Source: Nitrospira sp.
GTDB taxonomy: Bacteria > Nitrospirota > Nitrospiria > Nitrospirales > Nitrospiraceae
NCBI GenBank assembly: GCA_016873395.1
Contig: VGXG01000006.1
Coordinates: forward strand, 1-64,000
Direction of reading: 5' to 3'
Length of the DNA: 64,000 nucleotides
In this document: positions 1-64,000 of the stretch, one piece after another
Numbering within the stretch: position 1 is the stretch's first letter
How the letters are laid out: every line of letters starts with the position of its first letter
Translations under genes and position numbers: made by a program
The notes under the pieces: model-generated
Seen by the model: only the letters and a program-made list of their open reading frames with translations
Database searches by the model: none
What the model was told of the DNA's origin: nothing

Positions 1-118
1 GAGCAGCGGGGATGCTTAGTGCGGTCGAGCCGGAGCCTCTGAGCAGGGCAGGACCGGCCACCCCGCCCTTTTCCTTCGTCAGTCGATCAGATTCCGGGAG
101 GCGCCGGAGCGGAGGGCC

Positions 119-553
119 ATGCACCCCGCCCCCTCTAGGCGCGACAAGTTCCAGGAAGCCCTCGACGACATGTGGCGGAACCTGGACCTTTGCGCTGGCG
201 AAAAGCTCGACCGCCAGAATCCGGACTATCGCAAGCTCATGGCTCAGGAAACAACCAGCGGGCCCAAGCGGGTCTGCTGGAACAGCCGGATCGCCCCGCA
301 CAACTTTGAAGGCTTCTTCCTGAACATGGGGGACATGTTGGTCAAGAAGGGCGAGGTGGAACCAGCCAGGAAGATCTACGCCATTGCCAAACTCTCGAAG
401 GGCTACGAGTCCTGGCAGTACAGGGCCCTCTTAGAAGCACGTATCGCTCAGGCCGACGAACGGGCCCGGCAGTTCAAGGCAGCCGATCCCAAACATCATC
501 CAGAGATCATGTTCAATTCCGCCTATTCCTGCACCGCCTGCCACGCGCAATGA
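119..553 (+). CDS. small protein with C-terminal CxxCH heme c motif
   Basis: 144-residue soluble-looking protein whose last residues are C-T-A-C-H-A-Q, a CxxCH heme c attachment motif, preceded by helical sequence. A heme c protein would act outside the cytoplasm, but no signal peptide follows the ATG used here. The frame is open upstream to a TAG at 17-19 with no better start, so the 5' end may be misplaced or lost. It may be a monoheme cytochrome-like electron carrier or a protein with a chance CxxCH. Not recognised as a named family. Confidence 0.6.
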   Translation: MHPAPSRRDKFQEALDDMWRNLDLCAGEKLDRQNPDYRKLMAQETTSGPKRVCWNSRIAPHNFEGFFLNMGDMLVKKGEVEPARKIYAIAKLSKGYESWQYRALLEARIAQADERARQFKAADPKHHPEIMFNSAYSCTACHAQ

Positions 554-563
554 GCTTCGTCCG

Positions 564-842
564 TCATTTTCCTGCGAGTAAGTAGTACACAACAGCGCCC
601 AACGCCAGCAATCCTACAAGCCAGAGCAGGCAGCCGCGCTTGGTCTCCGCTTGGGCCTGCTCCAAGGATCGCTGCAAGAGGGGGTCGCGACGGACATGGT
701 CGTCCACCAGATCCTTCGCTTCCTTAAGGCCGAGGTTCCGCTCCAGGCGAAGCAGCTTGATGGCCTCTATCTTCTTCCCCTTCCGTAGGGCGTCAAGCAC
801 AGGGGGCGGGAGGCCGACCTCCTCGCGCGGCGCCTCAGTCAC
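564..842 (-). CDS. membrane-anchored protein with ribosomal L7/L12 C-terminal-like domain
   Basis: 92 residues from a GTG start at 842, preceded by an AAGGAAG ribosome site; the start overlaps the stop of the upstream gene by 8 nt, indicating translational coupling. Residues about 12-45 contain KKIEAIKLLR and LGLKEAKDLVDD, closely resembling the bL12 C-terminal domain that contacts translation factors in the true ribosomal protein. A single hydrophobic helix (LLWLVGLLALGAVVYYLLAG) closes the C-terminus. The function is unknown; the domain may bind a protein partner at the inner membrane. A longer reading from further upstream is less likely because it would run through the neighbouring gene. 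Confidence 0.7.
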   Translation of the reverse strand: MTEAPREEVGLPPPVLDALRKGKKIEAIKLLRLERNLGLKEAKDLVDDHVRRDPLLQRSLEQAQAETKRGCLLWLVGLLALGAVVYYLLAGK

Positions 843-1068
843 AGCCTTCTTCCTTTCGATTCGTTTTGAACAACGCCTTGATCTTCTCCCATACTTCTCG
901 GCCGAGGAGCAGGACGCCGAGAAAGAAACTCGCTTCGCCCAGGACAATGAGCCCGGTTGTTGCGGCAGCGGCCTGGCCGACTGAGATGTCGAAGAACGGG
1001 AGCGTCGTGATGGCGCCCCATGCGACGCAGGACAAGACCAGCAGGATATAGCCGAGTATTTTCCTCAT
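835..1068 (-). CDS. small two-helix membrane protein, transporter-suffix-domain type
   Basis: 77 residues starting MRKILGYILLVLSCVAWG, with two predicted transmembrane helices and a basic tail (KIKALFKTNRK). The pattern (first helix, FFDIS turn, TTGLIVLGEASFFLGVLLLG, then EVWEKIK) matches my recollection of the small family annotated as transporter suffix domain proteins, whose role is undefined. ATG at 1068 is preferred to the TTG at 1089 because the first helix follows it directly. It is co-transcribed with the bL12-like gene downstream. Confidence 0.7.
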   Translation of the reverse strand: MRKILGYILLVLSCVAWGAITTLPFFDISVGQAAAATTGLIVLGEASFFLGVLLLGREVWEKIKALFKTNRKEEGCD

Positions 1069-1229
1069 GTACGACCGCCTTGCGCCCAATCTGATGGGGC
1101 ACCCTAGCGGGGCTTCCCCTGATTGTCAATCAGCGGGAGTCGCTTCCCCTTGTGGGGCCTGGAATCCCGGGCCCCTGCACACCGGCGCGCGAGGTTCCGA
1201 CGGGGAGCAGGCCCGCATCTGCCGTCGAT

Positions 1230-1398
1230 CAATGGTATAGTGTGGTGCCGTTTAGGCTGTATCGTCTATTGCTGCCGCACAGCCGGTGAGGCTGCACATC
1301 TCCTTGAGCATGGTGTTGAAAGACCCTGTTGGTGCTCTGTCAGCGGCACGATCACGAACGACTACGATGTTTTGGCCTACTACCCCCAGGAGGATGCC
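1230..1398 (+). other. 5' leader of the ABM-like gene
   Basis: A TATAGT hexamer near 1235-1240 could be a -10 box, which would leave a leader of about 150 nt with several GC-rich inverted segments (for example GGCTG...CAGCC around 1256-1276). No known riboswitch class was recognised. Confidence 0.25.
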
Positions 1399-1824
1399 AT
1401 GTTCGGTCCCATCACACTCCCCTTCGGAGCCAAAATGCTGTTCAACACCGTGAAGCTCAAACCCGGCGTCACTTTCGATGAGGTGGAGATGGCCGTCGGG
1501 GAAATGTGCATGGTCGTCAAGGAAACCTACGGCGGTCACAAAGGGGGATTCATCGCCGGGCAGGTATTCAAGTTCTCCGGGTTCATCTCCGATGAAGGCT
1601 CCCTGAATGCATCCAAGACCGCCGACGACCATTATGCGATCGTGACCTATTGGCACTCGTTTGAGGACCACGAAAAATCCCATGCCGACGAAATCTTCAA
1701 CAGCAAGTTCGCCGCCTTGACCGCCATGTGCTCCGAAACCAAGGAACTCGGGTACGACATGCTGTGGCAGGGCGCGGCGTCCCAGAGTGCCGAGCCAAGA
1801 GAGAACACGAAAAATCTGCTGTAA
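1399..1824 (+). CDS. conserved small protein, possible dimeric alpha/beta-barrel (ABM-like)
   Basis: 141 residues; ATG 1399 has an excellent AGGAGG site at 1388-1393, so the longer open frame upstream is untranslated. The sequence (FNTVKLKPGVTFDEVEMAVGE near the N-terminus, then HYAIVTYWHSFEDHEKSH in the middle) has the length and pattern of dimeric ferredoxin-like folds such as antibiotic-biosynthesis-monooxygenase-like proteins. No catalytic motif is diagnostic. It is followed after about 185 nt by the arsenic methyltransferase gene, which has its own promoter, so the two are probably separate units. Confidence 0.65.
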   Translation: MFGPITLPFGAKMLFNTVKLKPGVTFDEVEMAVGEMCMVVKETYGGHKGGFIAGQVFKFSGFISDEGSLNASKTADDHYAIVTYWHSFEDHEKSHADEIFNSKFAALTAMCSETKELGYDMLWQGAASQSAEPRENTKNLL

Positions 1825-1947
1825 GGATCCTGCCGCTCACGCGACCAATCCTCACGAGGCGGAGCGATCACGGACTTGGTCTTTCCGGCAATGGACGCCG
1901 GCTTGGAGGTCCGAGTCCCCCCTACTATCTATGCTGCGACAAGCGGG

Positions 1948-1976
1948 TTGACGTAGCAGAAGTGACCTGTTATATG
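1948..1976 (+). promoter_or_regulatory. sigma70-type promoter for arsM
   Basis: TTGACG at 1948-1953, a 17-nt spacer, and TATATG at 1971-1976, about 34 nt before the chosen ATG. Good match to the vegetative consensus. No ArsR gene or obvious ArsR operator was seen nearby, so arsenic-responsive control is not shown. Confidence 0.6.
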
Positions 1977-2009
1977 CAGCCATCTCGATATCTTGACGTG
2001 CGAGGGATT

Positions 2010-3197
2010 ATGGCGAACGACACGATTACACAGCATGTCAGCGAGCGGTACGCCCGGGCTGCCGCCACGAGCGAGCAGATGTGCTGCCCGACCAGCTATA
2101 ACCTGGCCGACCTGCGCACCTTCATCCCCGAAGAAGTCCTGAAAATCTCCTACGGCTGCGGCACGCCGGCGGGCTTGGAGACTGTCCGGTCAGGCGAGAC
2201 CGTCCTGGACATCGGCTCCGGCGGCGGAATCGACTGTTTCGAGGCCTCCCGCCGCGTCGGGCCGACCGGCCACGTGATCGGGCTCGACATGACCGACACG
2301 ATGCTCGACATCGCCCGGCGCTACGCCCCGGTTGTGGCCAAGAACCTCGGCCACGAGACTTCCAACGTGGAGTTTCGCAAGGGCCTGGCGGAGGCCATGC
2401 CGGTCGAGGCCAACAGCATTGACCTGATCATTTCCAATTGCGTCATCAACCTGGCGCCGGACAAGCAGAAGGTCTTCCGCGAGATGTACCGGGTGCTCAA
2501 GCCGGGCGGGCGGTTTACGATCTCCGACATCGTTTCGGACCAGCCGGTGCCGAACTACCTGATCCACGACCAAGAAAAATGGGGCGATTGCCTCTCCGGC
2601 GCCCTCCAGGCGGGCGACTATCTGGGCGGCCTCGTGCAAGCCGGATTCCTGGGCATTCATCAGGTGAAGTTCACCCCCTGGCAGGTCATCGACGGGATTC
2701 ATTTCCTGTCGCTGACCCTGACCGGTTACAAGCTGCCAGAGACCGGCGAACCCAATGGAGTCCGGTTCGCCACCTTGCGCGGCCCCTTCAGCCGGGCGGT
2801 GGATGAGCTGGGACAGGTCTACCTTCGCGGGGTTCCGCAACCGGTCACGGCCCGGACTGCGCATCTGCTCAAGAGCCCGCCGTTTGACGGTCTGTTCCTC
2901 CTGTCCGATGCGCCGGTCACGCTGACTGAGTCCGATCCGCGGCTTGTCGCGATCAAGCCGGAACAGGCACCTTGCGTCTGGCAGGGGCACTTCGCCCTCT
3001 TCACCGGCCCGTTCCTCGAGGTGTGCGACGACGACTCTCATCGGTACTTCAGAGGGACGCCGCTGGAGGTTTGCTCGAAGACAGTGAAGGTGTTGGGAAC
3101 AGACGCTTATCGCCCGCATTTCGCCGTGATCAATCGGGCCGCAGGCCCTGTGACGGGGGTAGAAGTCGCGTGCAGCCCCTCGGGGAGTTGTTGCTGA
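2010..3197 (+). CDS. arsM: arsenite methyltransferase (ArsM-like) with C-terminal extension
   Basis: 395-residue class I SAM methyltransferase. The SAM loop VLDIGSGGGIDCF lies at about 65-77. Cysteines used for As(III) binding in characterised ArsM enzymes have clear counterparts: YGCGTP (C50), SNCVINL and GDCLSGA; further thiols are CC at 25-26 and a terminal SGSCC. Known family reaction: stepwise methylation of As(III) to dimethylated species. The last ~130 residues form an extra cysteine-bearing domain beyond the catalytic core. An adjacent arsS gene argues that the product feeds arsenosugar synthesis. Start at 2010 chosen because the in-frame ATG at 1974 lies inside the promoter -10 box. 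Confidence 0.85.
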   Translation: MANDTITQHVSERYARAAATSEQMCCPTSYNLADLRTFIPEEVLKISYGCGTPAGLETVRSGETVLDIGSGGGIDCFEASRRVGPTGHVIGLDMTDTMLDIARRYAPVVAKNLGHETSNVEFRKGLAEAMPVEANSIDLIISNCVINLAPDKQKVFREMYRVLKPGGRFTISDIVSDQPVPNYLIHDQEKWGDCLSGALQAGDYLGGLVQAGFLGIHQVKFTPWQVIDGIHFLSLTLTGYKLPETGEPNGVRFATLRGPFSRAVDELGQVYLRGVPQPVTARTAHLLKSPPFDGLFLLSDAPVTLTESDPRLVAIKPEQAPCVWQGHFALFTGPFLEVCDDDSHRYFRGTPLEVCSKTVKVLGTDAYRPHFAVINRAAGPVTGVEVACSPSGSCC

Positions 3198-3204
3198 CTT
3201 CTTG

Positions 3205-3268
3205 AGCTGTCAGCCGTCGGCATTCAGCCTTTAGCTGATGGCTGGGAGCTGAAAGCTGAGAGCCATCG
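3205..3268. repeat. R1-family imperfect hairpin (TCAGC/GCTGA words)
   Basis: Spacer between arsM and arsS made of short words on one arm (GTCAGCC, TTCAGCC) and their complements on the other (GGCTGGG, AGCTGAAAGCTGA), able to fold as a long imperfect hairpin including GATGGCT/AGCCATC. Same style as spacers near 21.8, 22.2, 24.6, 31.7, 38.2 and 41 kb. Confidence 0.6.
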
Positions 3269-3276
3269 GTGATTTT

Positions 3277-4314
3277 ATGGGATTGAGTTTACTGGCTCGC
3301 AGCAACCCCCTCGCCTCGACCGGCGAGCAACTCCGCCTCCTGGCTACAACTGACGCTTGTCCCCCGTTCGAATCTCTCATGAAAACAGCGGGGCTTTCCC
3401 CTCTCCACGCCACCGGCATCACGGTGTTCCAGATCAACGTCGGCAAGTTGTGCAACCAAACCTGCCGGCATTGTCATGTGGACGCGGGCCCCGACCGGCA
3501 AGAAATCATGACGCGCGAGACGGCGGAGCTTTGCGTCAAGGCCCTGGCCCGGACCGACATTCCCACCCTGGACATCACCGGCGGAGCGCCTGAGCTCAAT
3601 CCCAATTTCCGCTGGCTGGTCGAGCAGGGGCGAGCGCTCAGTCGCCACGTGATGGACCGCTGCAACCTCTCGGTGCTGCTCCTGCCCTCACAAGCGGACC
3701 TGGCCGAGTTCCTGGCTCAGCATCAAGTCGAGGTGATCGCCTCCCTGCCCTATTACCGTCCTTCCCAGACCGACGCGCAGCGGGGCGAGGGAGTCTTCGA
3801 GAAGTCCATCTGCGCATTGCAACAACTAAACCGGCTGGGGTACGGCGTGGAAGGAAGCGGGCTCACCTTGAACCTCGTCCACAATCCAGTCGGCGCCTTC
3901 CTCCCGCCGAAGCAGGAGGCGATCGAGGCTCAGTTCCATCGAGAGCTGAAACGGTCCCACGGAGTGGTCTTCAACCATCTCTACACGATCACCAACATGC
4001 CGATCAGCCGGTTTTTGGAATTCCTCATCGAGTCGGGGAACTACGACGACTACATGGAACGGCTCGCCAACGCCTTCAACCCGACTGCGGCCGCCGGGGT
4101 CATGTGTCGCTATACCCTTTCCGTGGGCTGGGACGGCACCCTCTACGACTGCGATTTCAACCAGATGCTGGACCTGCCGGTGAACCACGGGACGCCACAA
4201 CACATCCGTGACTTCGATCCGGCCCGCTTGCACAGCCGCCGGATCGTCACCGGCAACCACTGTTACGGCTGCACCGCCGGTGCCGGCTCCTCGTGCGGCG
4301 GCGCGGTCACCTGA
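3277..4314 (+). CDS. arsS: arsenosugar biosynthesis radical SAM protein ArsS
   Basis: 345 residues. The radical-SAM cluster motif is C59-N-Q-T-C63-R-H-C66, followed by the glycine-rich DITGGAPELNPNF segment. The C-terminal part (MCRYTLSVGWDGTLYDCDFNQML, then NHCYGCTAGAGSSCGG, 20-residue pieces given separately) is the cysteine-rich DUF3641-type tail of ArsS. Known role: combines a 5'-deoxyadenosyl radical from SAM with dimethylarsinous acid to give dimethylarsinoyl-5'-deoxyadenosine, the arsenosugar precursor. It follows arsM by about 80 nt and precedes the pit gene by 11 nt. No strong ribosome site is visible before ATG 3277. Confidence 0.9.
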   Translation: MGLSLLARSNPLASTGEQLRLLATTDACPPFESLMKTAGLSPLHATGITVFQINVGKLCNQTCRHCHVDAGPDRQEIMTRETAELCVKALARTDIPTLDITGGAPELNPNFRWLVEQGRALSRHVMDRCNLSVLLLPSQADLAEFLAQHQVEVIASLPYYRPSQTDAQRGEGVFEKSICALQQLNRLGYGVEGSGLTLNLVHNPVGAFLPPKQEAIEAQFHRELKRSHGVVFNHLYTITNMPISRFLEFLIESGNYDDYMERLANAFNPTAAAGVMCRYTLSVGWDGTLYDCDFNQMLDLPVNHGTPQHIRDFDPARLHSRRIVTGNHCYGCTAGAGSSCGGAVT

Positions 4315-4325
4315 CCCCCTTCGCC

Positions 4326-5459
4326 ATGGACCTTTCCTTCCTCACCTTTCTCCTGGTTCTCGTTCTGGCCTTCGCCAACGGCACGAACGATGTTTCCAAG
4401 GCCATTGCCACGCTGGTCGGGAGCGGGGTCACGAACTATCGCACTGCCATCCTCTGGGGAACGGCTTGGACGGTCCTCGGAGCCGCCGCCGCCGCCTTCG
4501 TCGCCACCGCCATGATGGCAACCTTCAGCAGCGGGCTGGTGCAGCCAGGAACGATCGCCTCACCCTTTCTGGCTCTTGCAGTTCTTATCGGAGCAATGGT
4601 CTGGGTGCTGTTTGCGTCACGGACCGGCCTGCCGGTCTCCACAACTCACGCACTGACCGGGGCCATTGTCGGCGCAGGGTTCGTCTCATTCGGGATAGAC
4701 GGGCTGGTGTGGCCGGCTATCGTGGGAAAAATCGTGCTCCCCTTACTCCTCAGCCCGGTGCTGGCCTTGACACTGTCGGTCTTGATCCATCCAGCGCTTC
4801 GCAGCCTCGCCGGCCACTGGGAAGGAACCTGTCTGTGCCTCATGCCCAACGCCCGCGCGCTGGTGACCGTGGACGCGCGAGGGGCTACCCGCACCCTGTT
4901 TCAAGCCACCGGCTTCGGGCAACCCGTCACCGCCGTGCCGTCTCAATGCGACCGGGCCGGCCTGCGGGGCCTCACGATCGGCTTGGACAGCATCCACTGG
5001 ATCTCCAGCGGCCTGGCCTCATTCGCTCGCGGTACGAATGACACACCCAAGATCGTCGCCATGCTCCTGCTCGGAAACACCGTGGCATCATGGCCGAGCG
5101 CTCGACTCCAGATCGCTGCTCTTGTAGGGGTGGCGCTGGCGATGGGAGCCGGCAGCTACTTCGGCGGGCTGCGTGTCACGGAGGTCCTGGCCGAGAAAGT
5201 CACGCGGATGGACCATGTCGAAGGGCTCTCGGCAAACTTGACGACTTCCTCGCTGGTGCTGGTATCCGCCACTTTAGGCCTGCCGGTCTCAACGACCCAT
5301 GTCAGCAGTTCCGCCATCATCGGAATCGGCCTGCTCAAAGGGCTTCGCGCCGTTCGTTGGGCCACCGTCCGGGACATGGTGCTGGCCTGGATCGTCACGC
5401 TGCCTGCTTCCGCGATCCTCGCAAGCCTGGCCTATCTGCTCCTCACCAGGCTTTTGTAA
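4326..5459 (+). CDS. pit: Pit-family inorganic phosphate transporter
   Basis: 377-residue polytopic membrane protein with the two hallmark repeats: FANGTNDVSKAIA near residue 17 and FARGTNDTPKIVA near 238, each paired with a GLPVSTTHA/GLPVSTTHV signature. This is the inverted-repeat PiT fold that symports phosphate with cations across the inner membrane. A soluble cytoplasmic loop lies near 165-215. The 11-nt spacing after arsS suggests co-transcription. Pit transporters also let in arsenate, so a link to the arsenic genes is plausible but inferred. Confidence 0.9.
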   Translation: MDLSFLTFLLVLVLAFANGTNDVSKAIATLVGSGVTNYRTAILWGTAWTVLGAAAAAFVATAMMATFSSGLVQPGTIASPFLALAVLIGAMVWVLFASRTGLPVSTTHALTGAIVGAGFVSFGIDGLVWPAIVGKIVLPLLLSPVLALTLSVLIHPALRSLAGHWEGTCLCLMPNARALVTVDARGATRTLFQATGFGQPVTAVPSQCDRAGLRGLTIGLDSIHWISSGLASFARGTNDTPKIVAMLLLGNTVASWPSARLQIAALVGVALAMGAGSYFGGLRVTEVLAEKVTRMDHVEGLSANLTTSSLVLVSATLGLPVSTTHVSSSAIIGIGLLKGLRAVRWATVRDMVLAWIVTLPASAILASLAYLLLTRLL

Positions 5460-5557
5460 GCTAACTTACAGTTTACCAGCAGCACATTGGGGTATTCAGC
5501 ATCCATCAAAACATATGAAGTTATCTTAATTACTATATTTGTCAGAAAGGACTACTG

Positions 5558-6661
5558 ATGGGCACGCAGTTGTCGGGATGGACTATGCGCCAAAGAGTCA
5601 GGCCATCACTGTTCCAATATAGACGCAGTCTTGCGATGACCTGTCTGTTCTTCGGAATTGGCTTCGGGCTGATCTCCGCAAAGACAGTCCAGGCCTTCGA
5701 CTGGGTCCCCTCTCAGGAAGAAATTCAGAAGTACCGGAAGACCTGGAATCCCCTGTCGAACGGGCCCATCTTCATCAGCGGCGTGGACATCCATCCCCAA
5801 GGGCAGTTGACGGTCCATCCGTTTCTTTTCACACAGATCAGCGAGAAGCGTTTCGGAAACGACCTCACCGTGAATCGAACTTCGGCGCCAACCCATTCCT
5901 ATCAGTTGAACCCCCTGGTCACCATCGCCTACGGCATCACGGACCACCTGGAGCTGAACGTCGGGCTTTCCGAATCCACGTTCTGGGCCCGTGATACGGA
6001 CCGCTTCAATCGGGGCAGGGGCGGCCCCGTGACCACCAATTCTGGCATGGGCGATACCCAGCTCTATCTCAAATACCGCCCGATCGTTCAGGACCCGGAC
6101 GGGTGGCGCCCCTCCGTCACCACGTTCAACATGATCGTCCTGCCCACCAGCCGATGGTTTACCGGCACTCAAAGCCCTCCCGGAGGGTTCGCCCCCTTAG
6201 GCCGACTGCCGGCTACCCGGTTTGGTTCCCTGACTTGGACGGAAGGTCTCATGTTCCGGAAGAACCTGCAGCCGTTCCGGATCAGCGGCGGTGTCTTTTA
6301 CTCGTACCATCTTCCGGGAAGTGACGCAGGCCAGACGACTTACACGGCAGACATCGTGAACACCCGGCTCATTCTAGAATATATCCTGGATGACAAACGG
6401 GGCTTCGGCTACAACCTCGAGTTCGTGGGCTTTCACGGACTCACCTGGCGCGCCGATGGCCATTCCATCAACACAGGCGGCGGGAATGGTTTCACAACAC
6501 TCGGCGTCCAGCCGACCATTCAATACCGCATCGGCGAACACTGGGTGGGCGCCGCGGGAGTCCTGTTCTCCGTCGCCGGGCAGAACACTCTCGCTGCCAT
6601 CTATCCCAACTTCTCCATTTACTATTACTGGAGCAAGAGCGGCAAGGTGATCATGCGGTGA
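5558..6661 (+). CDS. outer-membrane beta-barrel protein, transporter/MetA-type
   Basis: 367 residues. N-terminal basic segment and hydrophobic helix (TCLFFGIGFGLISAKTVQA) form a signal peptide with likely cleavage after VQA. The rest has alternating aromatic/polar beta strands (LNPLVTIAYGITDHLELNVG, GMGDTQLYLKYRPI, GVQPTIQYRIG) typical of the putative outer-membrane transporter family related to phenol-degradation meta proteins. It ends in VIMR, not the usual terminal aromatic. AAAGGA lies before ATG 5558; ATG 5585 is an alternative. The substrate is unknown. Confidence 0.7.
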   Translation: MGTQLSGWTMRQRVRPSLFQYRRSLAMTCLFFGIGFGLISAKTVQAFDWVPSQEEIQKYRKTWNPLSNGPIFISGVDIHPQGQLTVHPFLFTQISEKRFGNDLTVNRTSAPTHSYQLNPLVTIAYGITDHLELNVGLSESTFWARDTDRFNRGRGGPVTTNSGMGDTQLYLKYRPIVQDPDGWRPSVTTFNMIVLPTSRWFTGTQSPPGGFAPLGRLPATRFGSLTWTEGLMFRKNLQPFRISGGVFYSYHLPGSDAGQTTYTADIVNTRLILEYILDDKRGFGYNLEFVGFHGLTWRADGHSINTGGGNGFTTLGVQPTIQYRIGEHWVGAAGVLFSVAGQNTLAAIYPNFSIYYYWSKSGKVIMR

Positions 6662-6677
6662 ACTTAACGGGCAACCC

Positions 6678-6706
6678 TTGTAATCTACTTCCTTTCGGGC
6701 TAGGCT
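6678..6706 (+). promoter_or_regulatory. sigma70-type promoter upstream of VOC gene
   Basis: TTGTAA at 6678-6683, 17-nt spacer, TAGGCT at 6701-6706. A similar TAGGCT or TAGGGT -10 recurs in this window (24697, 34801), suggesting a local preference for G at -10 positions 3-4. Confidence 0.5.
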
Positions 6707-6711
6707 TAAAT

Positions 6712-6750
6712 CAACGATGAATGATGAACGCTGAGCGATGAATGCTAGGG
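6712..6750. repeat. R6-family GATGAATG word repeat
   Basis: Short quasi-tandem run (CGATGAATGATGAACGCTGA, then GCGATGAATGCT) just before the VOC gene. Related words occur near 31.75, 37.65 and 41.05 kb in the complementary sense. Confidence 0.45.
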
Positions 6751-6756
6751 TACGCT

Positions 6757-7365
6757 ATGACGGCAGCACGCCAACTCGATGATGTGCTGGCCCGCTACGT
6801 GGCTGATTTCGTGGCGCGCAACGCGGCAGCTAGGACGCTCAAGCAACAACTGGATGAGGTCGGCGTCGGGTTTTTTCCACTGGCCGACCACATCACCTTT
6901 CGGACCGACAACATCGACCGTCGTGCGGAGGAGTTCCTTGCGCTGGGCTATGCCTGCTCCGAGACGCTGAACTATGACGATTGGTTTGCCAAGGTCTACC
7001 GCAAGCCCGGCTATCCGTCCCTGTTCATCGACCAGGCCTATCCGGACGAACGGGGCAAGACCAGCATCATTCCCGGCTGGGTCGCCAAGTTCGGCGACCG
7101 GACGCTGCACCACATTGCGGTGAAGGTCGAAGACATCGAGCGGGCGATGGAGCGACTGAGTCGTTCCGGCGTCCGGTTTGCCGGATCGATCGTCGGTGAA
7201 AGGGGTGGATCCCTCCGGCAGGTCTTCACGGTCCCGGAGGAAGTGGACGGGGCTGCCTTTTCCGTTGTCGAGCTCACCGAGCGGCACGAAGGGTTTCTCG
7301 GCTTCTCGCCTCCTCAAGCCGACGGCCTCATGAAGTCCACCGCTAGAAAAACACGTGAGGGGTGA
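6757..7365 (+). CDS. VOC (glyoxalase-fold) superfamily protein
   Basis: 202 residues starting MTAARQLDDVLARY; TAGGG 6 nt upstream supports ATG 6757 over ATG 6742. Residues about 45-160 carry the vicinal-oxygen-chelate pattern: DHITFRTDNID near the start of the first module and LHHIAVKVEDIERAME in the second, with a later VVELTE strand supplying a possible metal-binding glutamate. Members are metal-dependent dioxygenases, isomerases or lyases; the substrate cannot be told here. It stands alone between the barrel gene and hflK. Confidence 0.65.
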   Translation: MTAARQLDDVLARYVADFVARNAAARTLKQQLDEVGVGFFPLADHITFRTDNIDRRAEEFLALGYACSETLNYDDWFAKVYRKPGYPSLFIDQAYPDERGKTSIIPGWVAKFGDRTLHHIAVKVEDIERAMERLSRSGVRFAGSIVGERGGSLRQVFTVPEEVDGAAFSVVELTERHEGFLGFSPPQADGLMKSTARKTREG

Positions 7366-7425
7366 AGATCGCCCCATTCATCATTCCTTATTCCTCACCC
7401 ATCACTCATCACCCATCACTCAATA
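7354..7425. repeat. R3-family GTGAGG/CCTCAC word hairpin
   Basis: ACACGTGAGGGGTGAAGATC faces a run of CTCACCCATCACTCATCACC words, giving an imperfect hairpin just after the VOC stop. Likely acts as, or overlaps, a transcription terminator. Confidence 0.5.
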
Positions 7426-7434
7426 TTTGTCTAG

Positions 7435-7464
7435 TTGCTCCGCCGCCGCGAAGTCTGCTATGGT
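7435..7464 (+). promoter_or_regulatory. promoter for hflKC
   Basis: TTGCTC at 7435-7440, 18-nt spacer, extended -10 TGC-TATGGT at 7456-7464, about 60 nt before the hflK start. Confidence 0.5.
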
Positions 7465-7524
7465 GGCCCCGTTGCTGTCACGGTCAGTCCTTCCTACTAG
7501 ACCGAGCGGCGAGAGGAGCGGTGG

Positions 7525-8571
7525 ATGGTCTGGGACCCGAAAGACCCCTGGGGCAAAAAGTCCGATCCCATCGATGATGTCCTCCGGCAGGCCCAATCGC
7601 AATTCCGCCAGATGATGCCGCTCCACGGCCTCCGGCCCCTCTTCCTGATCGTCGCCGCCGTCGTCCTGGTGTGGCAAGGGACGTTCATCGTGGCGCCGGA
7701 TGAAGAAGGCGTGGTCAAGCGCTTCGGCGACGTGGTGCGGAGCGCCGGCCCCGGCCCCCACATAAAAATCCCCTTCATCGAAACCGTCGAGCGGCCCAAA
7801 GTCGAGAAGCTGCACCGGCTGGAGGTCGGGTTCCGCACGGACCGGCAGGGCCGCCAGCAGATGCTGCCGAAGGAAGCCCTCATGCTGACCGGCGACGAAA
7901 ACATCCTGGCGGTCGAGTTCATCATCCAGTACAAGATCAAGAACGCCAAGGATTACCTCTTTAAGGTAGATGAGATCGAAGAGACCATTCAGAAGGCGGC
8001 GGAAGCCTCCATGCGCGAGGTGATCGGCAAGAGCAAGATCGACGAGGCTCTGACCAGCGGCAAGGCGCAGATCCAGCAGGACACCCAGACGCTGCTCCAG
8101 GGCATCCTGGATCAGTACCAGGCCGGGGTCCAGATCGCCGCGGTCCAGTTGCAGGACGTGGACCCTCCGGAAGCCGTGGGGGCGGCGTTCAAAGACGTGG
8201 CCAGCGCGAAGGAGGACCGGGAAAAGCTGATCAACCAGTCCCAGGGCTACCGCAACGACATCATCCCCAAGGCCAAAGGCGAAGCGGCCCAGATCGTCAA
8301 CCAGGCCAAGGGCTATGGACAAGCGCGGGTGGCCAGGGCCGAGGGCGAAGCCAACCGCTTTCTGAAGACGCTCAAGGAATATGACCAGGCCAAGGAGATC
8401 ATCAGCAAGCGCATTTATATCGAAACGATGGAAGAGGTGATGGCGGGCGTCGACAAAATCATCATCGATGGCAAGGCCGGCGACCGGCTGCTCCCCTACC
8501 TGCCGCTCGACCGGCTCCAGAAAGCGCCCAAGGCTCCAGCGGCCGCCGAGGAGAAGAGGTCCACGCCATGA
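7525..8571 (+). CDS. hflK: HflK, SPFH-family FtsH modulator subunit
   Basis: 348 residues. Cytoplasmic N-terminus (MVWDPKDPWGKKSDPIDDVL), one transmembrane helix near residues 37-53 (LFLIVAAVVLVWQGTFIV), then the SPFH/band-7 domain and a long alanine/glutamate-rich coiled coil. Known role: forms with HflC a cage around the FtsH protease in the inner membrane and tunes membrane-protein degradation. GAGAGGAG lies upstream of ATG 7525. Its stop overlaps the hflC start (ATGA), so the two are coupled. Confidence 0.92.
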   Translation: MVWDPKDPWGKKSDPIDDVLRQAQSQFRQMMPLHGLRPLFLIVAAVVLVWQGTFIVAPDEEGVVKRFGDVVRSAGPGPHIKIPFIETVERPKVEKLHRLEVGFRTDRQGRQQMLPKEALMLTGDENILAVEFIIQYKIKNAKDYLFKVDEIEETIQKAAEASMREVIGKSKIDEALTSGKAQIQQDTQTLLQGILDQYQAGVQIAAVQLQDVDPPEAVGAAFKDVASAKEDREKLINQSQGYRNDIIPKAKGEAAQIVNQAKGYGQARVARAEGEANRFLKTLKEYDQAKEIISKRIYIETMEEVMAGVDKIIIDGKAGDRLLPYLPLDRLQKAPKAPAAAEEKRSTP

Positions 8572-9428
8572 CCAAACAGAATCTTCTGATTGGATTGACT
8601 ACGATCGTCGTGCTGCTGTTCGTGCTCGGCGCGTCGCCCCTCTTCATCGTGGACATTACCCAGACCGCCATCGTGGTCCAGCTTGGCAAGCCCCAGCGAA
8701 ACATCACCGAGCCGGGCCTCAAGGTCAAGATGCCCTTCATCGAGGAAGTGACCTACTTCGACAAGCGCCTGTTGGACTATGATTCCTCGGCCCAGGAAGT
8801 CATCACCCAGGACAAGAAGACCCTCCTGATCGACAACTTCGCCAAATGGCGCATCACCGATCCCTTGAAGGTCTACCAGGCATTCCAGACCCAGCGGGGA
8901 GCCTTGCGGCGGCTGGACGACATCATCTATTCCGAGTTGCGGGTGGAAGTGGGACGCCATGATCTCTCGGACATCGTGTCCAAGACGCGGTCTGAAGTCA
9001 TGGCGGTGGTGACCCAACGCGCGAACGAGAAGGCCGCGGTCTACGGCATCGAGATCCAGGACGTACGGATCAAGCGGGCGGACCTGCCCGAGCAGAACGA
9101 GAAGGCGGTTTTCGCCCGCATGCAGGCCGAACGGGAGCGCCAGGCCAAGCAGTATCGAGCCGAGGGAGCCGAGGAAGCGCAGAAGATCAGGTCCGAGGCG
9201 GAGAAGGACCGGGAGATCATCCTGGCGGAAGCCTACAAGACCTCGGAGGCGCTGCGGGGCGAGGGTGATGCCAAGGCTTTCAAGACCTACGCGTCTGCCT
9301 ACCGCCAAGATCCGAAGTTCTTCGAGTTCACCCGCTCGATGGAAGCCTACAAGAAGAGCTTCGCCGGCAATTCGACCGTGGTCATGAGCCCGGACTCGGA
9401 ATTCTTCAAGTACCTCAAGCAACGCTGA
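8568..9428 (+). CDS. hflC: HflC, SPFH-family FtsH modulator subunit
   Basis: 286 residues. An N-terminal helix (TIVVLLFVLGASPLFIVDIT) anchors it in the inner membrane, followed by the SPFH domain (VVQLGKPQRNITEPGLKVKM) and a charged helical region (residues about 170-235) that packs against HflK. Typical family length is about 290-330. It overlaps hflK by 4 nt. It is convergent with fhs; the junction carries an R2 hairpin. Confidence 0.92.
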   Translation: MTKQNLLIGLTTIVVLLFVLGASPLFIVDITQTAIVVQLGKPQRNITEPGLKVKMPFIEEVTYFDKRLLDYDSSAQEVITQDKKTLLIDNFAKWRITDPLKVYQAFQTQRGALRRLDDIIYSELRVEVGRHDLSDIVSKTRSEVMAVVTQRANEKAAVYGIEIQDVRIKRADLPEQNEKAVFARMQAERERQAKQYRAEGAEEAQKIRSEAEKDREIILAEAYKTSEALRGEGDAKAFKTYASAYRQDPKFFEFTRSMEAYKKSFAGNSTVVMSPDSEFFKYLKQR

Positions 9429-9432
9429 CGCG

Positions 9433-9500
9433 CTGGCAAGTGGCTAGGGGCGAGAGGCACGTGGTCTCAATTCCTCCCCCATGCCACTCGCCTCTCGCCT
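9433..9500. repeat. R2-family GGCGAGAGGC hairpin at a convergent junction
   Basis: AAGTGGCTAGGGGCGAGAGG on one arm faces CCACTCGCCTCTCGCCTATC on the other. It lies between the 3' ends of hflC and fhs, where a bidirectional terminator is expected. Confidence 0.6.
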
Positions 9501-9504
9501 ATCT

Positions 9505-11199
9505 TCAGGACAGTCCCACGATCTCGCCCGTCTCCGGGTCCAGGTCGATCCGTTCGCCCGCCGGGTTCTTGGGCAGCCCCGGCATGAGCTGGATGCCGGA
9601 GCAGACGGCGGTCAGGAATCCCGCACCGGCCAGAATCCGAAGCTCCTTGACGGGCAAGGTGAACCCCGAGGGTCGGCCCTTCAACGCCGGATCGTGCGAG
9701 AGCGAGAGGGGGGTCTTGGCCATGCAGACGGGGAACCGCCCGAAGCCCAGCCTCGCGGCCTGCTCGATCTGCGATTCCGCCTGCTCTGCATACCGCACCC
9801 CGGCCGCGCCGTACATCCGACGCGCGACCGTCTCGATTTTCTGCTTGATCGGCGCCGCATCATCGTAGAGCGGGGCGTAGGCAGAAGGCTGATCGCAAGC
9901 CGCCATCACCGCATGCGCCAACTCCTCCGCGCCTTTGCCGCCGTCTGCATAGGGGGTCGCGACGGCTGCGCCCGCTGCGCCGGCCGACGCGGCCCAGTTC
10001 TTCACCAACTGGAGTTCCTCCTCGGGATCATCCCGAAACGCATTGACCGCCACCACCGCCGGCACGCCGAACGCCCGCACGTTGGCAATGTGCTGCTCCA
10101 GGTTGGCCAGCCCTCTGGTCAAGGCTTCCCGGTTCGGTCCGATCAGGCCGGAAGGGAGCGGCCTCTCCGCGCGGCCTGCTTTGATCGTCCCGCCGCCCCC
10201 ATGGAGCTTCAAGGCCCGGAGGGTCGCCACGATCACCGCTGCCTGGGGACGGAGCCCGGAAGCCCGGCACTTGATGTGAAAGAACTTTTCCACCCCCAGA
10301 TCGCTCCCGAAGCCCGCCTCGGTCACGACATAGTCGGCACAGCGGAGGGCCAGTTGATCGGCGAGGACGGAGCAGTTCCCATGCGCAATGTTGCCGAAGG
10401 GTCCCGTGTGGACCAGGGCCGGCGTCCCCTCCAGCGTTTGCACGAGATTTGGACACAGGGCGTCCCGCAAGAGTGCGGCCATGGCACCCGCGCACGTGAG
10501 GTCCTCGGCGGTCACCGGCTTCCCCTCTTTGGTGAACCCCACCAGGATGCGGCCGAGCCGGAGGCGGAGGTCCTTCAGGTTCACCGCAAGAGCCAGGATC
10601 GCCATCACCTCGGAGGCTTCGGTCATGACGAATTCCCCGTCACGATCCGGCTTGCCGGCCGAGCCGACGACCACCCGCCTGAGAGCCCGGTCGCTCACGC
10701 CCATCGCCCGCGGCCAAGTCATGCGCGCCTGGTCCAGGTTGAGGCTGTTTCCGTGAAAGAGATGGTTGTCCACAAAGGCCGCCAGGAGGTTGTGCGCGGA
10801 GGCCGCTGCATGGGCATCCCCGGTCAAGTGCAGGTTGATGTCCTCCATCGGAATGACCTGGGCTTTTCCCCCTCCGGCTCCTCCGCCTTTGATTCCAAAG
10901 ACAGGCCCTAAGGAGGGTTGGCGGAGCGTGACCACCGACCGATGGCCCAGCCGGCTGAGCCCCATGGCCAGCCCGATCGAGGTGGTGGTTTTGCCCTCCC
11001 CCAACTGAGTCGGATTGATGGCCGTCACCACCACGTACCGGCCGACCGGGCGGTCTGCCAACCGATCCAGAGCCGCTAAGGGCACCTTGGCCTTGAATCG
11101 ACCATAGGGGACCAGTTCATCGGCCAGCAGACCAAGATCCTCGCCGACTTGCAAAATAGGACGCGGCGTCACCGATCGAGCCAGTTCAAGATCGTTCAC
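9505..11199 (-). CDS. fhs: formate--tetrahydrofolate ligase
   Basis: 564 residues, normal family length. The ATP-binding loop NPTQLGEGKTTTSIGLA sits near residue 60, followed by RQPSLGPVFGIKGGGAGGG, both diagnostic. Catalyses ATP-dependent formylation of tetrahydrofolate to 10-formyl-THF in the cytoplasm, feeding one-carbon metabolism and purine synthesis. The GTG start at 11199 has GGAGG 6 nt upstream. Monocistronic by spacing. Confidence 0.95.
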   Translation of the reverse strand: MNDLELARSVTPRPILQVGEDLGLLADELVPYGRFKAKVPLAALDRLADRPVGRYVVVTAINPTQLGEGKTTTSIGLAMGLSRLGHRSVVTLRQPSLGPVFGIKGGGAGGGKAQVIPMEDINLHLTGDAHAAASAHNLLAAFVDNHLFHGNSLNLDQARMTWPRAMGVSDRALRRVVVGSAGKPDRDGEFVMTEASEVMAILALAVNLKDLRLRLGRILVGFTKEGKPVTAEDLTCAGAMAALLRDALCPNLVQTLEGTPALVHTGPFGNIAHGNCSVLADQLALRCADYVVTEAGFGSDLGVEKFFHIKCRASGLRPQAAVIVATLRALKLHGGGGTIKAGRAERPLPSGLIGPNREALTRGLANLEQHIANVRAFGVPAVVAVNAFRDDPEEELQLVKNWAASAGAAGAAVATPYADGGKGAEELAHAVMAACDQPSAYAPLYDDAAPIKQKIETVARRMYGAAGVRYAEQAESQIEQAARLGFGRFPVCMAKTPLSLSHDPALKGRPSGFTLPVKELRILAGAGFLTAVCSGIQLMPGLPKNPAGERIDLDPETGEIVGLS

Positions 11200-11369
11200 A
11201 ACCGGCCTCCAACTTGGTCACTTGGTACCCTGGAATTGACGGTCCCGCGCAGAGCGGGGCACAGTATAGCACAGCCCTCAACCCCGGCCGGGCAGGAGAC
11301 AGCAGAATGGTTTTGAAGAAATGGCGAGAAGGAGTCGAGGATGGGGTCCGAACAGGAACCGGAAGGGGT

Positions 11370-12368
11370 CTAATCCAGGATATACCGCTGCGGGTTCACA
11401 GGATGGTTGTTGACCTTCACCATGTAATGGAGGTGCGGCCCCGTCGAGAGGCCCGTGCTGCCGACCAATCCGACCACATCTCCACGCTTGACCCTCTGTC
11501 CCGGTTTGACCAGCATCTTGGACAGGTGGCCGTATTGCGTCTCAAAGCCATAGCCGTGGTCGATGGCAATCACGTTGCCCATCTTGGCGTCAAATCCGGC
11601 CACGGTGACATGGCCGCCAGCCGGAGCATGGACCGGGGCACTGGGCGCGGCCCCAATATCGAGACCATCGTGGACCGCCCTTTGGCCGGTGAAGGGGGAA
11701 ATTCTCAGACCGAAGCCCGAGGTCACCCAGCCCTTGACCGGCCAGACGGAGGGAGTGGAGGCCCAGCGAACGGACCGCTCCTTCGCCGCCTCGGTCAATT
11801 CCTCGAGGGTTCGTTCCTGAAAGACGGCTTCATTCTGCAACCAGGCGATTTTCTGCTGGACTTTATTGACCAGGTCTTTCTCCAAGCCTCTGGCTTCATC
11901 CGCGGCCTTCGGGTCTGATTTTTCCGATGCCCCCTCTCCCGATGCCCCAACTGATCCCTTGCCATCGGCTCCGGCATTCAGGCCATCACCCTCCACCAGC
12001 GGGGTCTCCTCGCCTCCCTGTCCGTTCAGATAATCCTCCGGCTTCAGCGACTCGATCCCCAGCATAACCCGCAACTTTTCGTTCACTTCCTTCATGGCTA
12101 GGACGCGCCGCTTCAAATCCTCCAGGGCCGTAGAAAATTCAGAAGTCCGCTCGCGGGCGCTGAGCAGCTCCTGCCTGATCGCTTGCAGCTCCCAGACTTC
12201 GCCTGTCTGGACGACGTACTGGGAGAGCAGGGCCAGTTCAGCCAGGACCAAGAAGACCCCGAGAATGACGGCTCGTTTTACAATGGCCCGCGGGAAGCTG
12301 AACCGCAGGGGCTTTGCCGTCGCGCCCCTGAAGATCACAATGGTGTAGGCATCATTGGGCTGGTTCAT
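11370..12368 (-). CDS. M23-family metallopeptidase with membrane anchor and coiled coil
   Basis: 332 residues. A signal anchor lies near residues 29-50, then a coiled coil (about 60-120), a low-complexity linker rich in G/E/S/D (about 125-155), a second helix pair, and a C-terminal LytM/M23 domain with HDGLDIG, DHGYGFETQYGHLS and GPHLHY, which hold the zinc ligands. Such proteins cleave peptidoglycan cross-links or, if partnered, regulate amidases at the envelope. All metal-binding motifs look intact, so an active endopeptidase is expected. Confidence 0.85.
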   Translation of the reverse strand: MNQPNDAYTIVIFRGATAKPLRFSFPRAIVKRAVILGVFLVLAELALLSQYVVQTGEVWELQAIRQELLSARERTSEFSTALEDLKRRVLAMKEVNEKLRVMLGIESLKPEDYLNGQGGEETPLVEGDGLNAGADGKGSVGASGEGASEKSDPKAADEARGLEKDLVNKVQQKIAWLQNEAVFQERTLEELTEAAKERSVRWASTPSVWPVKGWVTSGFGLRISPFTGQRAVHDGLDIGAAPSAPVHAPAGGHVTVAGFDAKMGNVIAIDHGYGFETQYGHLSKMLVKPGQRVKRGDVVGLVGSTGLSTGPHLHYMVKVNNHPVNPQRYILD

Positions 12369-12458
12369 AATCCTGACTCTCTCGCTTGGTTTTCCGACAC
12401 AGGGGGCCTAGTGTACTGAAACCTCATGGCTCGGTCAAGGAATTATCGAAAAGACACA

Positions 12459-12797
12459 TTATTTCTTTGACTTACCTGTTTCCGCCCCTATCCACTTCAA
12501 ATAATCAGCCGCCCCTTTCAGAATCGGCAGCGCGATGATCTCCGGCACCTGGTAACTGTGAAGCCCCTTGACCGTTGACGCAAGTTTTTCAAAGAGGCCG
12601 GCCCGTGACTTCAGGATAATCAGCGACTCCTGTTCATCCGAAACCGCTCCCTGCCAGCGGAAAATCGACCGAACGCGGGGTACGATATTGGCGCAGGCGG
12701 CAAGGCCGGCGTCCACAACCTTGCGACCGATCCTAGCCGCTTCCTCTTCAGACGAAGCGGTGACAAACACGACGATCTCGTCGGTCGCCTTAGCCAT
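12459..12797 (-). CDS. cutA: CutA divalent-cation tolerance protein
   Basis: 112 residues, the usual CutA1 length. It shows VFVTASSEEEAARIGRKVV, the GLAACANIVPRVRSIFRWQG core and the C-terminal HSYQVPEIIALP motif. CutA proteins form very stable cytoplasmic trimers linked to copper/divalent metal tolerance; the biochemical role is still debated. Lies about 90 nt downstream (in minus-strand sense, after) of no recognisable partner gene. Confidence 0.9.
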   Translation of the reverse strand: MAKATDEIVVFVTASSEEEAARIGRKVVDAGLAACANIVPRVRSIFRWQGAVSDEQESLIILKSRAGLFEKLASTVKGLHSYQVPEIIALPILKGAADYLKWIGAETGKSKK

Positions 12798-12829
12798 CCA
12801 ACGATCTCCATACGGCCTTCCCAGCCTCC

Positions 12830-13198
12830 CGATTCATAACCCGCCTCTCTTCTTATCGGTTCGCACCTCGTGAAACTCAATAGCTCTTGATAGTGCCCAT
12901 TCCTCTTTCTCTCCCTCTGTAGGTATAGCCAGCAACTTCCATGCCGACCGCTTTCTCGTAAATGGAATGATCATTCGTAAATTCAATCAGTTACGTGGTC
13001 ATTGAGTTTTATTTTGACCCGTAAATTGAGCAAAATTCCCACACTGTAGTGGGCAATTTCAGACCTGCCGGTCAACATTCTGCCGCGTCATTCCTTAGGG
13101 TCCGGTCGAACATCAGCCCTTTGACGGTCCTCCGGCAGACTTCCCTGACACTCTTTTGAGGCTCCGGCTCCACTCAGGAAAACAGCCCTCCTGTCGCG
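12830..13198. other. AT-richer intergenic region with palindromes, no gene recognised
   Basis: About 370 bp without a supported gene, less GC-rich than its surroundings. It holds a perfect 12-bp palindrome GAATGATCATTC at 12965-12976 and a short hairpin CCCAC-ACTGTA-GTGGG near 13039-13054. It could hold the divergent promoters of cutA and the rhodanese gene. Confidence 0.4.
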
Positions 13199-13252
13199 TT
13201 GACAGAGGAGAAAACAGGGGCTTATGATACCCTCCCAGCTTGGTTGATATTT

Positions 13253-13397
13253 ACTGGCGGCAAAGTAACTATCCGCCGCGATTTGATCGAACGCGGCGGT
13301 TCAAGCAAGCTTGAAGAATTTAAGCCTACTGGTGGCAAAAAGCTTCTCCCGGCACGTATGATCGAAGTGCCGGGTTCTAGCAAGCTCGGTATGGAGG
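13253..13397 (+). repeat. R7 hairpin/SD cassette, two tandem units
   Basis: Unit 1 (13253-13312) reads ACTGGCGGCAAAGTAAC, then stem CCGCCGCG / CGCGGCGG around TTTGATCGAA, then TTCAAGCAAGCTTG. Unit 2 (13328-13397) reads ACTGGTGGCAAAAAGCTTC, stem CCCGGCAC / GTGCCGGG around GTATGATCGAA, then TCTAGCAAGCTCGGTATGGAGG in pieces. The final GGAGG is the ribosome site for the rhodanese gene. Other copies: 21738-21867, 40805-40874, 61686-61816. Confidence 0.8.
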
Positions 13398-13405
13398 CCG
13401 GATAT

Positions 13406-13729
13406 ATGGGCTTTACAATTACCCCGCAAGAGTTAAAAAATCGCCTGGACAAGGGCGAGAAGATATTCCTACTGGATGTCCGGGAACCCTGGGAACATTC
13501 CCTGGCGAAGATCAACGGGTCGGTCCTGATCCCGCTGGGCACCATTCCCCAGTCACTCAACCAACTCGACCGCGAGGCAGAAATTGTGGCCTACTGCCAC
13601 CATGGGATGCGGAGCGGCGACGCGGCCGGTTTTCTGCTCCAGCAGGGATTCAAGAATGTGAAAAACCTCGTGGGCGGCATCGACGCCTGGTCCCTCCAAG
13701 TCGATCCTACGGTCCCGCGATACCGCTGA
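13406..13729 (+). CDS. single-domain rhodanese (sulfurtransferase)
   Basis: 107 residues. Core motifs: EKIFLLDVREPWEH and the active-site loop C64-H-H-G-M-R (in VAYCHHGMRSGDAA), followed by VKNLVGGIDAWS. Known activity: transfer of sulfane sulfur to thiophilic acceptors. The reading frame extends upstream to 13199, but that part encodes only the two R7 hairpin units, so I start at ATG 13406, 8 nt after GGAGG (13393-13397). ATG 13391 overlaps the SD itself and is less likely. Confidence 0.85.
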   Translation: MGFTITPQELKNRLDKGEKIFLLDVREPWEHSLAKINGSVLIPLGTIPQSLNQLDREAEIVAYCHHGMRSGDAAGFLLQQGFKNVKNLVGGIDAWSLQVDPTVPRYR

Positions 13730-13768
13730 CGCACCGCGAGGGAAGAAGCACGGGCAAGGCTGTCCGGC

Positions 13769-14692
13769 TCATGTACCGAGCCCTCGGAAGAATTCAACGG
13801 TTCGGGCGAGTCCTTCTTGAAGGGACACCCTCGGCTCCCATCCCAGTTCGCGCCTCAGCTTGGTACTGTCCACGACGCTGCGGATTTGCTCGCCCTTCTT
13901 GGCCGGCCCGTGCAGTTCCTTGCAGGCGGGATTGATCTGGCCTGCCAGGATCCGAAAGACTTCGTTGATCGACGTCTCCTCTGCCGTCCCCACATTATAG
14001 GTTCCCTGCGCTTCCTTGCCCATCGCCGCCAAGTTGGCCTCGACCACATCGTCCACATAGATAAAATCCCGCGTCTGCCGGCCGTTCCCGTTGATGATGG
14101 GTTGCTCCCCGCTCAGTAATTTCTGCGTGAAGATCGCGACCACCCCCGCTTCCCCCTCAGGATCCTGGCGCGGTCCGTAGACATTGGCGTACCGCAGGCT
14201 TGCGTATTGGATCCCGCTGACCTTTTGGTAGTAGTCCAGGTAATGCTCGCCGCTCAGCTTGCTGATCCCATACGGCGAGGCCGGATGGGTCGGGTGGGAT
14301 TCCGGCGCAGGAAAGGCTTCTTGTTCCCCGTAGATCGCCCCGCCCGACGACGCAAAGACGACCTTCCGAATTCCGTGCCGGACGGCCTGCTCCAGCACAT
14401 TCAAGGTCCCCAGAATGTTCACCCGGGCATCGTAGACAGGGTCCTCCACCGACCGACGGACATCCATCTGGGCGGCCAGGTGCATGAGCATCGCCGGTCG
14501 TTCATTTCTGAAGATACGCTCCAGCCGGGAGCTCTGGATGTCCAGCTTGTAAAACTCAGCCGAGCGGTTCAAGTTCCTGCGTTTCCCCGTGGACAGGTCG
14601 TCCACCACCACGACTTGGTGTCCTTCCTGGACCAGACGATCCACCAGATGGGACCCGATGAACCCGGCTCCGCCCGTGACCAGAATCTTCAT
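13769..14692 (-). CDS. NAD-dependent sugar-nucleotide epimerase (GalE-like)
   Basis: 307-residue extended short-chain dehydrogenase. The Rossmann motif TGGAGFIGSH is at the N-terminus, SSGGAIYG holds the catalytic Ser/Thr region, and YGISKLSGE provides the catalytic Tyr/Lys pair. Probably a UDP-glucose 4-epimerase-type enzyme acting in surface polysaccharide precursor supply. AAGGAG 5 nt before ATG 14692 favours this start over GTG 14698. It follows the next epimerase gene by 10 nt, forming an operon. Confidence 0.85.
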   Translation of the reverse strand: MKILVTGGAGFIGSHLVDRLVQEGHQVVVVDDLSTGKRRNLNRSAEFYKLDIQSSRLERIFRNERPAMLMHLAAQMDVRRSVEDPVYDARVNILGTLNVLEQAVRHGIRKVVFASSGGAIYGEQEAFPAPESHPTHPASPYGISKLSGEHYLDYYQKVSGIQYASLRYANVYGPRQDPEGEAGVVAIFTQKLLSGEQPIINGNGRQTRDFIYVDDVVEANLAAMGKEAQGTYNVGTAEETSINEVFRILAGQINPACKELHGPAKKGEQIRSVVDSTKLRRELGWEPRVSLQEGLARTVEFFRGLGT

Positions 14693-14702
14693 GCGCACTC
14701 CT

Positions 14703-15671
14703 TCATGTGCCGCCCCGCTTGTCCCTGAACCACTCGACGAACCGCTGGACCCCGTCTTTGACCGGTGTGCTGGGCCGGTACTTCAGCAGGGTTCTGGCCT
14801 TCGTGATATCGGCATAGGTCACCGGCATGTCGCCGAGCTGAGCGGGCAAGCGCTCGATGCGCGCCTTCTTTCCCAGGTGCTGTTCGATCAACCGGATGAG
14901 GGCCCGCAACTCGATGGTCTCGGACTCGCCCAGATTAAAAATTTCGTACGGGAACGGCTGATCGAGCGCCGCCAGGATGCCCTGCACAATGTCGTCGATG
15001 TAGGTGAAGTCGCGCTTGGCGCTCCCGTCGCCGAACATCAGCACCGGCTGCCCCGCCTCAATGAGGCGCACAAACTGATGGATGGCCATCTCAGGCCTCT
15101 GCCGAGGGCCGTACACCGTGAAAAACCGGAGGCAGGTGACGGGCAGGCCGTAGAGGTGGTGGTAGGTATGGCAGATCACCTCTCCGGCCAGCTTCGTCGC
15201 CGCGTAAGGAGAGATCGGACGGTTCACAACGGCGGTTTCCGAGAAGGGCACCGTGGTCAGACCTCCGTACACCGAGGAAGAAGAAGCAAACACAAACGCG
15301 GAAATCGGCCGGCGCCGAACCGCTTCCAGCAGCGTGATGGTCCCGCGAACGTTCACGTCTTCGTAGAGCAAGGGATCCGCCAAGGACGGCCGCACTCCGG
15401 CACGGGCCGCCGCATGAAAGACCCGATTGACCCGGTGGGTCTCGAAGAGCCCCGCCATAGCCCCTTGGTCCCTGATATCGGCTTCGACCAGGGCCAAGCG
15501 CTCGTGAGACGCGACGGCGCGCAGGTTGGCCCGCTTGATGGCCGGGTCATAGAACGAGTCAAAGTTGTCCACGCAGACAACCCGCTCACCGCGCGCCAGG
15601 AGCGCCTCCACGACATGCGAGCCGATAAATCCGGCCCCGCCCGTCACCAGTGTGCAGCCGTCCCGTTCCAT
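14703..15671 (-). CDS. NAD-dependent epimerase, UDP-glucuronate 4-epimerase-like
   Basis: 322-residue SDR. TGGAGFIGSHVVEALL at the N-terminus, the NFDSFYDPAIKRANL segment characteristic of CapI/UDP-glucuronate 4-epimerases, SSSSVYGG and YAATKLAGE catalytic region. Likely interconverts UDP-glucuronate and UDP-galacturonate in the cytoplasm for capsule or LPS. First gene of a two-epimerase operon; tlyA lies 29 nt upstream on the same strand. Confidence 0.85.
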   Translation of the reverse strand: MERDGCTLVTGGAGFIGSHVVEALLARGERVVCVDNFDSFYDPAIKRANLRAVASHERLALVEADIRDQGAMAGLFETHRVNRVFHAAARAGVRPSLADPLLYEDVNVRGTITLLEAVRRRPISAFVFASSSSVYGGLTTVPFSETAVVNRPISPYAATKLAGEVICHTYHHLYGLPVTCLRFFTVYGPRQRPEMAIHQFVRLIEAGQPVLMFGDGSAKRDFTYIDDIVQGILAALDQPFPYEIFNLGESETIELRALIRLIEQHLGKKARIERLPAQLGDMPVTYADITKARTLLKYRPSTPVKDGVQRFVEWFRDKRGGT

Positions 15672-15700
15672 GTTGCCCGTTTGACGCGGACTCTCTTCTC

Positions 15701-16480
15701 TTAACCGGACGGCCCGCCGGCCGCCCGACGCAGCCCGACCAGGACCTCTCGATTGCCCTTTTGCCCCGGTATCGGAGAATCCAGCACCCCTAACTTATTC
15801 AAGCCCAGGTCGGCGGCGCAGGCCAGGATCTTCTCGGTCACGGCCCGACGCTGGTCCTCGCTCCGCACGATCCCACCTCGACCCACTTGGCCCTTGCCGA
15901 CCTCAAACTGGGGCTTCACCAAAGCGATCACCGTGGCGGGCTCAGCAAGGAATCGGACCACGCAGGGCAACACGATGAGCAGCGAGATGAAGGAGACATC
16001 GATCACCGCCAGATCCACCGGCTCCGGAACGGCCGAACGCTCAAGGTAGCGGATGTTGCGCCGCTCCAAGACGATCACCCGTGGGTCCTGCCGCAACCGC
16101 CAGGCCAGTTGTCCATAGCCCACATCCACCGCATAGACCCGGCTGGCACCGGCTTGGAGAAGGCAATCGGTAAATCCGCCGGTGGACGCCCCCACGTCCA
16201 TCGCCACCAGCCCGCTCGGGTCCACCGTGAACGCGTCCAACGCCGCCGCCAGCTTCCCTCCGCCCCGGCTCACGAAGGGATCGGCCCGGTGCGTCACCTC
16301 AATCGTGGCGCCGGCCGGCACGAGCTTGGCCTGCTTGTCGGCCGGAACTCCATCCACTTTCACTGCCCCGGCCAGAATCAGCCTGGCGGCCTGTTCGCGG
16401 CTCTCCGCGAGCCCGCGCACGACCAGCGCGCAATCCAATCGTTCTCGCCGTTCTCGAACCGACGGAGCTTTGTGAACCAT
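15701..16480 (-). CDS. tlyA: TlyA-family rRNA 2'-O-methyltransferase
   Basis: 259 residues. N-terminal S4 RNA-binding domain (RLDCALVVRGLAESREQA), then an FtsJ-like Rossmann methyltransferase (MDVGASTGGFTDCLLQAGA, VDVGYGQLAW, VIDVSFISL, LVKPQFEVG). Characterised TlyA proteins methylate ribose in 16S and/or 23S rRNA. ATG 16480 is chosen because it just precedes the S4 domain. An in-frame ATG at 16552 would overlap the xseB 3' end and is possible. Confidence 0.88.
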   Translation of the reverse strand: MVHKAPSVRERRERLDCALVVRGLAESREQAARLILAGAVKVDGVPADKQAKLVPAGATIEVTHRADPFVSRGGGKLAAALDAFTVDPSGLVAMDVGASTGGFTDCLLQAGASRVYAVDVGYGQLAWRLRQDPRVIVLERRNIRYLERSAVPEPVDLAVIDVSFISLLIVLPCVVRFLAEPATVIALVKPQFEVGKGQVGRGGIVRSEDQRRAVTEKILACAADLGLNKLGVLDSPIPGQKGNREVLVGLRRAAGGPSG

Positions 16481-16529
16481 GGGGAACCGGGAAGCTTCCG
16501 ACGAGAGGGCAGGCAAGGGCGACTGAAGC

Positions 16530-16787
16530 TCACGCGGATGGAGAAGGCTCATCCGCTTCTTCATCATCGAAGGTATAGGCGCGCAATCGCTTCTTCCCGT
16601 CCTTGTCTTGGATGAGAACTTCAACTTTCCGCTCTGCATCATCCAACATCTTGAGGCAGGTCTTGGACAGTTTGACGCCTTCCTCGAAGATCTTCAGCGA
16701 CTGATCCAGCGGCAGGTCTCCCTTTTCCAGCTCGGATACGATGGTCTCCAGCCTGGCCATCGCTTCTTCAAATTTCAACACGGCCAC
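16530..16787 (-). CDS. xseB: exodeoxyribonuclease VII small subunit
   Basis: 85 residues with the XseB signature FEEAMARLETIVSELEKGDL and SLKIFEEGVKLSKTC, a two-helix coiled coil. Known role: several XseB copies assemble with XseA to form exonuclease VII, which degrades single-stranded DNA from both ends. It lies downstream of xseA on the same strand, separated by a ~200-nt spacer that contains an R8 hairpin element, and is followed by tlyA. Confidence 0.92.
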   Translation of the reverse strand: MAVLKFEEAMARLETIVSELEKGDLPLDQSLKIFEEGVKLSKTCLKMLDDAERKVEVLIQDKDGKKRLRAYTFDDEEADEPSPSA

Positions 16788-16856
16788 CGACGTGCCTCCT
16801 GATGTCCGATGAGGGTGCCATTATACCGTGGCAGCAAGCAGGGTCAAGCTTTTGCC

Positions 16857-16993
16857 CCGCATTATTCATGAACGCTTCTGCTGGGCACCCATTGCTCCAA
16901 GATTGCAATGGGTGCAACGTGACGCGGCCCCGGGTACCCGTTGCTCTTTCACTGCAACGGGTGGAACGCGACGAACCGTCATGAATAATGCGG
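16857..16993. mobile_element. R8 MITE-like element with 15-bp terminal inverted repeats
   Basis: CCGCATTATTCATGA at 16857-16871 and TCATGAATAATGCGG at 16979-16993 are perfect inverted repeats bounding a 137-bp element. Inside are two hairpins, one on ACCCATTGC...GCAATGGGT (16888-16914) and one on ACCCGTTGC...GCAACGGGT (16936-16961). It abuts the xseA stop codon and has no coding capacity. Related hairpins occur at 52744-52876 and, degenerate, near 31871-31915. Confidence 0.7.
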
Positions 16994-16994
16994 T

Positions 16995-18350
16995 TCACCG
17001 TTCCGGCAACACGTCCCGGACCCTGCACAGAAGCTGGCCTTCCGCCAGCCGCGCGCGCACGTCCGTGCCCACGGTCACATCCCCCGCCCGCCGCACCACA
17101 GCCCCTTCCGGCACGGTCTGCAGGATGCTGTACCCACGCGCCAGGATCGCCAGGGGGCTCAAGCTGTCCAGCGTCGCCACGAGCGACCGGACCGCCTGGC
17201 GTCGAAAAGACAGAACCGAGTGGGCGCTTTGCCCGATGCGCTTGACCAGTTGCGGAACCAGCGCCGCGGCGCCCCTGATTCGCGATAGGGGGCTGGACAG
17301 TCGCAGATCATGCCCGGCGGCCATGACCCGCTGCCGAACGACCGAGAGCGAGTGGCGCAGGGACCAGCCAATGCTACCCACCAGTTCGTCCAGTCGCTGC
17401 GCATGCCCCTGAATCGGCAGCATCTGAACCGACAGGGTTTCATCCATCCTTTCCACCCGGTGCCGGAGGAGCGCCAGGTGCATGGTCAGCCCTCGCTCCT
17501 GGCGAGCCCTGAGATCCCCGACGGTCCGTACCAATTCGTCGAGCACCGGGGCGACCGCCTCGGCCGCCGCCGACGGAGTCGGGGCCCGGTAGTCCGCGGC
17601 AAAGTCCGCCAACGTGTAGTCGATCTCGTGGCCTACCGCCGACACCACCGGCACCGGTGAGGCGGCGATCGCACGCACGACCACTTCCTCGTTGAAGCAC
17701 CAGAGATCCTCCAGCGACCCGCCTCCCCGGCCGACGATCATGACATCCACCTTGCCGGATGAGCCGAGCAAGCGGATCGCCTTCGCGATCTGCAGCGCCG
17801 CGCCTTCTCCCTGGACCGGCACCGGACAGATCAGCACGTCGAGGGAGGGGCAGCGCCGTCCCAGCACCACCAGCATGTCGTGGAGAGCCGCACCGGACAG
17901 AGAGGTCACGATGCCGACCCGTTGCGGCAGGAAGGGCAAGGGCCTCTTGCGGGACTCGTCGAAGAGGCCCTCTCGGGCCAGCTTCTCCTTCAACTGTTCC
18001 AGAGCAAGCTGGAGGGCACCAACCCCTTTGGGCTCCACATAGTCCAGCACCGCCTGGTACTCGCCCCTGGGCTCATAGACGGTCAGGCGCCCGCGGACGA
18101 TGACTTGAAACCCTTCCCGCAGGGAAAACCGGAGACGTTGCGCGCCGGGACGGAACAGCACAACCCTGAGCTGACTGGCCTGGTCCTTGAGGGTAAAGTA
18201 GAGGTGGCCGGAGGAGGGGGTTCTGAGATTGGAGACCTCGCCCTCAATCCAGAGGTCGGGGAACGCCCGCTCGAGCCGGTCCCGCACAAGCGTGGTAATC
18301 TCGCTGACGGTGAGAATTCGGCGGGGCTGGGCGTCCCCGTCTCTCGTCAT
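16995..18350 (-). CDS. xseA: exodeoxyribonuclease VII large subunit
   Basis: 451 residues. N-terminal OB-fold (ILTVSEITTLVRD, LWIEGEVSNLRTPSSGHLYF), catalytic central domain (PQRVGIVTSLSGAALHDML, IVGRGGGSLEDLWCFNEE, SAVGHEIDYTLADFAADYRA in parts), then a long coiled coil and a C-terminal LAILARGYSI segment. Works with XseB in the cytoplasm. I start at ATG 18350; an in-frame ATG at 18368 lies in a palindromic GTGACGCGTCAC sequence and would add six residues. Confidence 0.92.
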   Translation of the reverse strand: MTRDGDAQPRRILTVSEITTLVRDRLERAFPDLWIEGEVSNLRTPSSGHLYFTLKDQASQLRVVLFRPGAQRLRFSLREGFQVIVRGRLTVYEPRGEYQAVLDYVEPKGVGALQLALEQLKEKLAREGLFDESRKRPLPFLPQRVGIVTSLSGAALHDMLVVLGRRCPSLDVLICPVPVQGEGAALQIAKAIRLLGSSGKVDVMIVGRGGGSLEDLWCFNEEVVVRAIAASPVPVVSAVGHEIDYTLADFAADYRAPTPSAAAEAVAPVLDELVRTVGDLRARQERGLTMHLALLRHRVERMDETLSVQMLPIQGHAQRLDELVGSIGWSLRHSLSVVRQRVMAAGHDLRLSSPLSRIRGAAALVPQLVKRIGQSAHSVLSFRRQAVRSLVATLDSLSPLAILARGYSILQTVPEGAVVRRAGDVTVGTDVRARLAEGQLLCRVRDVLPER

Positions 18351-18400
18351 CCGTGACGCGTCACGCATTACGTGTCAATAAAGGCGTCTGAGACAGGACA

Positions 18401-19183
18401 CTAGTCCGGGATTCGAAGGCGCTGGATACTGACCGCCTTGCCTAGTGTGCCGTCCAGCTCGATCAGGACGGCGCTCAAGACCGCCGGGCCCGAGGCCACC
18501 TCGAAGCGGCGCGGCATTTGCGTCAAAAACTTCTCGATGGCCAGTTCCTTCTTGATGCCGATCACCGAGTGCACGGGGCCGGTCATGCCGATGTCGGTCA
18601 AGTACGCGGTGCCCTTGGGTAGGATCTGTTCATCGGCGGTCTGGACGTGCGTGTGGGTGCCGACGACCGCCGTGACCTCTCCGTCCAAGAAGTGCCCCAT
18701 CGCCATCTTCTCCGAGGTGGCTTCCCCGTGCATATCGACAATGATCGCGCGGGTCTCCTGCTTGAGACGCGCCACCTCCCGCCTGGCGACCTGAAAGGGA
18801 CAATCCACCTGGGCCGGCATGTATACGCGCCCCATAAGCTGCAGCACGCCGAGTTTGTCCCCTCCCGCAGTCTCCACCACGATGCTGCCGCTGCCCGGCA
18901 CCCCTTCCGGATAGTTAGCCGGGCGCAAGAGGCGCGGCTCGTGGCGGAAAAAGTCCACCGCCTCCTTCTTGTCCCACGCATGGTTGCCGGTCGTGATCAC
19001 CGACAGCCCCAACTCGAACAGCTCCTGCGCCAATTCCGGCGTGATCCCGAACCCCGCCGCGGCGTTTTCACCGTTGCCGAAGACCAGGTCCACCGCATGC
19101 TGGGCGACCACCTTGTGCAGAGTCCTGGCAACAGCCCGGCGGCCCGGCTCTCCCACGATGTCGCCGATGAACAGAACTTTCAT
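18401..19183 (-). CDS. ymdB: YmdB-family metallophosphoesterase
   Basis: 260 residues, the standard length. Metal-binding motifs: FIGDIVGEPGR, FGNGENAAAGFGI, TTGNHAWDKKE, DMHGEATSEK and VGTHTHVQTAD. Characterised relatives are di-metal phosphodiesterases acting on cyclic nucleotides; the family very often sits next to RNase Y, as it does here (rny is about 105 nt upstream). The start ATG 19183 follows an R5 spacer. Confidence 0.92.
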   Translation of the reverse strand: MKVLFIGDIVGEPGRRAVARTLHKVVAQHAVDLVFGNGENAAAGFGITPELAQELFELGLSVITTGNHAWDKKEAVDFFRHEPRLLRPANYPEGVPGSGSIVVETAGGDKLGVLQLMGRVYMPAQVDCPFQVARREVARLKQETRAIIVDMHGEATSEKMAMGHFLDGEVTAVVGTHTHVQTADEQILPKGTAYLTDIGMTGPVHSVIGIKKELAIEKFLTQMPRRFEVASGPAVLSAVLIELDGTLGKAVSIQRLRIPD

Positions 19184-19189
19184 GGCAAG

Positions 19190-19288
19190 TTAGCAAGCTG
19201 ACAAGTCGCAAGTTGACAAGCTAATAAGGACCCGTTCCTACTTGTTACTTGATTGCTTGTTACTTGATTGCTTGTCACTTGTCGGCTT
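19190..19288. repeat. R5-family CAAGTTGACAAGC word hairpin
   Basis: One arm has GCAAGCTGACAAGTCGCAAG and AGTTGACAAGCTAATAAG; the other has TACTTGTTACTTGATTGC and GCTTGTCACTTGTC. It fills the rny-ymdB spacer. A second R5 copy lies at 31302-31392. Confidence 0.6.
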
Positions 19289-20866
19289 TCACTTTGCGTA
19301 GTCCACGAACCGGCTTTCCCGGATCACCGTCACCTTGATCTGGCCGGGATAGGTCAACTCCTCCTGGATCTTCTTGGCCATCTCCCGCGACATGGTGGCG
19401 GACTCCGCGTCGCTGATCTCATCCTGCCGGACGATCACCCGGATCTCTCGTCCGGCCTGGATCGCGTAGGCCTTCTGCACCCCCTTGAACCCGACGGCCA
19501 GGGATTCCAGTTTCTCCAGCCGCTTGACGTAGGACTCCAGCGCCTCTCGCCTCGCGCCCGGCCTGGCAGCCGACAGGGCTTCCGCCGCCGCCACCAAGAC
19601 CGTTTCCGGGCAGATCGGCTCCACCTGTTCGTGGTGGGCCGCAATCGCGTTCACCACCTTGGGCGACTCTCCGTACCGTTTGGCGAGATCCGCGCCCAGC
19701 ATGGCATGGGGGCCTTCTTCTTCGTGACTCACCGCCTTGCCGATGTCGTGAAGCAGCGCCCCGCGCTTGGCCAGCTTCACATCCAGGCCCAACTCGGACG
19801 CCATGATGCCACAAATATAGGCGGCTTCGCGGGCATGGTAGAGATTGTTCTGTCCGTAACTGGTCCGAAACTTGAGCCGACCCAGAATCTTGACCAGCTC
19901 GGGACTGAAATCCGACAGGCCGACCTCGAAGATGATCTTCTCGGCTTCTTCGACCATCAGCTTATCCAGGTCGGTCTTGACCTTCTCGACGATCTCCTCG
20001 ATCCGCGTGGGATGAATGCGGCCGTCCTGCATGAGCCGCTCCAACGACACCTTGGCGATCTCCCGGCGGAGCGGATCGAACCCCGAAATGATGACGGCCT
20101 CCGGCGTCTCATCGATGATCAGGTCGATACCCGTCGCGGCTTCGATCGCGCGGATATTGCGCCCTTCGCGCCCGATGATGCGTCCCTTCATGCCGTCGTT
20201 GGGAATCTGCACCACTGAGATCGTCGCCTCCGACACATAGTCTCTGGTCACCCGCTGGATGGACCGGGCGATGATCTCCCGCGCCTCGCGCTCGGCGTTT
20301 TCCCTCGCTTCGTCGATGATGCGCTTGGCCAGACCGGCTGCATCCAGCCGGGCCTCGCTCTCGATCTCGCTCAGAAGATGCCGCTTGGCCTCCTCCACCG
20401 TCATGCCGGCCACCCGCTCCAGAGCCTGTCGGTGCTCCCTGACGGCACGATCACAGGCCGTCTCCTTGGCCGCGATGGCCTCTTCGCGCTTGGACAGCGC
20501 TTGCTCGCGTTTTTGCGTCTCCGCTTCGCGCTTCTCAATCGCGCCGACCTTCCGGTCCAGGTTCTCTTCACGCTGGAGCAGCCGCTTCTCCTGCCCGGCC
20601 AGTTCCGACCGTTGCTCCTTCTGCTCCCTCTCAAGGTCAGCTTTCGTCTGAAACAGCAGGCCCTTGGCTTCCAGCTTGGCTTCCTTGACCAGATTCTCCG
20701 CTTCCCGCTCGGCCCCCTGGACGATGTGGTGGGCCTGCTCGTCCGCCTGGATGCGGCTGGCCTCGAGCGCCCGTCGGCGGAGCACCGCAGCGACGCCGAT
20801 CCCCACCAGGGCTCCCAGAACGGCCACGATCACATATGCAGCGATGGTCGTCACAATGGTCCCCAC
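19289..20866 (-). CDS. rny: ribonuclease Y
   Basis: 525 residues. One N-terminal transmembrane helix, a long coiled coil (about 30-200), a KH domain (GRIIGREGRNIRAIE), and an HD domain (LLHDIGKAVSHEEEG) with a C-terminal region (VRQDEISDAESATMSREMAK in part). This membrane-anchored endonuclease initiates mRNA decay in bacteria lacking RNase E. GTG 20866 abuts a GGGG run; the internal GTG at 20854 is an alternative start that would keep the membrane helix. Confidence 0.95.
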   Translation of the reverse strand: MGTIVTTIAAYVIVAVLGALVGIGVAAVLRRRALEASRIQADEQAHHIVQGAEREAENLVKEAKLEAKGLLFQTKADLEREQKEQRSELAGQEKRLLQREENLDRKVGAIEKREAETQKREQALSKREEAIAAKETACDRAVREHRQALERVAGMTVEEAKRHLLSEIESEARLDAAGLAKRIIDEARENAEREAREIIARSIQRVTRDYVSEATISVVQIPNDGMKGRIIGREGRNIRAIEAATGIDLIIDETPEAVIISGFDPLRREIAKVSLERLMQDGRIHPTRIEEIVEKVKTDLDKLMVEEAEKIIFEVGLSDFSPELVKILGRLKFRTSYGQNNLYHAREAAYICGIMASELGLDVKLAKRGALLHDIGKAVSHEEEGPHAMLGADLAKRYGESPKVVNAIAAHHEQVEPICPETVLVAAAEALSAARPGARREALESYVKRLEKLESLAVGFKGVQKAYAIQAGREIRVIVRQDEISDAESATMSREMAKKIQEELTYPGQIKVTVIRESRFVDYAK

Positions 20867-21239
20867 CCCCTTCGGGTTTCTATCCGTCGAACCGGGCGTC
20901 GAACGTTTCAGCCTGGCTCGATCGTTCAGGTAGAATCAGGGACGGCAGCGGGCGGCTGGACGCGGCTAGAGGCTAGATCATCGAAGAGGCGGCGCTAACG
21001 AGAGGCCCGGAAAGGACTCGAACGAACGGTCACTGAACGAGAGAATCGGAGTGGTCAACGGACGATCGCTGGCAGGGGAGGACTCGCTCCTGAGCCACAG
21101 CAACGCTCATTGTCGACTCAAGGCATGATCCGAACGCCCCCTCACCCAACTGGGAAAGACCGCCGGCCTTTCGCTCAACGAGCCTTCTCCGCCTGGCCCG
21201 TTTATTTTAAGTACCGGCCACGCTGCGGTCTCTTTCAGC
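20867..21239 (-). other. long leader region of rny, no gene recognised
   Basis: About 370 nt between the RNA candidate and rny, with no supported ORF. It has several GC-rich inverted segments and reads as a long 5' leader or as the tail of the upstream RNA. Confidence 0.3.
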
Positions 21240-21405
21240 ACCACTCCTCAACCCCTCAGCCAAGTTCCGACAAGAAACAGACCCTTCATCTCGTTCGTCA
21301 CGCTGGGCTGCCCCAGCTTGTCCCGTGCCTCTTGAATTGTCGTCGCCCGAACCGCGCTATCCTTCCTGCCCCCGCTCAGGTTCCCCTGATCGAGTTCGGA
21401 AATAC
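21240..21405 (-). ncRNA. candidate structured RNA (possible 6S RNA) downstream of zapA
   Basis: The zapA-rny spacer is non-coding and structured on the minus strand: TTCCGA near 21399 can close with TCGGAA near 21267; internal helices include CCGAAC/GTTCGG, TCAGG-GGAA-CCTGA and GCTGGG-GCAG-CCCAGC. Position next to zapA is a common site for ssrS (6S RNA) in other bacteria. The primary sequence is not clearly 6S, so the call is tentative. Confidence 0.3.
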
Positions 21406-21434
21406 CGTATCAGATACCTCAAGGCATTGCAAGC

Positions 21435-21731
21435 TCAACGTTTTCTGGCCGGCTGTAGGTGCTCCTCGATGGACTCCATCAGGGAAAGCGCACGCCGCTC
21501 GACGTCCTCCTCTCCCTGTTGCCGACGCTGCTCCGTCTGCAAGAGCTGATGCGCGATGTTGATCGCCGCCAGCACCGCGACCTTCGTCGGAGTAGCCGTC
21601 TTCATCCCCTGGGCCAAATTCTGCATCTGTTCATCCACGTAGGCAGCCACCCGCCTGATGTAATCTTCGTCGGAGTCGCCTTTGATGGTGTATCGCTGGC
21701 CAAAGATCTCGACCTCCGTGGTCTTAGTCAA
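21435..21731 (-). CDS. zapA: cell division protein ZapA
   Basis: 98 residues beginning TEVEIFGQRYTIKGDSDEDY, the DUF710/ZapA signature, then a coiled coil rich in Q/E/R. ZapA binds and bundles FtsZ filaments at the division ring. TTG at 21731 is the start: GGAGG lies 6 nt upstream, supplied by an R7 repeat. Gene order zapB-zapA matches functional pairing. Confidence 0.9.
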   Translation of the reverse strand: MTKTTEVEIFGQRYTIKGDSDEDYIRRVAAYVDEQMQNLAQGMKTATPTKVAVLAAINIAHQLLQTEQRRQQGEEDVERRALSLMESIEEHLQPARKR

Positions 21732-21737
21732 GTGTCA

Positions 21738-21867
21738 CCTCCATACCAAGCTTGCTAGAGAGTGGTCAGTTTTCAGTTATCGGTCTTCAGTCAGGAAACT
21801 GAGAACCGAAAACTGAGGGCTGATAACTTCACCTTTACCGTGAGCGGAGAGTTACTTTGCCTCCAGT
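21738..21867 (-). repeat. R7 cassette in zapB-zapA spacer, interrupted by an R1 hairpin
   Basis: On the minus strand it begins ACTGGAGGCAAAGTAACTC, whose first part encodes the last residues L-E-A-K and TAA stop of zapB, and ends TAGCAAGCTTGGTATGGAGG, the zapA ribosome site. The hairpin loop expected in the middle is replaced by an R1 element at 21764-21834. Confidence 0.7.
21764..21834. repeat. R1-family TCAGTTTTCAG hairpin
   Basis: GTCAGTTTTCAGTTATCGGT faces ACTGAGAACCGAAAACTGAG, an imperfect stem-loop lying inside the R7 cassette between zapB and zapA. Confidence 0.65.
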
Positions 21868-22112
21868 GAAATCTCCTTTGATTCCTCGATACATTCGAGG
21901 GAATCCACTTCACCCAAGACCTTTTCGATCCGTATCCTGATGCCGGCCCGCTCCTCCTTCCATCGCTGGCTCAGCTCATCCTGCCTCACCAGCCGTTCCC
22001 GCGCCGCTCGCAGCTCTTCTTGCAGCGTCGCGTTGGCGCGTTTGAGCTGCTGCACCATCTCAACCAGCCCCCGCACGCGCGTCTCGAGGGCTTCCATCTT
22101 ATCCAGGGCCAT
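21852..22112 (-). CDS. zapB: ZapB-like coiled-coil division protein
   Basis: 86 residues, almost wholly coiled coil: MEALETRVRGLVEMVQQLKR then NATLQEELRAARERL. Size, composition and position upstream of zapA fit ZapB, which links ZapA-FtsZ to the chromosome terminus region in known systems. GGAGAG sits 7 nt before the ATG. The last four codons and stop are shared with the start of the R7 repeat. Confidence 0.75.
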   Translation of the reverse strand: MALDKMEALETRVRGLVEMVQQLKRANATLQEELRAARERLVRQDELSQRWKEERAGIRIRIEKVLGEVDSLECIEESKEISLEAK

Positions 22113-22127
22113 AAAAACTCTCCAGAA

Positions 22128-22212
22128 GCCATCAGCTCTCAGCCTTCAGTCACCAGCTCCATCTGAGAGCCGCATGCTGATAGCCGACAACTTCTTAGCT
22201 GAGAGCTTCTTA
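22128..22212. repeat. R1-family TCAGC hairpin upstream of zapB
   Basis: CATCAGCTCTCAGCCTTCAG words face CTGAGAGCCGCATGCTGATA and AGCTGAGAGC words, an imperfect hairpin between the transglycosylase stop and zapB start. Confidence 0.55.
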
Positions 22213-22220
22213 TAGGAGCT

Positions 22221-24545
22221 TCAACAGACCTTGTCAAGAACGCCGGCCGCGCAGGCGCTGCCGCCCAACCGGTGATACTCGCGATAGCTGCGGAGGACCC
22301 GCTTCACGTATTGGCGGGTCTCCTGATAGGGGATCATTTCGACGAACTCATCCGGTTCTTTGCTCCCGTTTTTTTCAATCCAGCCCGCCACCGCCTGCGG
22401 CCCGGCGTTGTAGGCCGCGACCGCCTGCATGACATTGCCGGAAAACTGCTGGAGCAACTGGTCCAGGTAGCGGACCCCGACCCGGATGTTGGTCTCCTGA
22501 TCGAAGAGCTCATCGCGTCCGACCTCGACGAACCCCTGTTTCTTCGCCACCGCCTGGGCCGTCGCCGGCATGACCTGCATCAGGCCCACCGCTCCCACCC
22601 GCGAGACGGCGCGCGCGTCATACTGGCTCTCCTCGCGAATGATGGCGGCGACGAGATAGGGGTCCACGGCGCCCCCGGCATAGACACGGATCGTCGGCAG
22701 GTAGACGGTCGGATAGGCTATACCCCACAAGGCCCACGGGACCGAGTCGCCTCCCTGTTCCAAACTGTCGCGGAAGTGCACCCGAGCCACGCGGAGGGCA
22801 TGGTAGTAGGCGCCGGCCTCGCTGAGCAGGGCTGAGAGATCAATCAGCGTCGCTCGGTCTTTGGAATAGCGCTCGATCAACCAGGCCAACTCCTTGGCCG
22901 CCTCTTGATCCAGCCCCAGCAGTTTCAGTTCCACGGCCTTTTGATAGTGCAGATCCCGCAGCACCTCTGACCGTCCCTCCGTGGGTGCGGGAGGGGCGTC
23001 CGCGGGGCCCCCTCCTGCTGGGACAGGGGATATGGGCTGATCCGACGGTGCGGCGGCAACGGAAACCGGCAGCAAGTCCGGCAACGGAGTCCGGTTCTGC
23101 GCCAGTTGACAGTAGTAGGTGAAAGGGTATTGCCGACAGAGCTTGAGGTAGATCTCGGCGGCCTGGCGATCTTGTTGACGGTCGAGGGTTCTTGCCAGCC
23201 AGTAGAGGGCTTGCGGCGCAATCTGCCCGTCCTCCTGACCCGCGAGCAACTCCCGGAAGGTCTCGCGGGCTTCAGCCAGATGACCGGTGCGATAGTGTAT
23301 CCAGCCGATGCGCCACAAGGCCTCCGTCCTCTGTCCGTTCCCCTCTCCGTTTCGGGCCACCTGCCGGTACCGGGCAAGCGCCTGATCATACCGACTCTGA
23401 TCTTCCAGCCACAGCCCCCCCAGCATTTGAATCGCAGCCTTCTGTCCATTCGACAGGGACAGGGACGGCAAGGATTGGGGCAGGGCCAGCAATTTCTCCC
23501 CCTCCCCTTGTCTGAGATAGACCCGGGCCAGCCAGACCGCGGCCTCATCCGACTCAGCAAGACGCTCCGAGGCCAGGTCATGGAAGACCTGCCGGGCCTG
23601 TTCGTAGCGTTTCAGGCGAACCAGGGCCGTGCCGAGCTTGAGCCGGACCTCGCTTCGTTTCGGATGGGTCGGCGAGGAAGTCAGAAATTTCTGGAGGGCC
23701 TCCACCGCCTCCTCGTGCAGGGAGAGATTCAGGAACGAGAGGGCCCGACCGAACTGATCATCGGGGGAGGGACGCCAGCTTGCTTCCCCCGCGATCCGCG
23801 CCAGCCGCAAGGAAGCCTCGCGCGCCTCAGGCGCCTGGGGATACCGGACCCAGACCTGCCTGAGCGAGGCGAGCCCCTCCGCCGATCGATTGTCGCGCAG
23901 TTGGCAGTCCGCCAGGTTTATCAGCGCGGCGGGAGCGGAGGGATCTTGCGGCGCACCGGCGATGGCCCGGCCCAGCAGTTCCATCGCCGGCTGACATTGC
24001 TCGGCCTTGTACCAGGCCTCCCCTCCTCGATAGGCCACGCGGTTCACCAGGAGCGTGTCCGGCACCGCCTCCGGGACGTACTCGAACAAGGCCGCGGCCC
24101 GGACTGCCTCGCCTGTCTTCAGCCAGGCGTCCGCCATCCACAGCCGGATATAGTCCTCCAGGACGGGGAAATCCCGTTGCGCGGCTCTCAGGTAAAGAAG
24201 CGCGGCGGCGGGGTCCCGCTCGCTCAGCAGCAGCCCCATCAGCAGGCCGGCGCGCCTGGCCCAGACCGATCCCGCGTACTGTTCTTGGAGTTCTTTCAAC
24301 CGTCCAACGGCGAGCTGCACTGCCTGCACCCGATCCATGCGGCCCAGGCTTCCATTGGCCGGTGGTGTTTGAGTCACCACTGCGCGGAAACAGTCTTCCG
24401 CTGATTCGCAGGCCCCTTCCGCTTGATCAGACAGCGCAGAGGGGGGACCTGAGAGGATGAGGAGTATCGCTAGAAGAGACAGGGCAAGGATGGCTCGCTG
24501 TGGAAACCGCACGGCCGGCAAGCCTTCACTGGTGAATGGGTCCAT
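22221..24545 (-). CDS. Slt-type soluble lytic transglycosylase with TPR repeats
   Basis: 774 residues. N-terminal signal peptide (AILALSLLAILLILSG), then about 550 residues of alpha-helical TPR-like repeats, and a C-terminal SLT domain: IREES with catalytic E639, VGAVGLMQVMPATAQ, RVGVRYLDQLL, AVAAYNAGPQAV. Cleaves peptidoglycan to 1,6-anhydro products in the periplasm. A P/A-rich linker lies near 505-530. ATG 24545 has no clear ribosome site; an in-frame GTG 11 codons later is an alternative. Confidence 0.88.
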   Translation of the reverse strand: MDPFTSEGLPAVRFPQRAILALSLLAILLILSGPPSALSDQAEGACESAEDCFRAVVTQTPPANGSLGRMDRVQAVQLAVGRLKELQEQYAGSVWARRAGLLMGLLLSERDPAAALLYLRAAQRDFPVLEDYIRLWMADAWLKTGEAVRAAALFEYVPEAVPDTLLVNRVAYRGGEAWYKAEQCQPAMELLGRAIAGAPQDPSAPAALINLADCQLRDNRSAEGLASLRQVWVRYPQAPEAREASLRLARIAGEASWRPSPDDQFGRALSFLNLSLHEEAVEALQKFLTSSPTHPKRSEVRLKLGTALVRLKRYEQARQVFHDLASERLAESDEAAVWLARVYLRQGEGEKLLALPQSLPSLSLSNGQKAAIQMLGGLWLEDQSRYDQALARYRQVARNGEGNGQRTEALWRIGWIHYRTGHLAEARETFRELLAGQEDGQIAPQALYWLARTLDRQQDRQAAEIYLKLCRQYPFTYYCQLAQNRTPLPDLLPVSVAAAPSDQPISPVPAGGGPADAPPAPTEGRSEVLRDLHYQKAVELKLLGLDQEAAKELAWLIERYSKDRATLIDLSALLSEAGAYYHALRVARVHFRDSLEQGGDSVPWALWGIAYPTVYLPTIRVYAGGAVDPYLVAAIIREESQYDARAVSRVGAVGLMQVMPATAQAVAKKQGFVEVGRDELFDQETNIRVGVRYLDQLLQQFSGNVMQAVAAYNAGPQAVAGWIEKNGSKEPDEFVEMIPYQETRQYVKRVLRSYREYHRLGGSACAAGVLDKVC

Positions 24546-24591
24546 GCAGTGCGCCCATTATACCACATACCACAGCCGGGCAGTCGCCAGT

Positions 24592-24656
24592 GTTGAGTTG
24601 TCAGTTCTCAGTTGCAACAGAACACTGATGACTGAGCACTGAAAACTGAGAACTCG
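24592..24656. repeat. R1-family GTTGTCAGTTCTCAG hairpin
   Basis: GAGTTGTCAGTTCTCAGTTG faces ACTGAGCACTGAAAACTGAG in the divergent spacer between the transglycosylase and rlmN. Confidence 0.6.
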
Positions 24657-24672
24657 TTTGTGTTACCGCTCC

Positions 24673-24702
24673 TTGTCAGGCTATTTTGCCCTGTGCTAGG
24701 CT
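24673..24702 (+). promoter_or_regulatory. promoter of rlmN, possibly leaderless
   Basis: TTGTCA at 24673-24678, 18-nt spacer, TG-rich extended TAGGCT at 24697-24702, only 5 nt before the proposed ATG 24708. Transcription would start at or beside the A of ATG, and no SD is visible. Confidence 0.4.
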
Positions 24703-24707
24703 CTCGC

Positions 24708-25919
24708 ATGACTGCTCCTCGACCAACATCCGCCGCCAGTGTCCCTTCACCGATGAACCTGCTGAGCCTCGATCTGGAGTCGGCTCAGCGGCTCGTGCAG
24801 GGCTTGGGTTGGCCCCGGTATCGGGCCTGGCAGATCCTCCGCTGGCTCTACCGCGGACGGCTCCGCGACATCGAGCAGATGACCGACCTCTCCAAGGCGG
24901 AGCGGGATCGCCTCAAGGCCGTGGCCGTAGCTGGACGGTCACAAGACTGCCAGGTCCTCCGATCCGAGGACGGGACCAGAAAGTTTCTGATCAGCTTGGA
25001 GGACGGGCTGGTCGTCGAAAGCGTCCTGATTCCTGAGGCGAGCCGGCTCACGCTCTGCCTCTCCACCCAGGTCGGCTGTACGCTCGACTGTGGTTTCTGC
25101 CTGACCGGCCGGATGGGCCTGAAGCGGAACCTCAAGGCTTTCGAGATCGTGGACCAGGTCCTCACGGCCCTGGACCGGCTCGAAGCAGGGGAAACCCTTT
25201 CAAACCTCGTGCTGATGGGTATGGGAGAGCCCCTCGCCAACTTCGAGGCAGTGGCCGCCGCCGTCGCCAGACTGACCGACGATCAATGGGGACTGGCCTT
25301 CCCGGTGCGACGCATCACCCTCTCCACCGCCGGCTTTGCGTCCCGTTTGAACGACGTCGCCCCCCTGGGAGTCAACCTGGCCATCTCCTTGAACGCCACG
25401 ACGAACGAGCAGCGAGACCAGCTCATGCCGGCCATCAACCGGCTGCATCCGCTGGAGACGTTGCTCGCCGCTTGCCGGGCGTATCCGCTTCCACCCCGCC
25501 GCCGGCTGACCTTCGAGTATGTGCTTCTGGCGCATGTCAACGATTCCGAGCAGGACGCCAGACGCCTTGTCAAATTGCTTCGAGGCATCCGGTGCAAGGT
25601 CAACTTGATTCCGTTCAACGAATTTTCCCCCTCACGCCGGCCCGCTCCCATCACGATATCTTCCCTCGCCCCCTCACCCACCCCTCTCCCCCATCTTGGG
25701 GGAGAGGATAAAGGTGAGGGGGTTCGCGTCACCAGCCCCTTCAAGCGGCCGGAAGAGGCGACCGTCCTGCGCTTCCAGTCCGTGCTGAAGCGGGCGGGCA
25801 TTCCGACCTTCGTCCGCAAGAGCAAGGGCCGAGACATCCTTGGCGCCTGCGGCCAGCTCGGCGAGCTTCCGCAAGCCCGCGAGCAAGTCGCCTTGACACA
25901 GATTGGGGCCGGTTGCTAG
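24708..25919 (+). CDS. rlmN: RlmN, 23S rRNA/tRNA (adenine-C2) methyltransferase
   Basis: 403 residues. Radical-SAM motif C-T-L-D-C-G-F-C within STQVGCTLDCGFCLTG, MGMGEPLANF, ITLSTAGF, LAISLNATTNE, FEYVLLAHVNDS, and a C-terminal DILGACGQL that carries the methyl-carrying cysteine. It methylates A2503 of 23S rRNA and A37 of some tRNAs. About 18 residues (around APSPTPLPHLGGEDKGEG) between FNEF and PFKRPEE are encoded by an in-frame R9 palindrome, which lengthens the protein beyond the usual 350-380. The longer GTG start at 24660 lies upstream of the promoter and is rejected. Confidence 0.92.
   Translation: MTAPRPTSAASVPSPMNLLSLDLESAQRLVQGLGWPRYRAWQILRWLYRGRLRDIEQMTDLSKAERDRLKAVAVAGRSQDCQVLRSEDGTRKFLISLEDGLVVESVLIPEASRLTLCLSTQVGCTLDCGFCLTGRMGLKRNLKAFEIVDQVLTALDRLEAGETLSNLVLMGMGEPLANFEAVAAAVARLTDDQWGLAFPVRRITLSTAGFASRLNDVAPLGVNLAISLNATTNEQRDQLMPAINRLHPLETLLAACRAYPLPPRRRLTFEYVLLAHVNDSEQDARRLVKLLRGIRCKVNLIPFNEFSPSRRPAPITISSLAPSPTPLPHLGGEDKGEGVRVTSPFKRPEEATVLRFQSVLKRAGIPTFVRKSKGRDILGACGQLGELPQAREQVALTQIGAGC
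25669..25722 (+). repeat. R9 palindrome inserted in frame in rlmN
   Basis: 54 bp: CCCCCTCACCCACCCCTCTC and CCCATCTTGGGGGAGAGG then AGGTGAGGGGG. It forms a strong hairpin and keeps the reading frame open. Copies at 32779-32831 and 34593-34645 share the CCCTCACC...CTCTCCCC / GGGGAGAG...GGTGAGGG arms. Confidence 0.85.
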
Positions 25920-25929
25920 AAGTACCTTG

Positions 25930-27300
25930 ATGATGAACGTTTGCCTGCATTCCATCGCCCGCGCCCGTTTCCTTCTTTCCCTTCTCCTCCTGCTCGCCTG
26001 GCACAGTTCTGTTCTCGCGGCAGAGCCCAGGGAATATATTCTGGACAACGGACTCAAAGTCCTGCTGGTGGAAGTGCCGAAGGCGCCGGTCGTAACCGTA
26101 CAGATCTGGTACAGGGTCGGCTCCCGGAACGAGGTCCTGGGGCGGGCCGGGCTGTCCCACATGTTGGAACATATGATGTTCAAGGGGACCCCGCAGAATC
26201 CCAAAGGCACCTTCTCGCGCACGATCCGTAAGAACGGCGGCAACGACAACGCCTTCACGAGCCAGGACTTCACCGCCTATTTTGAGAACCTGGCCGCGGA
26301 CCGGGTGGCCTTGGCCCTGGAGCTGGAAGCGGACCGTCTCCGGGGATTGCTGCTGGATGAGAAGGAATTCCAGCTCGAACGCGAGGTGGTCAAGGAAGAG
26401 CGCCGGCTCAGGACGGAGGACGACCCGCAGTCCTTCTTGGTCGAATCCCTCTTCGCCCAAACCTTTCTCATGCATCCCTACCACTGGCCGATCATCGGCT
26501 GGTTTCCGGACCTGAATGCCATGACGCGCGAGGACCTGAAGCGCCATTACGACACCTATTACGTGCCGAACAATGCCACCTTGATCGTGGTCGGCGATAT
26601 CAAGGCCGACGCGCTGCTGCCCACGATCAAGCGCCTGTTCGAATCCATCCCCAAAGGACCGACGCCCCCGCAGCAGGTCGTGGCCGAGCCGGAGCAGAAG
26701 GGGGAGCGGCGAATCATCGTCAAGCGGGAAGCGCAGCTTCCGTTCGTCATGGCCGGCTATCGAACGCCGAACTTTTCCGATACTGACTCCTATCCGCTCA
26801 TGATCCTGGAATCCATCCTGTCGCACGGCAAGAGTTCCCGGCTCTACCGAAGTCTCGTCTACGAGCAGAAGCAGGCCTTGGCGGTGGGGGCCGAGTATAG
26901 CCTGCTTCGGACCGACCCGGAGCTGTTCTATTTCTATGCGGTCGTAAGGCCCGGTCGGAAGGTGGAAGACGTGGAGCAGGTCCTCTACCGCGAGATCGCC
27001 AAACTACAGGCCGAGCCGCCGAGCGCCAAGGAGCTTGAGCGAGCCAAGAACCAGGTCGAGGCTTCCTACGTGTTCGGCCAGGATTCCAACTTTCGCCAGG
27101 CGATGCTGCTGGGCGAAGCCGAGTCGGTCGGCGCTGGGTGGCGTCACGTGGGCCAGTTCCTTGAACGGATCAGGGGCGTGACGGCTCAGGATGTCCAGCG
27201 GGTCGCCAAGCGCTACTTCGTCCAGGACACCCGCACAGTCGGCATCCTGCTGCCGGCGCCCCCCACCAAGCAAACGGCCCAAGCCGGCGAGGTCCGGTGA
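25930..27300 (+). CDS. M16-family zinc peptidase, catalytic subunit
   Basis: 456 residues. Signal peptide (FLLSLLLLLAWHSSVLAAE), then the inverted zinc motif H77-M-L-E80-H81 in GLSHMLEHMMFKGT and the distal EREVVKEERRLRTEDD that gives the third ligand. Two M16 repeats follow, with a SSRLYRSLVYEQKQALAVGA segment. Exported, probably periplasmic, protein/peptide hydrolase. It overlaps the next M16 gene (GTGATG), and such pairs usually form an active/inactive heterodimer. ATG 25930 follows the rlmN stop by 10 nt. Confidence 0.9.
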   Translation: MMNVCLHSIARARFLLSLLLLLAWHSSVLAAEPREYILDNGLKVLLVEVPKAPVVTVQIWYRVGSRNEVLGRAGLSHMLEHMMFKGTPQNPKGTFSRTIRKNGGNDNAFTSQDFTAYFENLAADRVALALELEADRLRGLLLDEKEFQLEREVVKEERRLRTEDDPQSFLVESLFAQTFLMHPYHWPIIGWFPDLNAMTREDLKRHYDTYYVPNNATLIVVGDIKADALLPTIKRLFESIPKGPTPPQQVVAEPEQKGERRIIVKREAQLPFVMAGYRTPNFSDTDSYPLMILESILSHGKSSRLYRSLVYEQKQALAVGAEYSLLRTDPELFYFYAVVRPGRKVEDVEQVLYREIAKLQAEPPSAKELERAKNQVEASYVFGQDSNFRQAMLLGEAESVGAGWRHVGQFLERIRGVTAQDVQRVAKRYFVQDTRTVGILLPAPPTKQTAQAGEVR

Positions 27301-28688
27301 TGCTGAGCGGATACCGTAGGCGAGCGGCGAGGGGCGAGGGGCGAGGGGGTCAGACGTTCCCCCGCGTGATGAGCCTGCTGCTCGCAGGCTTCCTGATCAC
27401 TGCAACGTCGGCCTTGGCCGCGGACATTAACCCGGTTCGCTTTGTCACCCCTAACGGCATGACCGTGCTGGTGGTCGAGCAACCGGCGCTGCCGATCGTG
27501 CAGCTCCACGCGTTGATCAAAGCCGGCTCGGCCCAGGACCCTCCGGGGAAATCCGGGCTGGCGAACCTTGTGGCCGACCTGCTGGATGAGGGCACCGCCC
27601 GTCGCAACGCCAAGCAGATCGCCGAGGAAATCGAGTTCGTGGGCGGGGCCCTCGCTGCCAAGGCCCACGAGGACTTCACCACGGTGTCGGCCCGGGTTCT
27701 GAAAAAGGACACGGAGCTGGGGTTCGACCTCCTGGCCGATGTGCTGCTCCACCCTTCTTTTCCCCCCAAAGAGTTGGCGCGAGTCCGGAGCCAGATCCTC
27801 GGCGAGATCACGAGCGAGAAGGACGCGCCGGACCTCATTGCCAGGAAGGCCTTCAACGAGGTTGTGTTCGACGGCCACCCGTACCGCTGGCCGGTAAACG
27901 GCACGGAGCACAGCCTGCCGACGATCACCAGGGCCGACCTCTCAACGTTTTACGCCGGCGAGTACCGGCCGAACCAGACCATCCTGTCGATCGTCGGAGA
28001 CATCACGGCCGAGCAGGCTCGCACGCTCGTGGCCAAGCATTTTGCGTCATGGAAAAAGGCCCCGCCGACGCCCCGCGCCGTCCGCGCCCCCGCCCTGGCC
28101 GACAAGCCGAGCGTCCGGTTGATCGAGAAAGACCTCACACAGGCCACCATCATGCTGGGCCATGTCGGGATCAGCCGTACGAACCCCGACTTCTACGCCG
28201 TGACGGTCATGAACTATATCCTGGGCGCGGGAGGGTTCTCGTCCCGGCTCATGGATTCGATCCGCGACAAGCAAGGTTTGGCCTACGGAGTGGGCAGCGC
28301 GTTCGATGCCCGGCTGATGCCGGGCGCTTTCCTCGTCAGCCTCCAGACCCGCAACGAGACGGCCAATCAGGCCATTACCGGGGTGCTCAAGGAACTGAAC
28401 GGCATCCGGGACGCCCCGGTGACGGACGAGGAGCTGGCCGATGCCAAGGCCTATATTATGGGTAGCTTTCCCCTTCGCTTCGACACCACGGCGAAGCTGG
28501 CCGAGGTCTTAAGTCAGGTGGAATTCTACGGACTGGGGTTGGACTACTTCACCCACTACCCGAGCTGGATCGAGAAGGTCACCAAGGACGACGTCCTGCG
28601 GGTCGCCAAGCAGTATCTGCGCCCGGACCGCTATGCCCTCGTGGTCGTCGGCAATCAGGCCAAGGCGAACGTTAAGCAGCAACCGTGA
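27297..28688 (+). CDS. M16-family peptidase homolog, non-catalytic partner
   Basis: 463 residues. The HxxEH position reads SGLANLVADLLDEGT, so both zinc histidines and the glutamate are missing; the rest keeps the fold, including GGFSSRLMDSIRDKQGLAYG. Expected role: partner that completes the substrate chamber of the upstream protease. Signal peptide: an arginine-rich start (SGYRRRAARGEGRGG), then SLLLAGFLITATSALAAD. The arginine-rich part is encoded by half of an R2 repeat. ATG 27369 would lack the positive n-region. Confidence 0.88.
   Translation: MMLSGYRRRAARGEGRGGQTFPRVMSLLLAGFLITATSALAADINPVRFVTPNGMTVLVVEQPALPIVQLHALIKAGSAQDPPGKSGLANLVADLLDEGTARRNAKQIAEEIEFVGGALAAKAHEDFTTVSARVLKKDTELGFDLLADVLLHPSFPPKELARVRSQILGEITSEKDAPDLIARKAFNEVVFDGHPYRWPVNGTEHSLPTITRADLSTFYAGEYRPNQTILSIVGDITAEQARTLVAKHFASWKKAPPTPRAVRAPALADKPSVRLIEKDLTQATIMLGHVGISRTNPDFYAVTVMNYILGAGGFSSRLMDSIRDKQGLAYGVGSAFDARLMPGAFLVSLQTRNETANQAITGVLKELNGIRDAPVTDEELADAKAYIMGSFPLRFDTTAKLAEVLSQVEFYGLGLDYFTHYPSWIEKVTKDDVLRVAKQYLRPDRYALVVVGNQAKANVKQQP
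27315..27352 (+). repeat. half of an R2 repeat inside the M16 partner gene
   Basis: TAGGCGAGCGGCGAGGGGCG and AGGGGCGAGGGGG: one arm only of the GGCGAG-type repeat, read in frame as part of the signal-peptide n-region. Confidence 0.5.
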
Positions 28689-28757
28689 GGCGTGAAGCGT
28701 AAAGCGTGGTGCGTGATAAGTGAAGAGCCCGCTTCTTACCCATCACCCATCACTGGC
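28687..28757. repeat. R3-family GTGAGGCGTGAAGCG hairpin
   Basis: GTGAGGCGTGAAGCGTAAAG and TGCGTGATAAGTGAAGAG face CTTCTTACCCATCACCCATC between the M16 pair and larE. Confidence 0.55.
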
Positions 28758-28766
28758 CACAACAGA

Positions 28767-29567
28767 ATGATTATGCTGTCGGACAAACTGAACAGAATGC
28801 AGCACCTCCTAAGGGAGATGGAATCCGTCCTGGTTGCCTATTCGGGGGGCATCGACAGCACGTTGGTCCTGAAGGTCGCCCATGAGACGTTGGGCTCCAA
28901 GGCCGTGGGCGTCACGGCCGTCTCCCCGACTCTTCCGTCAGCCGAACTGGAAGCCGCCCGCCTGGTTGCGGTCCAGATCGGCGTCCGCCACCTGATCCTC
29001 GAGACCGACCAACTTGAGATTTCCGACTTCGTGCGCAACGATGCAACCCGCTGCTACCACTGCAAGACGGACCTTTACCAGGGGCTCGCCAAGCTCCGGC
29101 AGGAATTGACGCTCGGCGCGATCGTGGATGGCACCAACCTGGATGATCTGGACGATGATCGGCCCGGTCTCCTCGCGGCCAGAGAATGGGGAGTCCGGAG
29201 CCCTCTCGTGGAAGCCTCACTCTCGAAAGACGAGGTCCGCGCCCTCGCGAAAGAACTGGGCCTCTCGAACTGGGACAAGCCGGCGGCTGCTTGCCTCTCA
29301 TCGCGGATTGCGCGCGGCGTTCCCATTACCAGGGAACAGCTTCATCGCGTCGAACAGGCAGAGGCGGTCCTGTTGCAGGAGGGGTTTAAGCAGGTCCGGG
29401 TCCGTGATGGCAACGGCGAGGCGAGGGTGGAAGTGGGACAGGACGAACTGGCCGCGTTGTTCGAGCCCGCGATGCAGGCCCGGATCACCAACAAGCTCCG
29501 TACGCTGGGATTTGAAGCCGTCACGCTGGATCGGAGAGGCTACCGGCGGGACGGTGGGAACTCGTGA
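28767..29567 (+). CDS. larE: LarE-type ATP-dependent sulfur transferase
   Basis: 266 residues, PP-loop ATPase of the adenine-nucleotide alpha-hydrolase fold: VAYSGGIDSTLVLKVA holds the pyrophosphate loop. Cysteines: RCYHCK (CxxC) and AACLSSR. LarE enzymes donate sulfur when building the nickel-pincer nucleotide of lactate racemase; three-cysteine members bind an Fe-S cluster that recycles sulfur, and this protein has the three-cysteine pattern. larA, larB and larC are not in this window, so a related sulfur-insertion role is also possible. ATG 28767 preferred over a repeat-encoded extension. Confidence 0.85.
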   Translation: MIMLSDKLNRMQHLLREMESVLVAYSGGIDSTLVLKVAHETLGSKAVGVTAVSPTLPSAELEAARLVAVQIGVRHLILETDQLEISDFVRNDATRCYHCKTDLYQGLAKLRQELTLGAIVDGTNLDDLDDDRPGLLAAREWGVRSPLVEASLSKDEVRALAKELGLSNWDKPAAACLSSRIARGVPITREQLHRVEQAEAVLLQEGFKQVRVRDGNGEARVEVGQDELAALFEPAMQARITNKLRTLGFEAVTLDRRGYRRDGGNS

Positions 29568-29641
29568 GGCGTGAAAGGTAAGGCGTAAGGGGTTACGTGC
29601 CCTGAAAAATTCGCCTCACGCCTGACGCCTCACCCCTTACG
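29566..29641. repeat. R3 hairpin at convergent larE/atpF junction
   Basis: GTGAGGCGTGAAAGGTAAGG and CGTAAGGGGTTACG face CGCCTCACGCCTGACGCC and TCACCCCTTACG. Likely bidirectional terminator. Confidence 0.6.
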
Positions 29642-30139
29642 AGAAGCGTCGGCGACGGCCTGAAGCGCTTCATCCGCCAGCCGGCGGTGGTCTGCATCGC
29701 TGAGGCTTCGGCCCACGACTTTCTCCGCCACGAGCAGGGCCAGCTCCGTCGTCTGGTTGCGGATGTCCTGGATCGCCTTGCGCCGTTCCGCCTCGATCTC
29801 CCGCTGCGCGTCCCCTTTGATCCGCTCCGCATCGGCCTGCAAGCGCTGCTCGTTGTCTTCCTGCACCCGTTGCGCCCGTTCCCGGGCCGCTGTGAACAGG
29901 GCTTCGGCCTCCTTGGCCGCCGCCGCAAGCTTGGCCTCGTACTCCTGCATCTTGCGCTCGGCCTCGGCGCGATGCCGCTCGGCCTGCTCCAAGCTCTCCC
30001 TGATCTTCCGCTCGCGCGCCTCAAGGGTTTCCAGGATCGGCGGGAAGGCAAACTTCCACAGCACCCAGAACAGGATGCCGAACGAGACGACTTCCCAGAA
30101 AATCAGCGACGAAAAGAAGTGTGTGTCAAACTGTGGCAT
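29630..30139 (-). CDS. atpF: ATP synthase F0 subunit b
   Basis: 169 residues. N-terminal transmembrane helix (SLIFWEVVSFGILFWVLWKF), then the long charged helix of the peripheral stalk (residues 30-150) and a C-terminal LALLVAEKVVGRSL that contacts delta. ATG 30139 has GGGAG about 5 nt upstream. Last gene of the atpI-atpB-atpE-atpF set; no delta, alpha, gamma, beta or epsilon genes follow. Confidence 0.92.
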   Translation of the reverse strand: MPQFDTHFFSSLIFWEVVSFGILFWVLWKFAFPPILETLEARERKIRESLEQAERHRAEAERKMQEYEAKLAAAAKEAEALFTAARERAQRVQEDNEQRLQADAERIKGDAQREIEAERRKAIQDIRNQTTELALLVAEKVVGRSLSDADHRRLADEALQAVADASRKG

Positions 30140-30142
30140 AGA

Positions 30143-30236
30143 ACTCCCGACGGCAAGCGGCAAGGGGTGAGAGGCCAGGGGTGATACGCGGCCATCTTTC
30201 CACGTGCCGCTCGCCTCTCGCCACGTGCCTCACGCC
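30143..30236. repeat. R2-family hairpin between atpE and atpF
   Basis: GCAAGCGGCAAGGGGTGAGA words face CGTGCCGCTCGCCTCTCGCC and CACGTGCCTCACGCC words, a long imperfect hairpin within the operon. Confidence 0.55.
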
Positions 30237-30466
30237 TATTTTCTGAGGCCCATGATGATGAATGCGATCACCAGCCCATACAGCGCAATCGCCTCCACCA
30301 GCGCGAAGCCGATCCACATGTATTTGCCGACCCGCCCTTCGGCCTCCGGCTGGCGGGCGACCGCCTCGATCATCTTGCCGAAGATGTACCCGATCCCCAC
30401 GCCGGCGCCGGCGAACCCGGCAGCCGCCAACCCCATTCCGACCAACGCCGCTGCTGCTGCATCCAT
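30236..30466 (-). CDS. atpE: ATP synthase F0 subunit c
   Basis: 76-residue hairpin of two transmembrane helices. The glycine/alanine-rich first helix (LVGMGLAAAGFAGAGVGIGY), polar loop with RQPEAEG, and second helix with the ion-carrying glutamate in FALVEAIALYG. The residues after Glu (A-I) lack the Ser/Thr typical of sodium-type rings, so proton coupling is expected. Forms the membrane rotor ring. Confidence 0.95.
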   Translation of the reverse strand: MDAAAAALVGMGLAAAGFAGAGVGIGYIFGKMIEAVARQPEAEGRVGKYMWIGFALVEAIALYGLVIAFIIMGLRK

Positions 30467-30525
30467 TGTCGTTCGATCCTCCCTTGAAAAGCTATGAGCT
30501 GATGGCTGATAGCGTATGGCGTATG

Positions 30526-31278
30526 CTAATGCGCGTGCGCGTCACCATGCCCATGCAGCGTGACCGCATCGCCCAAGTACACACAGGACAACACCGTGAA
30601 AATATAGGCCTGGATGAAGGCGATGCCGACCTCCAGCGCATTCATCGCGATCGTAAAGGCAAACGGTAGCCAGCCGATCAACAGCCCTCCGCCGATCGCC
30701 AAGCCGAACAGTACGCCCAAAATCGTATGGCCGGCGGTCATGTTGGCGAACAGCCGGACGGCCAGCGACACCGGCCTGGCCAACTGACTGACCAGCTCGA
30801 TCGGGATCATCAGCGGCAGCAGCCAGCCCGGCGTCCCCGGCGGCACCAGGATGCCCAGGAATTTGACTCCGTGCAGCGCGAAGCCCAAACCTACGCTCAG
30901 CGCATACACCGAGACGGCGAAGACCGCCGTCACGATGATCTGGCTGGTCACCGTATAGGAACCGGGGATCAGCCCCAATAAGTTGGAAAAGAGGATAAAG
31001 ACGAAGAGCGACGCGACCAGCGGAAAGAACTTCATGCCGTCCTTGCCCATCGTGTCCAGGATGATGCCCCGGATGAAATCCACCAGCAGCTCGGCCAGGC
31101 TCTGCAGCTTGGTCGGCACCAATCGCCGCGACGAGCCGCCGATCACCAACACAGTCGCAGCCAGCCCGACCACCACCCCCATCATGAGCACGGCCTTGTT
31201 AATGGAGATATCCAGGCCGAAGAGGGAAATCGGGATCAACTCGTGCAATTCAAACGGATGCAGCGGACTTTCTTCCAC
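30526..31278 (-). CDS. atpB: ATP synthase F0 subunit a
   Basis: 250-residue polytopic protein. Contains SNLLGLIPGSYTVTSQ, the ELVSQLARPVSLAVRLFANM segment with the essential arginine, and LEVGIAFIQAYIFTVLSCVY near the C-terminus. Provides the half channels for proton flow against the c ring. Lies between atpI and atpE in the operon. Confidence 0.95.
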   Translation of the reverse strand: MEESPLHPFELHELIPISLFGLDISINKAVLMMGVVVGLAATVLVIGGSSRRLVPTKLQSLAELLVDFIRGIILDTMGKDGMKFFPLVASLFVFILFSNLLGLIPGSYTVTSQIIVTAVFAVSVYALSVGLGFALHGVKFLGILVPPGTPGWLLPLMIPIELVSQLARPVSLAVRLFANMTAGHTILGVLFGLAIGGGLLIGWLPFAFTIAMNALEVGIAFIQAYIFTVLSCVYLGDAVTLHGHGDAHAH

Positions 31279-31301
31279 GGTCTCTCCTCAAGAAAGATGC
31301 A

Positions 31302-31392
31302 AGTCTCAAGTAGCAAGGCACAAGTTGCAAGCGAGCAAGTGACCAAGCTAGGTGCTAGGGACTTGCTACTTGTTACTTGCCACTTGCGACTT
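31302..31392. repeat. R5-family CAAGTAGCAAGG hairpin
   Basis: GCAAGTCTCAAGTAGCAAGG and CAAGTTGCAAGCGAGCAAG face GGACTTGCTACTTGTTACTT and GCCACTTGCGACTTC. It separates atpI from atpB. Confidence 0.6.
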
Positions 31393-31398
31393 CTTCGC

Positions 31399-31617
31399 CT
31401 ACTTCGGCCAGCGTTGCGCTGTTCGGTACGCGTTGCGGATACCGGCCGCCACTCCCAGGATCAGCCCCACCACCATGCCCCAGGGCGTCGAAGCAAAGAG
31501 GTACGTGTCGGCCAGCCAGCCCAGCCCCCCTCCTACGATCAGAGCCGCGAGCAACTCGGTCCCGATCCGGACCGCCTGCCCCAAGCCCGCATAGAACGGA
31601 TCAGTCGAGGGCGGCAT
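31399..31617 (-). CDS. atpI: AtpI/AtpZ-type small membrane protein of the ATP synthase operon
   Basis: 72 residues with two transmembrane helices (ELLAALIVGGGLGWLADTYL, WGMVVGLILGVAAGIRNAYR) and the G-x-x-x-D pattern of the AtpI/AtpZ (F0F1-ATPase-assoc) family, which aids c-ring assembly or ion supply. ATG 31617 is chosen; the upstream in-frame sequence is repeat-derived. No clear SD is seen. First gene of the F0 operon. Confidence 0.75.
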   Translation of the reverse strand: MPPSTDPFYAGLGQAVRIGTELLAALIVGGGLGWLADTYLFASTPWGMVVGLILGVAAGIRNAYRTAQRWPK

Positions 31618-31650
31618 CAAAAACCAGCGATGAATGATGAGCGACTCTGA

Positions 31651-31723
31651 GTAAACAGTTCTCAGTTTACGGTTATCAGTTTCTGAATTTTCTAGAACTG
31701 AAAACTGACAACTGATGACTGAC
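31651..31723. repeat. R1 repeat, near-identical to 40961-41033
   Basis: Begins GTAAACAGTTCTCAGTTTAC and ends CAACTGATGACTGAC. It matches the copy at 40961-41033 in 72 of 73 positions (A at 31687 versus G at 40997). It folds on CAGTTTTC/GAAAACTG-type arms around TTTTCTAGAA. Confidence 0.85.
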
Positions 31724-31870
31724 AACTCAAATTCATCGTTCAGCATTCATCACTGCCACTGTAAAAGGCGCGCTATTCAAGCAAACCGGTGGGGGAATTG
31801 TCAAGGAGAACGGGGAACGGGCGGGACGGTTCGGTCTCCCTTCCGTGCTTGCAGAGCCCCACTTCAGAAA

Positions 31871-31915
31871 GTGCCGGGTACCCGTTGTTCTTTTATGGAT
31901 GCAATGGATGATGAT
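31871..31915. repeat. degenerate R8 hairpin
   Basis: GTGCCGGGTACCCGTTGTTC followed by GGATGCAATGGATG recalls the GGGTACCCGTTGCTC hairpin at 16.9 kb, but the second arm is decayed. It lies in the atpI/pabB divergent spacer, which otherwise holds no recognised gene. Confidence 0.4.
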
Positions 31916-32018
31916 GCGCGCAGTCGAAGGCAGACTCAACCGCCGCTCGAAGAGAAGGGAGGATTATGAGGAGTGGACTGTCTAGTCTATCACCTCCCCG
32001 GTGTGATACAACCAGAGC

Positions 32019-33530
32019 ATGATCCGCCCCTCGCGCGCGCGATTTTTAATGGAAGCCCAGCCTGAGCCGCTGGCGCTCACGCTGCCGCTCCCTGAGGCAG
32101 ACGCCTTCGAGCTGTATCGCCGGATCAGGCAGCCGGGCCGGCCCTCGTTCCTGCTGGAGAGCGGCAAGGGCACCGAGGCCATCGCGCGTTATTCCTTCTT
32201 GGGCAGCGATCCTTACTTGGTCTTCGCCGGCGAGGAGGACCGCTATGAGCTGCGCGCCCGCGATCGGTCCACCGTCCATGAGGGCGATCCCTTTGCCGCC
32301 CTTGCAGGACTGCTTCGAGCGTCCCGGATGCCCCGTCCGGAGGGCCTGCCGCCGTTTTTCGGCGGCGCGGTCGGGTTGCTCAGCTACGACCTCGTGCGCC
32401 GATTTGAGCAACTGCCCAGTCTGACGCCTGACGATTTGCACATGCCTGACCTGCTGTTCGCCTTCGTGGACCTGGTCGCAGCCCTCGACCACCAAGCCAA
32501 CCAGCTCCACGTGATGTTCGCCCCCCCGCTTGAACGGCTGCTGGGCGAGCCCCGCGAAAAGCTCTATCGGGAAGGTTGCGACCGTCTGGCTGAACTGGAA
32601 GCCAGGCTCTCGGCTCCCGCCTTGCCCCTCGATCACGATGTACCGACCGAGTGTGTGGTCACACCGGACCAGAGTCGCGCCTCCTACATGGAGCAGGTCC
32701 GGCGGTGTCAGGACTATATCCGCGCCGGAGACATTTACCAGGCGAACCTCTCCCACCGTTTCACGATCGAGCTGGGCGCCCCCTCACCTTCTCCTCTCCC
32801 CCGAGGCGGGGGAGAGGGTTGGGGTGAGGGGATCGGCCTTGCCCTCCACGCCCGACTGCGGGCGGTGAACCCGTCTCCCTTCTCCGCCCTGTTCGACTGC
32901 GATGACCTGTGTCTGGTCAGCTCCTCCCCCGAACGGCTGGTCCGGCTCAACGGCCGGCTGGCGGACACCCGTCCGATCGCCGGGACTAGGCCGCGAGGCC
33001 GGAACCTGCCCGAGGACCGGCGCCTGGCGGAAGAACTCCTGACCAACCAGAAGGAACGGGCCGAGCACCTGATGCTGGTCGATTTGGAACGCAACGACCT
33101 GGGCCGCTGCTGCCGCTACGGCACCGTCACGGCGGACGAGTTCATGGTCATCGAGCGCTATTCGCACGTCAGCCACATCGTGTCCAATGTGAGCGGGGTG
33201 CTGCGCGAGGGACTGGACGGATTCGACCTGATCCGCTCGGTCTTTCCCGGCGGCACGATCACCGGCGTCCCCAAGATCCGCTGCATGGAGATCATCGAAC
33301 GCCTGGAGCCGGTCCGGCGCGGCCCCTACACCGGCTCGCTCGGCTATCTGAGTTGGTCCGGCGATCTGGACCTGAACATCCTGATCCGCACCCTGGTGCT
33401 GACCAAAGGGCGCGGCTACTTGCAGGTCGGCGCCGGCATCGTGGCCGATTCCGACCCAGATCGCGAGTATGACGAGACCTTGTTCAAAGCCGAAGCGCTG
33501 CTCAAGGCCCTAAGAGCCGATAGCTTATAG
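32019..33530 (+). CDS. pabB: aminodeoxychorismate synthase component I / anthranilate synthase-like
   Basis: 503-residue chorismate-binding enzyme. N-terminal domain to about 210, then the catalytic domain: RAGDIYQANLSHRF, SSSPERLV, DTRPIAGTRPRG, MLVDLERNDLGR, PGGTITGVPKIRCMEII, YTGSLGYLSWSG, GAGIVADSDPDREYDET. The adjacent pabC-like gene favours a role in p-aminobenzoate/folate synthesis. The PIAGT motif has Ala where E. coli PabB has Lys; anthranilate synthases also have Ala, so TrpE activity is not excluded. About 17 residues near 255 come from an R9 insertion. ATG 32049 is an alternative start. Confidence 0.8.
   Translation: MIRPSRARFLMEAQPEPLALTLPLPEADAFELYRRIRQPGRPSFLLESGKGTEAIARYSFLGSDPYLVFAGEEDRYELRARDRSTVHEGDPFAALAGLLRASRMPRPEGLPPFFGGAVGLLSYDLVRRFEQLPSLTPDDLHMPDLLFAFVDLVAALDHQANQLHVMFAPPLERLLGEPREKLYREGCDRLAELEARLSAPALPLDHDVPTECVVTPDQSRASYMEQVRRCQDYIRAGDIYQANLSHRFTIELGAPSPSPLPRGGGEGWGEGIGLALHARLRAVNPSPFSALFDCDDLCLVSSSPERLVRLNGRLADTRPIAGTRPRGRNLPEDRRLAEELLTNQKERAEHLMLVDLERNDLGRCCRYGTVTADEFMVIERYSHVSHIVSNVSGVLREGLDGFDLIRSVFPGGTITGVPKIRCMEIIERLEPVRRGPYTGSLGYLSWSGDLDLNILIRTLVLTKGRGYLQVGAGIVADSDPDREYDETLFKAEALLKALRADSL
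32779..32831 (+). repeat. R9 palindrome inserted in frame in pabB
   Basis: 53 bp: CCCCCTCACCTTCTCCTCTC and CCCCGAGGCGGGGGAGAGG, then GGGGTGAGGGG. Encodes APSPSPLPRGGGEGWGEG between the conserved LSHRFTIEL and LHARLRAVNPSPF segments. Confidence 0.85.
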
Positions 33531-33655
33531 CGTATGGCTTATAGCCTATGGCCTTGAGAGAAGAGCATATGGCCTATGGCGTATGGCCCAATCGTTCGTG
33601 CTATAAGCCATAAGCTCTTGATGCTCGTGCTATACGCTATACGCCATATGCTCTT
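33520..33655. repeat. R4-family GCGTATGGCTTATAGC hairpin
   Basis: Left arm words: GATAGCTTATAGCGTATGGC, TTATAGCCTATGGCC, GCATATGGCCTATGGCGTAT. Right arm: CGTGCTATAAGCCATAAGCT, GCTATACGCTATACGCCATA. A ~135-nt quasi-tandem hairpin filling the pabB-pabC spacer; the only R4 copy here. Confidence 0.65.
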
Positions 33656-33667
33656 TGGTCTCACTCC

Positions 33668-34540
33668 ATGTGGATTTTTTTAAACGATCGCTTTGTGGAT
33701 CAGAAAGAGGCGGTGGTCTCGGTCTTTGACCACGGATTCCTCTATGGAGACGGGGTCTATGAGACCCTCCGTTCCTATGGCGGCCGCTTCTTCATGCTCC
33801 AGCCGCACTTGGCCCGCCTGCAACGTTCGGCCCGCCTGATCGGGCTGGAGCTGCCGATTCCGCTGGACGAGTGGCCTCCCCTGCTGCACGAGGCTCTTGA
33901 TCGCAACGAGCTTCAGGACGCCCACCTGCGCATCACCATCTCGCGCGGCGAAGGAGAGCTCGGCCTGGACCCGGCCCTCTGCCGACGCCCCACCCTTGTC
34001 ATCATGGCCAGGCCCTTGGCGCGTTATCCGGATCGTTTGTTCGAAGAGGGGGTCAGCTTGGCGATCGTGGCGGTCCGGCGAAATCCGGTGTCGGCCCTGT
34101 CCCCCCGGATCAAATCTTTGAACTTCCTGAACAACATCCTGGCCAAGCAGGAAGCGGCCAGAGCCGGAGCCTTCGATGCTCTGATGTTGAATGCCGAGGG
34201 GCTTCTCACCGAAAGCACGACGAGTAACTTGTTCTTCGCGCGTGAAGGCCGCCTCTATACCCCTTCCATCGACTGCGGCATTCTGGACGGGATTACCAGA
34301 GAGGTCGTGCTGACCCTCGCACGAGAGGCGGGCATCCAGACCGAGGAAGGCCGCTATTCGATCGAGGCTCTTGCGCGGGCTGAAGAAGCCTTTCTGACCA
34401 ATACCTCGATGGAAATTATGCCGGTCTGCTCCATCGACAGGCAGCCCGTCGGCTCCGGCCGGCCCGGCCCCTTGACCCGACAGCTCCGAGACCTCTTCAA
34501 AGCCAACTTCGCCCGCTTTCTCAGCCCGTCGCGCAGCTAA
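33668..34540 (+). CDS. pabC: class IV aminotransferase, probable 4-amino-4-deoxychorismate lyase
   Basis: 290-residue fold-type IV PLP enzyme. VFDHGFLYGDGVYETLRSY at the N-terminus, IKSLNFLNNILAKQEA with the PLP lysine region, and LTESTTSNLFF and SIDCGILDGITREVV motifs. Position after pabB suggests the lyase giving p-aminobenzoate and pyruvate; branched-chain or D-amino-acid aminotransferase activity shares these motifs and cannot be excluded. Confidence 0.8.
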   Translation: MWIFLNDRFVDQKEAVVSVFDHGFLYGDGVYETLRSYGGRFFMLQPHLARLQRSARLIGLELPIPLDEWPPLLHEALDRNELQDAHLRITISRGEGELGLDPALCRRPTLVIMARPLARYPDRLFEEGVSLAIVAVRRNPVSALSPRIKSLNFLNNILAKQEAARAGAFDALMLNAEGLLTESTTSNLFFAREGRLYTPSIDCGILDGITREVVLTLAREAGIQTEEGRYSIEALARAEEAFLTNTSMEIMPVCSIDRQPVGSGRPGPLTRQLRDLFKANFARFLSPSRS

Positions 34541-34592
34541 TTGCCGGTGGACAGCCTAGCGCTGCTCCAACTATTTGGACCAACGACCGCCT

Positions 34593-34645
34593 CCCTCACC
34601 CTCCCCTCTCCCCCTGGCAAGGGGGAGAGGACCAAGGTGAGGGGG
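34593..34645. repeat. R9 palindrome, intergenic copy
   Basis: CCCTCACCCTCCCCTCTCCC, CCTGGCAAGGGGGAGAGG, AAGGTGAGGGGG. Same arms as the copies inside rlmN and pabB; here it lies 50 nt after pabC and could act as a terminator. Confidence 0.8.
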
Positions 34646-34777
34646 CTTCGGAGCCGATTTGGCTCATCAAGTTGGAACAACACTAGGATGATTAAGTGCC
34701 TGACTGATTCACCCGATAACGGAGCTATGGGTCCCCGTCCGACGTACACAGTGGGCTGTCGAAAATTCACGAAGTTT

Positions 34778-34806
34778 TTGACAGACTCGGGGCTCGGTGC
34801 TAGGGT
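34778..34806 (+). promoter_or_regulatory. promoter of the frameshifted transglycosylase, leaderless type
   Basis: Consensus TTGACA at 34778-34783, 17-nt spacer, TAGGGT at 34801-34806, then 7 nt to ATG 34814. The expected transcription start coincides with the start codon. Confidence 0.55.
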
Positions 34807-34813
34807 TTTGCGC

Positions 34814-35550
34814 ATGAACGGAAGCAAGCGTCCATTGCCTCCTGGACAGATCGGCCGGTCAGCGCTGGCAATCGGCTTCGTGGCGGCCACGTGGCTGCTG
34901 CTCGCGACGGCCCTGCCGGCGGCCGCTAGGGACGACATCTTCTACAGCTACGTGGATCGGCACGGGACGATTCACTTCACCAACGTCCCGAACGACCCTC
35001 GGTTCAAGCGGATTGTGCAGCGATCGCCCTATTTTAGGCACCGGCTGAGCCCGGCCCAGTTGGAACAAGCCATCGCCCGCCATGCGCAACGACACAGGCT
35101 GGAGCCGGCGCTGCTGCGGGCGGTCATCAAAGCCGAGTCCGATTTCGATCCCTACGCCGTGTCCAGGGCCGGCGCGGTCGGCCTCATGCAGCTCATGCCG
35201 CACACAGCGGGCCGGCTGGACGTGCAGGATTCCTATGATCCGGAAGACAATATCGGCGGGGGGCCCGCTATCTGCGGTTCTTACTGAATCGATATCAGGG
35301 GAATCTGGTTTTGGCCTTGGCAGCCTACAACGTCGGCGAGAAGGTGGTGGACCAACACCAAGCGGTCCCGCCGATTCGGGAGACCAGACTCTATGTCGCG
35401 AAGGTGCTGGGCTACTATCGAATCTGCTTGCGCGCCGATCGGCTGATCAATCGCGCCAGGCAACTGCAGGCCCAGCTCAGCCTGCTGACTGCCCTTTCCC
35501 GCCCGAGCCAGCCGCCGCTCGTCGTATCCTGGACCGCTCCAAGCCACTGA
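34814..35550 (+). pseudogene. lytic transglycosylase broken by a 1-nt frameshift at a G6 run
   Basis: N-terminal part: signal peptide (ALAIGFVAATWLLLATALPA), a DUF4124-like FYSYVDRHGTIHFTNVP, then SLT motifs AVIKAESDFDPYAVS with catalytic E108 and GAVGLMQLMPHTAG. After PEDNIGGG the frame leaves and stops at 35287; the missing part (YLRFLLNRYQGNLVLALAAY, then RETRLYVAKVLGYYR) continues in the +1-shifted frame to 35550. Restoring one G in the run at 35258-35263 rebuilds a normal NIGGGARYLRF. May be an assembly error, a true pseudogene or a phase-variable gene. It overlaps nadB by 74 nt, tail to tail. Confidence 0.85.
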
Positions 35551-37144
35551 GCAAGACGTCCGCCTCCACCCGGCTGTGCTGGTTCCATCCCGGCCGCTGC
35601 TTGTTCGGGCAATCCGCTCGGTAATGAGCGCCCACGCTGTTCTCCCGCCAGAGGGCCGCTTCCGCGATGCAGTGGGCCACTTGCACCATGTTCTTGACCT
35701 CGAGGTCGCGCCGCGTGCCGAACGGCCGCGCGACCGCCCGTTCCCACCGTGACAGTTGCGCGACCGCGCTGACCAAGGACTCGCGCGTACGCACCAGTCC
35801 CACTTTCCCCCACATGAGCCGGCGCAGCGAGCTGCGGAGCTTGTCGGCATCCTCCATCGCCTCCAGCGGGCCTTCAGCCAGATCCCAGGGAGACGGCAGC
35901 GGCACCACCGAGCCGGCGACGTGACCGGCAAACCTAGTCGCTGCCTGGGCCGCCCTCGCGCCGAAGACCAATCCTTCGAGCAGCGAGTTGCTGGCCAGCC
36001 GGTTCGCCCCATGCACCCCGCTGCAGGCGACCTCCCCGGCCGCGAACAGGCCCGGGAGGCTGGTCGCCCCGTCCGTATCGGTCTTCACGCCCCCCATCAG
36101 GTAATGGGCGCTGGGAGAGACCGGAATCCATTCTTCGGTGATGTCGATATCGTAACGGAGGCAGGTCGAGTAAATCGTCGGGAAGCGTCGCTTTACGAAG
36201 TCCGCGTCCAGGTGCGTCACGTCCAGATAGACGTGGCGCGAGCGGGTGGCCGCCATCTCGGACCAGATCGCCCGCGCGACGATATCCCGCGGCGCCAGCG
36301 CGCCGGCCTGGTGGTAGCGGCGCATGAACGGCTCCCCCTTGATGTTGCGGAGCTGTCCCCCTTCGCCACGGATCGCTTCCGAGAGCAGGAAGGGCGGGCT
36401 CGACGGCAGGTAGAGGGCCGTCGGGTGAAACTGCACGAACTCCATGTCTTCCAGGACTGCCCCGGCCCGGAAGGCCATGGCCATGCCGTCTCCGGTGGCG
36501 TTGGGCGGGTTGGTCGTGCGCGCGTACATTTGTCCCGCCCCGCCGGTGGCCAGGAGGACCGCCGAGGCCGGGATCACGGCCCGATTCCCGGTCCCCTCGT
36601 CGAGCACCAGCGCCCCCCGGCAGACCCCGCCGACCACGACCAGGTCCACCGTAAAGTGGCGTTCGAGCCACTGGATGCGCTTCTGCCGGCGCGCCTGGGC
36701 CATCAGGACCCGCACCATCTCGTTGCCAGTGGCGTCGCCGCGCGCGCGCAGAATTCGGCTGCGGCTGTGGGCGGCCTCTTTGGCAAAGGCGAATTTTTCT
36801 CCGACCTTGTCGAACCGCGCCCCCCAGGCAATCAATTCCTGAATCCGGTCCGGCCCTTCTCCCACCAGCACCCGCACCGCTTCCTGCCGGCAGAGGCCGC
36901 GACCGGCCTTGACCGTGTCGGTCAGATGGATGGCAACGTCATCCTCCTCGCTCAAGGCTACGGCGACGCCGCCCTGGGCGTAGATCGAACTGCTTTCCAG
37001 AGGATGGCCCTTGGTCAGCATCAACGCCCGCCCGTACCGGCTCAGCTCGATCGCCGCACGCAGGCCGGCCACGCCGCTCCCGATCACCAGAAACTCGGCT
37101 TCCGGCGCCCGCGCCGCTCGAAGAGGAATGGCGCCCCTCCGCAT
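35477..37144 (-). CDS. nadB: L-aspartate oxidase
   Basis: 555-residue FAD enzyme of the succinate dehydrogenase/fumarate reductase flavoprotein family. FAD-binding VIGSGVAGLRAAIELS at the N-terminus, SSIYAQGGVAVAL, HSRSRILRARGDATG, QFHPTALYLP, EAIRGEGGQLRN, SAHYLMGGVKTD and GLFAAGEVACSGVHGANRLA. Oxidises L-aspartate to iminoaspartate, the first step of de novo NAD synthesis. ATG 37144 overlaps the stop of the upstream lipoprotein gene (TGATG). nadA and nadC are not in the window. Confidence 0.93.
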   Translation of the reverse strand: MRRGAIPLRAARAPEAEFLVIGSGVAGLRAAIELSRYGRALMLTKGHPLESSSIYAQGGVAVALSEEDDVAIHLTDTVKAGRGLCRQEAVRVLVGEGPDRIQELIAWGARFDKVGEKFAFAKEAAHSRSRILRARGDATGNEMVRVLMAQARRQKRIQWLERHFTVDLVVVGGVCRGALVLDEGTGNRAVIPASAVLLATGGAGQMYARTTNPPNATGDGMAMAFRAGAVLEDMEFVQFHPTALYLPSSPPFLLSEAIRGEGGQLRNIKGEPFMRRYHQAGALAPRDIVARAIWSEMAATRSRHVYLDVTHLDADFVKRRFPTIYSTCLRYDIDITEEWIPVSPSAHYLMGGVKTDTDGATSLPGLFAAGEVACSGVHGANRLASNSLLEGLVFGARAAQAATRFAGHVAGSVVPLPSPWDLAEGPLEAMEDADKLRSSLRRLMWGKVGLVRTRESLVSAVAQLSRWERAVARPFGTRRDLEVKNMVQVAHCIAEAALWRENSVGAHYRADCPNKQRPGWNQHSRVEADVLLSGLERSRIRRAAAGSGGKGQSAG

Positions 37145-37692
37145 CACGATGGCCCGCTCTTTTGGGACTCGGAGGTCGCCTTGCGCGCCGTCATGCCGAA
37201 CGGCACGTCGCCCTCGACGCTTTTCAAGAGGATGGAGTGCATCCCCACAAAACGCAGGACCCCATGTCCCCTCTCCGGGGAGCCCGCCTCGTCCTGCTTC
37301 TTCTTCCATTTACCCTGCCAGTGGACGAACACGTCGATCGCGTCCCCATCGATGACGATCCGATCGATCGAGATGTCCAGCGTGATCTCCTCGAAGCTGT
37401 CGAAGTCCTTTGCGACATCCACTTCCACCCGATCGAGCAGCGCGGACGGCAGCAGCAGCGCCCGGAAGCCGGACGCATCCCGCTTGGCATAAGCCTGCTG
37501 CAGATCCTCGACCGTCGCGGTGATCTTCTGATAGCGCGCATGGTCGGCCGGATACCGGGGTTCCTTGGCAAAGCAGCCGGCCAGCAAGACGAGGCAGAGG
37601 AGGGACAGCCACGGCGGAGTGCAGAACGATGGATGCTGGGTGCTGGATGCTGAATGCTGAGTGTGGAAATCAGGATGTCCGTTGTTCATCAT
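37144..37692 (-). CDS. putative lipoprotein, NTF2-like size, unknown function
   Basis: Up to 182 residues. A lipobox is visible in LCLVLLAGCFAK, so the mature part would be anchored by lipid at that Cys. The mature region (YQKITATVEDLQQAYAKRDA; later IDVFVHWQGKWKK) looks like a small alpha/beta fold of NTF2/SnoaL type. The start is uncertain: the ATG at 37692 and first ~20 residues lie in R6 repeat sequence. Overlaps nadB by 1 nt (TGATG), so the two are coupled, but no functional tie is known to me. Confidence 0.65.
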   Translation of the reverse strand: MMNNGHPDFHTQHSASSTQHPSFCTPPWLSLLCLVLLAGCFAKEPRYPADHARYQKITATVEDLQQAYAKRDASGFRALLLPSALLDRVEVDVAKDFDSFEEITLDISIDRIVIDGDAIDVFVHWQGKWKKKQDEAGSPERGHGVLRFVGMHSILLKSVEGDVPFGMTARKATSESQKSGPS

Positions 37693-37706
37693 TCATCGCT
37701 CCTCAT
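37632..37706. repeat. R6-family CAGCATTCAGCATCCAGC word repeat
   Basis: CTGGGTGCTGGATGCTGAAT and GCTGAGTGTGG face CATCATTCATCGCTCCTC and ATTCATCG words. It overlaps the presumed 5' end of the lipoprotein gene. Confidence 0.5.
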
Positions 37707-37767
37707 TCATCGTTGTTTTGAACAGCCTGCCGCAGTATAGGGAGGGGTGATGGAGGCGTCAAGCCGC

Positions 37768-37796
37768 TTGCTTTTGATGGCCAAACCTTTTACACT
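37768..37796 (+). promoter_or_regulatory. promoter of the bS22-like micro-gene
   Basis: TTGCTT at 37768-37773, 17-nt spacer, TACACT at 37791-37796, giving a leader of about 46 nt before ATG 37849. Confidence 0.5.
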
Positions 37797-37848
37797 CTCG
37801 CCCGGTACCTTTGGAGCCTTTCATCGTAACGGGCAACGGAGACTAGGC

Positions 37849-37944
37849 ATGGCCAGCGTCCTCAAGAAGCGCCGGAAAAAGATGCGCAAGCACAAACATA
37901 AAAAGCTGCGCAGACGGCAGAAGTTCCTGCGTCGCAAAAATTGA
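37849..37944 (+). CDS. 31-residue AURKAIP1/COX24 (bS22/mS38-like) protein
   Basis: Begins MASVLKKRRKKMRKHKHKKL and ends RRRQKFLRRKN: almost only Lys, Arg and His after the first five residues. It resembles mycobacterial ribosomal protein bS22 and the C-terminus of mitochondrial mS38, which thread through 16S/12S rRNA in the small subunit. GGAG lies about 8 nt upstream of the ATG. The next gene starts 30 nt downstream, so both are likely co-transcribed. A ribosomal role is inference from similarity. Confidence 0.8.
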   Translation: MASVLKKRRKKMRKHKHKKLRRRQKFLRRKN

Positions 37945-37974
37945 GCGCGGCTTCATAGAAAGCTGGAGGTCGAC

Positions 37975-38193
37975 ATGCCGGAGGGAAGGAAAGCCCGCAT
38001 CCGAGTCCGAACGGTCAACGGCACTTACGTCGGAGAATTTTTCATCCCGCCGATGCGGAATCGCGTGTCTGACGTGCTCAACGAAGAACAGCGGCTGTTC
38101 ATCAACCTCACCGATGTCACCATCGACGACACCGCGCGGGCCGACTTCGTCTCCCTGAACAAGAACCTGATCGAGTCCATTACGCAACTCTAG
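37975..38193 (+). CDS. conserved 72-residue protein, DUF6812-like, unknown function
   Basis: Sequence pattern RKARIRVRTVNGTYVGEFFI, then RVSDVLNEEQRLFINLTDVT. It suggests a small all-beta fold that presents a basic strand. GGAGG lies upstream of the ATG (AGCTGGAGGTCGAC). It follows the bS22-like gene and probably shares its promoter. I am only moderately sure of the family name. Confidence 0.7.
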   Translation: MPEGRKARIRVRTVNGTYVGEFFIPPMRNRVSDVLNEEQRLFINLTDVTIDDTARADFVSLNKNLIESITQL

Positions 38194-38199
38194 CGCGGA

Positions 38200-38305
38200 G
38201 TTATCAGTTTCTCAGTTTTCAGTTTTCAGTTCTCAGTCTTCAATCCTCAGGTCTCCCGCAATCCCTCTGTGATTCTGCGAACTGAACACTGACAACTGAC
38301 GACTT
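38200..38305. repeat. R1-family TCAGTTTTCAGTTTTCAG hairpin
   Basis: TTATCAGTTTCTCAGTTTTC, AGTTCTCAGTCTTCAATCCT words face GAACTGAACACTGACAACTG. Fills the spacer before the ABC exporter. Confidence 0.6.
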
Positions 38306-38308
38306 CCA

Positions 38309-40063
38309 ATGTCCTACTACTCCCGCTTCTATCCGTTTCTGAAGCCCTCCCTGCCCCGGATGACCGGCGCGGCGCTCTTGGTCATGGCCGTGGCCCTCCT
38401 CAACCTGGCCCTGCTTCGCTTGGCCGGAGTCCTCTGGGATCTCATCACCGTCGCGCGCGACGTGAGCGGCATGACCCGCGCGATCGGGCTCTTTCTGGGT
38501 TTGATGATCGTCCAAGGGCTCCTGTCGATGGGTCACAGCTACCTCACGGCGCAAGTGTCGCAACGCATCATGGCCGGCTTCCGGACACACGTGTTCGCGC
38601 ATCTGCAGACGCTCTCGCTGAGCTTCTTCGCCAAGCGCCGGACCGGCGAGATCCTCTCCCGGCTGATGAACGACGTGAACGTCATCCAGAGCACAGTGAC
38701 CGAGACGCCGATCGACTCGGCCAAACAAGTGGTCACCTTCGTCGGCGGCGTGGCCTTCCTGCTGTACATGAACTGGCGCCTTTGCCTGTTGATTCTCCTG
38801 CTCCTGCCGATCCTGGTCTTGGTGGCCCGCTTCTTCGGCAGGCGATTGAAGGCCCTGTCCACGTCCATCCAGGACCAGACCGCTTCGATCACCACGCTGG
38901 CGGAGGAAGTGCTTTCCGGCATCCGGGTCGTCAAATCGTTCGTGCAGACCGGCCGGGAATCACGCCGTTTCGCCAGCCGGATCGACCAGGCGCAGCACAT
39001 CGCCCTCCGCCGGGCGGCCGTGATGGCGATCTTCGTCCCGACCATCACCCTGTTGACCTTCGCCGCCGCCGCCGCGGTCCTGTGGTATGGAGGCCGGCAG
39101 GTGATCGACGGGTCGGTCTCGCCGGGCGACCTGTTCGCGTTCGTGCTGTTCGCCGGCATCCTGATCGGCCCCTTCGGCTCGGCGGCCAGGGTCTTTGCGC
39201 AGATCAAGGAAGCGCAGGGTGCCATGCAGCGGGTCTTCGAGATCCTGGACCAACAACCGGAGGTGCAGGATCGGCCGGACGCCGTGGATCTGCCGCCGAT
39301 CAGCGGCCACGTGGAGACGCACCACGTCAGCTTCGCCTATGACCCGCGCCAACCGGTGCTGTCAGACGTTTCCTTCGAGGCCAAACCGGGCGAGATGGTC
39401 GCGATCGTGGGACCGACCGGGGCGGGCAAGACGACGCTTGTGAACCTCTTGCACCGTTTCTATGATCCTACCGAAGGCGCGATCACCATCGATGGTTATG
39501 ACTTGCGCAAGGTCCGGCTGGAAAGTCTCTACCGCCAGATTGCGCTGGTGCCGCAGGAATCGATCCTGTTCGGGGGCACCATCCTGGACAACATCCGCTA
39601 CGGCCGCGAGACCGCGACGGAGGAGGAAGTGATCGCGGCCAGCCGGGCCGCCAACGCGCACGATTTCATCATGGCGACGCCGGACGGCTACCGGACGATC
39701 GTCGGCGAGAAAGGCGTGAACCTGTCGGGCGGGCAGCGTCAGCGGCTGGCGATCGCGCGGGCCGTGCTCAAGAACCCGCGGATCCTGATTTTGGACGAGG
39801 CGACCTCAGCCCTGGACTCGGAATCCGAGCGGCTGGTCCAGGAGGCGTTGGACCGGCTGATGGAAGGACGCACGACCTTTCTTATCGCCCACCGGCTGAC
39901 CACCATCCAGCAGGCCGACCGGATTCTGGTGCTGAACAAGGGCCGGATCGTGGAGGAAGGCACCCACGCGTCGCTGATGGAGCGGAAAGGACTCTACCAC
40001 TACCTGTATACGCTGCGCCTAGCGGAAGGCGAGGGGTTAGAGGCAAGTGGCGAGCGGCTCTAG
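38309..40063 (+). CDS. MsbA-like ABC exporter (fused TMD-NBD)
   Basis: 584 residues. Six transmembrane helices in the first ~310 residues, then a canonical nucleotide-binding domain: Walker A GPTGAGKTT, Q-loop LVPQESILFGG, signature NLSGGQRQRL, Walker B ILILDEATSALDS, H-loop IAHRLTTI. Half-size homodimeric exporter; MsbA-type lipid A/lipid flippase or multidrug export are the usual roles. The intact motifs contrast with the degraded ABC protein at 56 kb. Confidence 0.9.
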   Translation: MSYYSRFYPFLKPSLPRMTGAALLVMAVALLNLALLRLAGVLWDLITVARDVSGMTRAIGLFLGLMIVQGLLSMGHSYLTAQVSQRIMAGFRTHVFAHLQTLSLSFFAKRRTGEILSRLMNDVNVIQSTVTETPIDSAKQVVTFVGGVAFLLYMNWRLCLLILLLLPILVLVARFFGRRLKALSTSIQDQTASITTLAEEVLSGIRVVKSFVQTGRESRRFASRIDQAQHIALRRAAVMAIFVPTITLLTFAAAAAVLWYGGRQVIDGSVSPGDLFAFVLFAGILIGPFGSAARVFAQIKEAQGAMQRVFEILDQQPEVQDRPDAVDLPPISGHVETHHVSFAYDPRQPVLSDVSFEAKPGEMVAIVGPTGAGKTTLVNLLHRFYDPTEGAITIDGYDLRKVRLESLYRQIALVPQESILFGGTILDNIRYGRETATEEEVIAASRAANAHDFIMATPDGYRTIVGEKGVNLSGGQRQRLAIARAVLKNPRILILDEATSALDSESERLVQEALDRLMEGRTTFLIAHRLTTIQQADRILVLNKGRIVEEGTHASLMERKGLYHYLYTLRLAEGEGLEASGERL

Positions 40064-40112
40064 GATAGACCTGCCACCCAACCCCTTGCCTCTCGCCCCT
40101 AGCCTCTAGCCC
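40030..40112. repeat. R2-family hairpin at a convergent junction
   Basis: GGCGAGGGGTTAGAGGCAAG and TGGCGAGCGGCTCTAGG face CCCCTTGCCTCTCGCCCCTA and GCCTCTAGCCC. Lies between the convergent ABC exporter and the exported hypothetical protein; the first arm is within the exporter's last codons. Confidence 0.6.
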
Positions 40113-40118
40113 GGAACT

Positions 40119-40799
40119 TCATCTCACTTTTGAGAAATCCGCCTCGAACTCGGTCATTTTGCCGTCAGGGAAAAAAACAACCACCTTCGTCTTGGCATTG
40201 GAGTCGAAACTGTCATAGGCAAACCGCGCTGTGAAGCGAGTCCGGTAGGCCGGCCCCTGCCCTTCATTCTTGCGACCCTTGTCCGGCGGACTCGCATCGA
40301 CCGGCTTGACCGTCTTGGAGCCCTGCTGGAGCGCGATCTGCACGCCATCCGCGAAATACTCGTCATCCCCGCACAGTTGCACTTCCATCTCCAGATTCGG
40401 CATGTCCAGATATTTCCGGATCTTGTCATCCGGCATCCGGACGTCGGTTTTCTGCTTCTTTGATTCGGTGGCCTCCTTGCGACCAAACGATTCCAACCAG
40501 TACCGCTTGGTCCGCAAGACTGCGCTGGCGCCGCAGGGGTCCTTTTCCGGATCAGCCCCCACCCGCGTCGCCAGGGCTGCCTGCTGCAAGAGCTTCTTCA
40601 CATCCTCCGGCGTGTTGGCCTTCTCCATCGGCTCGCGGCCGGCAGCCAGGGCTTTCTTGGCTTCTTCCATCGTGAGCTTGACGTCGATGGCATATACCGG
40701 ATGCGCCGCCCAGGCCACCACTGCCCATGCGCCGATGAGCACACCGAGCCCTACCCTGACCCTCAACGACAGCGCTCCTTGCATGACTCCCGACCCCAT
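40119..40799 (-). CDS. exported protein of unknown function
   Basis: 226 residues. Signal peptide with arginine n-region and hydrophobic core (VGLGVLIGAWAVVAWAAHPVYA split by cleavage after VYA). The mature part has helical repeats (EEAKKALAAGREPMEKA), two cysteines that could pair (DPCGASAVL and EVQLCGDDE), and a beta-rich C-terminus (YRTRFTARFAYDSF, KVVVFFPDGKM). No family recognised. ATG 40799 lies 5 nt after GGAGG of an R7 cassette; the longer frame upstream reads only repeat sequence. Confidence 0.7.
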   Translation of the reverse strand: MGSGVMQGALSLRVRVGLGVLIGAWAVVAWAAHPVYAIDVKLTMEEAKKALAAGREPMEKANTPEDVKKLLQQAALATRVGADPEKDPCGASAVLRTKRYWLESFGRKEATESKKQKTDVRMPDDKIRKYLDMPNLEMEVQLCGDDEYFADGVQIALQQGSKTVKPVDASPPDKGRKNEGQGPAYRTRFTARFAYDSFDSNAKTKVVVFFPDGKMTEFEADFSKVR

Positions 40800-40804
40800 A
40801 ACGG

Positions 40805-40874
40805 CCTCCATACCAAGCTTGCTTGAGCCGCCACGTTCGATCAACTCGTGGCGGATCGTTACTTTGCCTCCAGT
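40805..40874 (-). repeat. R7 cassette, single complete unit
   Basis: On the minus strand: ACTGGAGGCAAAGTAACGAT, stem CCGCCACG / CGTGGCGG around AGTTGATCGAA, then CTCAAGCAAGCTTGG and TATGGAGG. The last GGAGG is the ribosome site of the gene starting at 40799. Closest copy to unit 1 at 13253. Confidence 0.85.
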
Positions 40875-40960
40875 ACATATCCTGGATCAATTAGGCCAAT
40901 CGGGCGTCATTGTAAGGAAACGGCCAGTCCAAAGCAACGCTGAACGATGAACGACTCAGA

Positions 40961-41033
40961 GTAAACAGTTCTCAGTTTACGGTTATCAGTTTCTGAGTTT
41001 TCTAGAACTGAAAACTGACAACTGATGACTGAC
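40961..41033. repeat. R1 repeat, near-identical to 31651-31723
   Basis: Same 73-nt sequence as 31651-31723 with one substitution. It lies between the exported protein gene and maf, followed by R6-type CATTCATCGTTCAGC words to about 41070. Confidence 0.85.
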
Positions 41034-41066
41034 GACCTTCATCATTCCGCATTCATCGTTCAGCAC

Positions 41067-41699
41067 TCAGCGTTGGAAGACCGCCCAGTTCGGATAGGGC
41101 TTGTCACGATAGAGCTGCTCCACGGTGATCGGCAGGGCCACTCCCCGCTTCTGGAGCAGGCCGGCCACCAGCCGGAGCGGCAACCCGACCGCCGCCGTAT
41201 AGTCGCCTTCGATACGCTCAATGAACCGGCCGCCGACCCCTTGAATCGAATAGGCCCCGGCTTTGCCCAGACACTCCCCCGTGTGCAGGTAGGCCTCCAG
41301 TTCCGCCTCATCGAACGGCCGCATCCAGACCAGGACCGTCTCAACCGCTGCATCCTGGACTGCATCGGATCGCCGAAGGAGCGCCACCGCCGTATGGATC
41401 ACATGGGCGCGCCCGCGCAGACGCAGGAGCATGGACCGCGCGTCGGTGAGGCCGGATGGTTTTCCCATCACCTCGCCGTCGAGCGCGATCAGCGTGTCAC
41501 TCCCGAGGATCAAGCTACCCGGGAACCGCGCCGCGCACGATCGGGCCTTGCCCTCGGCAAACATCGTCGCCTGCTCATCTGGAGAACCGTCCCGGCTTAG
41601 GCGCTCGATGAAACTCGGCTCTGCGACCTGGAAGGGAACTTGGAGAAGGGCCAAGAGGTCTTTCCGACGCGGAGAAGTCGAGGCCAGAATCAGGGACAT
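41067..41699 (-). CDS. maf: Maf-family nucleotide pyrophosphatase
   Basis: 210 residues. N-terminal LILASTSPRRKDLLALL motif, GSDTLIALDGEVMGKP, and a SIQGVGGRFIERIEGDYTAA segment with the family's catalytic and substrate-recognition residues. Maf enzymes hydrolyse non-canonical or pyrimidine NTPs and are linked to division arrest. Directly follows the dus gene with 3 nt between them. Confidence 0.92.
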   Translation of the reverse strand: MSLILASTSPRRKDLLALLQVPFQVAEPSFIERLSRDGSPDEQATMFAEGKARSCAARFPGSLILGSDTLIALDGEVMGKPSGLTDARSMLLRLRGRAHVIHTAVALLRRSDAVQDAAVETVLVWMRPFDEAELEAYLHTGECLGKAGAYSIQGVGGRFIERIEGDYTAAVGLPLRLVAGLLQKRGVALPITVEQLYRDKPYPNWAVFQR

Positions 41700-41702
41700 G
41701 GA

Positions 41703-42929
41703 TCAGGCGCAGGAAAGAGACGCGGGCGGTGCGGAGCGAGCCGGGACATCGGCCACGGCAGCGGATAGCGGCTCGGACAGCGCATAGTCCGCCACGATCC
41801 GCTCGACGTCGGCGCTGCTGGAGGCACGGACCATCCGGGCCCGCATCGCCGCGGCGTGGGGAAAACCCTTGCAGTACCACCCCAGATGCTTGCGCATGCG
41901 CGGGAACCGATCGTTTCCGAACAGGGCCTCGAACTGGCGCGCATGCTCGAGCATCACCCGGAACCGCTCGACGCGATCCGCCTGAACATCGAAACGCTCG
42001 CCGAGCCGCGGGCCGGTCGCTTCCGAACCGTTGGCAAGGGCGCGCGCCGCTTCCTTGTTCCGGAAAAACCAGGGGGTGCCCAACGCTCCCCGACCGACCA
42101 GCACCCCCTGGACCTGCGCCTCGCGAATCCTGTCCGCCACGTCCTGCATGGACTGGATGTCGCCGTTGCCAACGAGCAACGTCTCCGTGCCGCCGGCGAC
42201 GCGAGCCGCCCGTCCGATCGCAGCCCAATCCGCCGCCCCTCGGTACATCTGCTGGAGCGTTCTGCCATGCACCGAAATGACCGCCGGCCGCTCTTCCAGC
42301 AGATGGCTGATCCACTGTTCGATGACCACCGAGTCATAGCCCAATCTGGTTTTGACCGACAGGGGGATAGACCGGCGTGGAACATCCGGACGGCCGCTCC
42401 GGTTCACATTCATGGCCCGGATCAGCTCCACGCGGGCTTGCTTGAGTCCGACCGCCGCCACCGGTTGGCCGCCGGCCCAATCCGTGATCCCCTGGCGCGC
42501 CGCCCTCATGATCTCGTGGGCCAGGTCCGGCGTCTTAATCAACCCGGCCCCAGATCCGGAGGAAGCCACGTTGCGGGATGGGCAGCCCATGTTGATGTCC
42601 AGCCCGTCGAAGCCTAACTCGCACACGACATGGGCCGCTTGATAGAAGAGCGCCGGATCCTTTCCATACAACTGCGCCACCACCGGCCGCTCTTCTTCAC
42701 TGAAAATCAGCGACGAGAGCAGAAAGTCCGGCCCGCGGCAGATGTCCCCGACGCTCGTAAACTCCGTAAAGGTCACGTCCGGCCGGCCCTGCCGGGCCAC
42801 GACCAGCCGAAAGGCGGCATCCGTCACTCCATCCATAGGAGCCAGGCCGATGACGGGCTGCGGAAGCCGGGCCCAAAAACCGGCGTGAGACGTGACAGGT
42901 GAGAGGTGAACGGTTTCTGAGGATGGCAT
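41703..42929 (-). CDS. dus: tRNA-dihydrouridine synthase
   Basis: 408-residue FMN TIM-barrel enzyme: VIGLAPMDGVTDAAFR, FTEFTS, VAQLYGKDP, GLDINMGCPSRNVA (catalytic Cys in GCP), SVKTRLGY, ISVHGRTLQQMYRG, GNGDIQSMQD, GVLVGRGALGTPWF. Reduces uridines in tRNA D-loops. The first ~15 residues (SSETVHLSPVTSHA) are encoded by one arm of an R3 repeat, so ATG 42929 is uncertain. A C-terminal extension past residue 330 includes ALFGNDRFPRMRKHLGWYCK, typical of DusB-like proteins. Confidence 0.9.
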   Translation of the reverse strand: MPSSETVHLSPVTSHAGFWARLPQPVIGLAPMDGVTDAAFRLVVARQGRPDVTFTEFTSVGDICRGPDFLLSSLIFSEEERPVVAQLYGKDPALFYQAAHVVCELGFDGLDINMGCPSRNVASSGSGAGLIKTPDLAHEIMRAARQGITDWAGGQPVAAVGLKQARVELIRAMNVNRSGRPDVPRRSIPLSVKTRLGYDSVVIEQWISHLLEERPAVISVHGRTLQQMYRGAADWAAIGRAARVAGGTETLLVGNGDIQSMQDVADRIREAQVQGVLVGRGALGTPWFFRNKEAARALANGSEATGPRLGERFDVQADRVERFRVMLEHARQFEALFGNDRFPRMRKHLGWYCKGFPHAAAMRARMVRASSSADVERIVADYALSEPLSAAVADVPARSAPPASLSCA

Positions 42930-42968
42930 TTCTTTTAACTTTTCACGCTTCACTTTTCACCTTTTACG
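42888..42968. repeat. R3-family GTGAGACGTGACAGG hairpin
   Basis: GCGTGAGACGTGACAGGTGA and GAGGTGAACGG face TTTTCACGCTTCACTTTTCA and CCTTTTACGCG between dus and the DUF692 gene. One arm is read as dus coding sequence. Confidence 0.55.
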
Positions 42969-44478
42969 CGACAGGCCTCACCTGCTCGCAGGCTGCGCCA
43001 TAGGCCTCTCGCAGCACGGTCGCCTCTCTGACCGCTGTCTCGATCGCCTCCGGGAGGACTTCCCGGACAAACGCCTCAAACCGCTCGATCTTGAGCAGGA
43101 AAAAATCATAGGGAGCCGGCGACCGGCGCGGCTCACGCACCCAGTAGCGCACAAAAGACTCAAGCGCGATATCCGCCTGGTCCAGCCGGCGGCAGGTTTC
43201 GGGAAACATATCGCGCAGATCGCCGCCCCAGTACAGAATTTCATGGGGGAGATAGGTTTGGCGATAGGCTTCCAGGGCGCCCGGCTCCAGGTCAAGCGCG
43301 GGCAAACCCAACGGCGGATCAGTCCATCGCTTCCCCGTGACGAGGCCGGCATAGCGATCGTACTGAGCCAACAACTCTTGTTTGCCGGTGTGCGCTTGTC
43401 GATCCTCCGCAACAGGCTGCGTGAGCCTTCCGGCCTGCCGTTCGGCATGAAGAGCCGGACGCCCTGCATCCTGCCGAGCCGGTTGAACCGGCCGGCTCAG
43501 AGCATCCCACGAGGCGAACCGTTCCGTGAACTGCTGGAACTCCTGCACGATCTGCAGCACGGTCTTGTTGTCCACCTCCAGCGCAATCCCTTTCAGGCAG
43601 CGAAGCTGCGGGTGGGCCAGCACGCGCTTCAGCATGTCGAACAATAATCCGGGAATCGGCGCCCCATGCGCATCAAGCCACCTGGGAGAGCCGGCTGGAT
43701 CAGATGCCTTGCCACCCGCTTCATGCAGGGCCAGGCCGGCCACGTGAATCTGCACGACCCGCTCCATCGGGAAGACATCCAGAAACTCGGCAAGGAACTC
43801 AGTCAGCCCTTTTCGACGGGCTTCGCCCGAGTAGCGGTAGACCGTCCAGAGGTGCCCGATGTCCAGGACCATCCCGCAGGGGGTCCGGTCCGCCACGCGG
43901 CGAAAAAACTCCGCAACCGGCAGATCGCCGAAGGCGAAGTAGGTCAAGGGCGGCAGCTCTAAGAGGAACAGAGGGACACGACCAGTCGGCGCAGGCATCT
44001 GCCGGTCGAGATGGTCCTGCACGAGCCTGATATGCTCCGCTGTCACCTCGACACTCGCCTGCGTATACAGCGGCGGCAGATAGGTCCCGAAGGCATAGCC
44101 GGCCATCTGCTTGGAGGCACATTCGTGGTTGATCCAATGACAGCCGAGCGTCCCCAGATGCGCAGCCGCCGTAGCCAGCTCATGATCGAGGTGATAGGCT
44201 GTGTCCATGTCCGGTTGTGTCACCCACAAGCCTTCTGCGTGATATTCCAACAAGCAGGCCGGCAAGCGCTGCCGAACGGCAGCCAGAGCCGGCTGCGACG
44301 CCTTGAAGATTTCCAAATACCCATAGGCCAGGGAGCACTGCTCCAAGGCATCGACTAGCTCGAATAGGTCCGGCTGATAGACGTCCACGGACAGGCCAAG
44401 GCCGTGACGGGGGATCAGCGACACCCGTTGGAGAAATTCCTGGTCAACCGGCGCCATGTCTTCCTCAAGAACAGCCAC
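42964..44478 (-). CDS. DUF692/MNIO-family putative iron oxidase with extra C-terminal domain
   Basis: 504 residues. The first ~320 match the multinuclear non-heme iron oxidase (DUF692) TIM-barrel: RHGLGLS (24-30), LEIFK with E56, LEYHAEG with H80, LLELPPLTYF with E174, LDIGHLW with D206/H209, QIHVAG with H245, LDAHG with D269/H271, ALEVDN with E301. Family members (MbnB, TglH) oxidise cysteine or other residues in ribosomal peptides. Residues ~325-504 are an added domain without recognised motif, including a Q/R-rich linker and an aromatic YDRYAGLVTGKRWTD segment. No peptide partner gene was identified; dus and maf follow on the same strand. Confidence 0.8.
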   Translation of the reverse strand: MAVLEEDMAPVDQEFLQRVSLIPRHGLGLSVDVYQPDLFELVDALEQCSLAYGYLEIFKASQPALAAVRQRLPACLLEYHAEGLWVTQPDMDTAYHLDHELATAAAHLGTLGCHWINHECASKQMAGYAFGTYLPPLYTQASVEVTAEHIRLVQDHLDRQMPAPTGRVPLFLLELPPLTYFAFGDLPVAEFFRRVADRTPCGMVLDIGHLWTVYRYSGEARRKGLTEFLAEFLDVFPMERVVQIHVAGLALHEAGGKASDPAGSPRWLDAHGAPIPGLLFDMLKRVLAHPQLRCLKGIALEVDNKTVLQIVQEFQQFTERFASWDALSRPVQPARQDAGRPALHAERQAGRLTQPVAEDRQAHTGKQELLAQYDRYAGLVTGKRWTDPPLGLPALDLEPGALEAYRQTYLPHEILYWGGDLRDMFPETCRRLDQADIALESFVRYWVREPRRSPAPYDFFLLKIERFEAFVREVLPEAIETAVREATVLREAYGAACEQVRPVA

Positions 44479-44568
44479 GAAGCATCAGTGTAATCGGGGG
44501 AGCAGGATTTGACAAGCCGCCCCCTCGCCCGGCCCGCTCCTGGTTTGCTCTTTTCCCTCGAAGGCCTG

Positions 44569-44596
44569 TTATCCAGCCGGGCAGTCATGCTATCCT
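44569..44596 (+). promoter_or_regulatory. possible promoter of the DHH phosphoesterase gene
   Basis: TTATCC at 44569-44574, 16-nt spacer, extended TGC-TATCCT ending at 44596, about 12 nt before ATG 44609. The mRNA would have almost no leader, and no SD is visible. Confidence 0.35.
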
Positions 44597-44608
44597 GTGC
44601 ATCTGTCT

Positions 44609-45460
44609 ATGAACCGCGCCCATCCGCACTATAACCCGGCACAGCTCCCTGATGTCATCTTGTACCACGCGGAATGCGCCGATGGGTTCGGCTCGGCTTG
44701 GGCCATTTGGAAGAACTTTCCATCGGCCCGGTTCATTCCCGTCAAGCACGGCGTGCCCCCGCCGGAGGGCCTGGCCGGGCGGCACATCCTCATCGTGGAC
44801 TTCAGCTACGAACGAGCCGTGTTGGAGACCATCGCCCGCCAAGCCGCCAGCTTGCTCGTGTTGGACCACCACATCACCGCACAGAAGGGGCTGGCCGGCC
44901 TGCCCTACGTCTACTTTGACCAGAAAAAATGCGGGGCCGTGTTGGCCTGGGAATGGGCTCACGAAGAGCCGGCGCCCTGGCTGCTCCAGTACATCCAGGA
45001 CAAGGACCTCTGGGCGTGGGCCTTGCCCGGCAGCCGGGAGATCAACGCCGCCTTGACCTCCTATCCATTCGATTTTCACCTGTGGGACAGCCTCCGCCGG
45101 GACACGCTGGAGGCGGAAGGGCGGGCTATCCTGCGCTACGAAAACGAGCTTGCCGGCAAGATCGCCGCGGCAGCCGTGATGGTTTCCTTCCAGGGCATGA
45201 CCGTCCCGGCGGCCCAGAGTTCCGTCTTGACGAGCCAGATCGGCGAACGGCTGTCCAAGGGACATCCCTTCTGCATCATCTGGCACGATCGGGACGGCCG
45301 CCGCTACTACAGCCTCCGCTCGACTGCGGAGGGGGCCGATGTCGGAGCCATCGCCAGCGCTCATGGAGGCGGCGGCCATACTCACGCCGCCGGCTTCTCG
45401 GTGCCTCTCGACCTGGACAGCCAGGACCCTTTGGCTCCGCTGAAACATGGTAAAGGCTAG
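44609..45460 (+). CDS. DHH-family phosphoesterase
   Basis: 283 residues. N-terminal DHH domain: VILYHAECADGFGSAWAIW, ILIVDFSYER, LLVLDHHITAQKG; C-terminal DHHA1-type GGGGHTHAAGFSVP. Di-manganese phosphoesterases of this kind act on short RNAs, cyclic dinucleotide products or related phosphodiesters. The first motif is the HxxDGxGSA variant rather than the nanoRNase form, so the substrate is unknown. ATG 44609 is preferred to GTG 44597, which lies in the promoter. Confidence 0.8.
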   Translation: MNRAHPHYNPAQLPDVILYHAECADGFGSAWAIWKNFPSARFIPVKHGVPPPEGLAGRHILIVDFSYERAVLETIARQAASLLVLDHHITAQKGLAGLPYVYFDQKKCGAVLAWEWAHEEPAPWLLQYIQDKDLWAWALPGSREINAALTSYPFDFHLWDSLRRDTLEAEGRAILRYENELAGKIAAAAVMVSFQGMTVPAAQSSVLTSQIGERLSKGHPFCIIWHDRDGRRYYSLRSTAEGADVGAIASAHGGGGHTHAAGFSVPLDLDSQDPLAPLKHGKG

Positions 45461-45541
45461 TGGCAAGTGGCGAGCGGCAAGAGGCGATGGCTCCTCGATC
45501 GTTTCCCATTGCCTCTAGCCCCTAGCCTCTCGCCAACAGTT
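45461..45541. repeat. R2-family hairpin
   Basis: GTGGCAAGTGGCGAGCGGCA and AGAGGCGATGG face CCATTGCCTCTAGCCCCTAG and CCTCTCGCCA between the DHH gene and the rhomboid gene. Confidence 0.6.
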
Positions 45542-45546
45542 TTTCT

Positions 45547-46272
45547 ATGATCCCTCTCCACGACGACAACCCGACCGAGATCACCCCCCTCGTCACCATC
45601 GCTTTCATTGTCGCCTGCGTGCTGGTGTTCTTTTACCAAGTCTCACTGCCCAACGATCAGGGCGAGGCCTTTGTCTTTCATTACGGCGCCATCCCCGCCG
45701 TGGTGTTCGGGCAACCCGCTGCCCTCCCGCCTGAAGCGGCGGGCCTGCCGGCCTTTGCCAGCCTCCTGACCAGCATGTTCCTGCATGGGGGCTGGATGCA
45801 CCTGATCGGCAACATGCTCTATCTCTGGATCTTCGGCAACAATATCGAGGACGTGATGGGGCACGTGAAGTTCGTGATCTTTTACACGACGTGCGGGGTT
45901 CTGGCAGCCCTCAGCCACGCGATCACCGAGCCTTCCTCCACCGTGCCGATGGTGGGGGCCAGCGGGGCCATTTCAGGCGTGCTGGGCGCCTATCTCTTGC
46001 TGTTCCCGCGCGCCCAGGTGCTCGTGCTGATCCCGCTCGGCATGTTCACCCGCATGATGTACGTGCCGGCCGGGTTCGTTCTGGGCTTCTGGTTCGTGCT
46101 GCAACTGTTAAGCGGGGGCATGAGCCTGGGACGGGAAGGCGGAGGCGTGGCCTTCTTCGCGCATGTCGGCGGGTTCCTGGCCGGCATGGCCCTGATCGGC
46201 CTCTTCAAAGGTCCCGAGGTCCGCTTCTTCGCCCCCGCCCGCCACCGTTCCTGGCGCAGCTCCGAATGGTAG
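45547..46272 (+). CDS. rhomboid-family intramembrane serine protease
   Basis: 241-residue polytopic protein. The catalytic dyad is Ser139 in GASGAISG and His206 in FFAHVGGFLAG; WMHLIGNMLYLWIFGNNIED gives the conserved HxxxN region of helix 2. Cleaves transmembrane substrates in the inner membrane. All catalytic positions are intact. A hairpin after the stop may end transcription. Confidence 0.92.
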   Translation: MIPLHDDNPTEITPLVTIAFIVACVLVFFYQVSLPNDQGEAFVFHYGAIPAVVFGQPAALPPEAAGLPAFASLLTSMFLHGGWMHLIGNMLYLWIFGNNIEDVMGHVKFVIFYTTCGVLAALSHAITEPSSTVPMVGASGAISGVLGAYLLLFPRAQVLVLIPLGMFTRMMYVPAGFVLGFWFVLQLLSGGMSLGREGGGVAFFAHVGGFLAGMALIGLFKGPEVRFFAPARHRSWRSSEW

Positions 46273-46288
46273 CATCGCCATAATATCT

Positions 46289-46325
46289 GGGAAAGTGGAA
46301 TTACCGAATATTAGTAGTTCCACAC
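46289..46325. terminator. possible hairpin terminator after the rhomboid gene
   Basis: AAAGTGGAATTACC...TTCCACACT forms a stem with an AT-rich loop between the rhomboid stop and the purK fragment. Confidence 0.35.
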
Positions 46326-46334
46326 TAACTCTCC

Positions 46335-46448
46335 TTAAAAATTCCGATTATCATGGCTTCCCTCTGATAGCTTTCCTTTGAGGGCATGGGCTAACGCCCA
46401 GGCTTCATTTGCCTTTGCGGCCAGGAACGTCACGTGGCCCATCTTGCC
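46335..46448 (-). pseudogene. purK: 3' fragment of purK
   Basis: The minus strand reads GKMGHVTFLAAKANEAWALA then HALKGKLSEG and a stop at 46335. The intact purK in this window ends GRKMGHVTFLAEKPEAAWEA then ALALRQAL. The match is confined to the C-terminal ~35 residues and no ATP-grasp body precedes it; the sequence changes abruptly near the vapC stop. A decayed remnant, not a functional gene. Confidence 0.75.
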
Positions 46449-46461
46449 AAGGCAATGCTGA

Positions 46462-46842
46462 TCACCTTGGAGCAGGTAGCACGGTGATCTCCGGCATCGG
46501 ATAATCCTTGGCGTTGCCTGTGGCCACCGACGCACCCTCGACCAATGCCGTTGCCGCGATCAAGCAATCGGCCAAATCCAACCGCCGCTGCCTCATTCTG
46601 TTTTTGAAGTGCCCTGCCAGTTCGGCGATCGTTCTCGTGATCGAAAAGATCACCAATCCATCGAGGAGGTCAGCGGTGGCCTCGTTTTCCTCCGGACGCA
46701 TCCCCGCATAGAGCTCCGCGACCGAGATCACCGAGCAACAAGGGATCGAGCGGTCGGTCACTTCATCGAGAAACGCTTTGGTTGCGTGGCGGCCCCTCAG
46801 AGCATCAATGAGCACATCCGTGTCCAGAATAATCTTGCTCAT
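46462..46842 (-). CDS. vapC: VapC-type PIN-domain toxin
   Basis: 126 residues. PIN acidic residues: MSKIILDTDVLID (D7, D9), SVAELYAGM with Glu, and LDLADCLIAATAL with Asp. Mg-dependent ribonucleases of this family cleave tRNA or rRNA when released from antitoxin. Starts 4 nt inside the end of vapB (ATGA overlap). Position beside a purK remnant suggests the pair arrived with a rearrangement. Confidence 0.88.
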   Translation of the reverse strand: MSKIILDTDVLIDALRGRHATKAFLDEVTDRSIPCCSVISVAELYAGMRPEENEATADLLDGLVIFSITRTIAELAGHFKNRMRQRRLDLADCLIAATALVEGASVATGNAKDYPMPEITVLPAPR

Positions 46843-47105
46843 CGAGCCTTCAGCCGTTTGAGGCGAGAGGACCGGCGCAGGGATCGGACAAAATGCCGCG
46901 CCCCCCTTGCGAGCTCAGGATGCTCCTGACCCTTCCAAGTTCCAAAACTGCGCTGCAGGGCCTGCTTGAATTTGATCCGCTTGAGCTCGTTGCGCAACGC
47001 TTCCCCTACGACCTTGCTTTGTTCTCCCTTCGGAACGGTTTTCTTCAATTCCTCCAGGAGATCTTCCGGCAGGGTGAAGTTGGCTTGTTTCGTGACCGTT
47101 CCCAT
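46839..47105 (-). CDS. vapB: VapB-type antitoxin, ribbon-helix-helix
   Basis: 88 residues. The first ~45 (VTKQANFTLPEDLLEELKKT, then VVGEALRNELKRI) fit a ribbon-helix-helix DNA-binding domain; the basic C-terminus (FVRSLRRSSRLKRLKAR) would wrap the toxin. ATG 47105 has GGAGG 4 nt upstream. It probably represses its own promoter through the repeats at 47119-47142. Confidence 0.8.
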   Translation of the reverse strand: MGTVTKQANFTLPEDLLEELKKTVPKGEQSKVVGEALRNELKRIKFKQALQRSFGTWKGQEHPELARGARHFVRSLRRSSRLKRLKAR

Positions 47106-47118
47106 AGCACCTCCTCTA

Positions 47119-47142
47119 CCTATATAACTGCCTATATGATGG
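47119..47142 (-). promoter_or_regulatory. vapBC operator/promoter repeats
   Basis: Direct repeat CCTATATAACTG / CCTATATGATGG immediately upstream of the vapB SD. AT-rich 12-bp spaced repeats overlapping the promoter are typical RHH autoregulation sites. Confidence 0.5.
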
Positions 47143-47386
47143 CGCGGTGTGGGCAGAATGTCAAAAGAATTACGGGTGGGAAGGGCAAGAGAAGCCACAC
47201 CGGTACCAACTTCTTTTACACTTTTTCCCACCCTGGGCCTCGGCTGGACGGGATGGAACTCAAACAGGGGTGGCCGGGCTGATTCCCTAACTGCGCGCGT
47301 CCAGCGAGCACTTTCCGAAGTGCGCGATGCGCGAGCACGGGGGATTAGCCTGGTCGCCTCGTTCCTCCGCCACAGCCGAGGCCCTT
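47143..47386. other. intergenic, no gene recognised
   Basis: Between vapB and the TAXI gene. It holds a hairpin GCACTT-TCCG-AAGTGC near 47310-47325 flanked by GCGC-rich sequence, and nothing else I can support. Confidence 0.3.
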
Positions 47387-48784
47387 CTACCCATACCCTT
47401 TGATGTATTCGTCGATCCGCTTGTATTCGTTCAGCGTGAGCCGCTGGTCCCGCAACAGGGCCAAGGCCAGGTACTTCACTTTCCTGACATGGGCCTGATA
47501 CCGCTTGGTCTCCGGCTGAGCCGTCGTGATTCGGTAGGCCCGCACCGCCCGGTTGACCGCGTGCACCAGGCGATGCGTGAGGTAATTGCGGACGAATTGG
47601 CGGGACACAGTGAAGAGGGCGTACACCAACGTGAGATACGTCCCGATGCCCGTGAGCGTATGGGGATCGAGGAAAAACGGCGGGTCATGGTTGTAGAACC
47701 GGAGCGCCCCTTCGTGCAGGGGGTAGTAGAGGTCCCTCTCCGGCGTGCTGCCTGAGGCTTTGGCCGCATTGAACGGAATATCGTGCAGGATGTTGTGAAT
47801 CTGGTGAGAGAGCTTGGAGGCGATCTCATAGACCTCGACGTCGCTGAGCTCGGTTGACGCGGCCAGGATCGTCGTGGTCCCAACCGTTGGAATGTCTTTG
47901 TGAAGATGGGGATAGGTCGCGGCTGGAATCTTGAGTTGGTCCAGATAGGGGTACAGCAGTTCCAGCATGGGCGCATTCTCCACCGTTAAAAAGTGAAACT
48001 GGTCGGACCGCGCGAGTTTCTGCATCGCCTCGGCATTCAGCCCGATTAAAAAGAACCCCACGTCGATCTTGCCGGCGAGCATCTGGTCGATCGCCTCTTC
48101 CGCGCCGAGCTCCTTCCCCTGGCGATCCAGCGCCATGCCATAGTGGGCCAGCACCAGGCTCGCGACAAATTCGGTCGCGCTTCGCTCAGGCCCCAGGTAA
48201 ACCCTTGTCGGGGCCTTGATGTCGCGGACGTCGGAAAAGCCCAGGGTTTTTCGCGCGACAATGTGCAGGGGAGCCTTGTACAGCGGCATCAAGGCCCGCA
48301 ATCGCACCTCGTCGGCTTGCGTCCGCTTGCGCGGCAGCTTGAGAGCAGTCGGCAGCGGACAACGGGGGCCGGCCTCCACGCGTAGGGGCAGCCCGTCTTC
48401 CACCAGGCTCAAATGGGCAATGCCGTGGTTCATATAGAAAATATTGTCGAGCGAGCCGCAGGATTCGGTGGGCACGAAGTCAGGCACGACGTTGAGATGC
48501 ACCAGCCGCTCCAGCTTGTCCGGCCAGTTGAGGGTATCGGCGAATCGGGGACCCAGCAGATAGTGGGTGCCGCCTTGGGGACCGGTGAAGAGGTAGTAAT
48601 TAGTCTGGGTGCGCTCGATGAGCGCACTTGCGCTATAGCCCAGTGGGATCACGACCAGGAACAACAGGTAGAACCATTTCGTGTGTTGGAGCGCCCATTG
48701 GAAGGCAGGCCGGTACCGCAACCGTCTGAAAGCTGTACTGCCCTGCTTGACGACCCGATACCGCATGGTCCGTTTAGGAGGCAT
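47387..48784 (-). CDS. membrane-anchored TAXI-family (TRAP-associated) solute-binding protein
   Basis: 465 residues. A basic N-terminus and transmembrane helix (WFYLLFLVVIPLGYSASALI) replace a cleavable signal. The central ~300 residues match TAXI proteins: NYYLFTGPQGGTHYLLGPRF, DVRDIKAPTRVYLGPERSAT, KIDVGFFLIGLNA, the ELSDVEVYEIASKLS region. A second hydrophobic segment (GTYLTLVYALFTV) and a basic cytoplasmic-looking tail end the protein. No TRAP permease gene is nearby, so it may sense or store ligand rather than feed a transporter. The histidine kinase gene lies 36 nt upstream on the same strand. Confidence 0.75.
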   Translation of the reverse strand: MPPKRTMRYRVVKQGSTAFRRLRYRPAFQWALQHTKWFYLLFLVVIPLGYSASALIERTQTNYYLFTGPQGGTHYLLGPRFADTLNWPDKLERLVHLNVVPDFVPTESCGSLDNIFYMNHGIAHLSLVEDGLPLRVEAGPRCPLPTALKLPRKRTQADEVRLRALMPLYKAPLHIVARKTLGFSDVRDIKAPTRVYLGPERSATEFVASLVLAHYGMALDRQGKELGAEEAIDQMLAGKIDVGFFLIGLNAEAMQKLARSDQFHFLTVENAPMLELLYPYLDQLKIPAATYPHLHKDIPTVGTTTILAASTELSDVEVYEIASKLSHQIHNILHDIPFNAAKASGSTPERDLYYPLHEGALRFYNHDPPFFLDPHTLTGIGTYLTLVYALFTVSRQFVRNYLTHRLVHAVNRAVRAYRITTAQPETKRYQAHVRKVKYLALALLRDQRLTLNEYKRIDEYIKGYG

Positions 48785-48820
48785 CCTGCCTCGTCATGGT
48801 GGCATGGCCTGGGGCGGATG

Positions 48821-50700
48821 TCAAAACGGCAAGGATTCGGTCGGCGAACGTCTCAACGTGGCTGGAAGGGAAATTCTGCGAAGCCAGGGGAATAGACGAA
48901 CGATAATGGCGAGGACGCGGCCAGGCTTTCCACGTTCAGCCCGGGATCTGAGTACGTCGTGGATCTTTTCGATCAGGGCCTGCGGCGTGAACGGCTTTTG
49001 GAGAAACAAGACGCCGGGCCCGAGCATCCCCCGATCGCCGATCACGTCGTCCGTGTAGCCGGACATGAACAAGACCTTGACGGAAGGCCGCAAGGCTTTG
49101 ACCCGTTCCACCAACGGCGCTCCGATGAGACCGGGCATGATGACATCACTCAACAACAGGTGAATGGACCCCGCGTACTGCTGGCAGACTTGCAGGGCTT
49201 CCTCCCCGTGACCGGCCTCCAAGACGGTATAGCCATACTCCTCCAGGATGATCCTGACGAGCTCCCGCACCCCCGGCTCGTCATCCACCACCAGGATGGT
49301 GGCGGTTTCCGAAACAGCCGGGTGGGCGATGGCGGCCGCTCCTTCAGAAACGGTCTCTTCTCCTTCTTGATTGATCCGGGGGAAGTAGAGCCGGATCGTC
49401 GTTCCTTCCTGCGGTGCCGACTCGACCTCGATGAAGCCCCCGCACTGCCTTACGATCCCATAGACCGCCGCAAGACCCAACCCTTTCCCTGCCTCCTTCG
49501 TCGTGAAGAAGGGCTCGAACATGTGGGCTCTGGTCTCGGCATCCATCCCCAGGCCGGTGTCCCGGACGGTCAGCACCACGTAAAGACCGGGCTGAACTCC
49601 TTCGCGCTGACGAGCGGCGGTGCGCTCCAGCTCGACGTTCGCCGTTTCAATCGTGAGCGTGCCGCCTTGCGGCATGGCCTCCTTGGCGTTGGTGGCCAGG
49701 TGCAAGAGTGCCTGCTTAAGCAGCCCGCAGTCAGCCTTGATTTTTCTCAGATAAGGCTCACGCCGGAGCACCAGCTCGATGCGCTCGCCGGCCAGCCAGT
49801 AGAGCATCCGCTCCGTTTGCTCGACCACCCTGTTGAGATCCACAAGGACGGGCTGAACGGTCTGCCTGCGACTGAAGGTCAAGAGTTCCCGGGTCAGGCC
49901 TGCCGCCCGTCCCCCGGCGGTTTTGATCTGCTCGATGCCGGCCCGGCTTGGATCGTTGGACGCGAGTCCGGCGAGGAGCCGCTCGCTGTAGCCGATGACG
50001 ACGGTCAGCAAATTATTGAACTCGTGCGCGAGGCCGCCGGCAAGCTGCCCCAGGGCGTCCAACTGCTGCGACTGAACCACCCGCTCCTCCCGTTGGCGCA
50101 GCAACGCGACCGCTCGCTGCTGCTCGATGGCCGCCGCCGACAGGGCGCTGACCACCGTCAGGAGGTCCACGTCATCCTCATCCAGCCGCCCGCTCGCTTT
50201 ATTCAGGACCTCCAGTACACCGATCGGCGCTCCCCCCCCCAGCGCCGCAACGGCAGCACGATCATGTCGCGGGACTTGTAGGCGGTCGCGCGGTCGATCT
50301 CCGCATAATGGCGGGCATCCTGCTTTGCGTCGGCAATGATCTCGGGCCTGCCGGAGGTGTAGACCGCCCCGGCGATCCCCTTGTCCCACGGCATCCTCGT
50401 GCCGTGCAGAAGGTCCGCCTTCTCTCCGATGACGTAGTGAAAAACGAGCTCCCTGGTGTCGGGATCGGCCAGGAGCAGCGATCCGGCATCGGCGCCGACC
50501 ACCGTAAGCGCGGTGGCGAGCGCCTTTCGGATCAGGTCATCCAGGTCGGCGGCCTCAAAAAGCGCTTCGCTGATCCGGCGCGCCGCATCCAGTTGTCGCT
50601 CACGTTGGAGCAGTTGCAGGTCTTGTCGTCTGCGAGGCGCCTGGCGGCCCTCAGGAGGAGGGGGAGAGGGGCCGGAAGGGGAGTCTCTTGGGGGAGCCAT
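48821..50700 (-). pseudogene. hybrid histidine kinase (GAF-HisKA-HATPase-REC) frameshifted at a G9 tract
   Basis: 5' part from 50700: GAF domain (LLLADPDTRELVFHYVIG, KGIAGAVYTSGRPEIIADAK) ending ...LRRWGG. The run of nine G (50232-50240) shifts the frame and stops at 50203. In the next frame the GAF continues (GAPIGVLEVLNKASG) into H-box GGLAHEFNNLLTVVIGYSE, ATP-binding GKGLGLAAVYGIVRQCGG, and a receiver domain (ILVVDDEPGVREL, LLLSDVIMPG, FLQKPFTPQAL). Ten G would join them. No transmembrane helix, so the kinase is soluble. Same strand as the TAXI gene 36 nt downstream. Confidence 0.85.
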
Positions 50701-50829
50701 AGGCCTACTCCGGAGAGGTCATTTAGCATGCGAGCCTAAGGCAACTCTTTAGCTATTGCAAGGACAATTTTGAGCCTGGGTGGGTCGAGTCAGAGTCTGC
50801 GACGGACATGACCGAGGAAATGAGCGGCT

Positions 50830-52002
50830 CTAAGGAGCCGCTTCATGCGGATCAGGGTTCCGGAGCGCTTGTCTCAGAGCCAAGGCGGCTTCCCAGGCTG
50901 CCTCCGGCTTCTCGGCCAGGAAGGTCACGTGGCCCATCTTGCGGCCGGGACGAACCGACTTTTTCCCATAGAGGTGCAGCTTGGCGCCTGGCCGGCGCAA
51001 CAGCTCCGCAAGCCCTTCCCCCGCTCCCGCCCGGTTGACGTCGTCGCCGATGAGATTGACCATGACCGCCGGACTGAGCAATTGAACTTCGCCCAGCGGG
51101 AGACCGCAGACTGCTCGGACCTGCTGCTCGAACTGGGAGACCGTGCAGGCATCCAGAGTATAGTGGCCGGAGTTGTGGGGACGCGGCGCGACTTCGTTCA
51201 CAAACAGCCGGCCATCCGGCATGAGGAACAACTCCACGCAGAAGACTCCGACCCCCTCCAGAGCCTCGACCACCGAGCCGGCCAAGGTCCGGGCCTTCTC
51301 GGCCGTGCGCGGATCAACCTCGGCCGGCACGCGGGTCGTCCGTAGGATGCCGGCTTCGTGTATGTTTTCCACGAGCGGGTAGAGACGACGGTCCCCCTCA
51401 GCGGCGCGCACCACCAGCACTGAGAGTTCCTTTTCAAAGGCCAGAAACTGCTCGACCACCCACTGGCCCTTCTGCCCGCGAAGCTGCCGGCACAGGCCGT
51501 CCAGGCTTTGCTGATCGGAGAGGCGCCACTGGCCCTTGCCGTCATACCCCTGCGTTGCAATCTTGCAAAGACAGGGGAAGCCCACCGCCGCAACGGCCTC
51601 CGTCAAGGCCTCGGGGTCGGAGGCCACGCGGAACGGCGTGACCGGCACTCCGCGCGAGGACAGGAACGATTTCTGCTCGAACCGATTCTGCAGGATCTTC
51701 AGAATGCGGCTCGCGGGCCGGACCGGCACCTGCCGCTCCAGCGCCTCGCTGACCGAGACAGGCACGTTCTCCCATTCGTAGGTGGCAACGCTGATGGAGC
51801 CGACAAAGACGGTGAAGGCGGAGGCGTCCTCAAAGGGCCGGCTCAGCGGGAGGTCGGCGATTGTGAGCGCCGGCGCATCCGGGTCCGGGTCCCAGACCGC
51901 GATCCGATAGCCGAGGCGGCGGGCGGCGACCGTGAACATGGCCCCGAGCTGCCCCCCGCCCAACACGCCCACCGTGGAGCCTGGTTCGACCGGTCCCGTC
52001 AT
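50830..52002 (-). CDS. purK: N5-carboxyaminoimidazole ribonucleotide synthase
   Basis: 390-residue ATP-grasp enzyme: VGVLGGGQLGAMFTVAARRL, YEWENVPV, FPCLCKIATQGYDGKGQW, EKELSVLVVRAAEGD, NEVAPRPHNSGHYTLDA, then RKMGHVTFLAEKPEAAW. Converts AIR, ATP and bicarbonate to N5-CAIR in purine synthesis. Follows purE by 44 nt; together they do the two-step carboxylation. Confidence 0.95.
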   Translation of the reverse strand: MTGPVEPGSTVGVLGGGQLGAMFTVAARRLGYRIAVWDPDPDAPALTIADLPLSRPFEDASAFTVFVGSISVATYEWENVPVSVSEALERQVPVRPASRILKILQNRFEQKSFLSSRGVPVTPFRVASDPEALTEAVAAVGFPCLCKIATQGYDGKGQWRLSDQQSLDGLCRQLRGQKGQWVVEQFLAFEKELSVLVVRAAEGDRRLYPLVENIHEAGILRTTRVPAEVDPRTAEKARTLAGSVVEALEGVGVFCVELFLMPDGRLFVNEVAPRPHNSGHYTLDACTVSQFEQQVRAVCGLPLGEVQLLSPAVMVNLIGDDVNRAGAGEGLAELLRRPGAKLHLYGKKSVRPGRKMGHVTFLAEKPEAAWEAALALRQALRNPDPHEAAP

Positions 52003-52046
52003 TCGTCACTCGTCAGGCGTCATGCCGCGGGAATGATGGCCATGCT

Positions 52047-52652
52047 TCATGAACGACGCGTCGTCCGCTTCTTCACGATCGACGAATGCCGATTGACCAT
52101 TGACGCCACCAGTTTCCCGGCAGACATCTCCGGCGAGGACGCAATCGCGGCCTTCGTCTGCGCAGCGCGGAAGCGGAGGATGCGGCTTCGCAGGTCCGGA
52201 TACCGGCCGGCCAGGATCTGGGCGGCCAGCAGCCCCGCGTTCTCCGCTCCCCCGATGGCCACTGTGGCCACCGGGACCCCGCGCGGCATCTGCACGATCG
52301 AGAGGAGCGAATCAAGCCCTTTAAGGTTCTCCGTAGGGATCGGCACGCCGATGACCGGCACATGCGTCTTGGCCGCCAGCATGCCGGGCAGGTGCGCGGC
52401 ACCGCCCGCACCGGCCACGATGACCTCGATGCCTCGCTTCGGCGCCTGCTCGGCATAGGTAAAGAGGCGGTCCGGTGTCCGGTGGGCCGAGACGACCAAG
52501 AGCTCGCTGGGTACCCCCAGATGGGCCAAGACAGCGACCGCCTTTTCCAACACGGGGAAATCGCTTCGGCTCCCTCCCAACACTCCCACCAGGGGGGAAG
52601 CGTGCGTCCCTTTGAAGATGCTCGCAGCCTTTCTCGTCCGCCGATCCGCCAT
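52047..52652 (-). CDS. purE: N5-carboxyaminoimidazole ribonucleotide mutase
   Basis: 201 residues. [70 protein letters not shown]: the PurE class I signature with the catalytic SAHRTP. ATG 52652 has GAGGGGGG 7 nt upstream. Extra residues at both ends (about 20 basic N-terminal, about 20 C-terminal) make it longer than the usual 160-175. Confidence 0.93.
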
Positions 52653-52743
52653 GCGAATTCCCCCCTCTTGAGCCGGTCCTGCCCCGCTGGTGGCCAAATG
52701 GTAGCGATAGGTCCCGCACGGACATTCTCACCGACGCGCCCGG

Positions 52744-52876
52744 GGACCCATTGCATTCCCGGAGGGCACCCGTTGCATTCCTGGAGCAACGGGTCCCCGG
52801 TGCTCGCCCTCGACATTCTTACCCGCCCACCCCGGCGCGCCCGGGACCCATTGCATTCCCGGAGCAATGGGTGCCC
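52744..52876. repeat. R8 hairpin array upstream of purE
   Basis: Three modules: a half (GGGACCCATTGCATTCCCGG), a full hairpin on CACCCGTTGC...GCAACGGGT (52768-52793), and another on GACCCATTGC...GCAATGGGT (52844-52872). GACATTC...GGCGCGCC-type spacers between them are repeated. The element lies between purE and the divergent hlyD-like gene. Confidence 0.65.
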
Positions 52877-52986
52877 GCCCTCTCCCGGCCACCTTAGCGT
52901 TTCTCCGACAGGAGGGTCAAGGCGAAAGCGCCGCCGGAAACGGTGCAACTCGGCTGAACATCCGAGGGGTTATTGGGGCGAACCCA

Positions 52987-53015
52987 TTGACCAAGCTTGG
53001 AGAATCCTCTATGAT
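52987..53015 (+). promoter_or_regulatory. promoter of the export operon
   Basis: TTGACC at 52987-52992, 17-nt spacer, TATGAT at 53010-53015; a leader of about 22 nt precedes ATG 53044. One of the best promoter matches in the window. Confidence 0.65.
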
Positions 53016-53043
53016 GAAGTAGTTAGCCGGGCCGGGGACCCCT

Positions 53044-54480
53044 ATGCTGCGCATCCAAGAGGGCATCAGAGGGAAGGTCAGAGCGCTCGTCGACCAGCCG
53101 ACGGGGCTGGACGATATCGAGATCGACAATTTCGCCACCTCGGCCCAATTGCAGGCCTGGGAGTTGGTCCGCATCCCGCAATACCTGCGGACCTACGGCA
53201 GGATGGCGATCAAGCTCCTGCTGTTCCTTCTCTTGGTCGTCGCATTCATCCCCTGGACCCAGACGATTACCGCCACCGGCAGACTCTCCGCCTACTCTCC
53301 CTACGAACGGCCTCAGGACATTGAGTCGCAGATCACGGGCCGATTCAAGAGCTGGCATGTCCTCGAGGGGGTACGGGTCAAAAAGGGCGACTTGATTCTC
53401 GATCTCGACGATTATGATCCGAATTTCATGTCGCCCGAACTGCTCTCGCTGCTTGAGCAAAGGAGAACGGCGTTGGAGCAAACCCGCAAGGCGGCGTTGG
53501 AGCGAGCCGACGAGCTGACGAAGCGGATCACCGAGATGAACAACCTGGTCAAGACAGCCGTGCCGTCCGCCGAAGCCCGCGTGCTGGAGGCCGGAAACAA
53601 GGTGCGGGCCGCCGACCAGCGCGTGATCGCGGCCAAGATCACGCTTGATACGGCCGAATTGAACGTCAGCCGCAACAAGCAACTGGCCGAGCAAGGCCTG
53701 GTCTCGCAGCGGGAATTGGAACTGTCGATCCAGGCCGCGATCGCCAGCAAGGCCGAACTCAAGGCAGCCGAAGCCACGCTGAAGGAAGCCGAGCAGGCCA
53801 TGAGGGCCCTCAGCTTCGGCCGGGATCAGGTGAGCGCCGAGATGCTGCAGCGCCTCATGGAGGCCGAGGCGGCCCGCGCCAACGCCCTGGCCGACGCCGC
53901 TCGAGCCACGGATCAGGTGGCAGACGTGTCACTTCGCCTGTCGAACGCGACCCAACGCAGAATCGCCAGCCGCATCCTGGCTCCGATTGATGGGACGGTG
54001 GTGCGCATGGCCGAGGTAGGACCGGGCGAAACGGTCAGGCAAGGCGACAAGCTGGTCCGCATCTCTCCGCTCAGCGCAGATAAGGCGGTGGAATTGGTCG
54101 CCGACGGCCTGGATGCCCCGATCCTGAATACCGGCCGTAAGGTGCGGCTGCTCTTCTACGGCATCCCCGCCATTCCCCTGCCCGCCTGGCCCGAACTGAT
54201 GGCCGGCACCTTCGGTGGGGTGATCAAGGTTGTGGACCAGGTGGACGACGGCAAGGGTAATTACCGCTTTTGGGTCGTTCCGGACCCGGAGGACCGGCCC
54301 TGGCCGGAGCAGGCCCACGTGAGGCAAGGGACCAAGGTGATGGGGTGGGTGATCCTCAATCGTGTGCCCCTCTGGTACGAGATCTGGCGCCGGTTCAACC
54401 TGTTCCCGCCGGACTATCAGGAAGGGCCGCCCTCGCTGATTGACATCCTATTGCCCAAAGCCGGCCTGAGCGCCAAATAG
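53044..54480 (+). CDS. HlyD-type membrane fusion protein
   Basis: 478 residues. Cytoplasmic N-terminus of about 56 residues, one transmembrane helix (IKLLLFLLLVVAFIPWTQTI), split biotinyl/lipoyl half-motif (GRFKSWHVLEGVRVKKGDLI), a long coiled coil (about 135-305), the second half-motif (ILAPIDGTVVRMAEVGPGET), then beta-barrel domains. Periplasmic adaptor joining an inner-membrane pump to a TolC channel. First gene of a set with tolC-like and ABC genes in the same direction. Confidence 0.85.
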   Translation: MLRIQEGIRGKVRALVDQPTGLDDIEIDNFATSAQLQAWELVRIPQYLRTYGRMAIKLLLFLLLVVAFIPWTQTITATGRLSAYSPYERPQDIESQITGRFKSWHVLEGVRVKKGDLILDLDDYDPNFMSPELLSLLEQRRTALEQTRKAALERADELTKRITEMNNLVKTAVPSAEARVLEAGNKVRAADQRVIAAKITLDTAELNVSRNKQLAEQGLVSQRELELSIQAAIASKAELKAAEATLKEAEQAMRALSFGRDQVSAEMLQRLMEAEAARANALADAARATDQVADVSLRLSNATQRRIASRILAPIDGTVVRMAEVGPGETVRQGDKLVRISPLSADKAVELVADGLDAPILNTGRKVRLLFYGIPAIPLPAWPELMAGTFGGVIKVVDQVDDGKGNYRFWVVPDPEDRPWPEQAHVRQGTKVMGWVILNRVPLWYEIWRRFNLFPPDYQEGPPSLIDILLPKAGLSAK

Positions 54481-54619
54481 ACTGGAGGATCATTTTCACG
54501 CTCATTCGGCATGACCACCCGATCCTGTGTAACCGCCTTGGACCCGGCCCATTACGCTTGCCTCTCGCGGTGAACACAATACGGTTCGCGAGTCCGTGAC
54601 GGCTGAGGAGCACCTTTCG

Positions 54620-56137
54620 ATGCTGCGGCTTTGCAGATATCATTTGGTCACTGTGGGGTTCTTGCTCTCGCTTCTCGGCGCGGCTTTCGCCGCCCCTCCC
54701 GAAGCCGGGAAGCAGCCGGGGCCACAGACGGTGAGCCCGAAGACTGCACTGCCCCCCATTCCCCTCTCGCTTGACGAAGTCCTGGCCTGGGTGGACCGCA
54801 CTCACCCGCTGCTGCAAGGAGCCGGCACCGACAAGGTCGTGGCGAGAGGAAGGTTACTCAAAGCCTTGGGCGCCTTCGAGCCTTCGCTGGTCAACGATAT
54901 GGAGATCGAGCGATTCATCCCCCAAGTAAACCCGCAAAAGGGGAGCCAGACGGTCGGATTCAATGACACCTTTCTCGACATGCGCTCTCCCAGCGGCATC
55001 AGGGGGATTGCCGGCGTGAGGGAAGTGATCGGCACGGCCAGCATTCCCGATCTGGGCTTTGCCAACAACAGCAGACAAGTGTTGCTCGGCGCCTTCATCC
55101 CGTTGCTCAAAGGGCTCATGGTCAACCCGGAAAACGCCGAGCTCCAACGGTCGGGGCTGGCCGACCCGCGAGCCGACATTCAGATCGCCAAGACCCGCCA
55201 GGACTTGTTTCTGGGCGGAGCCACCCAGTATTGGGACTGGGTCGCCGCCTGGAAACAGGCGGACGTCCATCGACGAGCCCTCAAGGTGGCCGAAGACCGG
55301 TTCAAGCAAATCGAGCAGCGCGCCAAGGCCGGAGCGGCAGCTCCCCTCGACGCGGTCGAGGCGAACCAGGAGGTGCAGCGGCGGAAAGAGGCGCTCGTCG
55401 CCGCTACGCGGGTGGTCGAGCAGGAACAGTACAAATTGTCGATGTACCTCTGGGAGAAGGATGCTCCTGCCGCTCCGGGCGGCGAACGGGTGCCCGATTT
55501 CCCCAAGCAGATTTCACTCCCGCAGCCGGAAGCTGTCCGAGCCGACAAGGTCAATGCCCGAACGGCACGGCCGGAGGTCCGTGAAATCGACATCGAGGCC
55601 AGGCTCAACAACATCGACCTGGAACTGGCCAAGAACAACCTGCTGCCCAGCCTGGACCTGGAAGCGGCCCCGGCGCGGAATCCGGCAAACTTCGTCCTCG
55701 GCCTCGGATACCGGTTCGGAGCGGAATTCAGGGTTCCGTTTCTCCAGCGACACGCCACCGGCGAAGTGCTCGAAGCGCAGGGCAAAGCGGACCGTTTCGT
55801 ATTGATTCAGAAGTTCCGGGAGCAGCAAGTGATCGTGGACGTGGATAACGCGGTCTCGGCCATCGAACGGGCCAAGGAGCGGATCGCCGCGGCTGCCCAA
55901 TCGCTACAACTGGCTAGGACCCTGGAAGAAGGCGAGCGGTTCCGGTTCAGCCTCGGCGCCACCAGCGTGCTGTTCGTGAATCTGCGGGAGCGGAACTCCG
56001 TGGACACCGAAGGGCAGTACATCAGGGCCCTGGCCGACTACCAGAAGGCGCTGGCCCTTTACCAATGGGCCATCGGGGCCTGGGCCAAAACCCCGGCGTC
56101 GGCCATGCCGGTCAGCTATCGGCCGATCGTGAAATAA
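54620..56137 (+). CDS. TolC-family outer membrane channel
   Basis: 505 residues. Signal peptide (YHLVTVGFLLSLLGAAFAAP), then the two repeated helical-hairpin halves of outer-membrane efflux proteins, e.g. ATQYWDWVAAWKQADVHRRA and ALKVAEDRFKQIEQRAKAGA in the first, RFRFSLGATSVLFVNLRERN and ALADYQKALALYQWAIG in the second. GAGGAG lies 9 nt before ATG 54620. Forms the trimeric exit duct with the adjacent HlyD protein. A ~140-nt spacer separates the two genes. Confidence 0.85.
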   Translation: MLRLCRYHLVTVGFLLSLLGAAFAAPPEAGKQPGPQTVSPKTALPPIPLSLDEVLAWVDRTHPLLQGAGTDKVVARGRLLKALGAFEPSLVNDMEIERFIPQVNPQKGSQTVGFNDTFLDMRSPSGIRGIAGVREVIGTASIPDLGFANNSRQVLLGAFIPLLKGLMVNPENAELQRSGLADPRADIQIAKTRQDLFLGGATQYWDWVAAWKQADVHRRALKVAEDRFKQIEQRAKAGAAAPLDAVEANQEVQRRKEALVAATRVVEQEQYKLSMYLWEKDAPAAPGGERVPDFPKQISLPQPEAVRADKVNARTARPEVREIDIEARLNNIDLELAKNNLLPSLDLEAAPARNPANFVLGLGYRFGAEFRVPFLQRHATGEVLEAQGKADRFVLIQKFREQQVIVDVDNAVSAIERAKERIAAAAQSLQLARTLEEGERFRFSLGATSVLFVNLRERNSVDTEGQYIRALADYQKALALYQWAIGAWAKTPASAMPVSYRPIVK

Positions 56138-56166
56138 ATTCAAGAGGGGCGGAAGCAGAAGCGACC

Positions 56167-57843
56167 ATGCCTTCGGGAAGACCGTATACCCACCAGACTC
56201 AGGCCGGCCTGACCTGGGACACGATCGCCCGCCTGTCCCTGGTCCTGCGGCTGGAACGGAAGATCCTTGCTCTGAACGTCTCCTACGCGCTGGCGATCGG
56301 CCTGTTCTCGTTGATTATTCCCCTCACGGTCCAAGAGCTGGTCAATACCTTCGCCTACGCGATCCAGCCGATCATGATCATCACCCTCGTCAGCATCATG
56401 GCGGTGACCATGCTCTTCGTCGGCGGGCTGAGGGTGTTACAGTCGCGGACCGTCGATATCCTCGTCCAGCGGCTCTACGCTCGGATCGCGCTGGCGCTCA
56501 CCAAGCAGCTTCCTCGCTTCAAGGACGAGCTGTTTTCTTCATCCTACGTGAATTACTTCAACGAAGCCGAATTCCTGGCTCGGGCCATCCCGGTGATACT
56601 GATAGACCTGATCAACGTCGTGGTCGGTGGGATCGTCGGCATGACGCTGCTGGTGATGTATCACCCCTATTTCCTCGTCTACAACGCGCTGTTGCTGACA
56701 GGATTCGTAAGCGCGATCGTCATCCTCAGCCGAGGGGGACTGCGGATCGTGATGAAGCTGAGCGATCTGCACTATGAAGGTCTGAACTGGCTTCAGAACA
56801 TCGCCGACAACCTGCTGCACTTCAAGGCCACCGCGAGCACGCCGCTCCTGCTCAAAAAAACCGATGAGGTGGTTTACGAATATGAGGCGGCCAGGAAAAC
56901 GCGCTCCGACATCCTGCACCGCCAGTATAAGGGTTCGGTGGTCTGGCAGGCGTTGGGGCACAGCTCGTTGATCGGCATGGCTGGCTGGCTGCTGTCCATC
57001 GGCCAGATCACCCTGGGGCAGTTCGTGGCGGCCGAGGTCGTCGTGGGCGCCTTGATGCTCAACTTCGACACGGTCGCCCGACGTATCTATGCGCTTTTCT
57101 TTATCTTTACGTCCTTGAACACCCTGTCGTTCCTGTTTTCCCAGCCCACGGACAGCGAAGCCTCCAAGATTACGGTCCCCTTGCCGGACCCGACGATCCA
57201 TGGCGTCAGGCTGACCTGCAAGGATATCTCCTTTGCGTACCCAGGCTCCGAGCCGGTCTTCCAACACTTCGACATGGAGGTCGCTCCGGGCGAAAAAGTC
57301 GCCATCTTTTCCAACACCAGTACCGGCAAGACAACGATGGCGATGGTGCTGGCCGGCCTCTATGCCCCGACCACGGGCATCATCCGTTACAACGGCGTCG
57401 ACGTTCGGGACCTGGCCATGGACTCCCTGAACACCTGCCGCGGTCTTATTTTGGATTCTCAGCTCTCGCTGTTCGAGGGCACGCTGGAGGAGAACATCTC
57501 CCTGGGCCGTTCGGGGATCTCCTACAGCGATGTCCAGTGGGCCTTGCGCTTCGTGGAGATGGAAGAGGAGGTGGATGCGCTTCCGATGGGGCTGGGAACC
57601 CCGATCCGAGCCAGAGGGAAAGCGTTCACCACGAGTCAGGTCTTGCGGGTTCTCGTCGCCCGGGCCGTCGTCACCCGCCCGCAGCTCCTGATCCTGGACG
57701 GGACGCTCCACAGCATGCCGCCCAGCCTGCGCGAAACCCTCCTGCGGAGACTCTGCTCGAAGGAAGAGCCCTGGTCGGTCATCTTCGTCTCGAACGACCC
57801 CTCCCTGAAAGCCCACGTGGATCGCCGCCTGGTGGTGGAGTGA
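56167..57843 (+). CDS. ABC exporter-like protein with degenerate ATPase motifs
   Basis: 558 residues: six-helix exporter TMD (about 35-330), then an ABC fold. Motifs are altered. Walker A is S382-N-T-S-T-G-K388-T-T (Lys kept, first Gly lost). The LSGGQ site reads F-T-T-S-Q (487-491). Walker B ends L-I-L-D511-G512, so the catalytic Glu is Gly. The H-loop His is Asn543 (FVSNDP). The Q-loop is shifted (ILDSQLSLF). Hydrolysis is probably weak or absent. It follows the tolC-like gene by 29 nt and would be the inner-membrane part of a type I-like exporter. The TMD lacks an N-terminal peptidase domain. Confidence 0.8.
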   Translation: MPSGRPYTHQTQAGLTWDTIARLSLVLRLERKILALNVSYALAIGLFSLIIPLTVQELVNTFAYAIQPIMIITLVSIMAVTMLFVGGLRVLQSRTVDILVQRLYARIALALTKQLPRFKDELFSSSYVNYFNEAEFLARAIPVILIDLINVVVGGIVGMTLLVMYHPYFLVYNALLLTGFVSAIVILSRGGLRIVMKLSDLHYEGLNWLQNIADNLLHFKATASTPLLLKKTDEVVYEYEAARKTRSDILHRQYKGSVVWQALGHSSLIGMAGWLLSIGQITLGQFVAAEVVVGALMLNFDTVARRIYALFFIFTSLNTLSFLFSQPTDSEASKITVPLPDPTIHGVRLTCKDISFAYPGSEPVFQHFDMEVAPGEKVAIFSNTSTGKTTMAMVLAGLYAPTTGIIRYNGVDVRDLAMDSLNTCRGLILDSQLSLFEGTLEENISLGRSGISYSDVQWALRFVEMEEEVDALPMGLGTPIRARGKAFTTSQVLRVLVARAVVTRPQLLILDGTLHSMPPSLRETLLRRLCSKEEPWSVIFVSNDPSLKAHVDRRLVVE

Positions 57844-57960
57844 CCCGCATGCACTCTTCCCAAGTCCGATCCGGGACTTCTCTCTGCCCGGCTGTTCTGT
57901 TAGACTGAATACTGTGACTGCACCATGCATTGCTCGTGATCATCCGGTGGGAGGCCGCTT

Positions 57961-58776
57961 GTGAGCATCCGCCTTCAAGTGCTCCGTCGCAGGCCGGGCT
58001 GGGCTCAAATCCTGGTGAGCCTGATGATCGCGGGTCTGGGATTCACAGGCGCCAAAGCCCTTGGCCAGGTGGACGAAGACCTCCGCATCATGTACACGGA
58101 ATATACCCTGGCCGCCACGGACCTGGCCCACATTTCCGCCAATGTCATCCGGTTCCGGACCACCGTCATCCGGTCGCTGGAAGCTCCAACCCAGAAGGAT
58201 TTTGAACGGATCACGGCCTCGCTCCCGCACCAACGGGCCAGCATCCAGCACGCCGTGGACCGCTACGCCTCGGCCAGCTTGCGTGTATCACGAAGCGGGC
58301 GGAGCGAGCCGGAAGACATCAAGGCCGTGCAGGAAAGCCTCGACGCCTACTTTGCCGCCGCCAGCCAGACCACCCTGCTCATGAGCCAACTGTGGATCGC
58401 GAAGTCCCCGGAGGAGGCGGCGGCACTCCGAACCAAAGCCGAACAGTGGGCCGCCGATAATGCGGGCCCCAAGCTGATCCAGGTGAGCCTGGCCCTGGAC
58501 CGGCTGCTGGAAACCGTGGCCGAGGTCGCCAAAGACATGCGCGACGAGGGCACCAGGACCATCCGCCAGATCAGCGCAGCGCTGGTGGTCGGGAGCTTGC
58601 TGATCGCCTTTCTGAACCTGTTCACCACACGACACACGACACCGCCTGCGGCGGAGAGCGGTGAGCCACTGCCGGGATCGGCCGCCTTACCCGCCTCCTA
58701 CCAACCGGAACAGAAAGAGCCTCAGCCCTTTGCGCTCCCGCTCGAAAGCCCGGACCCGCTGGTCCGCCGGGAATAG
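57961..58776 (+). CDS. membrane protein with periplasmic helical domain, unknown function
   Basis: 271 residues from GTG 57961, with GGGAGG 7 nt upstream. One N-terminal helix (ILVSLMIAGLGFTGAKAL), a ~170-residue helical extracytoplasmic region (LAATDLAHISANVIRFRTTV, QESLDAYFAAASQTTLLMSQ) resembling four-helix sensor domains of chemoreceptors/kinases, a second helix (ISAALVVGSLLIAFLNLF), and a short proline-rich tail. No signalling domain follows. Located about 115 nt after the degenerate ABC gene; a TAGACT near 57901 might give it its own promoter. Confidence 0.65.
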   Translation: MSIRLQVLRRRPGWAQILVSLMIAGLGFTGAKALGQVDEDLRIMYTEYTLAATDLAHISANVIRFRTTVIRSLEAPTQKDFERITASLPHQRASIQHAVDRYASASLRVSRSGRSEPEDIKAVQESLDAYFAAASQTTLLMSQLWIAKSPEEAAALRTKAEQWAADNAGPKLIQVSLALDRLLETVAEVAKDMRDEGTRTIRQISAALVVGSLLIAFLNLFTTRHTTPPAAESGEPLPGSAALPASYQPEQKEPQPFALPLESPDPLVRRE

Positions 58777-58821
58777 CCGCCCGCTCCGCCTGTGATCACG
58801 GAGCCGGACTGCGACGATCCG

Positions 58822-59307
58822 CTATGGATGCTTGGAAGGGAGGAGCGGCAGACGCCCCTCTTTCTGAAACGGGAGGCGAAGCTCGCCGACGGGCGTCTTG
58901 ATCTGAAACCCGGCCGTGATGCGGTAGGCCGCGTCCGATCGGCCGACCAGCGAGGCGAGTTGCCTGAACACATCGGCCAGCTTGATCGAGACCGGGAGGG
59001 GAATGGTCGTCACGGCATGGGGCTTCAGCTCGAAGCCTGCGTCGGATTTTCCCTTTAAAAAGGGCTGGCCCTCGATCGCCAGATCATAGTCGTAGCCCAC
59101 CACCGTCAGCGAGCCCGCGCTCGCGTTCTCCACCTCCACATCAAACCGCAGATCCAGCCTGCGAAGGTCCATCCTGACCAGGCTGATCGAGACCTTCTTG
59201 ACCTCCGGCTTCTTGGCCAGCAGCGACACGCTGCTGCAGCCGCCGAGCGTCAGCAGGGACAACGAGCAGATCACCCCGACTGTGAGACGTTTAAACCGGG
59301 CAGACAC
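58822..59307 (-). CDS. LEA14-like (WHy domain) lipoprotein
   Basis: 161 residues. Lipoprotein signal with LTLGGCSS lipobox, then a single LEA type-2/WHy immunoglobulin-like domain (RLDLRFDVEVENASAGSLTV, YDYDLAIEGQPFLKG, TTIPLPVSIKLADVF). Such domains are linked to desiccation/stress tolerance but biochemistry is unclear. Its start overlaps the 3' end of rluF by 17 nt, so the two are co-transcribed. Confidence 0.8.
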   Translation of the reverse strand: MSARFKRLTVGVICSLSLLTLGGCSSVSLLAKKPEVKKVSISLVRMDLRRLDLRFDVEVENASAGSLTVVGYDYDLAIEGQPFLKGKSDAGFELKPHAVTTIPLPVSIKLADVFRQLASLVGRSDAAYRITAGFQIKTPVGELRLPFQKEGRLPLLPSKHP

Positions 59308-60067
59308 CGGCGCCTCCCATCCCGGTCCCTTTCGCAGAGGGCCGCTGCCTCCGGCTCAGAGCCGCGAACAATCGGGCCCGTTCCTGATCGGTGAGATTCT
59401 TCCACTGCCCGACCCGCAGGTCGCCGATGGTGAGGTGCATGATCCTGACCCGGTGCAAGGAGACGACGCGGTAGCCAAGGGCGTGGCACATGCGGCGGAT
59501 CTGCCGGTTGCGGCCTTCCGTCAGGATGATACGGAATTGGCGCTTCCCACACCGGCTGACCGTGCAGGGCCGCGTGGGCTTGCCCAAGATCACCACGCCC
59601 CGGGCCATCTGATCCAGGAACGCCTGGTCACACGGCCGGTCCACCTGAACCAGGTACTCCTTCTCGTGCCCATGCTCCGCCCGTAGGACTTCATTGACGA
59701 TGTCCCCGTCATTGGTCAGCAAGATCAGTCCGGAAGAGTCCTTGTCCAGGCGCCCGATCGGAAAGATGCGCGTCGGATGCCCGACATAGGCAATGATGTT
59801 GTCGGGGATGCCCAACTCCGTCGTGGTGGTGATCCCGACCGGTTTGTGAAACTTGATATAGACCGGCTCATTCCCCCAGGCAACCACCTTCCCGTCCCTG
59901 GCGATCACGTCTCCGGGGCCAACCTGATCGCCCAGCACGGCGATGCGCCCGTTGATGGTGATCCGACCCTCCTCAATCAGCCGGTCCGCTTCCCGCCTGG
60001 AACAGAGTCCTTGTTGGGTGAAGAATTTGTTGATGCGACACGAAGACCGTGATGCGTGATCCGTCAT
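59291..60067 (-). CDS. rluF: RluF/RsuA-family pseudouridine synthase
   Basis: 258 residues. N-terminal S4 domain (INKFFTQQGLCSRREADRLI), catalytic motif GRLDKDSSGLILLTNDGD with the nucleophilic Asp, and EGRNRQIRRMC near the C-terminus. Makes pseudouridine in 23S rRNA (RluF-type sites) or tRNA. The first ~10 residues derive from a GTGATGCGTGATCC word repeat, so the real start may be a little downstream. Confidence 0.88.
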   Translation of the reverse strand: MTDHASRSSCRINKFFTQQGLCSRREADRLIEEGRITINGRIAVLGDQVGPGDVIARDGKVVAWGNEPVYIKFHKPVGITTTTELGIPDNIIAYVGHPTRIFPIGRLDKDSSGLILLTNDGDIVNEVLRAEHGHEKEYLVQVDRPCDQAFLDQMARGVVILGKPTRPCTVSRCGKRQFRIILTEGRNRQIRRMCHALGYRVVSLHRVRIMHLTIGDLRVGQWKNLTDQERARLFAALSRRQRPSAKGTGMGGAGVCPV

Positions 60068-60166
60068 GCGCCATGCGAAGAGAGACTGAACAAGGAACGC
60101 AGGTTGCTGATTGCCGACCTCAGAACGACGCCGTTGATCTCATCCTCACCGCATCACCCTCATGTT

Positions 60167-61102
60167 TCACCGGTCACGGTTTCCAGCCGTCCCGACCAGG
60201 CCAAGAATGCGGTAGATCAACCGGGCCACCGTGAACTGGGGGGCGACGAAGCCCTCGATGGGCGCGATCTCGCTCACGTCCATGCCGATGATCCCCGGCC
60301 CCTTGGCCAGGGCCGAGACCAGCGCGAGGGTATCGTACCAGCCGAGCCCGCCCGGTTCCGGCGTCCCCAGGGCCGGCACCAGCGACGCGTCCAGCCCGTC
60401 GCAATCAAAGGTCAAGTAGACAGGGCCGGTGCAGGCCTTGACCACTTCCGGCACCCAACGGGCGGCCCGCCCTTCGTAGGGACCGGAGGGGTCCAGGATC
60501 TTCGAGGCGAAGAAGGTGGCAATCCGTTTGGTGCGGTTGATCAGATCGATTTCTTCCGGCGAGATGGACCGAATGCCCACTTGGACCAGCGGAAGGCCAT
60601 CCTCCACGACGCGGGCCATGACGCTGGCGTGACTGAAGGGGTTGTTCCGGTAGGCCTGGCGGAGATCGCCGTGCGCATCGATCTGCACGACGCACAGGTC
60701 CGGATGGCGTTTTGCATGGGCCCGGATCGCACCGAGCGCGCCCGTATGCTCTCCCGTGAGCGTCAGGAGGAAACGGCCCGGCTCCACGTGCGGCCTGACG
60801 AAGGCCTCGATGGCCTCCACCGCGTCCCGGTCGACCCTGCCGCCGAGCGTCAGCGGAGCGGCTGTCGCCACCCCTCCCCATTCGCGGTAGGGCTCGCAGC
60901 CGAGCGTCTCATCGTAGAGCTCCACTTGCTGGGAGGCTTCAATGATCGACGCAGGGCCACGATCCGAGCCGAGTACATAGCTGGAGGTATGCTCGTAGGG
61001 CGCGGGCAGCACGTAGACTCCGGCCCGGCTCGGATGGCACCAGGGCTCCTCGATGCCGAGAAAATTCCGATCCGGCCCGAGCCAGCCATCCGGAACCGCC
61101 AT
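60167..61102 (-). CDS. speB: agmatinase-like ureohydrolase
   Basis: 311-residue arginase/agmatinase fold. Metal ligands: GEH119, D142-A-H144-G-D146 (DAHGD), and the DCDGLD cluster near 230, with HASVMAR in place of the more usual HGT. Expected to split agmatine to putrescine and urea in the cytoplasm. It starts 3 nt after the stop of the pyruvoyl arginine decarboxylase gene, which makes agmatine, supporting this reading over arginase or formimidoylglutamase. Confidence 0.88.
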   Translation of the reverse strand: MAVPDGWLGPDRNFLGIEEPWCHPSRAGVYVLPAPYEHTSSYVLGSDRGPASIIEASQQVELYDETLGCEPYREWGGVATAAPLTLGGRVDRDAVEAIEAFVRPHVEPGRFLLTLTGEHTGALGAIRAHAKRHPDLCVVQIDAHGDLRQAYRNNPFSHASVMARVVEDGLPLVQVGIRSISPEEIDLINRTKRIATFFASKILDPSGPYEGRAARWVPEVVKACTGPVYLTFDCDGLDASLVPALGTPEPGGLGWYDTLALVSALAKGPGIIGMDVSEIAPIEGFVAPQFTVARLIYRILGLVGTAGNRDR

Positions 61103-61105
61103 GAG

Positions 61106-61681
61106 TCACCTATGGGTCCGCAGCTTTTTCGGGAGGTTTTCGAGCGGGATGAAGATCGCCAACGCGACGACGGTCGTCCACCGGTTGGCCTTGCCGATGG
61201 CGGATTGCGTAATGTTGAGCGTCCGAACGATCTTGCCCCCCATCTTGAACACCTGTTCCCGTTCCTTCCAGGCAATCGTGGGGTCAAACTCGATGCCGAG
61301 GGTCGTTGCCAGCATTTGTGCCGCCAGATCCTCCGTGTATTCGCCCGTCTCTTCGTCCGTTTCGCCGTGGGCATGGTGCTCGGAGAGGTAGCCGTAGGTC
61401 CGGCGGTCGGTGGGAATGGCCAGCCCGACGGATGCCGAGACCAGCCGATTGCGCTCGTTGGTCTCAGACCGGGCCATGACGCAGTAGGTGATTTCACCCG
61501 GGTTGAGCAACGATTCTCCCCGCTTTCGAGGGATGATCTTGCAGCCGGGGGGGAGGATCGAGGAGACCCCCACCAGATTGCAATAGGCGACCCCCGCGCT
61601 CCGCAACGCCTGCTCGAAGGAGGCCAGCTTCTCCCTGTGAACGCCGACGCCTCTAGTGAGAAACAGATGTGTCGGAACCAT
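61106..61681 (-). CDS. pyruvoyl-dependent arginine decarboxylase
   Basis: 191 residues. The self-cleavage site is S40-S41 in NLVGVSSILPPGCK, where Ser becomes the pyruvoyl cofactor; other motifs are EITYCVMARSETNE and GYLSEHHAHGE. Converts arginine to agmatine. ATG 61681 lies 4 nt after GGAGG of a nested R7 cassette. First gene of a two-gene putrescine operon. Confidence 0.92.
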   Translation of the reverse strand: MVPTHLFLTRGVGVHREKLASFEQALRSAGVAYCNLVGVSSILPPGCKIIPRKRGESLLNPGEITYCVMARSETNERNRLVSASVGLAIPTDRRTYGYLSEHHAHGETDEETGEYTEDLAAQMLATTLGIEFDPTIAWKEREQVFKMGGKIVRTLNITQSAIGKANRWTTVVALAIFIPLENLPKKLRTHR

Positions 61682-61685
61682 TATC

Positions 61686-61816
61686 CCTCCATCCCAACCT
61701 TCGTTGAACCGCCTGCTTCATACCAAGCTTCGTTTCAACCCGGCACTTCGATCACATGTGCCGGGAGAAGCTTTTTGCCTATGAATTTGCAGGCGGAGAG
61801 GTTTTTTGCCGCCAGT
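61686..61816 (-). repeat. R7 cassette with a second R7 unit nested in it
   Basis: Outer unit on the minus strand: CACTGGCGGCAAAAAACCTC, stem CCGCCTG / CAGGCGG, GTTCAACGAAGGTTGGGATG and GAGG. Inner unit (about 61720-61779), lying in the outer loop: AGGCAAAAAGCTTCTCCCGG, stem CCCGGCAC / GTGCCGGG around ATGTGATCGAA, then GAAACGAAGCTTGGTATG. The outer GGAGG serves the decarboxylase gene. Confidence 0.75.
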
Positions 61817-61844
61817 GCGCTTAGATTCCTTCGTGGTTCGTCAT

Positions 61845-61892
61845 TCGTGAAGCGTTGTTCGTCAGGTGCTTTACGCTTCACGTGGCACACTT
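61845..61892. repeat. R3-family CGTGAAGCG hairpin
   Basis: GTCATTCGTGAAGCGTTGTT faces GCTTTACGCTTCACGTGGCA. Part of the 341-nt spacer between the decarboxylase and aldehyde dehydrogenase genes, which also has a T11 tract at 61958-61968. Confidence 0.5.
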
Positions 61893-62022
61893 CACGGTTC
61901 TGTGCTGGGCCGCATTTGTATCAAGTTGGAGAAGAATCCGCAATATGGTCGGTGAGATTTTTTTTTTTGGAGGAACCATCCCGGGGGATGTGACCAGGCC
62001 GTGCCAGGGGAAACAGGACGGC

Positions 62023-63459
62023 TCAGGCGCTTCCAGAATCCTTCAGGTTCAGCACCAAGAGCTTGGGTTCCGTCATCTCCTCGATGGCATAACGGACCCC
62101 CTCCCGCCCGAGCCCCGAGTCCTTGACTCCGCCGTAAGGCATGTGATCGGCGCGAAATGTCGGGGTCTCGTTGGCGAGCACCGTGCCGACATCCAGCTCG
62201 CGGTAGGCCGTGAAGATCCGGTCCACGTCGCGGGAGAAGAGGCCGGCCTGGAGCCCATAGTCGGAATTGTTCAAGGACTGGATCGCCTCCTCGAATCGCT
62301 GGTAGCGATTGACCGTCACCACCGGCCCGAAGACTTCCCGGCAGGACACCTTCATCGTCGGCGATACGTCCGCCAGCACCGTGGCCTCCACCAGAGGGCC
62401 CGACCGCTTCCCGCCGGCCAACAGCTTGGCGCCTTGAGCCACCGCCTCCGCGATCCAGTCCTCGACCCGGCGCGCAGCGGCCTCGTCGATCAACGGACCG
62501 ACGACCGTCGCCTCCTCCAAGGGATCGCCGGCCTTGACCTGCGCAACCCGGGCCAGCAGCTCGGCCACGAAGCGATCATGCACCGACTCGTGCACATAGA
62601 TCCGCTGGACCGCAATGCAGGTCTGGCCTGCATAGGCAAAGCCTCCGGTAACGCATCGCTGGGCTGCAATCCCTAGGTCTGCATCAGGCTCCACGATGAC
62701 CCCGGCGTTGCCGCCCAACTCCAACAGCACCCGCTTTTTTCCGCTTTTCGCCTTGAGCATCCAGCCGACCGACGCGCTCCCGGTAAAACTCAGCACTTTC
62801 AAGCCCGGGTGGGTGACGAGATGCTCGGCCACGGTATTGTCGCAGGGCACAACGCTCAATGCACCGGCCGGCAACCCTACTTCCAGCACCACTTCCCCCA
62901 GCAGCAGAGCCGTCAGCGGAGTCTGAGGAGCCGGCTTGAGCACGATCGGATTGCCGCAGGCCAGGCAGGGCGCTACCTTGTGGGCCACGAGGTTGAGCGG
63001 AAAATTAAACGGCGTGATCCCCAGCACCGGCCCGATCGGAAAGCGGCGGACCAGCCCGAGATAGGCGTCCGTCCCAGGCGTAAGGTCCAAGGGAACGATT
63101 TCGCCGGGAATCCGCTTGGCTTCTTCGGAGGCGACCGAAAAAGTTTGAATAGCCCGCCCGACTTCGCGCCGCGCGTCCGTGATCGGCTTGCCCGCCTCGG
63201 TGGTGATGGTTCGGGCGAATTCTTCTCGACGGGCAGCCAGCAGTCCGGCGATCTTTTCAAGGGCTCCGGCCCGCGCGTGGGCCGGCAAGCGGCGCATCGA
63301 CGGAAAAGCCGAGATCGCCGCTGAGACCGCCTCTTCAGCCTCAGCCTTCCCGGCCAGACACACTTCCGCCACCCTGCTCCCGTTGAAGGGGTTCTTCACC
63401 GGGGCCGTCGCGGCCGTGGTCCGCCACTCCTGGCCGATCAAGAAAGGGCGAGGCTTCAC
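62023..63459 (-). CDS. NAD(P)-dependent aldehyde dehydrogenase
   Basis: 478 residues, ALDH superfamily. Cofactor-binding GPVLGITPFNFPLNLVAHKV and FTGSASVGWMLKA, general base Glu in LLELGGNAG, nucleophile Cys in GGFAYAGQTCIAVQR, and FREVFGPV-type SCREVFGPVVTVNRY. Closest in pattern to non-phosphorylating GAPDH or lactaldehyde/succinate-semialdehyde groups; substrate not determined. GTG 63459 has AAGGAA 6 nt upstream and starts 16 nt after the previous gene's stop. Confidence 0.88.
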   Translation of the reverse strand: MKPRPFLIGQEWRTTAATAPVKNPFNGSRVAEVCLAGKAEAEEAVSAAISAFPSMRRLPAHARAGALEKIAGLLAARREEFARTITTEAGKPITDARREVGRAIQTFSVASEEAKRIPGEIVPLDLTPGTDAYLGLVRRFPIGPVLGITPFNFPLNLVAHKVAPCLACGNPIVLKPAPQTPLTALLLGEVVLEVGLPAGALSVVPCDNTVAEHLVTHPGLKVLSFTGSASVGWMLKAKSGKKRVLLELGGNAGVIVEPDADLGIAAQRCVTGGFAYAGQTCIAVQRIYVHESVHDRFVAELLARVAQVKAGDPLEEATVVGPLIDEAAARRVEDWIAEAVAQGAKLLAGGKRSGPLVEATVLADVSPTMKVSCREVFGPVVTVNRYQRFEEAIQSLNNSDYGLQAGLFSRDVDRIFTAYRELDVGTVLANETPTFRADHMPYGGVKDSGLGREGVRYAIEEMTEPKLLVLNLKDSGSA

Positions 63460-63475
63460 CGGCAGTTCCTTCGCT

Positions 63476-63754
63476 CTATAGACCTTCGTTAGCCTGTTCG
63501 AAGGCCCCGGCCTCAGGTGTCGACTCCGCGACGTCCTGCTGGGCGGCCTTCGCCTTTCCGATGAGTTCGTCGGTCCCCCAGTCCAGGATGGATTCCAGGG
63601 CAAAGGCTTCGTAGGTGGACACTCCGTGGCAGGTCGGGCAATCAGGCATGGGCACCTTGCGCCGGAAGACTTCGCTCAAGCAAGACATGCAGACCAAGAG
63701 ATCCGGTTCACCCTTCTCACATTCGACGAGCCAAAAAGATTGTTTCTGCGTCAT
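63476..63754 (-). CDS. small zinc-ribbon-like protein, unknown function
   Basis: 92 residues. Two CxxC pairs: VCMSCLSEVF and DCPTCHG, able to form a zinc ribbon in residues ~22-43, followed by an acidic helical tail (LESILDWGTDELIGKAKAAQ). Lies directly upstream of the aldehyde dehydrogenase, so probably co-transcribed. I do not recognise a named family. Confidence 0.65.
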   Translation of the reverse strand: MTQKQSFWLVECEKGEPDLLVCMSCLSEVFRRKVPMPDCPTCHGVSTYEAFALESILDWGTDELIGKAKAAQQDVAESTPEAGAFEQANEGL

Positions 63755-63777
63755 AGTTCCTTTCTTATCTTACTAAG

Positions 63778-63862
63778 AGCTGTCAGCGTTCAACCGCAAG
63801 CCGCAAACGAATTCGACTAGTCCACATCCCCGCCGATTGTCCTCTGCTGATCGTTGACAACT
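63778..63862. repeat. weak R1-type CTGTCAGCG / CTGATCGTTGACAACTGATG words
   Basis: Short TCAGC words near 63783 face GCTGATCGTTGACAACTGAT near 63846-63865. Poorer than other copies. Confidence 0.3.
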
Positions 63863-63906
63863 GATGGCTTCTGCATCGCTAAGAATAGGCTTCCGAGGGC
63901 AGGATT

Positions 63907-64000
63907 TCAACCCTTCTGCTTTGAGGGGCCCACTCCGAGCAGGCGATCGATCTGCTCTTCGAACACTTCAAACGGGAAGGCGCCGGGAATGACGATCGGC
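63907..64000 (-). CDS. 3' end of a thioredoxin-fold (DsbA-like) gene, partial
   Basis: Minus strand at the window edge reads IVIPGAFPFEVFEEQIDRLL then GVGPSKQKG and TGA at 63907-63909. The G-A-F-P-F-E-x-F-x-x-x-I pattern is the C-terminal helix entry of DsbA/thiol-disulfide oxidoreductases. Only about 30 codons are inside the window, so the call is provisional. Confidence 0.45.
   Translation of the reverse strand, partial: PIVIPGAFPFEVFEEQIDRLLGVGPSKQKG

Follow-up and report, generated by a model that had tools for sequence, protein, structure and literature searches.

Repeat units before four genes of the window

The window, the whole 64-kb stretch of Nitrospiraceae DNA analyzed here, carries copies of a short hairpin-bearing repeat, R7, in front of genes for a rhodanese, ZapA, an exported protein, and PvlArgDC (pdaD). 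A preliminary description of this DNA had located copies at four places (13253, 21738, 40805, and 61686), each with a GGAGG 4 to 8 nt from a start codon (at 13406, 21731, 40799, and 61681, respectively), and had reported that the stems differ in sequence yet stay complementary. All four copies are present at these coordinates and with this spacing, and the quoted stems and their pairing are correct. The proposed unit layout needs correction, however: the copy at 13253 is a tandem of two, that at 21738 lacks the TGATCGAA stem, and that at 61686 is nested. The sequence CAAGCTTGGTATGGAGG, allowing up to 3 mismatches, has five matches in the window versus 0.10 expected from shuffles, and the 5' motif TACTGGNGGCAAA is present at each window unit. 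A covariance model built from 17 R7 units matches 40805-40875 (-), 13327-13397 (+), 13252-13317 (+), 61715-61783 (-), and 21738-21868 (-). The features are as follows.

13252-13317, plus strand: tandem unit 1 (E 2e-16), 5' motif TACTGGCGGCAAA
13273-13280 and 13292-13299, plus strand: stem of tandem unit 1, CCGCCGCG and CGCGGCGG, loop ATTTGATCGAA; the tail TTCAAGCAAGCTTGA runs into the next unit
13327-13392, plus strand: tandem unit 2, array-terminal (E 3.8e-18), stem CCCGGCAC/GTGCCGGG; its end is taken as ...GGTAT, a junction deduced from the empty sites and those at tRNA genes
13393-13397, plus strand: GGAGG, the native Shine-Dalgarno sequence (SD) for rhodanese (ATG 13406); the corresponding sequence in orthologues that lack the unit is AATGGAGGGACATC-ATG and GATGGAGGCCGCGCAT-ATG
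21743-21868, minus strand: unit with the usual ends and another internal hairpin (ACTGAAAACTGA type); flanks AAAGGA on the left and GGAGG on the right
21738-21742, minus strand: native SD GGAGG of zapA (TTG 21731); AAGGAGGTGG in most hairpin-free relatives
40810-40875, minus strand: single unit before the exported-protein gene (E 9.4e-20), stem CCGCCACG/CGTGGCGG
40805-40809, minus strand: GGAGG, the SD for the exported protein (ATG 40799); relatives in which the site is empty show ATCCAGGGAGGCTTG-TATG
61691-61817, minus strand: outer unit, CACTGGCGGCAAAAAACCTCTCCGCCTG ... CAGGCGGTTCAACGAAGGTTGGGAT, whose loop contains a second, nested unit
61715-61783, minus strand: inner nested unit (E 6.3e-11), stem CCCGGCAC/GTGCCGGG, ending GGTAT/GAAG
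61686-61690, minus strand: native SD GGAGG of pdaD (ATG 61681); in 26 orthologues the unit is missing, and nearly all of them show a purine-rich SD at this place

Between its usual 5' and 3' ends, the copy at 21738 encloses the internal hairpin GTTATCAGCCCTCAG...ACTGAAAACTGAC. Another dispersed hairpin-like repeat, composed of ACTGAAAACTGA and TCAGTTTTCAGT units, has 13 matches in the window versus 0.13 expected. It lies at 24601-24649, 31697-31715, 38212-38299, and 41007-41025, as well as inside 21766-21816, where its ACTGAAAACTGA type stands in place of the inner hairpin of R7.

An R7 unit is about 66 to 75 nt long and consists, in order, of (TATTT)CACTGGNGGCAAA; GTAACTA, AAGCTTC, or AACCTC; a TCC stem, loop, and stem; TTC; a mini-hairpin; and GTAT, with the 3' end reading ...AAGCTTGGTAT-3'. 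A segment of 12 to 15 nt (for example, CAAAGTAACTAT) separates the TGGAGG motif from the foot of the hairpin, and at least four internal hairpin types have one 3' tail in common. The aligned units begin with CACTGG... and end with ...GGTAT and thus have no terminal inverted repeat pair, the feature expected of a MITE. Their 3' tag is GTAT (GTAG in a few variant copies), and no GTAG/GGAG-type tetranucleotide stands at the hairpin foot. Inverted doublets do not occur as a repeating unit of R7; the arrays are direct tandems or nested copies.

The large hairpin has 8 bp, usually closed by the loop GATCGAA, and its stem is 98.7% paired across 58 distinct aligned copies. The covariation score of this stem is 0.61 versus 0.12 when shuffled, with 100 cells altered on both sides in the 58 copies, and the signal is lost in a control in which the pairing partner was slid. 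The mini-hairpin occurs, for example, as CAAGC-GAA-GCTTG, CAACC-GAA-GGTTG, and CAAAC-GAA-GTTTG and covaries as well, with 381 of 460 positions complementary (shuffles: mean, 331; maximum, 347). Only 2 of 461 large-stem cells are G-U pairs, and the stem sequences number 12 in the source genome and 14 in relatives, largely the same set across genera. Since so few stem sequences (about 14) are shared, the double changes reflect a few subfamilies rather than many independent compensations. Together with the near absence of G-U pairs, this sharing between genera would fit a DNA hairpin with subfamilies. The preliminary description had proposed an RNA fold that is either under selection or inherited from a palindromic element; the conserved hairpin is borne out, while the scarcity of G-U pairs and of distinct stems speaks against RNA control.

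Junctions with Shine-Dalgarno sequences and tRNA genes

Searching the source genome, a 2.34-Mb Nitrospiraceae genome, and its relatives with the covariance model, as the preliminary description had proposed, revealed many further copies: 118 matches at E≤1 in the source genome and R7 in 46 of 100 relatives. The exact 3' motif AAGCNNGGTATGGAGG occurs 35 times in the source genome versus 0 for the reversed control. These genome-wide totals come from sequence searches and from stretches read around the matches.

We tabulated what follows 92 of the 3' ends in the source genome. A start codon of an open frame lies at SD distance past 71 of them, mostly 7 to 10 nt beyond TGG, under a generous scoring that admits a few array-internal ends with an upstream TTG or GTG. 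Another 8 adjoin the 3' end of a tRNA gene, and the remaining 13 are mostly array-internal or before short frames. The reported placement directly before starts stands far above background: 74% of element ends are start-proximal versus 19% of all GGAGG motifs in the window (60% versus 5% for ATG starts). Targeting of GGAGG is insufficient as the whole explanation, given these 19% (27% of GGAGG scored as intergenic, n = 22, a background underestimated by the crude longest-ORF calls used as gene starts).

At the tRNA genes, the unit abuts the 3' end with zero gap and in antisense orientation, and its TGG is complementary to the CCA that the gene encodes. The genes adjoined in the source genome are those for tRNA-Tyr, -Arg, -Pro, -Met, -Cys, -Ser, -Lys, and -Phe. 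Such copies make up about 1 in 10 in the source genome and a larger share in relatives, and identical tRNA junctions recur in G019, G004, and named relatives. The unit found in G030 and G038 stops exactly at base 1 of tRNA-Ser, GGAGGGG, where the GGAGG is no SD. The antisense orientation of the tRNA copies relative to the transcript argues for action on DNA.

The preliminary description had regarded GGAGG as the terminal part of the unit, which would thereby plug in translation initiation. Neither claim withstands comparison with orthologues. Orthologues without R7 have a purine-rich SD, usually GGAGG, at the matching place; this holds for all four genes of the window and for additional loci. 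No unit stands at the start of pdaD in any of the 26 orthologues read, or at that of the rhodanese gene in any of the three relatives read. Before zapA, 23 relatives without a hairpin read AAGGAGGTG or close to it; 6 of 29 genomes (G000, G030, G019, G007, G004, and G006) have hairpins there, mostly of different kinds, that adjoin the ancestral GGAGG or, in G006, its G-rich variant. This recurrent occupation could reflect a hot spot or a benefit. The exported-protein gene is filled in G025, with an identical insertion, and in G000 and empty in G007 and G035, and pssA is filled in G025, G035, and G000 and empty in G007. Two more genes are filled in one species and empty in others with unchanged SD distance, and L182 offers a further empty site with a native SD. 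The base before GGAGG is variable at empty sites and T at most filled ones. Because empty sites keep their SD and because of the tRNA junctions, the element is taken to end before GG, as ...GGTAT/GG, and the reported terminal SD is the host target; the same two kinds of sites rule out GGAGG as a part of the element. At L182:1700-1720, where the gene product starts MALGIYIHVPFC (hemW-like), the ...GGTATGG of R7 appears to supply the ATG start.

Insertion also affects the gene upstream. At two overlapping gene pairs, the upstream gene acquires from the 5' end of R7 (ATTTCACTGGAGGCAAAGTAA) another C-terminal tail, ISLEAK plus stop, that replaces the native overlapping stop, as at 21850-21890 (-) in the window and at L335 and L332 before pssA.

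Distribution and mobility

The distribution of R7 among the 100 relatives is patchy: some genera have many copies while neighbours have none, and families f3 and f4 lack R7. All but one of the 42 named contigs with R7 are from Nitrospirota. The exception, L126 (JAJUHM010000237.1), is labelled Aquabacterium olei and was probably misbinned from Nitrospirota. From these relatives, the source genome is taken to be a Nitrospiraceae MAG. Many units in other genera form the core of longer repeats (...GGTATGTACCTCCTCG..., ...GGTATGTACCTCCTCGG...CTGCGGCC..., and ...GGTATGGCGGGCGGGCTCGCC...) that lie neither at SDs nor at tRNA genes (L187, L189, L196-L200, L259-L264, and L312-L322); these are perhaps older or parental forms of R7.

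Presence and absence within a genus, along with tandem and nested copies, corroborate the earlier view of R7 as dispersed and mobile. The hairpin module has been swapped at one tRNA-Arg gene among three species. At pssA, G007 shows an apparently clean absence though its sister G025 and the outgroup have the insertion, which would apparently represent loss or allelic replacement. The flanks at zapA read AAAGGA, element, GGAGG versus AAGGAGG, with GGA on both sides and approximately so at other loci. This pattern, seen at several young copies, suggests a duplicated GGA, clearest at zapA, though GGA could instead be carried by R7 itself. Separately, an insertion of about 130 bp at L065:1572-1735 and at L150 (strand -) 1437-1283 lies between direct repeats of the final ~32 nt of a tRNA-Thr gene. 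An R7 unit adjoins the outer copy, and the inner sequence (GTCGCCGG..TCGGCCCTGAA..) is similar in at least two genomes; the insertion looks like another small tRNA-targeting element.

Origin and significance of R7

Taken together, these observations make it likely that R7 is a tandem, nested, and modular family of palindromic mobile elements of Nitrospiraceae whose insertion adjoins SDs and tRNA 3' ends, and that it constitutes neither an initiation cassette nor a regulon. R7 would insert in one orientation, with a GG(A/T)G-type target directly on its 3' side, which on the opposite strand places it 3' of CC. Its two main targets would be the native SD (GGAGG) and, in antisense, the encoded CCA end of tRNA genes. 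Copies would then spread in tandem and nested form, with an exchangeable hairpin module between constant ends. Insertion before an SD would spare both the SD and its spacing, leaving the downstream gene with its own initiation site, now preceded by a structured leader, while the 5' end of R7 could provide an upstream operon gene with a stop (ISLEAK*). We infer that insertion acts on DNA, probably on a single-stranded hairpin, and that position is set by target choice rather than by selection alone. Target preference alone does not obviously explain the scarcity of R7 at other intergenic GG sites, and selection may contribute. We consider it possible, though doubtful, that the integration machinery reads the CC-bearing strand of SDs and tRNA CCA ends through an enzyme outside the Y1/RAYT, DDE, and reverse-transcriptase routes, with modules swapped behind the constant 3' end.

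The reading closest to the preliminary description, a mobile 5'-UTR cassette that arrives with an SD of its own and provides the downstream gene with initiation or control, accords with the 71 of 92 ends at SD distance and with the sense orientation of the copies at protein genes. It is nevertheless improbable, since orthologues without the element already have an SD, including those of all four window genes, and the tRNA-adjoining copies are antisense and have no start codon. The genes tested downstream of R7 are unrelated and give no evidence of a regulon: they encode ClpX, chlorite dismutase, ScpB, MlaD, a radical-SAM protein resembling biotin synthase, an ammonium transporter, rhodanese, ZapA, and PvlArgDC. 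We found no conserved tie to orthologous or related genes (pdaD, 0 of 26; zapA, 6 of 29; rhodanese, 0 of 3 read), so the shared post-transcriptional control site that the preliminary description had entertained as a possibility finds no support. Equally improbable is a structured cis-regulatory RNA, such as a riboswitch or protein-binding leader, kept by selection. Its appeal lies in the conserved GATCGAA loop, the strong covariation, the recurrence of hairpins at zapA, and a pssA leader common to two genera. However, Rfam at gathering thresholds detected no regulatory RNA family in the window and seven loci (tRNAs were the only matches at the loci), and predicted folds of unit plus start surpass those of shuffles only weakly (z -0.2 to -1.9). 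The dearth of G-U pairs, the small set of stems common to several genera, the presence or absence of R7 at most orthologous genes with their unrelated products, and the tRNA copies on the wrong strand also weigh against this reading. We further rejected masking of the SD by the hairpin, as predicted folds do not consistently pair GGAGG, and a coding role as an RPE-like in-frame peptide; two frames are open across the whole unit, yet both are broken by 1-nt indels that distinguish one unit from another (AGCAAGC and AGCGAAGC). Any effects of R7 on expression may be incidental to its insertion.

Two further readings concern the mobilizing enzyme. One regards R7 as a REP/REPIN-type element of a new REP lineage moved in trans by a RAYT or IS200-605 (HUH Y1) transposase; it overlaps with the mobile-element interpretation favored here and differs only in naming the enzyme. 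Hairpins without terminal inverted repeats, a one-sided tag, a constant orientation beside a short target, the apparently clean loss in G007, and Y1 genes in 33 of 61 relatives all suit it, and yet we judge it rather unlikely. No R7 unit lies within ~1.5 kb of 20 Y1 transposase genes (PF01797), and such genes are absent from the copy-rich genomes G004, G019, and G023, leaving Y1 neither linked nor correlated with copy number. The missing foot tag and the direct tandems in place of inverted doublets point the same way. The other would have an RNA ending ...GGUAU inserted by target-primed reverse transcription that starts at a nick behind CC(A). A 3' end that stays constant while the 5' modules vary would then be accounted for, as for SINEs with a common tail. 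The single 3' tail common to at least four hairpin types and the primer-strand junction at CC, shared by SDs and tRNAs, agree with such retro-insertion. It is very unlikely all the same, because RVT_1 (PF00078) is absent from nearly all copy-rich genomes (including G000, G004, G019, G028, G030, and G038), which led us to discard reverse transcriptase as the mobilizer, and because the 5' ends of R7 are conserved too.

Among known systems, R7 comes closest in its behavior to small dispersed palindromes, of the REP/REPIN type or other, yet it lacks the defining features that were tested, namely, the foot tag, inverted doublets, and a linked RAYT. It resembles REP/REPIN elements in being short, palindromic, extragenic, of high copy number, dispersed, mobile, clustered, and free of terminal inverted repeats, while differing in the absence of the GTAG/CGTC tag, of the inverted doublet, and of a linked or co-occurring RAYT; in the consulted parts of the REP/REPIN accounts, we found no report of exact SD or tRNA CCA junctions (PMC3116915, PMC3733652). 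The BOX, RUP, and SPRITE repeats of Streptococcus pneumoniae are likewise modular dispersed repeats that insert into each other; they are judged parasitic and are enriched between convergent genes, whereas R7 lies exactly before starts and at tRNA 3' ends (PMC3049150). The nearest analogy is the yeast mitochondrial GC clusters, short mobile hairpins with no mobilizer assigned whose palindromes are merged and shuffled (PMC4478555), together with the palindromes that flank Neurospora tRNA genes (Yin 1981, as cited in PMC4478555). Both are organellar and have no relation shown to SDs, and the likeness drawn here is one of description. Small dispersed repeats (SDRs) of Nostoc are named in PMC3116915. 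We found no earlier description of repeats such as R7 in Nitrospiraceae in the open-access literature. Like R7, Nostoc SDRs are very small, structured, nested mobile repeats, but they are shorter and belong to another lineage. To our knowledge, neither an enzyme nor any specificity for SD or tRNA junctions is known for them. Most bacterial dispersed palindromes are loosely placed in intergenic DNA, and what is unusual in R7 is its junction specificity for SDs and tRNA ends.

A repeat that seems to end in GGAGG may thus owe this motif to its target. R7 adjoins the SD or the tRNA CCA with single-nucleotide precision, so that housekeeping genes such as zapA, clpX, and pssA gain structured leaders while their SD is left untouched. 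It provides a natural experiment in the influence of 5' hairpins on translation and poses a target-specificity problem for its mobilizer. If recognition of the CC-bearing strand and swapping of modules are true, they would allow repeated insertion into essential operons without destroying initiation.

Follow-up and report, generated by a model that had tools for sequence, protein, structure and literature searches.

A Nitrospira MNIO-family protein with a fused helical domain and a predicted PbsC-type ligand set

Results

An MNIO gene heads a dus-maf operon

We analysed a window of 64,000 nucleotides (positions 1 to 64,000 of contig VGXG01000006.1) from Nitrospira sp. An MNIO open reading frame of 504 amino acids, counted from a GTG codon, lies on the minus strand; the plus-strand frame has stops. 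The ATG at 44457 (residue 8) is the likelier start. It has a GAGGA-like site upstream and agrees better with ortholog N-termini than the GTG. Features are listed in Table 1. The protein divides into a barrel, a linker and a helical C-terminal domain. Two further genes, dus and maf, follow in the operon. Both had been named as neighbours in an earlier reading of the sequence alone (the sequence-only reading), and both were confirmed by Pfam.

Table 1. Features of the MNIO locus, with residues numbered from the GTG codon
Feature	Position	Strand	Basis
MNIO (PF05114) gene with fused C-terminal domain	42964..44478	-	ORF, Pfam, ortholog alignment
TIM-barrel MNIO domain, residues 1-325	43504..44478	-	AF2 model, VIA comparison
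Low-complexity, poorly conserved linker, residues 326-363	43390..43503	-	pLDDT <50 over 326-362
Helical domain like TglI N-terminal domain (by model), residues 364-504	42967..43389	-	Model and 64 orthologs
H80, predicted iron ligand (TglH His71 position)	44239..44241	-	Invariant in 64 sequences
E119 (TglH His107 position), then invariant C120	44122..44124	-	W115/W103-anchored alignment and hhalign
E174, predicted bridging ligand (TglH Glu151 position)	43957..43959	-	Invariant in 64 sequences; alignment
D206-x-x-H209 (TglH Asp184 and Asn187 positions; Asn to His)	43852..43863	-	Invariant in 64 sequences; alignment
H245 (TglH His216 position)	43744..43746	-	Invariant in 64 sequences
D269-x-H271 (TglH Asp229/His231 positions)	43666..43674	-	Invariant in 64 sequences
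E301-x-D303, predicted Fe ligand (TglH Glu258 position) and candidate base	43570..43578	-	Invariant in 64 sequences
dus (tRNA dihydrouridine synthase), next operon gene	41703..42953	-	PF01207, 2e-54
maf, third operon gene	41067..41699	-	PF02545, 4e-51

Other genes in the window were also inspected. The gene at 40119-40844 (minus strand) encodes a conserved protein with a signal-peptide-like start and no Pfam match. It occurs in 90/99 Nitrospirales relatives and keeps its position near maf in Nitrospiraceae. We rejected it as a substrate or partner, since those 90 genomes include most of those lacking the fused MNIO. At 46462-47231 (minus strand) lies a PIN-domain protein (PF01850); a short upstream gene overlaps it by 4 nt, resembling a VapBC-type toxin-antitoxin pair. 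In most Nitrospiraceae relatives, divergent CBS/PilZ and LOG-like genes separate the MNIO gene from a DHH gene. Both are absent here (44478-44597).

The barrel is that of an MNIO

Pfam family PF05114 matches the protein at 1e-15, with 58.1 bits against a curated cut-off of 25. The NCBIfam equivalogs for BufB, ApyH and HvfB score it far under their cut-offs (46 bits against 310 for BufB). Hence, it belongs to none of these named types. An AF2 model of the whole protein, built from six sequences, has a pTM of 0.75. Comparison using VIA gave TglH (8hi7_B) the top score of all chains compared (Z 24.2, 266 residues, rmsd 2.9). The score for MbnB was Z 22.9; MNIO structures span Z 20-24 and the best non-MNIO chain reached Z 17.0. 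Membership of the barrel in the MNIO (PF05114) family is firm. Hence, the MNIO barrel called by the sequence-only reading is borne out twice, by the profile search that it proposed and by a predicted structure with a TglH/MbnB-like barrel.

Two of nine iron ligands are changed

The iron ligands of TglH are H71, H107, E151, D184, N187, H216, D229, H231 and E258 (PMC10880893). Seven are identical in the MNIO protein and two are changed: H107 to E119 and N187 to H209. To the sequence-only reading, all metal-binding positions appeared present. Indeed, the eight residues that it named (H80, E174, D206, H209, H245, D269, H271 and E301) are invariant in 50 orthologs and 14 sequences from a distant family, far beyond chance. 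However, its list missed the ninth. Alignment of W103-VANHC in TglH with W115-INHEC places E119 at the His107 position, and hhalign with conventional MNIOs likewise pairs H107 with E119. The preceding H118 is conserved in 44/50 orthologs, with Gln in 5; not being invariant, it is unlikely to be a ligand. Also invariant in the 50 + 14 full-length orthologs are E119, C120, D303 and K305. By analogy with MbnB, where Asp240 has a similar position, D303 is a candidate general base (PMC10880893).

The two changes leave MNIO membership open to the protein, because a closely similar pattern has been published for PbsC. An AlphaFold 3 model of PbsC gives H97, D133, E178, D213, H216, H247, D260, H262 and E290 as ligands, and its product is ortho-hydroxylated Phe (PMC12257519). 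We surveyed other MNIOs at the two variable positions. His/Asn was found in BufB types, TglH and MbnB, all of which modify Cys. The ApyH ortholog and a second Nitrospirota MNIO type have His/His; ApyH acts on Asp (PMC11117315). Acid/His was found in the Nitrospirota fused MNIO family, one Streptomyces plasmid MNIO and one Piscinibacter MNIO. With an acid at TglH position 107 and His at 187, both invariant in 64 sequences, our protein falls in the PbsC-type ligand class. Because PbsC, a Phe hydroxylase, has the acid/His set, hydroxylation of a non-Cys residue is predicted. We infer this ligand-to-chemistry rule from few enzymes, and the PbsC ligands are themselves modelled.

The sequence-only reading had taken the ligand set as standard and Cys chemistry as the default. 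Glu at 119 and His at 209, matching PbsC, speak against this, and the two residues deviate from every Cys-modifying set checked. We nevertheless considered a Cys-modifying enzyme like TglH, MbnB or BufB that acts on a precursor peptide encoded at another locus of the genome to make a metallophore or pearlin-type compound. Family and barrel are the same, TglH has a Cys at the same place as the invariant C120 next to E119, and unlinked precursors have been reported for bufferins (PMC12452194). Yet the source genome (2.34 Mb, 97.8% complete) contains no DUF2282 gene, and the relatives that do are those with separate BufB-type clusters. We regard this alternative as unlikely. A second MNIO and a DUF2063 partner were also looked for in the source genome and not found. 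Hence, it lacks what a bufferin system requires.

The changed site could instead mean that O2 chemistry has been lost. The protein would then be a metal-dependent, non-oxidative enzyme (a hydrolase, isomerase or phosphodiesterase) of the superfamily that includes endonuclease IV, CbiR and xylose-isomerase-like proteins. Endonuclease IV carries an Asp-x-x-His pattern, which H209 recreates; the change of His to Glu alters the site further, and endonuclease IV and epimerases come after the MNIOs in fold lists. Those other folds reach Z 17 at most, against 20-24 for MNIO structures, and the protein retains every carboxylate along with the other TglH/MbnB ligands. Moreover, PbsC, with a similar ligand set, is an active oxygenase (PMC12257519), and the three lineages outside which most of the phylum lacks the fused MNIO are presumed aerobic. 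Loss of O2 chemistry therefore seems a little less likely still than Cys modification.

The C-terminal domain is helical and weakly resembles TglI

Every full-length ortholog aligned conserves about 140 structured residues at the C-terminus, and G418, G419, D458, K463 and E485 are invariant in 50 + 14 of these orthologs. Because of this conservation, the extension is as old as the MNIO family that carries it. Modelled alone, residues 362-504 are all helical (pTM 0.67), with pLDDT >90 in the core helices. We searched 350,542 chains with this model. Foldseek returned 33 weak chains; TglI (8hi7_A) had the highest query TM (0.46, others ≤0.26), with an E of 6.5. VIA also placed TglI first, aligning 128/143 residues to TglI residues 1-158 with a Z of 5.0, which is low for a helical domain. 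Only about ten of the chains searched are MNIO partners, by our own count. Hence, one is unlikely to appear by chance among 33 draws (roughly 1 in 1000 by our own post hoc estimate).

Foldseek and VIA lists, which do not exclude other families, held no convincing fold for the domain besides TglI. No RRE domain was seen in the model, and the match, confined to TglI residues 1-158, stops short of the TglI RRE. A full RRE is absent from many PME-type 2 proteins (PMC12452194). Searches of PDB sequences, Pfam and NCBIfam gave no match to the domain. Profile comparison with DUF2063, the ApyI-like partner, the second Nitrospirota partner and the Streptomyces extension was not significant; the same kind of comparison gives no match between known partner families either.

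Structure prediction had been proposed for the ~180-residue C-terminal region. Residues 326-362 form a flexible linker with pLDDT <50; the remainder is helical, and TglI is its best match, though a weak one. The suggestion that the extension may replace the partner is plausible, TglI being the best PDB match and a DUF2063 partner being absent from the genome. On the strength of the model, we consider it probable that the C-terminal domain is a fused partner-like domain.

The fused MNIO forms a distinct branch in three lineages

Searching with the protein gave a match in 69/99 relatives. Once genomes whose sole MNIO is of a different, conventional type are set aside, 55/60 members of the same family carry the fused MNIO. 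It is nearly always single-copy, any second match being a split fragment or another MNIO. When 395 Nitrospirota genomes were searched with a profile, 142 gave matches, the distant family among them. Hence, the fused MNIO is known from its own family, part of its order and one distant family, which is probably Leptospirillum-like. Outside these three lineages, most of the phylum lacks it. None of 72,556 plasmid records covered 80% of the protein, and listed matches end at or before residue 324.

In a tree, the fused MNIO family is a clade (100/99) that groups with acid/His (Asp and His) MNIOs (98/94), the two grouping sequences being long branches, and lies apart from BufB and ApyH. This agrees with the earlier suggestion of a new branch. 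The Nitrospirota group is not described in the MNIO literature searched, and the main landscape paper does not mention Nitrospirota (PMC12452194).

Gene neighbours differ between lineages and include no precursor

The position of the fused MNIO gene is conserved within each lineage. In Nitrospiraceae the order is MNIO-dus-maf, and in 19/37 loci dus begins inside the final 4 nt of the MNIO gene (modal overlap -4 nt in relatives). Hence, MNIO and dus are probably translationally coupled. In the second family the gene follows gltB-gltD. The probably Leptospirillum-like family has neither dus/maf nor gltBD and shares no neighbour with the other lineages.

This pattern bears on a role in tRNA or nucleotide modification with Dus and Maf as operon partners. 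The overlap with dus, with maf next, would fit such a role, as would the resemblance of the barrel to the DNA-acting endonuclease IV. However, the dus/maf link is limited to one lineage, and the C-terminal domain weakly resembles a peptide-recognition partner. We know of no MNIO that acts on RNA. The tRNA substrate offered as an option by the sequence-only reading thus gains little, and we judge this role improbable, more so than either alternative above.

No precursor or partner gene was found beside the fused MNIO in any of the three lineages. No widely conserved small ORF adjoins it either; the few small-ORF groups within 6 kb occurred in a small number of loci, mostly at distances >4 kb, and looked unrelated. 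Conventional Nitrospirota MNIOs do adjoin precursors and partners, in DUF2282-MNIO-DUF2063-DoxX-like clusters and in the aminopyruvatide-like and PTCHQ clusters described below. Because the same survey detects precursors there, their absence here is meaningful. The proposed survey of orthologs therefore turned up no overlooked precursor and partner pair, in keeping with the initial impression of a gene outside any obvious RiPP cluster. Separately, in 4 loci of the probably Leptospirillum-like family (L133 (-7), L131, L130), a small exported protein that is rich in His and Lys and has two Cys lies near the MNIO gene, at varying positions.

Discussion

A self-contained MNIO is proposed

We propose that the protein is a self-contained MNIO, its partner-like domain built in by fusion, and that its target is a peptide or protein modified in trans. 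The reaction is more probably C-H hydroxylation than Cys chemistry. We give this reading an even chance. Briefly, the enzyme is predicted to bind two or three irons and would activate O2. The helical domain would be a covalently attached docking domain, like the N-terminal domain of TglI, that shapes the substrate cavity. D303 may serve as the general base. The enzyme would hydroxylate a C-H bond of a residue other than Cys, in a peptide or protein whose gene lies at another place in the genome, much as PbsC acts on Phe.

Nitrospiraceae include key nitrifiers. A bolder and more doubtful version is that an MNIO was recruited from peptide natural-product chemistry to core physiology. Here, a single-copy, fused-partner oxygenase would hydroxylate a housekeeping protein in nitrite- and iron-oxidising Nitrospirota, with no biosynthetic cluster. 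In the papers cited here, MNIOs are treated as enzymes of peptide natural products whose genes usually lie close to that of a precursor. If our suggestion is true, an unclustered, fused version that is near-universal in Nitrospiraceae and present in the probably Leptospirillum-like family would widen the reach of MNIOs to cellular proteins. It would also offer a system, in one polypeptide, for studying how the partner works. The ligand comparison also offers a testable rule: His/Asn for Cys chemistry and acid/His for C-H hydroxylation.

Comparison with known systems and other MNIO loci

BufB and BufC (DUF692 and DUF2063) share the PF05114 family with our protein and occur as separate clusters in some of the same genomes. 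However, DUF2282, DUF2063 and DoxX genes are part of full BufB clusters. Two further kinds of Nitrospirota locus were encountered. One holds the second MNIO type, which appears to lack the Asp-x-His pair that would bind a third iron (L078:8202-10039; also L077:2197-4064 and L079). Beside it are an ORF of ~60 aa, in which ELQPTCHQ/LEELVPTCHQ motifs recur, and a partner-like protein of ~260 aa. This PTCHQ locus looks like an undescribed RiPP cluster. The other is an aminopyruvatide-like cluster (L144:7259-13728) comprising a P450, a 63 aa ORF, the ApyH ortholog (440 bits, cut-off 400), a partner-like protein, a B12-radical SAM protein and a methyltransferase-like protein.

A partnerless MNIO, MovX (PMC12452194), is a precedent for partner function possibly fused to an MNIO. 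It differs in its methanobactin-like cluster and fused winged helix-turn-helix, whereas our protein has a helical TglI-like domain. The Streptomyces europaeiscabiei plasmid MNIO WP_327348927.1 (533 aa) shares the acid at the His107 position, LDIGH, E-x-PP and a long C-terminal extension, but the C-terminal similarity is not significant and its cluster is of the YcaO, acyl-protein synthase and acyl-CoA reductase kind. There (L155:2268-4072), the MNIO adjoins a 51 aa ORF and genes for YcaO, an MBL-fold protein, acyl-protein synthase and acyl-CoA reductase.

TglH and TglI, of the 3-thiaglutamate pathway, are the closest structural matches to the barrel and, weakly, to the C-terminal domain. They differ in that TglI is separate and has an RRE, and that TglH, whose site contains His107 and Asn187, acts on a C-terminal Cys. 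PbsC (PMC12257519), the Phe ortho-hydroxylase of a biphenomycin-like pathway, shares the series His-acid-Glu-Asp-His-His-Asp-His-Glu, as compared using its published ligand list. PbsC has a separate RRE-containing partner, clustered precursors and Asp as the acid, whereas the Nitrospira protein stands outside any cluster, has Glu as the acid and carries its C-terminal domain as a fusion.

Follow-up and report, generated by a model that had tools for sequence, protein, structure and literature searches.

A gene cluster of Nitrospira sp. probably encodes a tripartite envelope exporter that is built on a pseudo-ABC protein and may be driven by an ion gradient, which is the explanation that best accounts for the evidence overall. 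The cluster lies within the window, by which we mean the whole 64,000-nucleotide stretch of DNA analysed here. In this Nitrospiraceae MAG, four intact genes stand on the plus strand in the order HlyD–TolC–ABC–4HB, with purK/purE upstream and a small LEA_2-domain lipoprotein gene just downstream (58822–59307, minus strand). We propose that an HlyD-type adaptor and a TolC-type exit duct would assemble with an inner-membrane dimer of the pseudo-ABC protein, whose transmembrane domain (TMD) would be the working part. The ABC subunit itself is very probably not an ATPase, judging from the catalytic motifs that it and its relatives have lost.

The first gene specifies a 478-residue HlyD-family periplasmic adaptor (53044–54480, plus strand) that matches Pfam HlyD_3 and also, below that model's cut-off, the NCBIfam type I HlyD model. 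It agrees at 71–89% with its orthologs in Nitrospiraceae operon loci. Residues 210–221 (RNKQLAEQGLVS; 53671–53706, plus strand) form an RLS-type motif for TolC docking as defined by RxxxLxxxxxxS (PMC3391258), and this motif is retained in 50 of 53 family adaptors. It is followed by the gene for a TolC-family outer membrane factor of 513 residues (54596–56137, plus strand; two Pfam OEP repeats, 3.5e-33), by the gene for the 558-residue pseudo-ABC exporter subunit (56167–57843, plus strand), recognized by its motifs, Pfam match and predicted fold and free of internal stops, and by a fourth gene (57961–58776, plus strand) for a membrane protein with two transmembrane helices and a periplasmic four-helix bundle (4HB; Pfam 4HB_MCP_1, 1.2e-9). 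Gene calls and Pfam matches thus bear out the preliminary description, in which the HlyD, TolC and ABC genes were complete and in order. No RTX or leader-peptide (GG-leader) substrate was recognized among the neighbours of the cluster, and substrates can be encoded at unlinked sites. The HlyD and TolC partners alone point to export as the direction of transport.

The ABC subunit consists of a TMD (approximately residues 18–331; 56218–57159), which is the conserved core of the family, and a degenerate nucleotide-binding domain (NBD; approximately residues 345–558; 57199–57840; Pfam ABC_tran, 8.5e-14), both on the plus strand, as are the following motifs. Walker A reads SNTSTGKT (residues 382–389; 57310–57333), in which two of three glycines are gone and GKT is retained. 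The signature region reads AFTTSQ, with FTTSQ (57625–57639) replacing LSGGQ, and Walker B reads LILDG, its Asp being followed by Gly rather than by the catalytic Glu (57697–57702). The D-loop reads LHSM, and the H-loop reads SND, with Asn replacing His (57793–57795). The changes claimed earlier for Walker A, the signature, Walker B and the H-loop are therefore all correct. The window copy also retains the Q-loop Gln and the A-loop Tyr, and with these, GKT and the Walker B Asp in place, it may bind nucleotide.

The predicted fold is that of a type IV exporter, in a model of modest confidence (pLDDT 73, pTM 0.46). Foldseek ranks HlyB, from the HlyB/D complex (8dck), as the top match for this model, and PCAT1 and Sav1866 also match. 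A six-helix TMD fused to an ABC NBD, the latter matched by ABC_tran in sequence as well, places the modelled subunit among type IV exporters.

The degenerate motifs are not a peculiarity of this strain. At a threshold of E ≤ 1e-40, orthologs were recovered from 38 of the 61 relatives searched. They came from 32 of the 37 same-family genomes and from 6 of the 12 genomes in sister family f3; none at this threshold came from families f2 and f4 among these relatives. In a wider sample of the phylum, 61 of 245 genomes have a match. The alignment of orthologs proposed in the preliminary description, which took canonical motifs in orthologs as the sign of simple decay, reveals the same losses in every ortholog recovered, including both copies of tandem duplicates. 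Moreover, similarity to the window across Nitrospiraceae is 53–77% for the NBD versus 46–65% for the TMD, the NBD usually being as similar or more so, and dN/dS values for the degenerate NBD are 0.015–0.14 among Nitrospiraceae pairs. The NBD is thus held by selection despite its catalytic loss, and strain-specific decay is rejected; the TMD is likewise under purifying selection.

A tandem duplication of the ABC gene is present in 25 of 49 operon loci, a count in which some genomes are represented twice and a frameshift interrupts two of the first copies. In the latter two loci (L087, 6983–9478 and 8526–9269, genome G011; L062, 2356–4128), the first copy is split and the second is intact, and the split may be a sequencing error or a loss.

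A census of 122 family members from Nitrospirota, Bacteroidota and Pseudomonadota extends this pattern. The switch His of the H-loop is found in 0 of 107 members, a Glu follows the Walker B Asp in 2 of 106, and no member convincingly has the LSGGQ glycines, while the Walker A Lys is retained in 108 of 120. The same gene set occurs in Bacteroidota (Persicobacter L096 and L097, Aureibacter L098 and Riemerella L152), sampled as four loci from plasmid records, and in Pseudomonadota, mainly Sphingomonadales (L100, L153, L154 and L155). Members were found in 40 of 246 Sphingomonadales genomes and in 11 of 398 genomes of the Pseudomonadota phylum sample. The homology extends to the HlyD protein that accompanies the Persicobacter ABC protein (33% over 426 amino acids, 4.5e-82). 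A scan of viral contigs with the Riemerella homolog as query gave no match.

TMD trees that included type I secretion, peptidase-ABC and MsbA-type exporters as canonical controls recover the family as one clade (support 100/100 and 100/99), with the caveat that the control branches are long. TMD identity to the window is 21–27% for members from other phyla and 12–16% for canonical exporters. Two Nitrospira-type copies with 62–65% identity in Acidimicrobiia and Armatimonadetes MAG records (L046 and L049) are probably from mis-binned contigs. In two alphaproteobacterial genomes, the pseudo-ABC sequence lies inside a much longer open frame of 957–978 residues (L155, 7091–10024; L170 in genome G772, 957 residues), whose several hundred extra upstream residues may come from a true fusion or simply from an upstream frame that is open.

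Within this family, the NBD has been lost by degrees. The flavobacterial L152 and the pseudomonadotal L195 proteins have an intact Walker A and lack the catalytic residues, the Nitrospiraceae copies retain the KT of Walker A, the P-loop Lys is absent in sister family f3 and in Sphingomonadales, and the NBD of L100 is no longer recognized by Pfam. In two genomes of genus g24 of f3 (G056 and G058; loci L080 and L081), the protein stops after the TMD, at 346 and 337 residues. In an alphaproteobacterial genome (G657, locus L192), the TMD gene encodes 333 residues and its stop lies in an ATGA overlap with the hlyD start. HlyD and TolC genes adjoin the NBD-less gene in all three genomes, whose adaptors are among those that retain the RLS motif. 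The possibility that the NBD was split off as its own gene was rejected, as neither an NBD remnant before the next gene nor a related NBD elsewhere in the genome was found in G056 and G058, and no separate NBD gene was found beside L192.

An AU test rejects a single common origin for the NBD-less forms (p of about 1e-83), and the gene sequences indicate that the NBD was deleted at least twice, once in the two Nitrospirota genomes and once in the alphaproteobacterial genome. Purifying selection acts on the NBD-less TMDs (dN/dS of 0.27). Of 122 members, 120 have K or R at the position of Lys220 in the coupling helix; the two exceptions are the NBD-less proteins included in that set. The L080 and L081 genes (5504–11731 and 2–5210, respectively) lie directly upstream of genes for a NuoL-like Proton_antipo_M protein and for DabA, a predicted inorganic carbon transporter. 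Because first the P-loop and then the NBD were lost while the TMD and its partners were retained, ATP hydrolysis does not appear to be the conserved energy source of the family. The same losses speak against two roles considered in the preliminary description, weak ATP hydrolysis by the dimer and nucleotide as an obligatory gate.

If the TMD is the working part, the pseudo-NBD of Nitrospiraceae most likely serves in dimerization, in structure or in regulation, and some copies may still bind nucleotide. Other lineages have dispensed with the P-loop or the whole domain. Transport would be powered by an ion gradient through protonatable TMD residues, for which Glu290 of TM6 (57034–57036, plus strand) is the main candidate. 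This position is Glu in 119 of 122 members and Gln in three (L091, L036 and L037), and ten canonical exporters have S/Q/S/S/S/V/V/L/L/L there, such that the acidic residue is specific to the family. Y40, Q56, H166, S199, W208, Y239 and Q253 are, like E290, near-invariant, and E30, E57, E133 and D147 are partly conserved acidic residues.

The proposal of ion-gradient-driven export through HlyD and TolC is drawn by analogy with SbmA/BacA, an ABC-derived TMD that is driven by protons via TMD glutamates after loss of its NBD (PMC13316013). Energy coupling would resemble that of SbmA/BacA, with the substrate leaving through HlyD and TolC. A ladder of several glutamates like that of SbmA is not evident in the family TMD. 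The E290Q members argue against obligatory protonation at this position in those copies. Both they and the absence of a clear ladder speak against an exact repeat of the SbmA mechanism. We put forward a gradient of protons or other ions tentatively, as the leading mechanism and one with less than an even chance of being correct.

The strongest competitor, which we consider about one chance in four, is that the pseudo-ABC dimer is a passive or ligand-gated scaffold that simply assembles and gates the HlyD–TolC conduit, through which the substrate would run down its own gradient or arrive from another machine. This reading is consistent with the intact motifs of adaptor and duct, with conservation of the pseudo-NBD as a structural unit and with the fact that no energy-coupling motif is proven. 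However, the eight near-invariant TMD residues, polar or acidic in character, suggest more than a scaffold.

A second alternative, which seems unlikely, is that the pseudo-ABC protein senses an envelope ligand and passes a signal on to either a kinase or the 4HB protein, much as BceAB signals to BceS. Some Nitrospiraceae carry equally degenerate solo paralogs without HlyD and TolC, and these make it possible that export is not the only role of such proteins. Four solo loci (L083, 3973–8513; L070, 7566–12514; L086, 7121–11704; L089, 2812–7357) and a fifth placed by coordinates in genome G030 are followed by a two-TM histidine kinase of the intramembrane type with a short periplasmic loop and then by a sigma-54 response regulator, with no HlyD or TolC nearby. 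Other solo paralogs lie near family 2 and PMT-type glycosyltransferases (L084, 7399–12085; L088, 6489–11946; L093, 7609–13707), hinting at lipid-linked sugar handling. The kinase arrangement favours sensing, as does the sensory-type 4HB protein of the main operon, but the same kinase stands without the ABC gene in 11 of 15 genomes, which weakens a reading based on these neighbours, and the main copy is tied to HlyD and TolC rather than to a kinase. Unlike BceAB–BceS, moreover, kinase adjacency is confined here to a few genera, and BceAB differs in belonging to another ABC type and in having ATPase activity. The 4HB gene, suggested earlier to encode an added component, does recur regularly in fourth position in Nitrospiraceae (39 of 49 operon loci), but it is present in 0 of 7 f3 loci and none was seen next to the relatives in other phyla.

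That the pseudo-NBD dimer still hydrolyses ATP, residually or in a non-canonical way, is improbable: the Walker A Lys that most members keep and the intact Walker A of L152 and L195 would allow for it, but the near-complete absence of the catalytic Glu, the missing His and LSGGQ, and the several lineages that lack the P-loop or NBD and keep the same TMD and partners all speak against it.

Pairing with an unlinked active ABC half-transporter, for which the intact MsbA-like gene noted earlier at 38 kb and found here at 38309–40063 had been put forward, is the least probable reading of all: heterodimeric exporters commonly have one site that is degenerate (PMC7756269) and the pseudo-NBD is conserved in Nitrospiraceae, but the tandem second copies, rejected as active partners, are equally degenerate, the NBD-less members have no means of NBD pairing, and 15 of 15 genomes have the MsbA-like gene, whether or not they carry the locus. 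The MsbA-like protein is thus rejected as a partner and is most likely an ordinary lipid exporter. By contrast, the co-occurrence check proposed in the preliminary description ties the adaptor to the ABC gene, the HlyD ortholog being absent from 14 of 14 tested genomes without the ABC gene and present in 3 of 3 with it. TmrAB, BmrCD, TM287/288 and TAP resemble the family in NBD loss of the catalytic Glu, signature or His, but each keeps one active site, whereas tandem and single copies of the family are all inactive by motif, and no partner subunit with a canonical site was found.

The exporter proposed here can be placed among known systems by comparison of its parts. With type I secretion (HlyB–HlyD–TolC), it shares an adjacent adaptor with an RLS motif, a TolC duct and a subunit of ABC exporter fold. 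Unlike type I secretion, the family ABC protein lacks a functional Walker A/B, signature and H-loop, and the NBD is dispensable in some members. The window protein scores 136.9 against TIGR03375 (LssB), for which the cut-off is 693.1, and is also far below the cut-offs of the HlyB (TIGR01846) and PrtD (TIGR01842) models; by its ATPase motifs and these scores, it falls outside type I secretion.

With SbmA/BacA (SLiPT), the family shares an exporter-type TMD without an NBD (in L080, L081 and L192, known here from their genes), conserved acidic TMD residues and the joint loss of NBD and coupling helix. However, most members keep the pseudo-NBD, no TM0 or glutamate ladder was recognized, and SbmA imports peptides without HlyD or TolC. 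Neither full-length nor NBD-less members match the Pfam SbmA/BacA family, and by sequence the family lies outside SLiPT. The locus probably functions as tripartite exporters do, and perhaps also as a secondary transporter of the SbmA type, yet it belongs to neither group. SecA_DEAD/HlyD loci described in Nitrospirae have no ABC homolog and are therefore a different system (PMC4452313). We found no published description of this system, or of exporters like it with inactive NBDs, in the open literature.

ABC exporters are defined by ATP hydrolysis, and this family keeps the TMD and its HlyD and TolC partners across three phyla while related living bacteria display an NBD that is dead but kept, one that lacks its P-loop and one that is fully deleted. 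Family proteins carry ordinary ABC transporter annotation, and the NBD-less ones match no Pfam family; genome-based counts of ATP-driven exporters and of type I secretion systems therefore include false positives. There is some prospect, though we rate it below even, that the family constitutes a further class of tripartite exporter beside the ABC, RND and MFS classes, namely an ATP-independent, ABC-derived ion-gradient pump that is shedding its ATPase domain. The order of loss, from catalysis to P-loop to NBD, would form a natural series leading from a primary pump to a secondary transporter or gated channel, and the proposal that SbmA arose when a full ABC transporter lost its NBD becomes testable with living intermediates.
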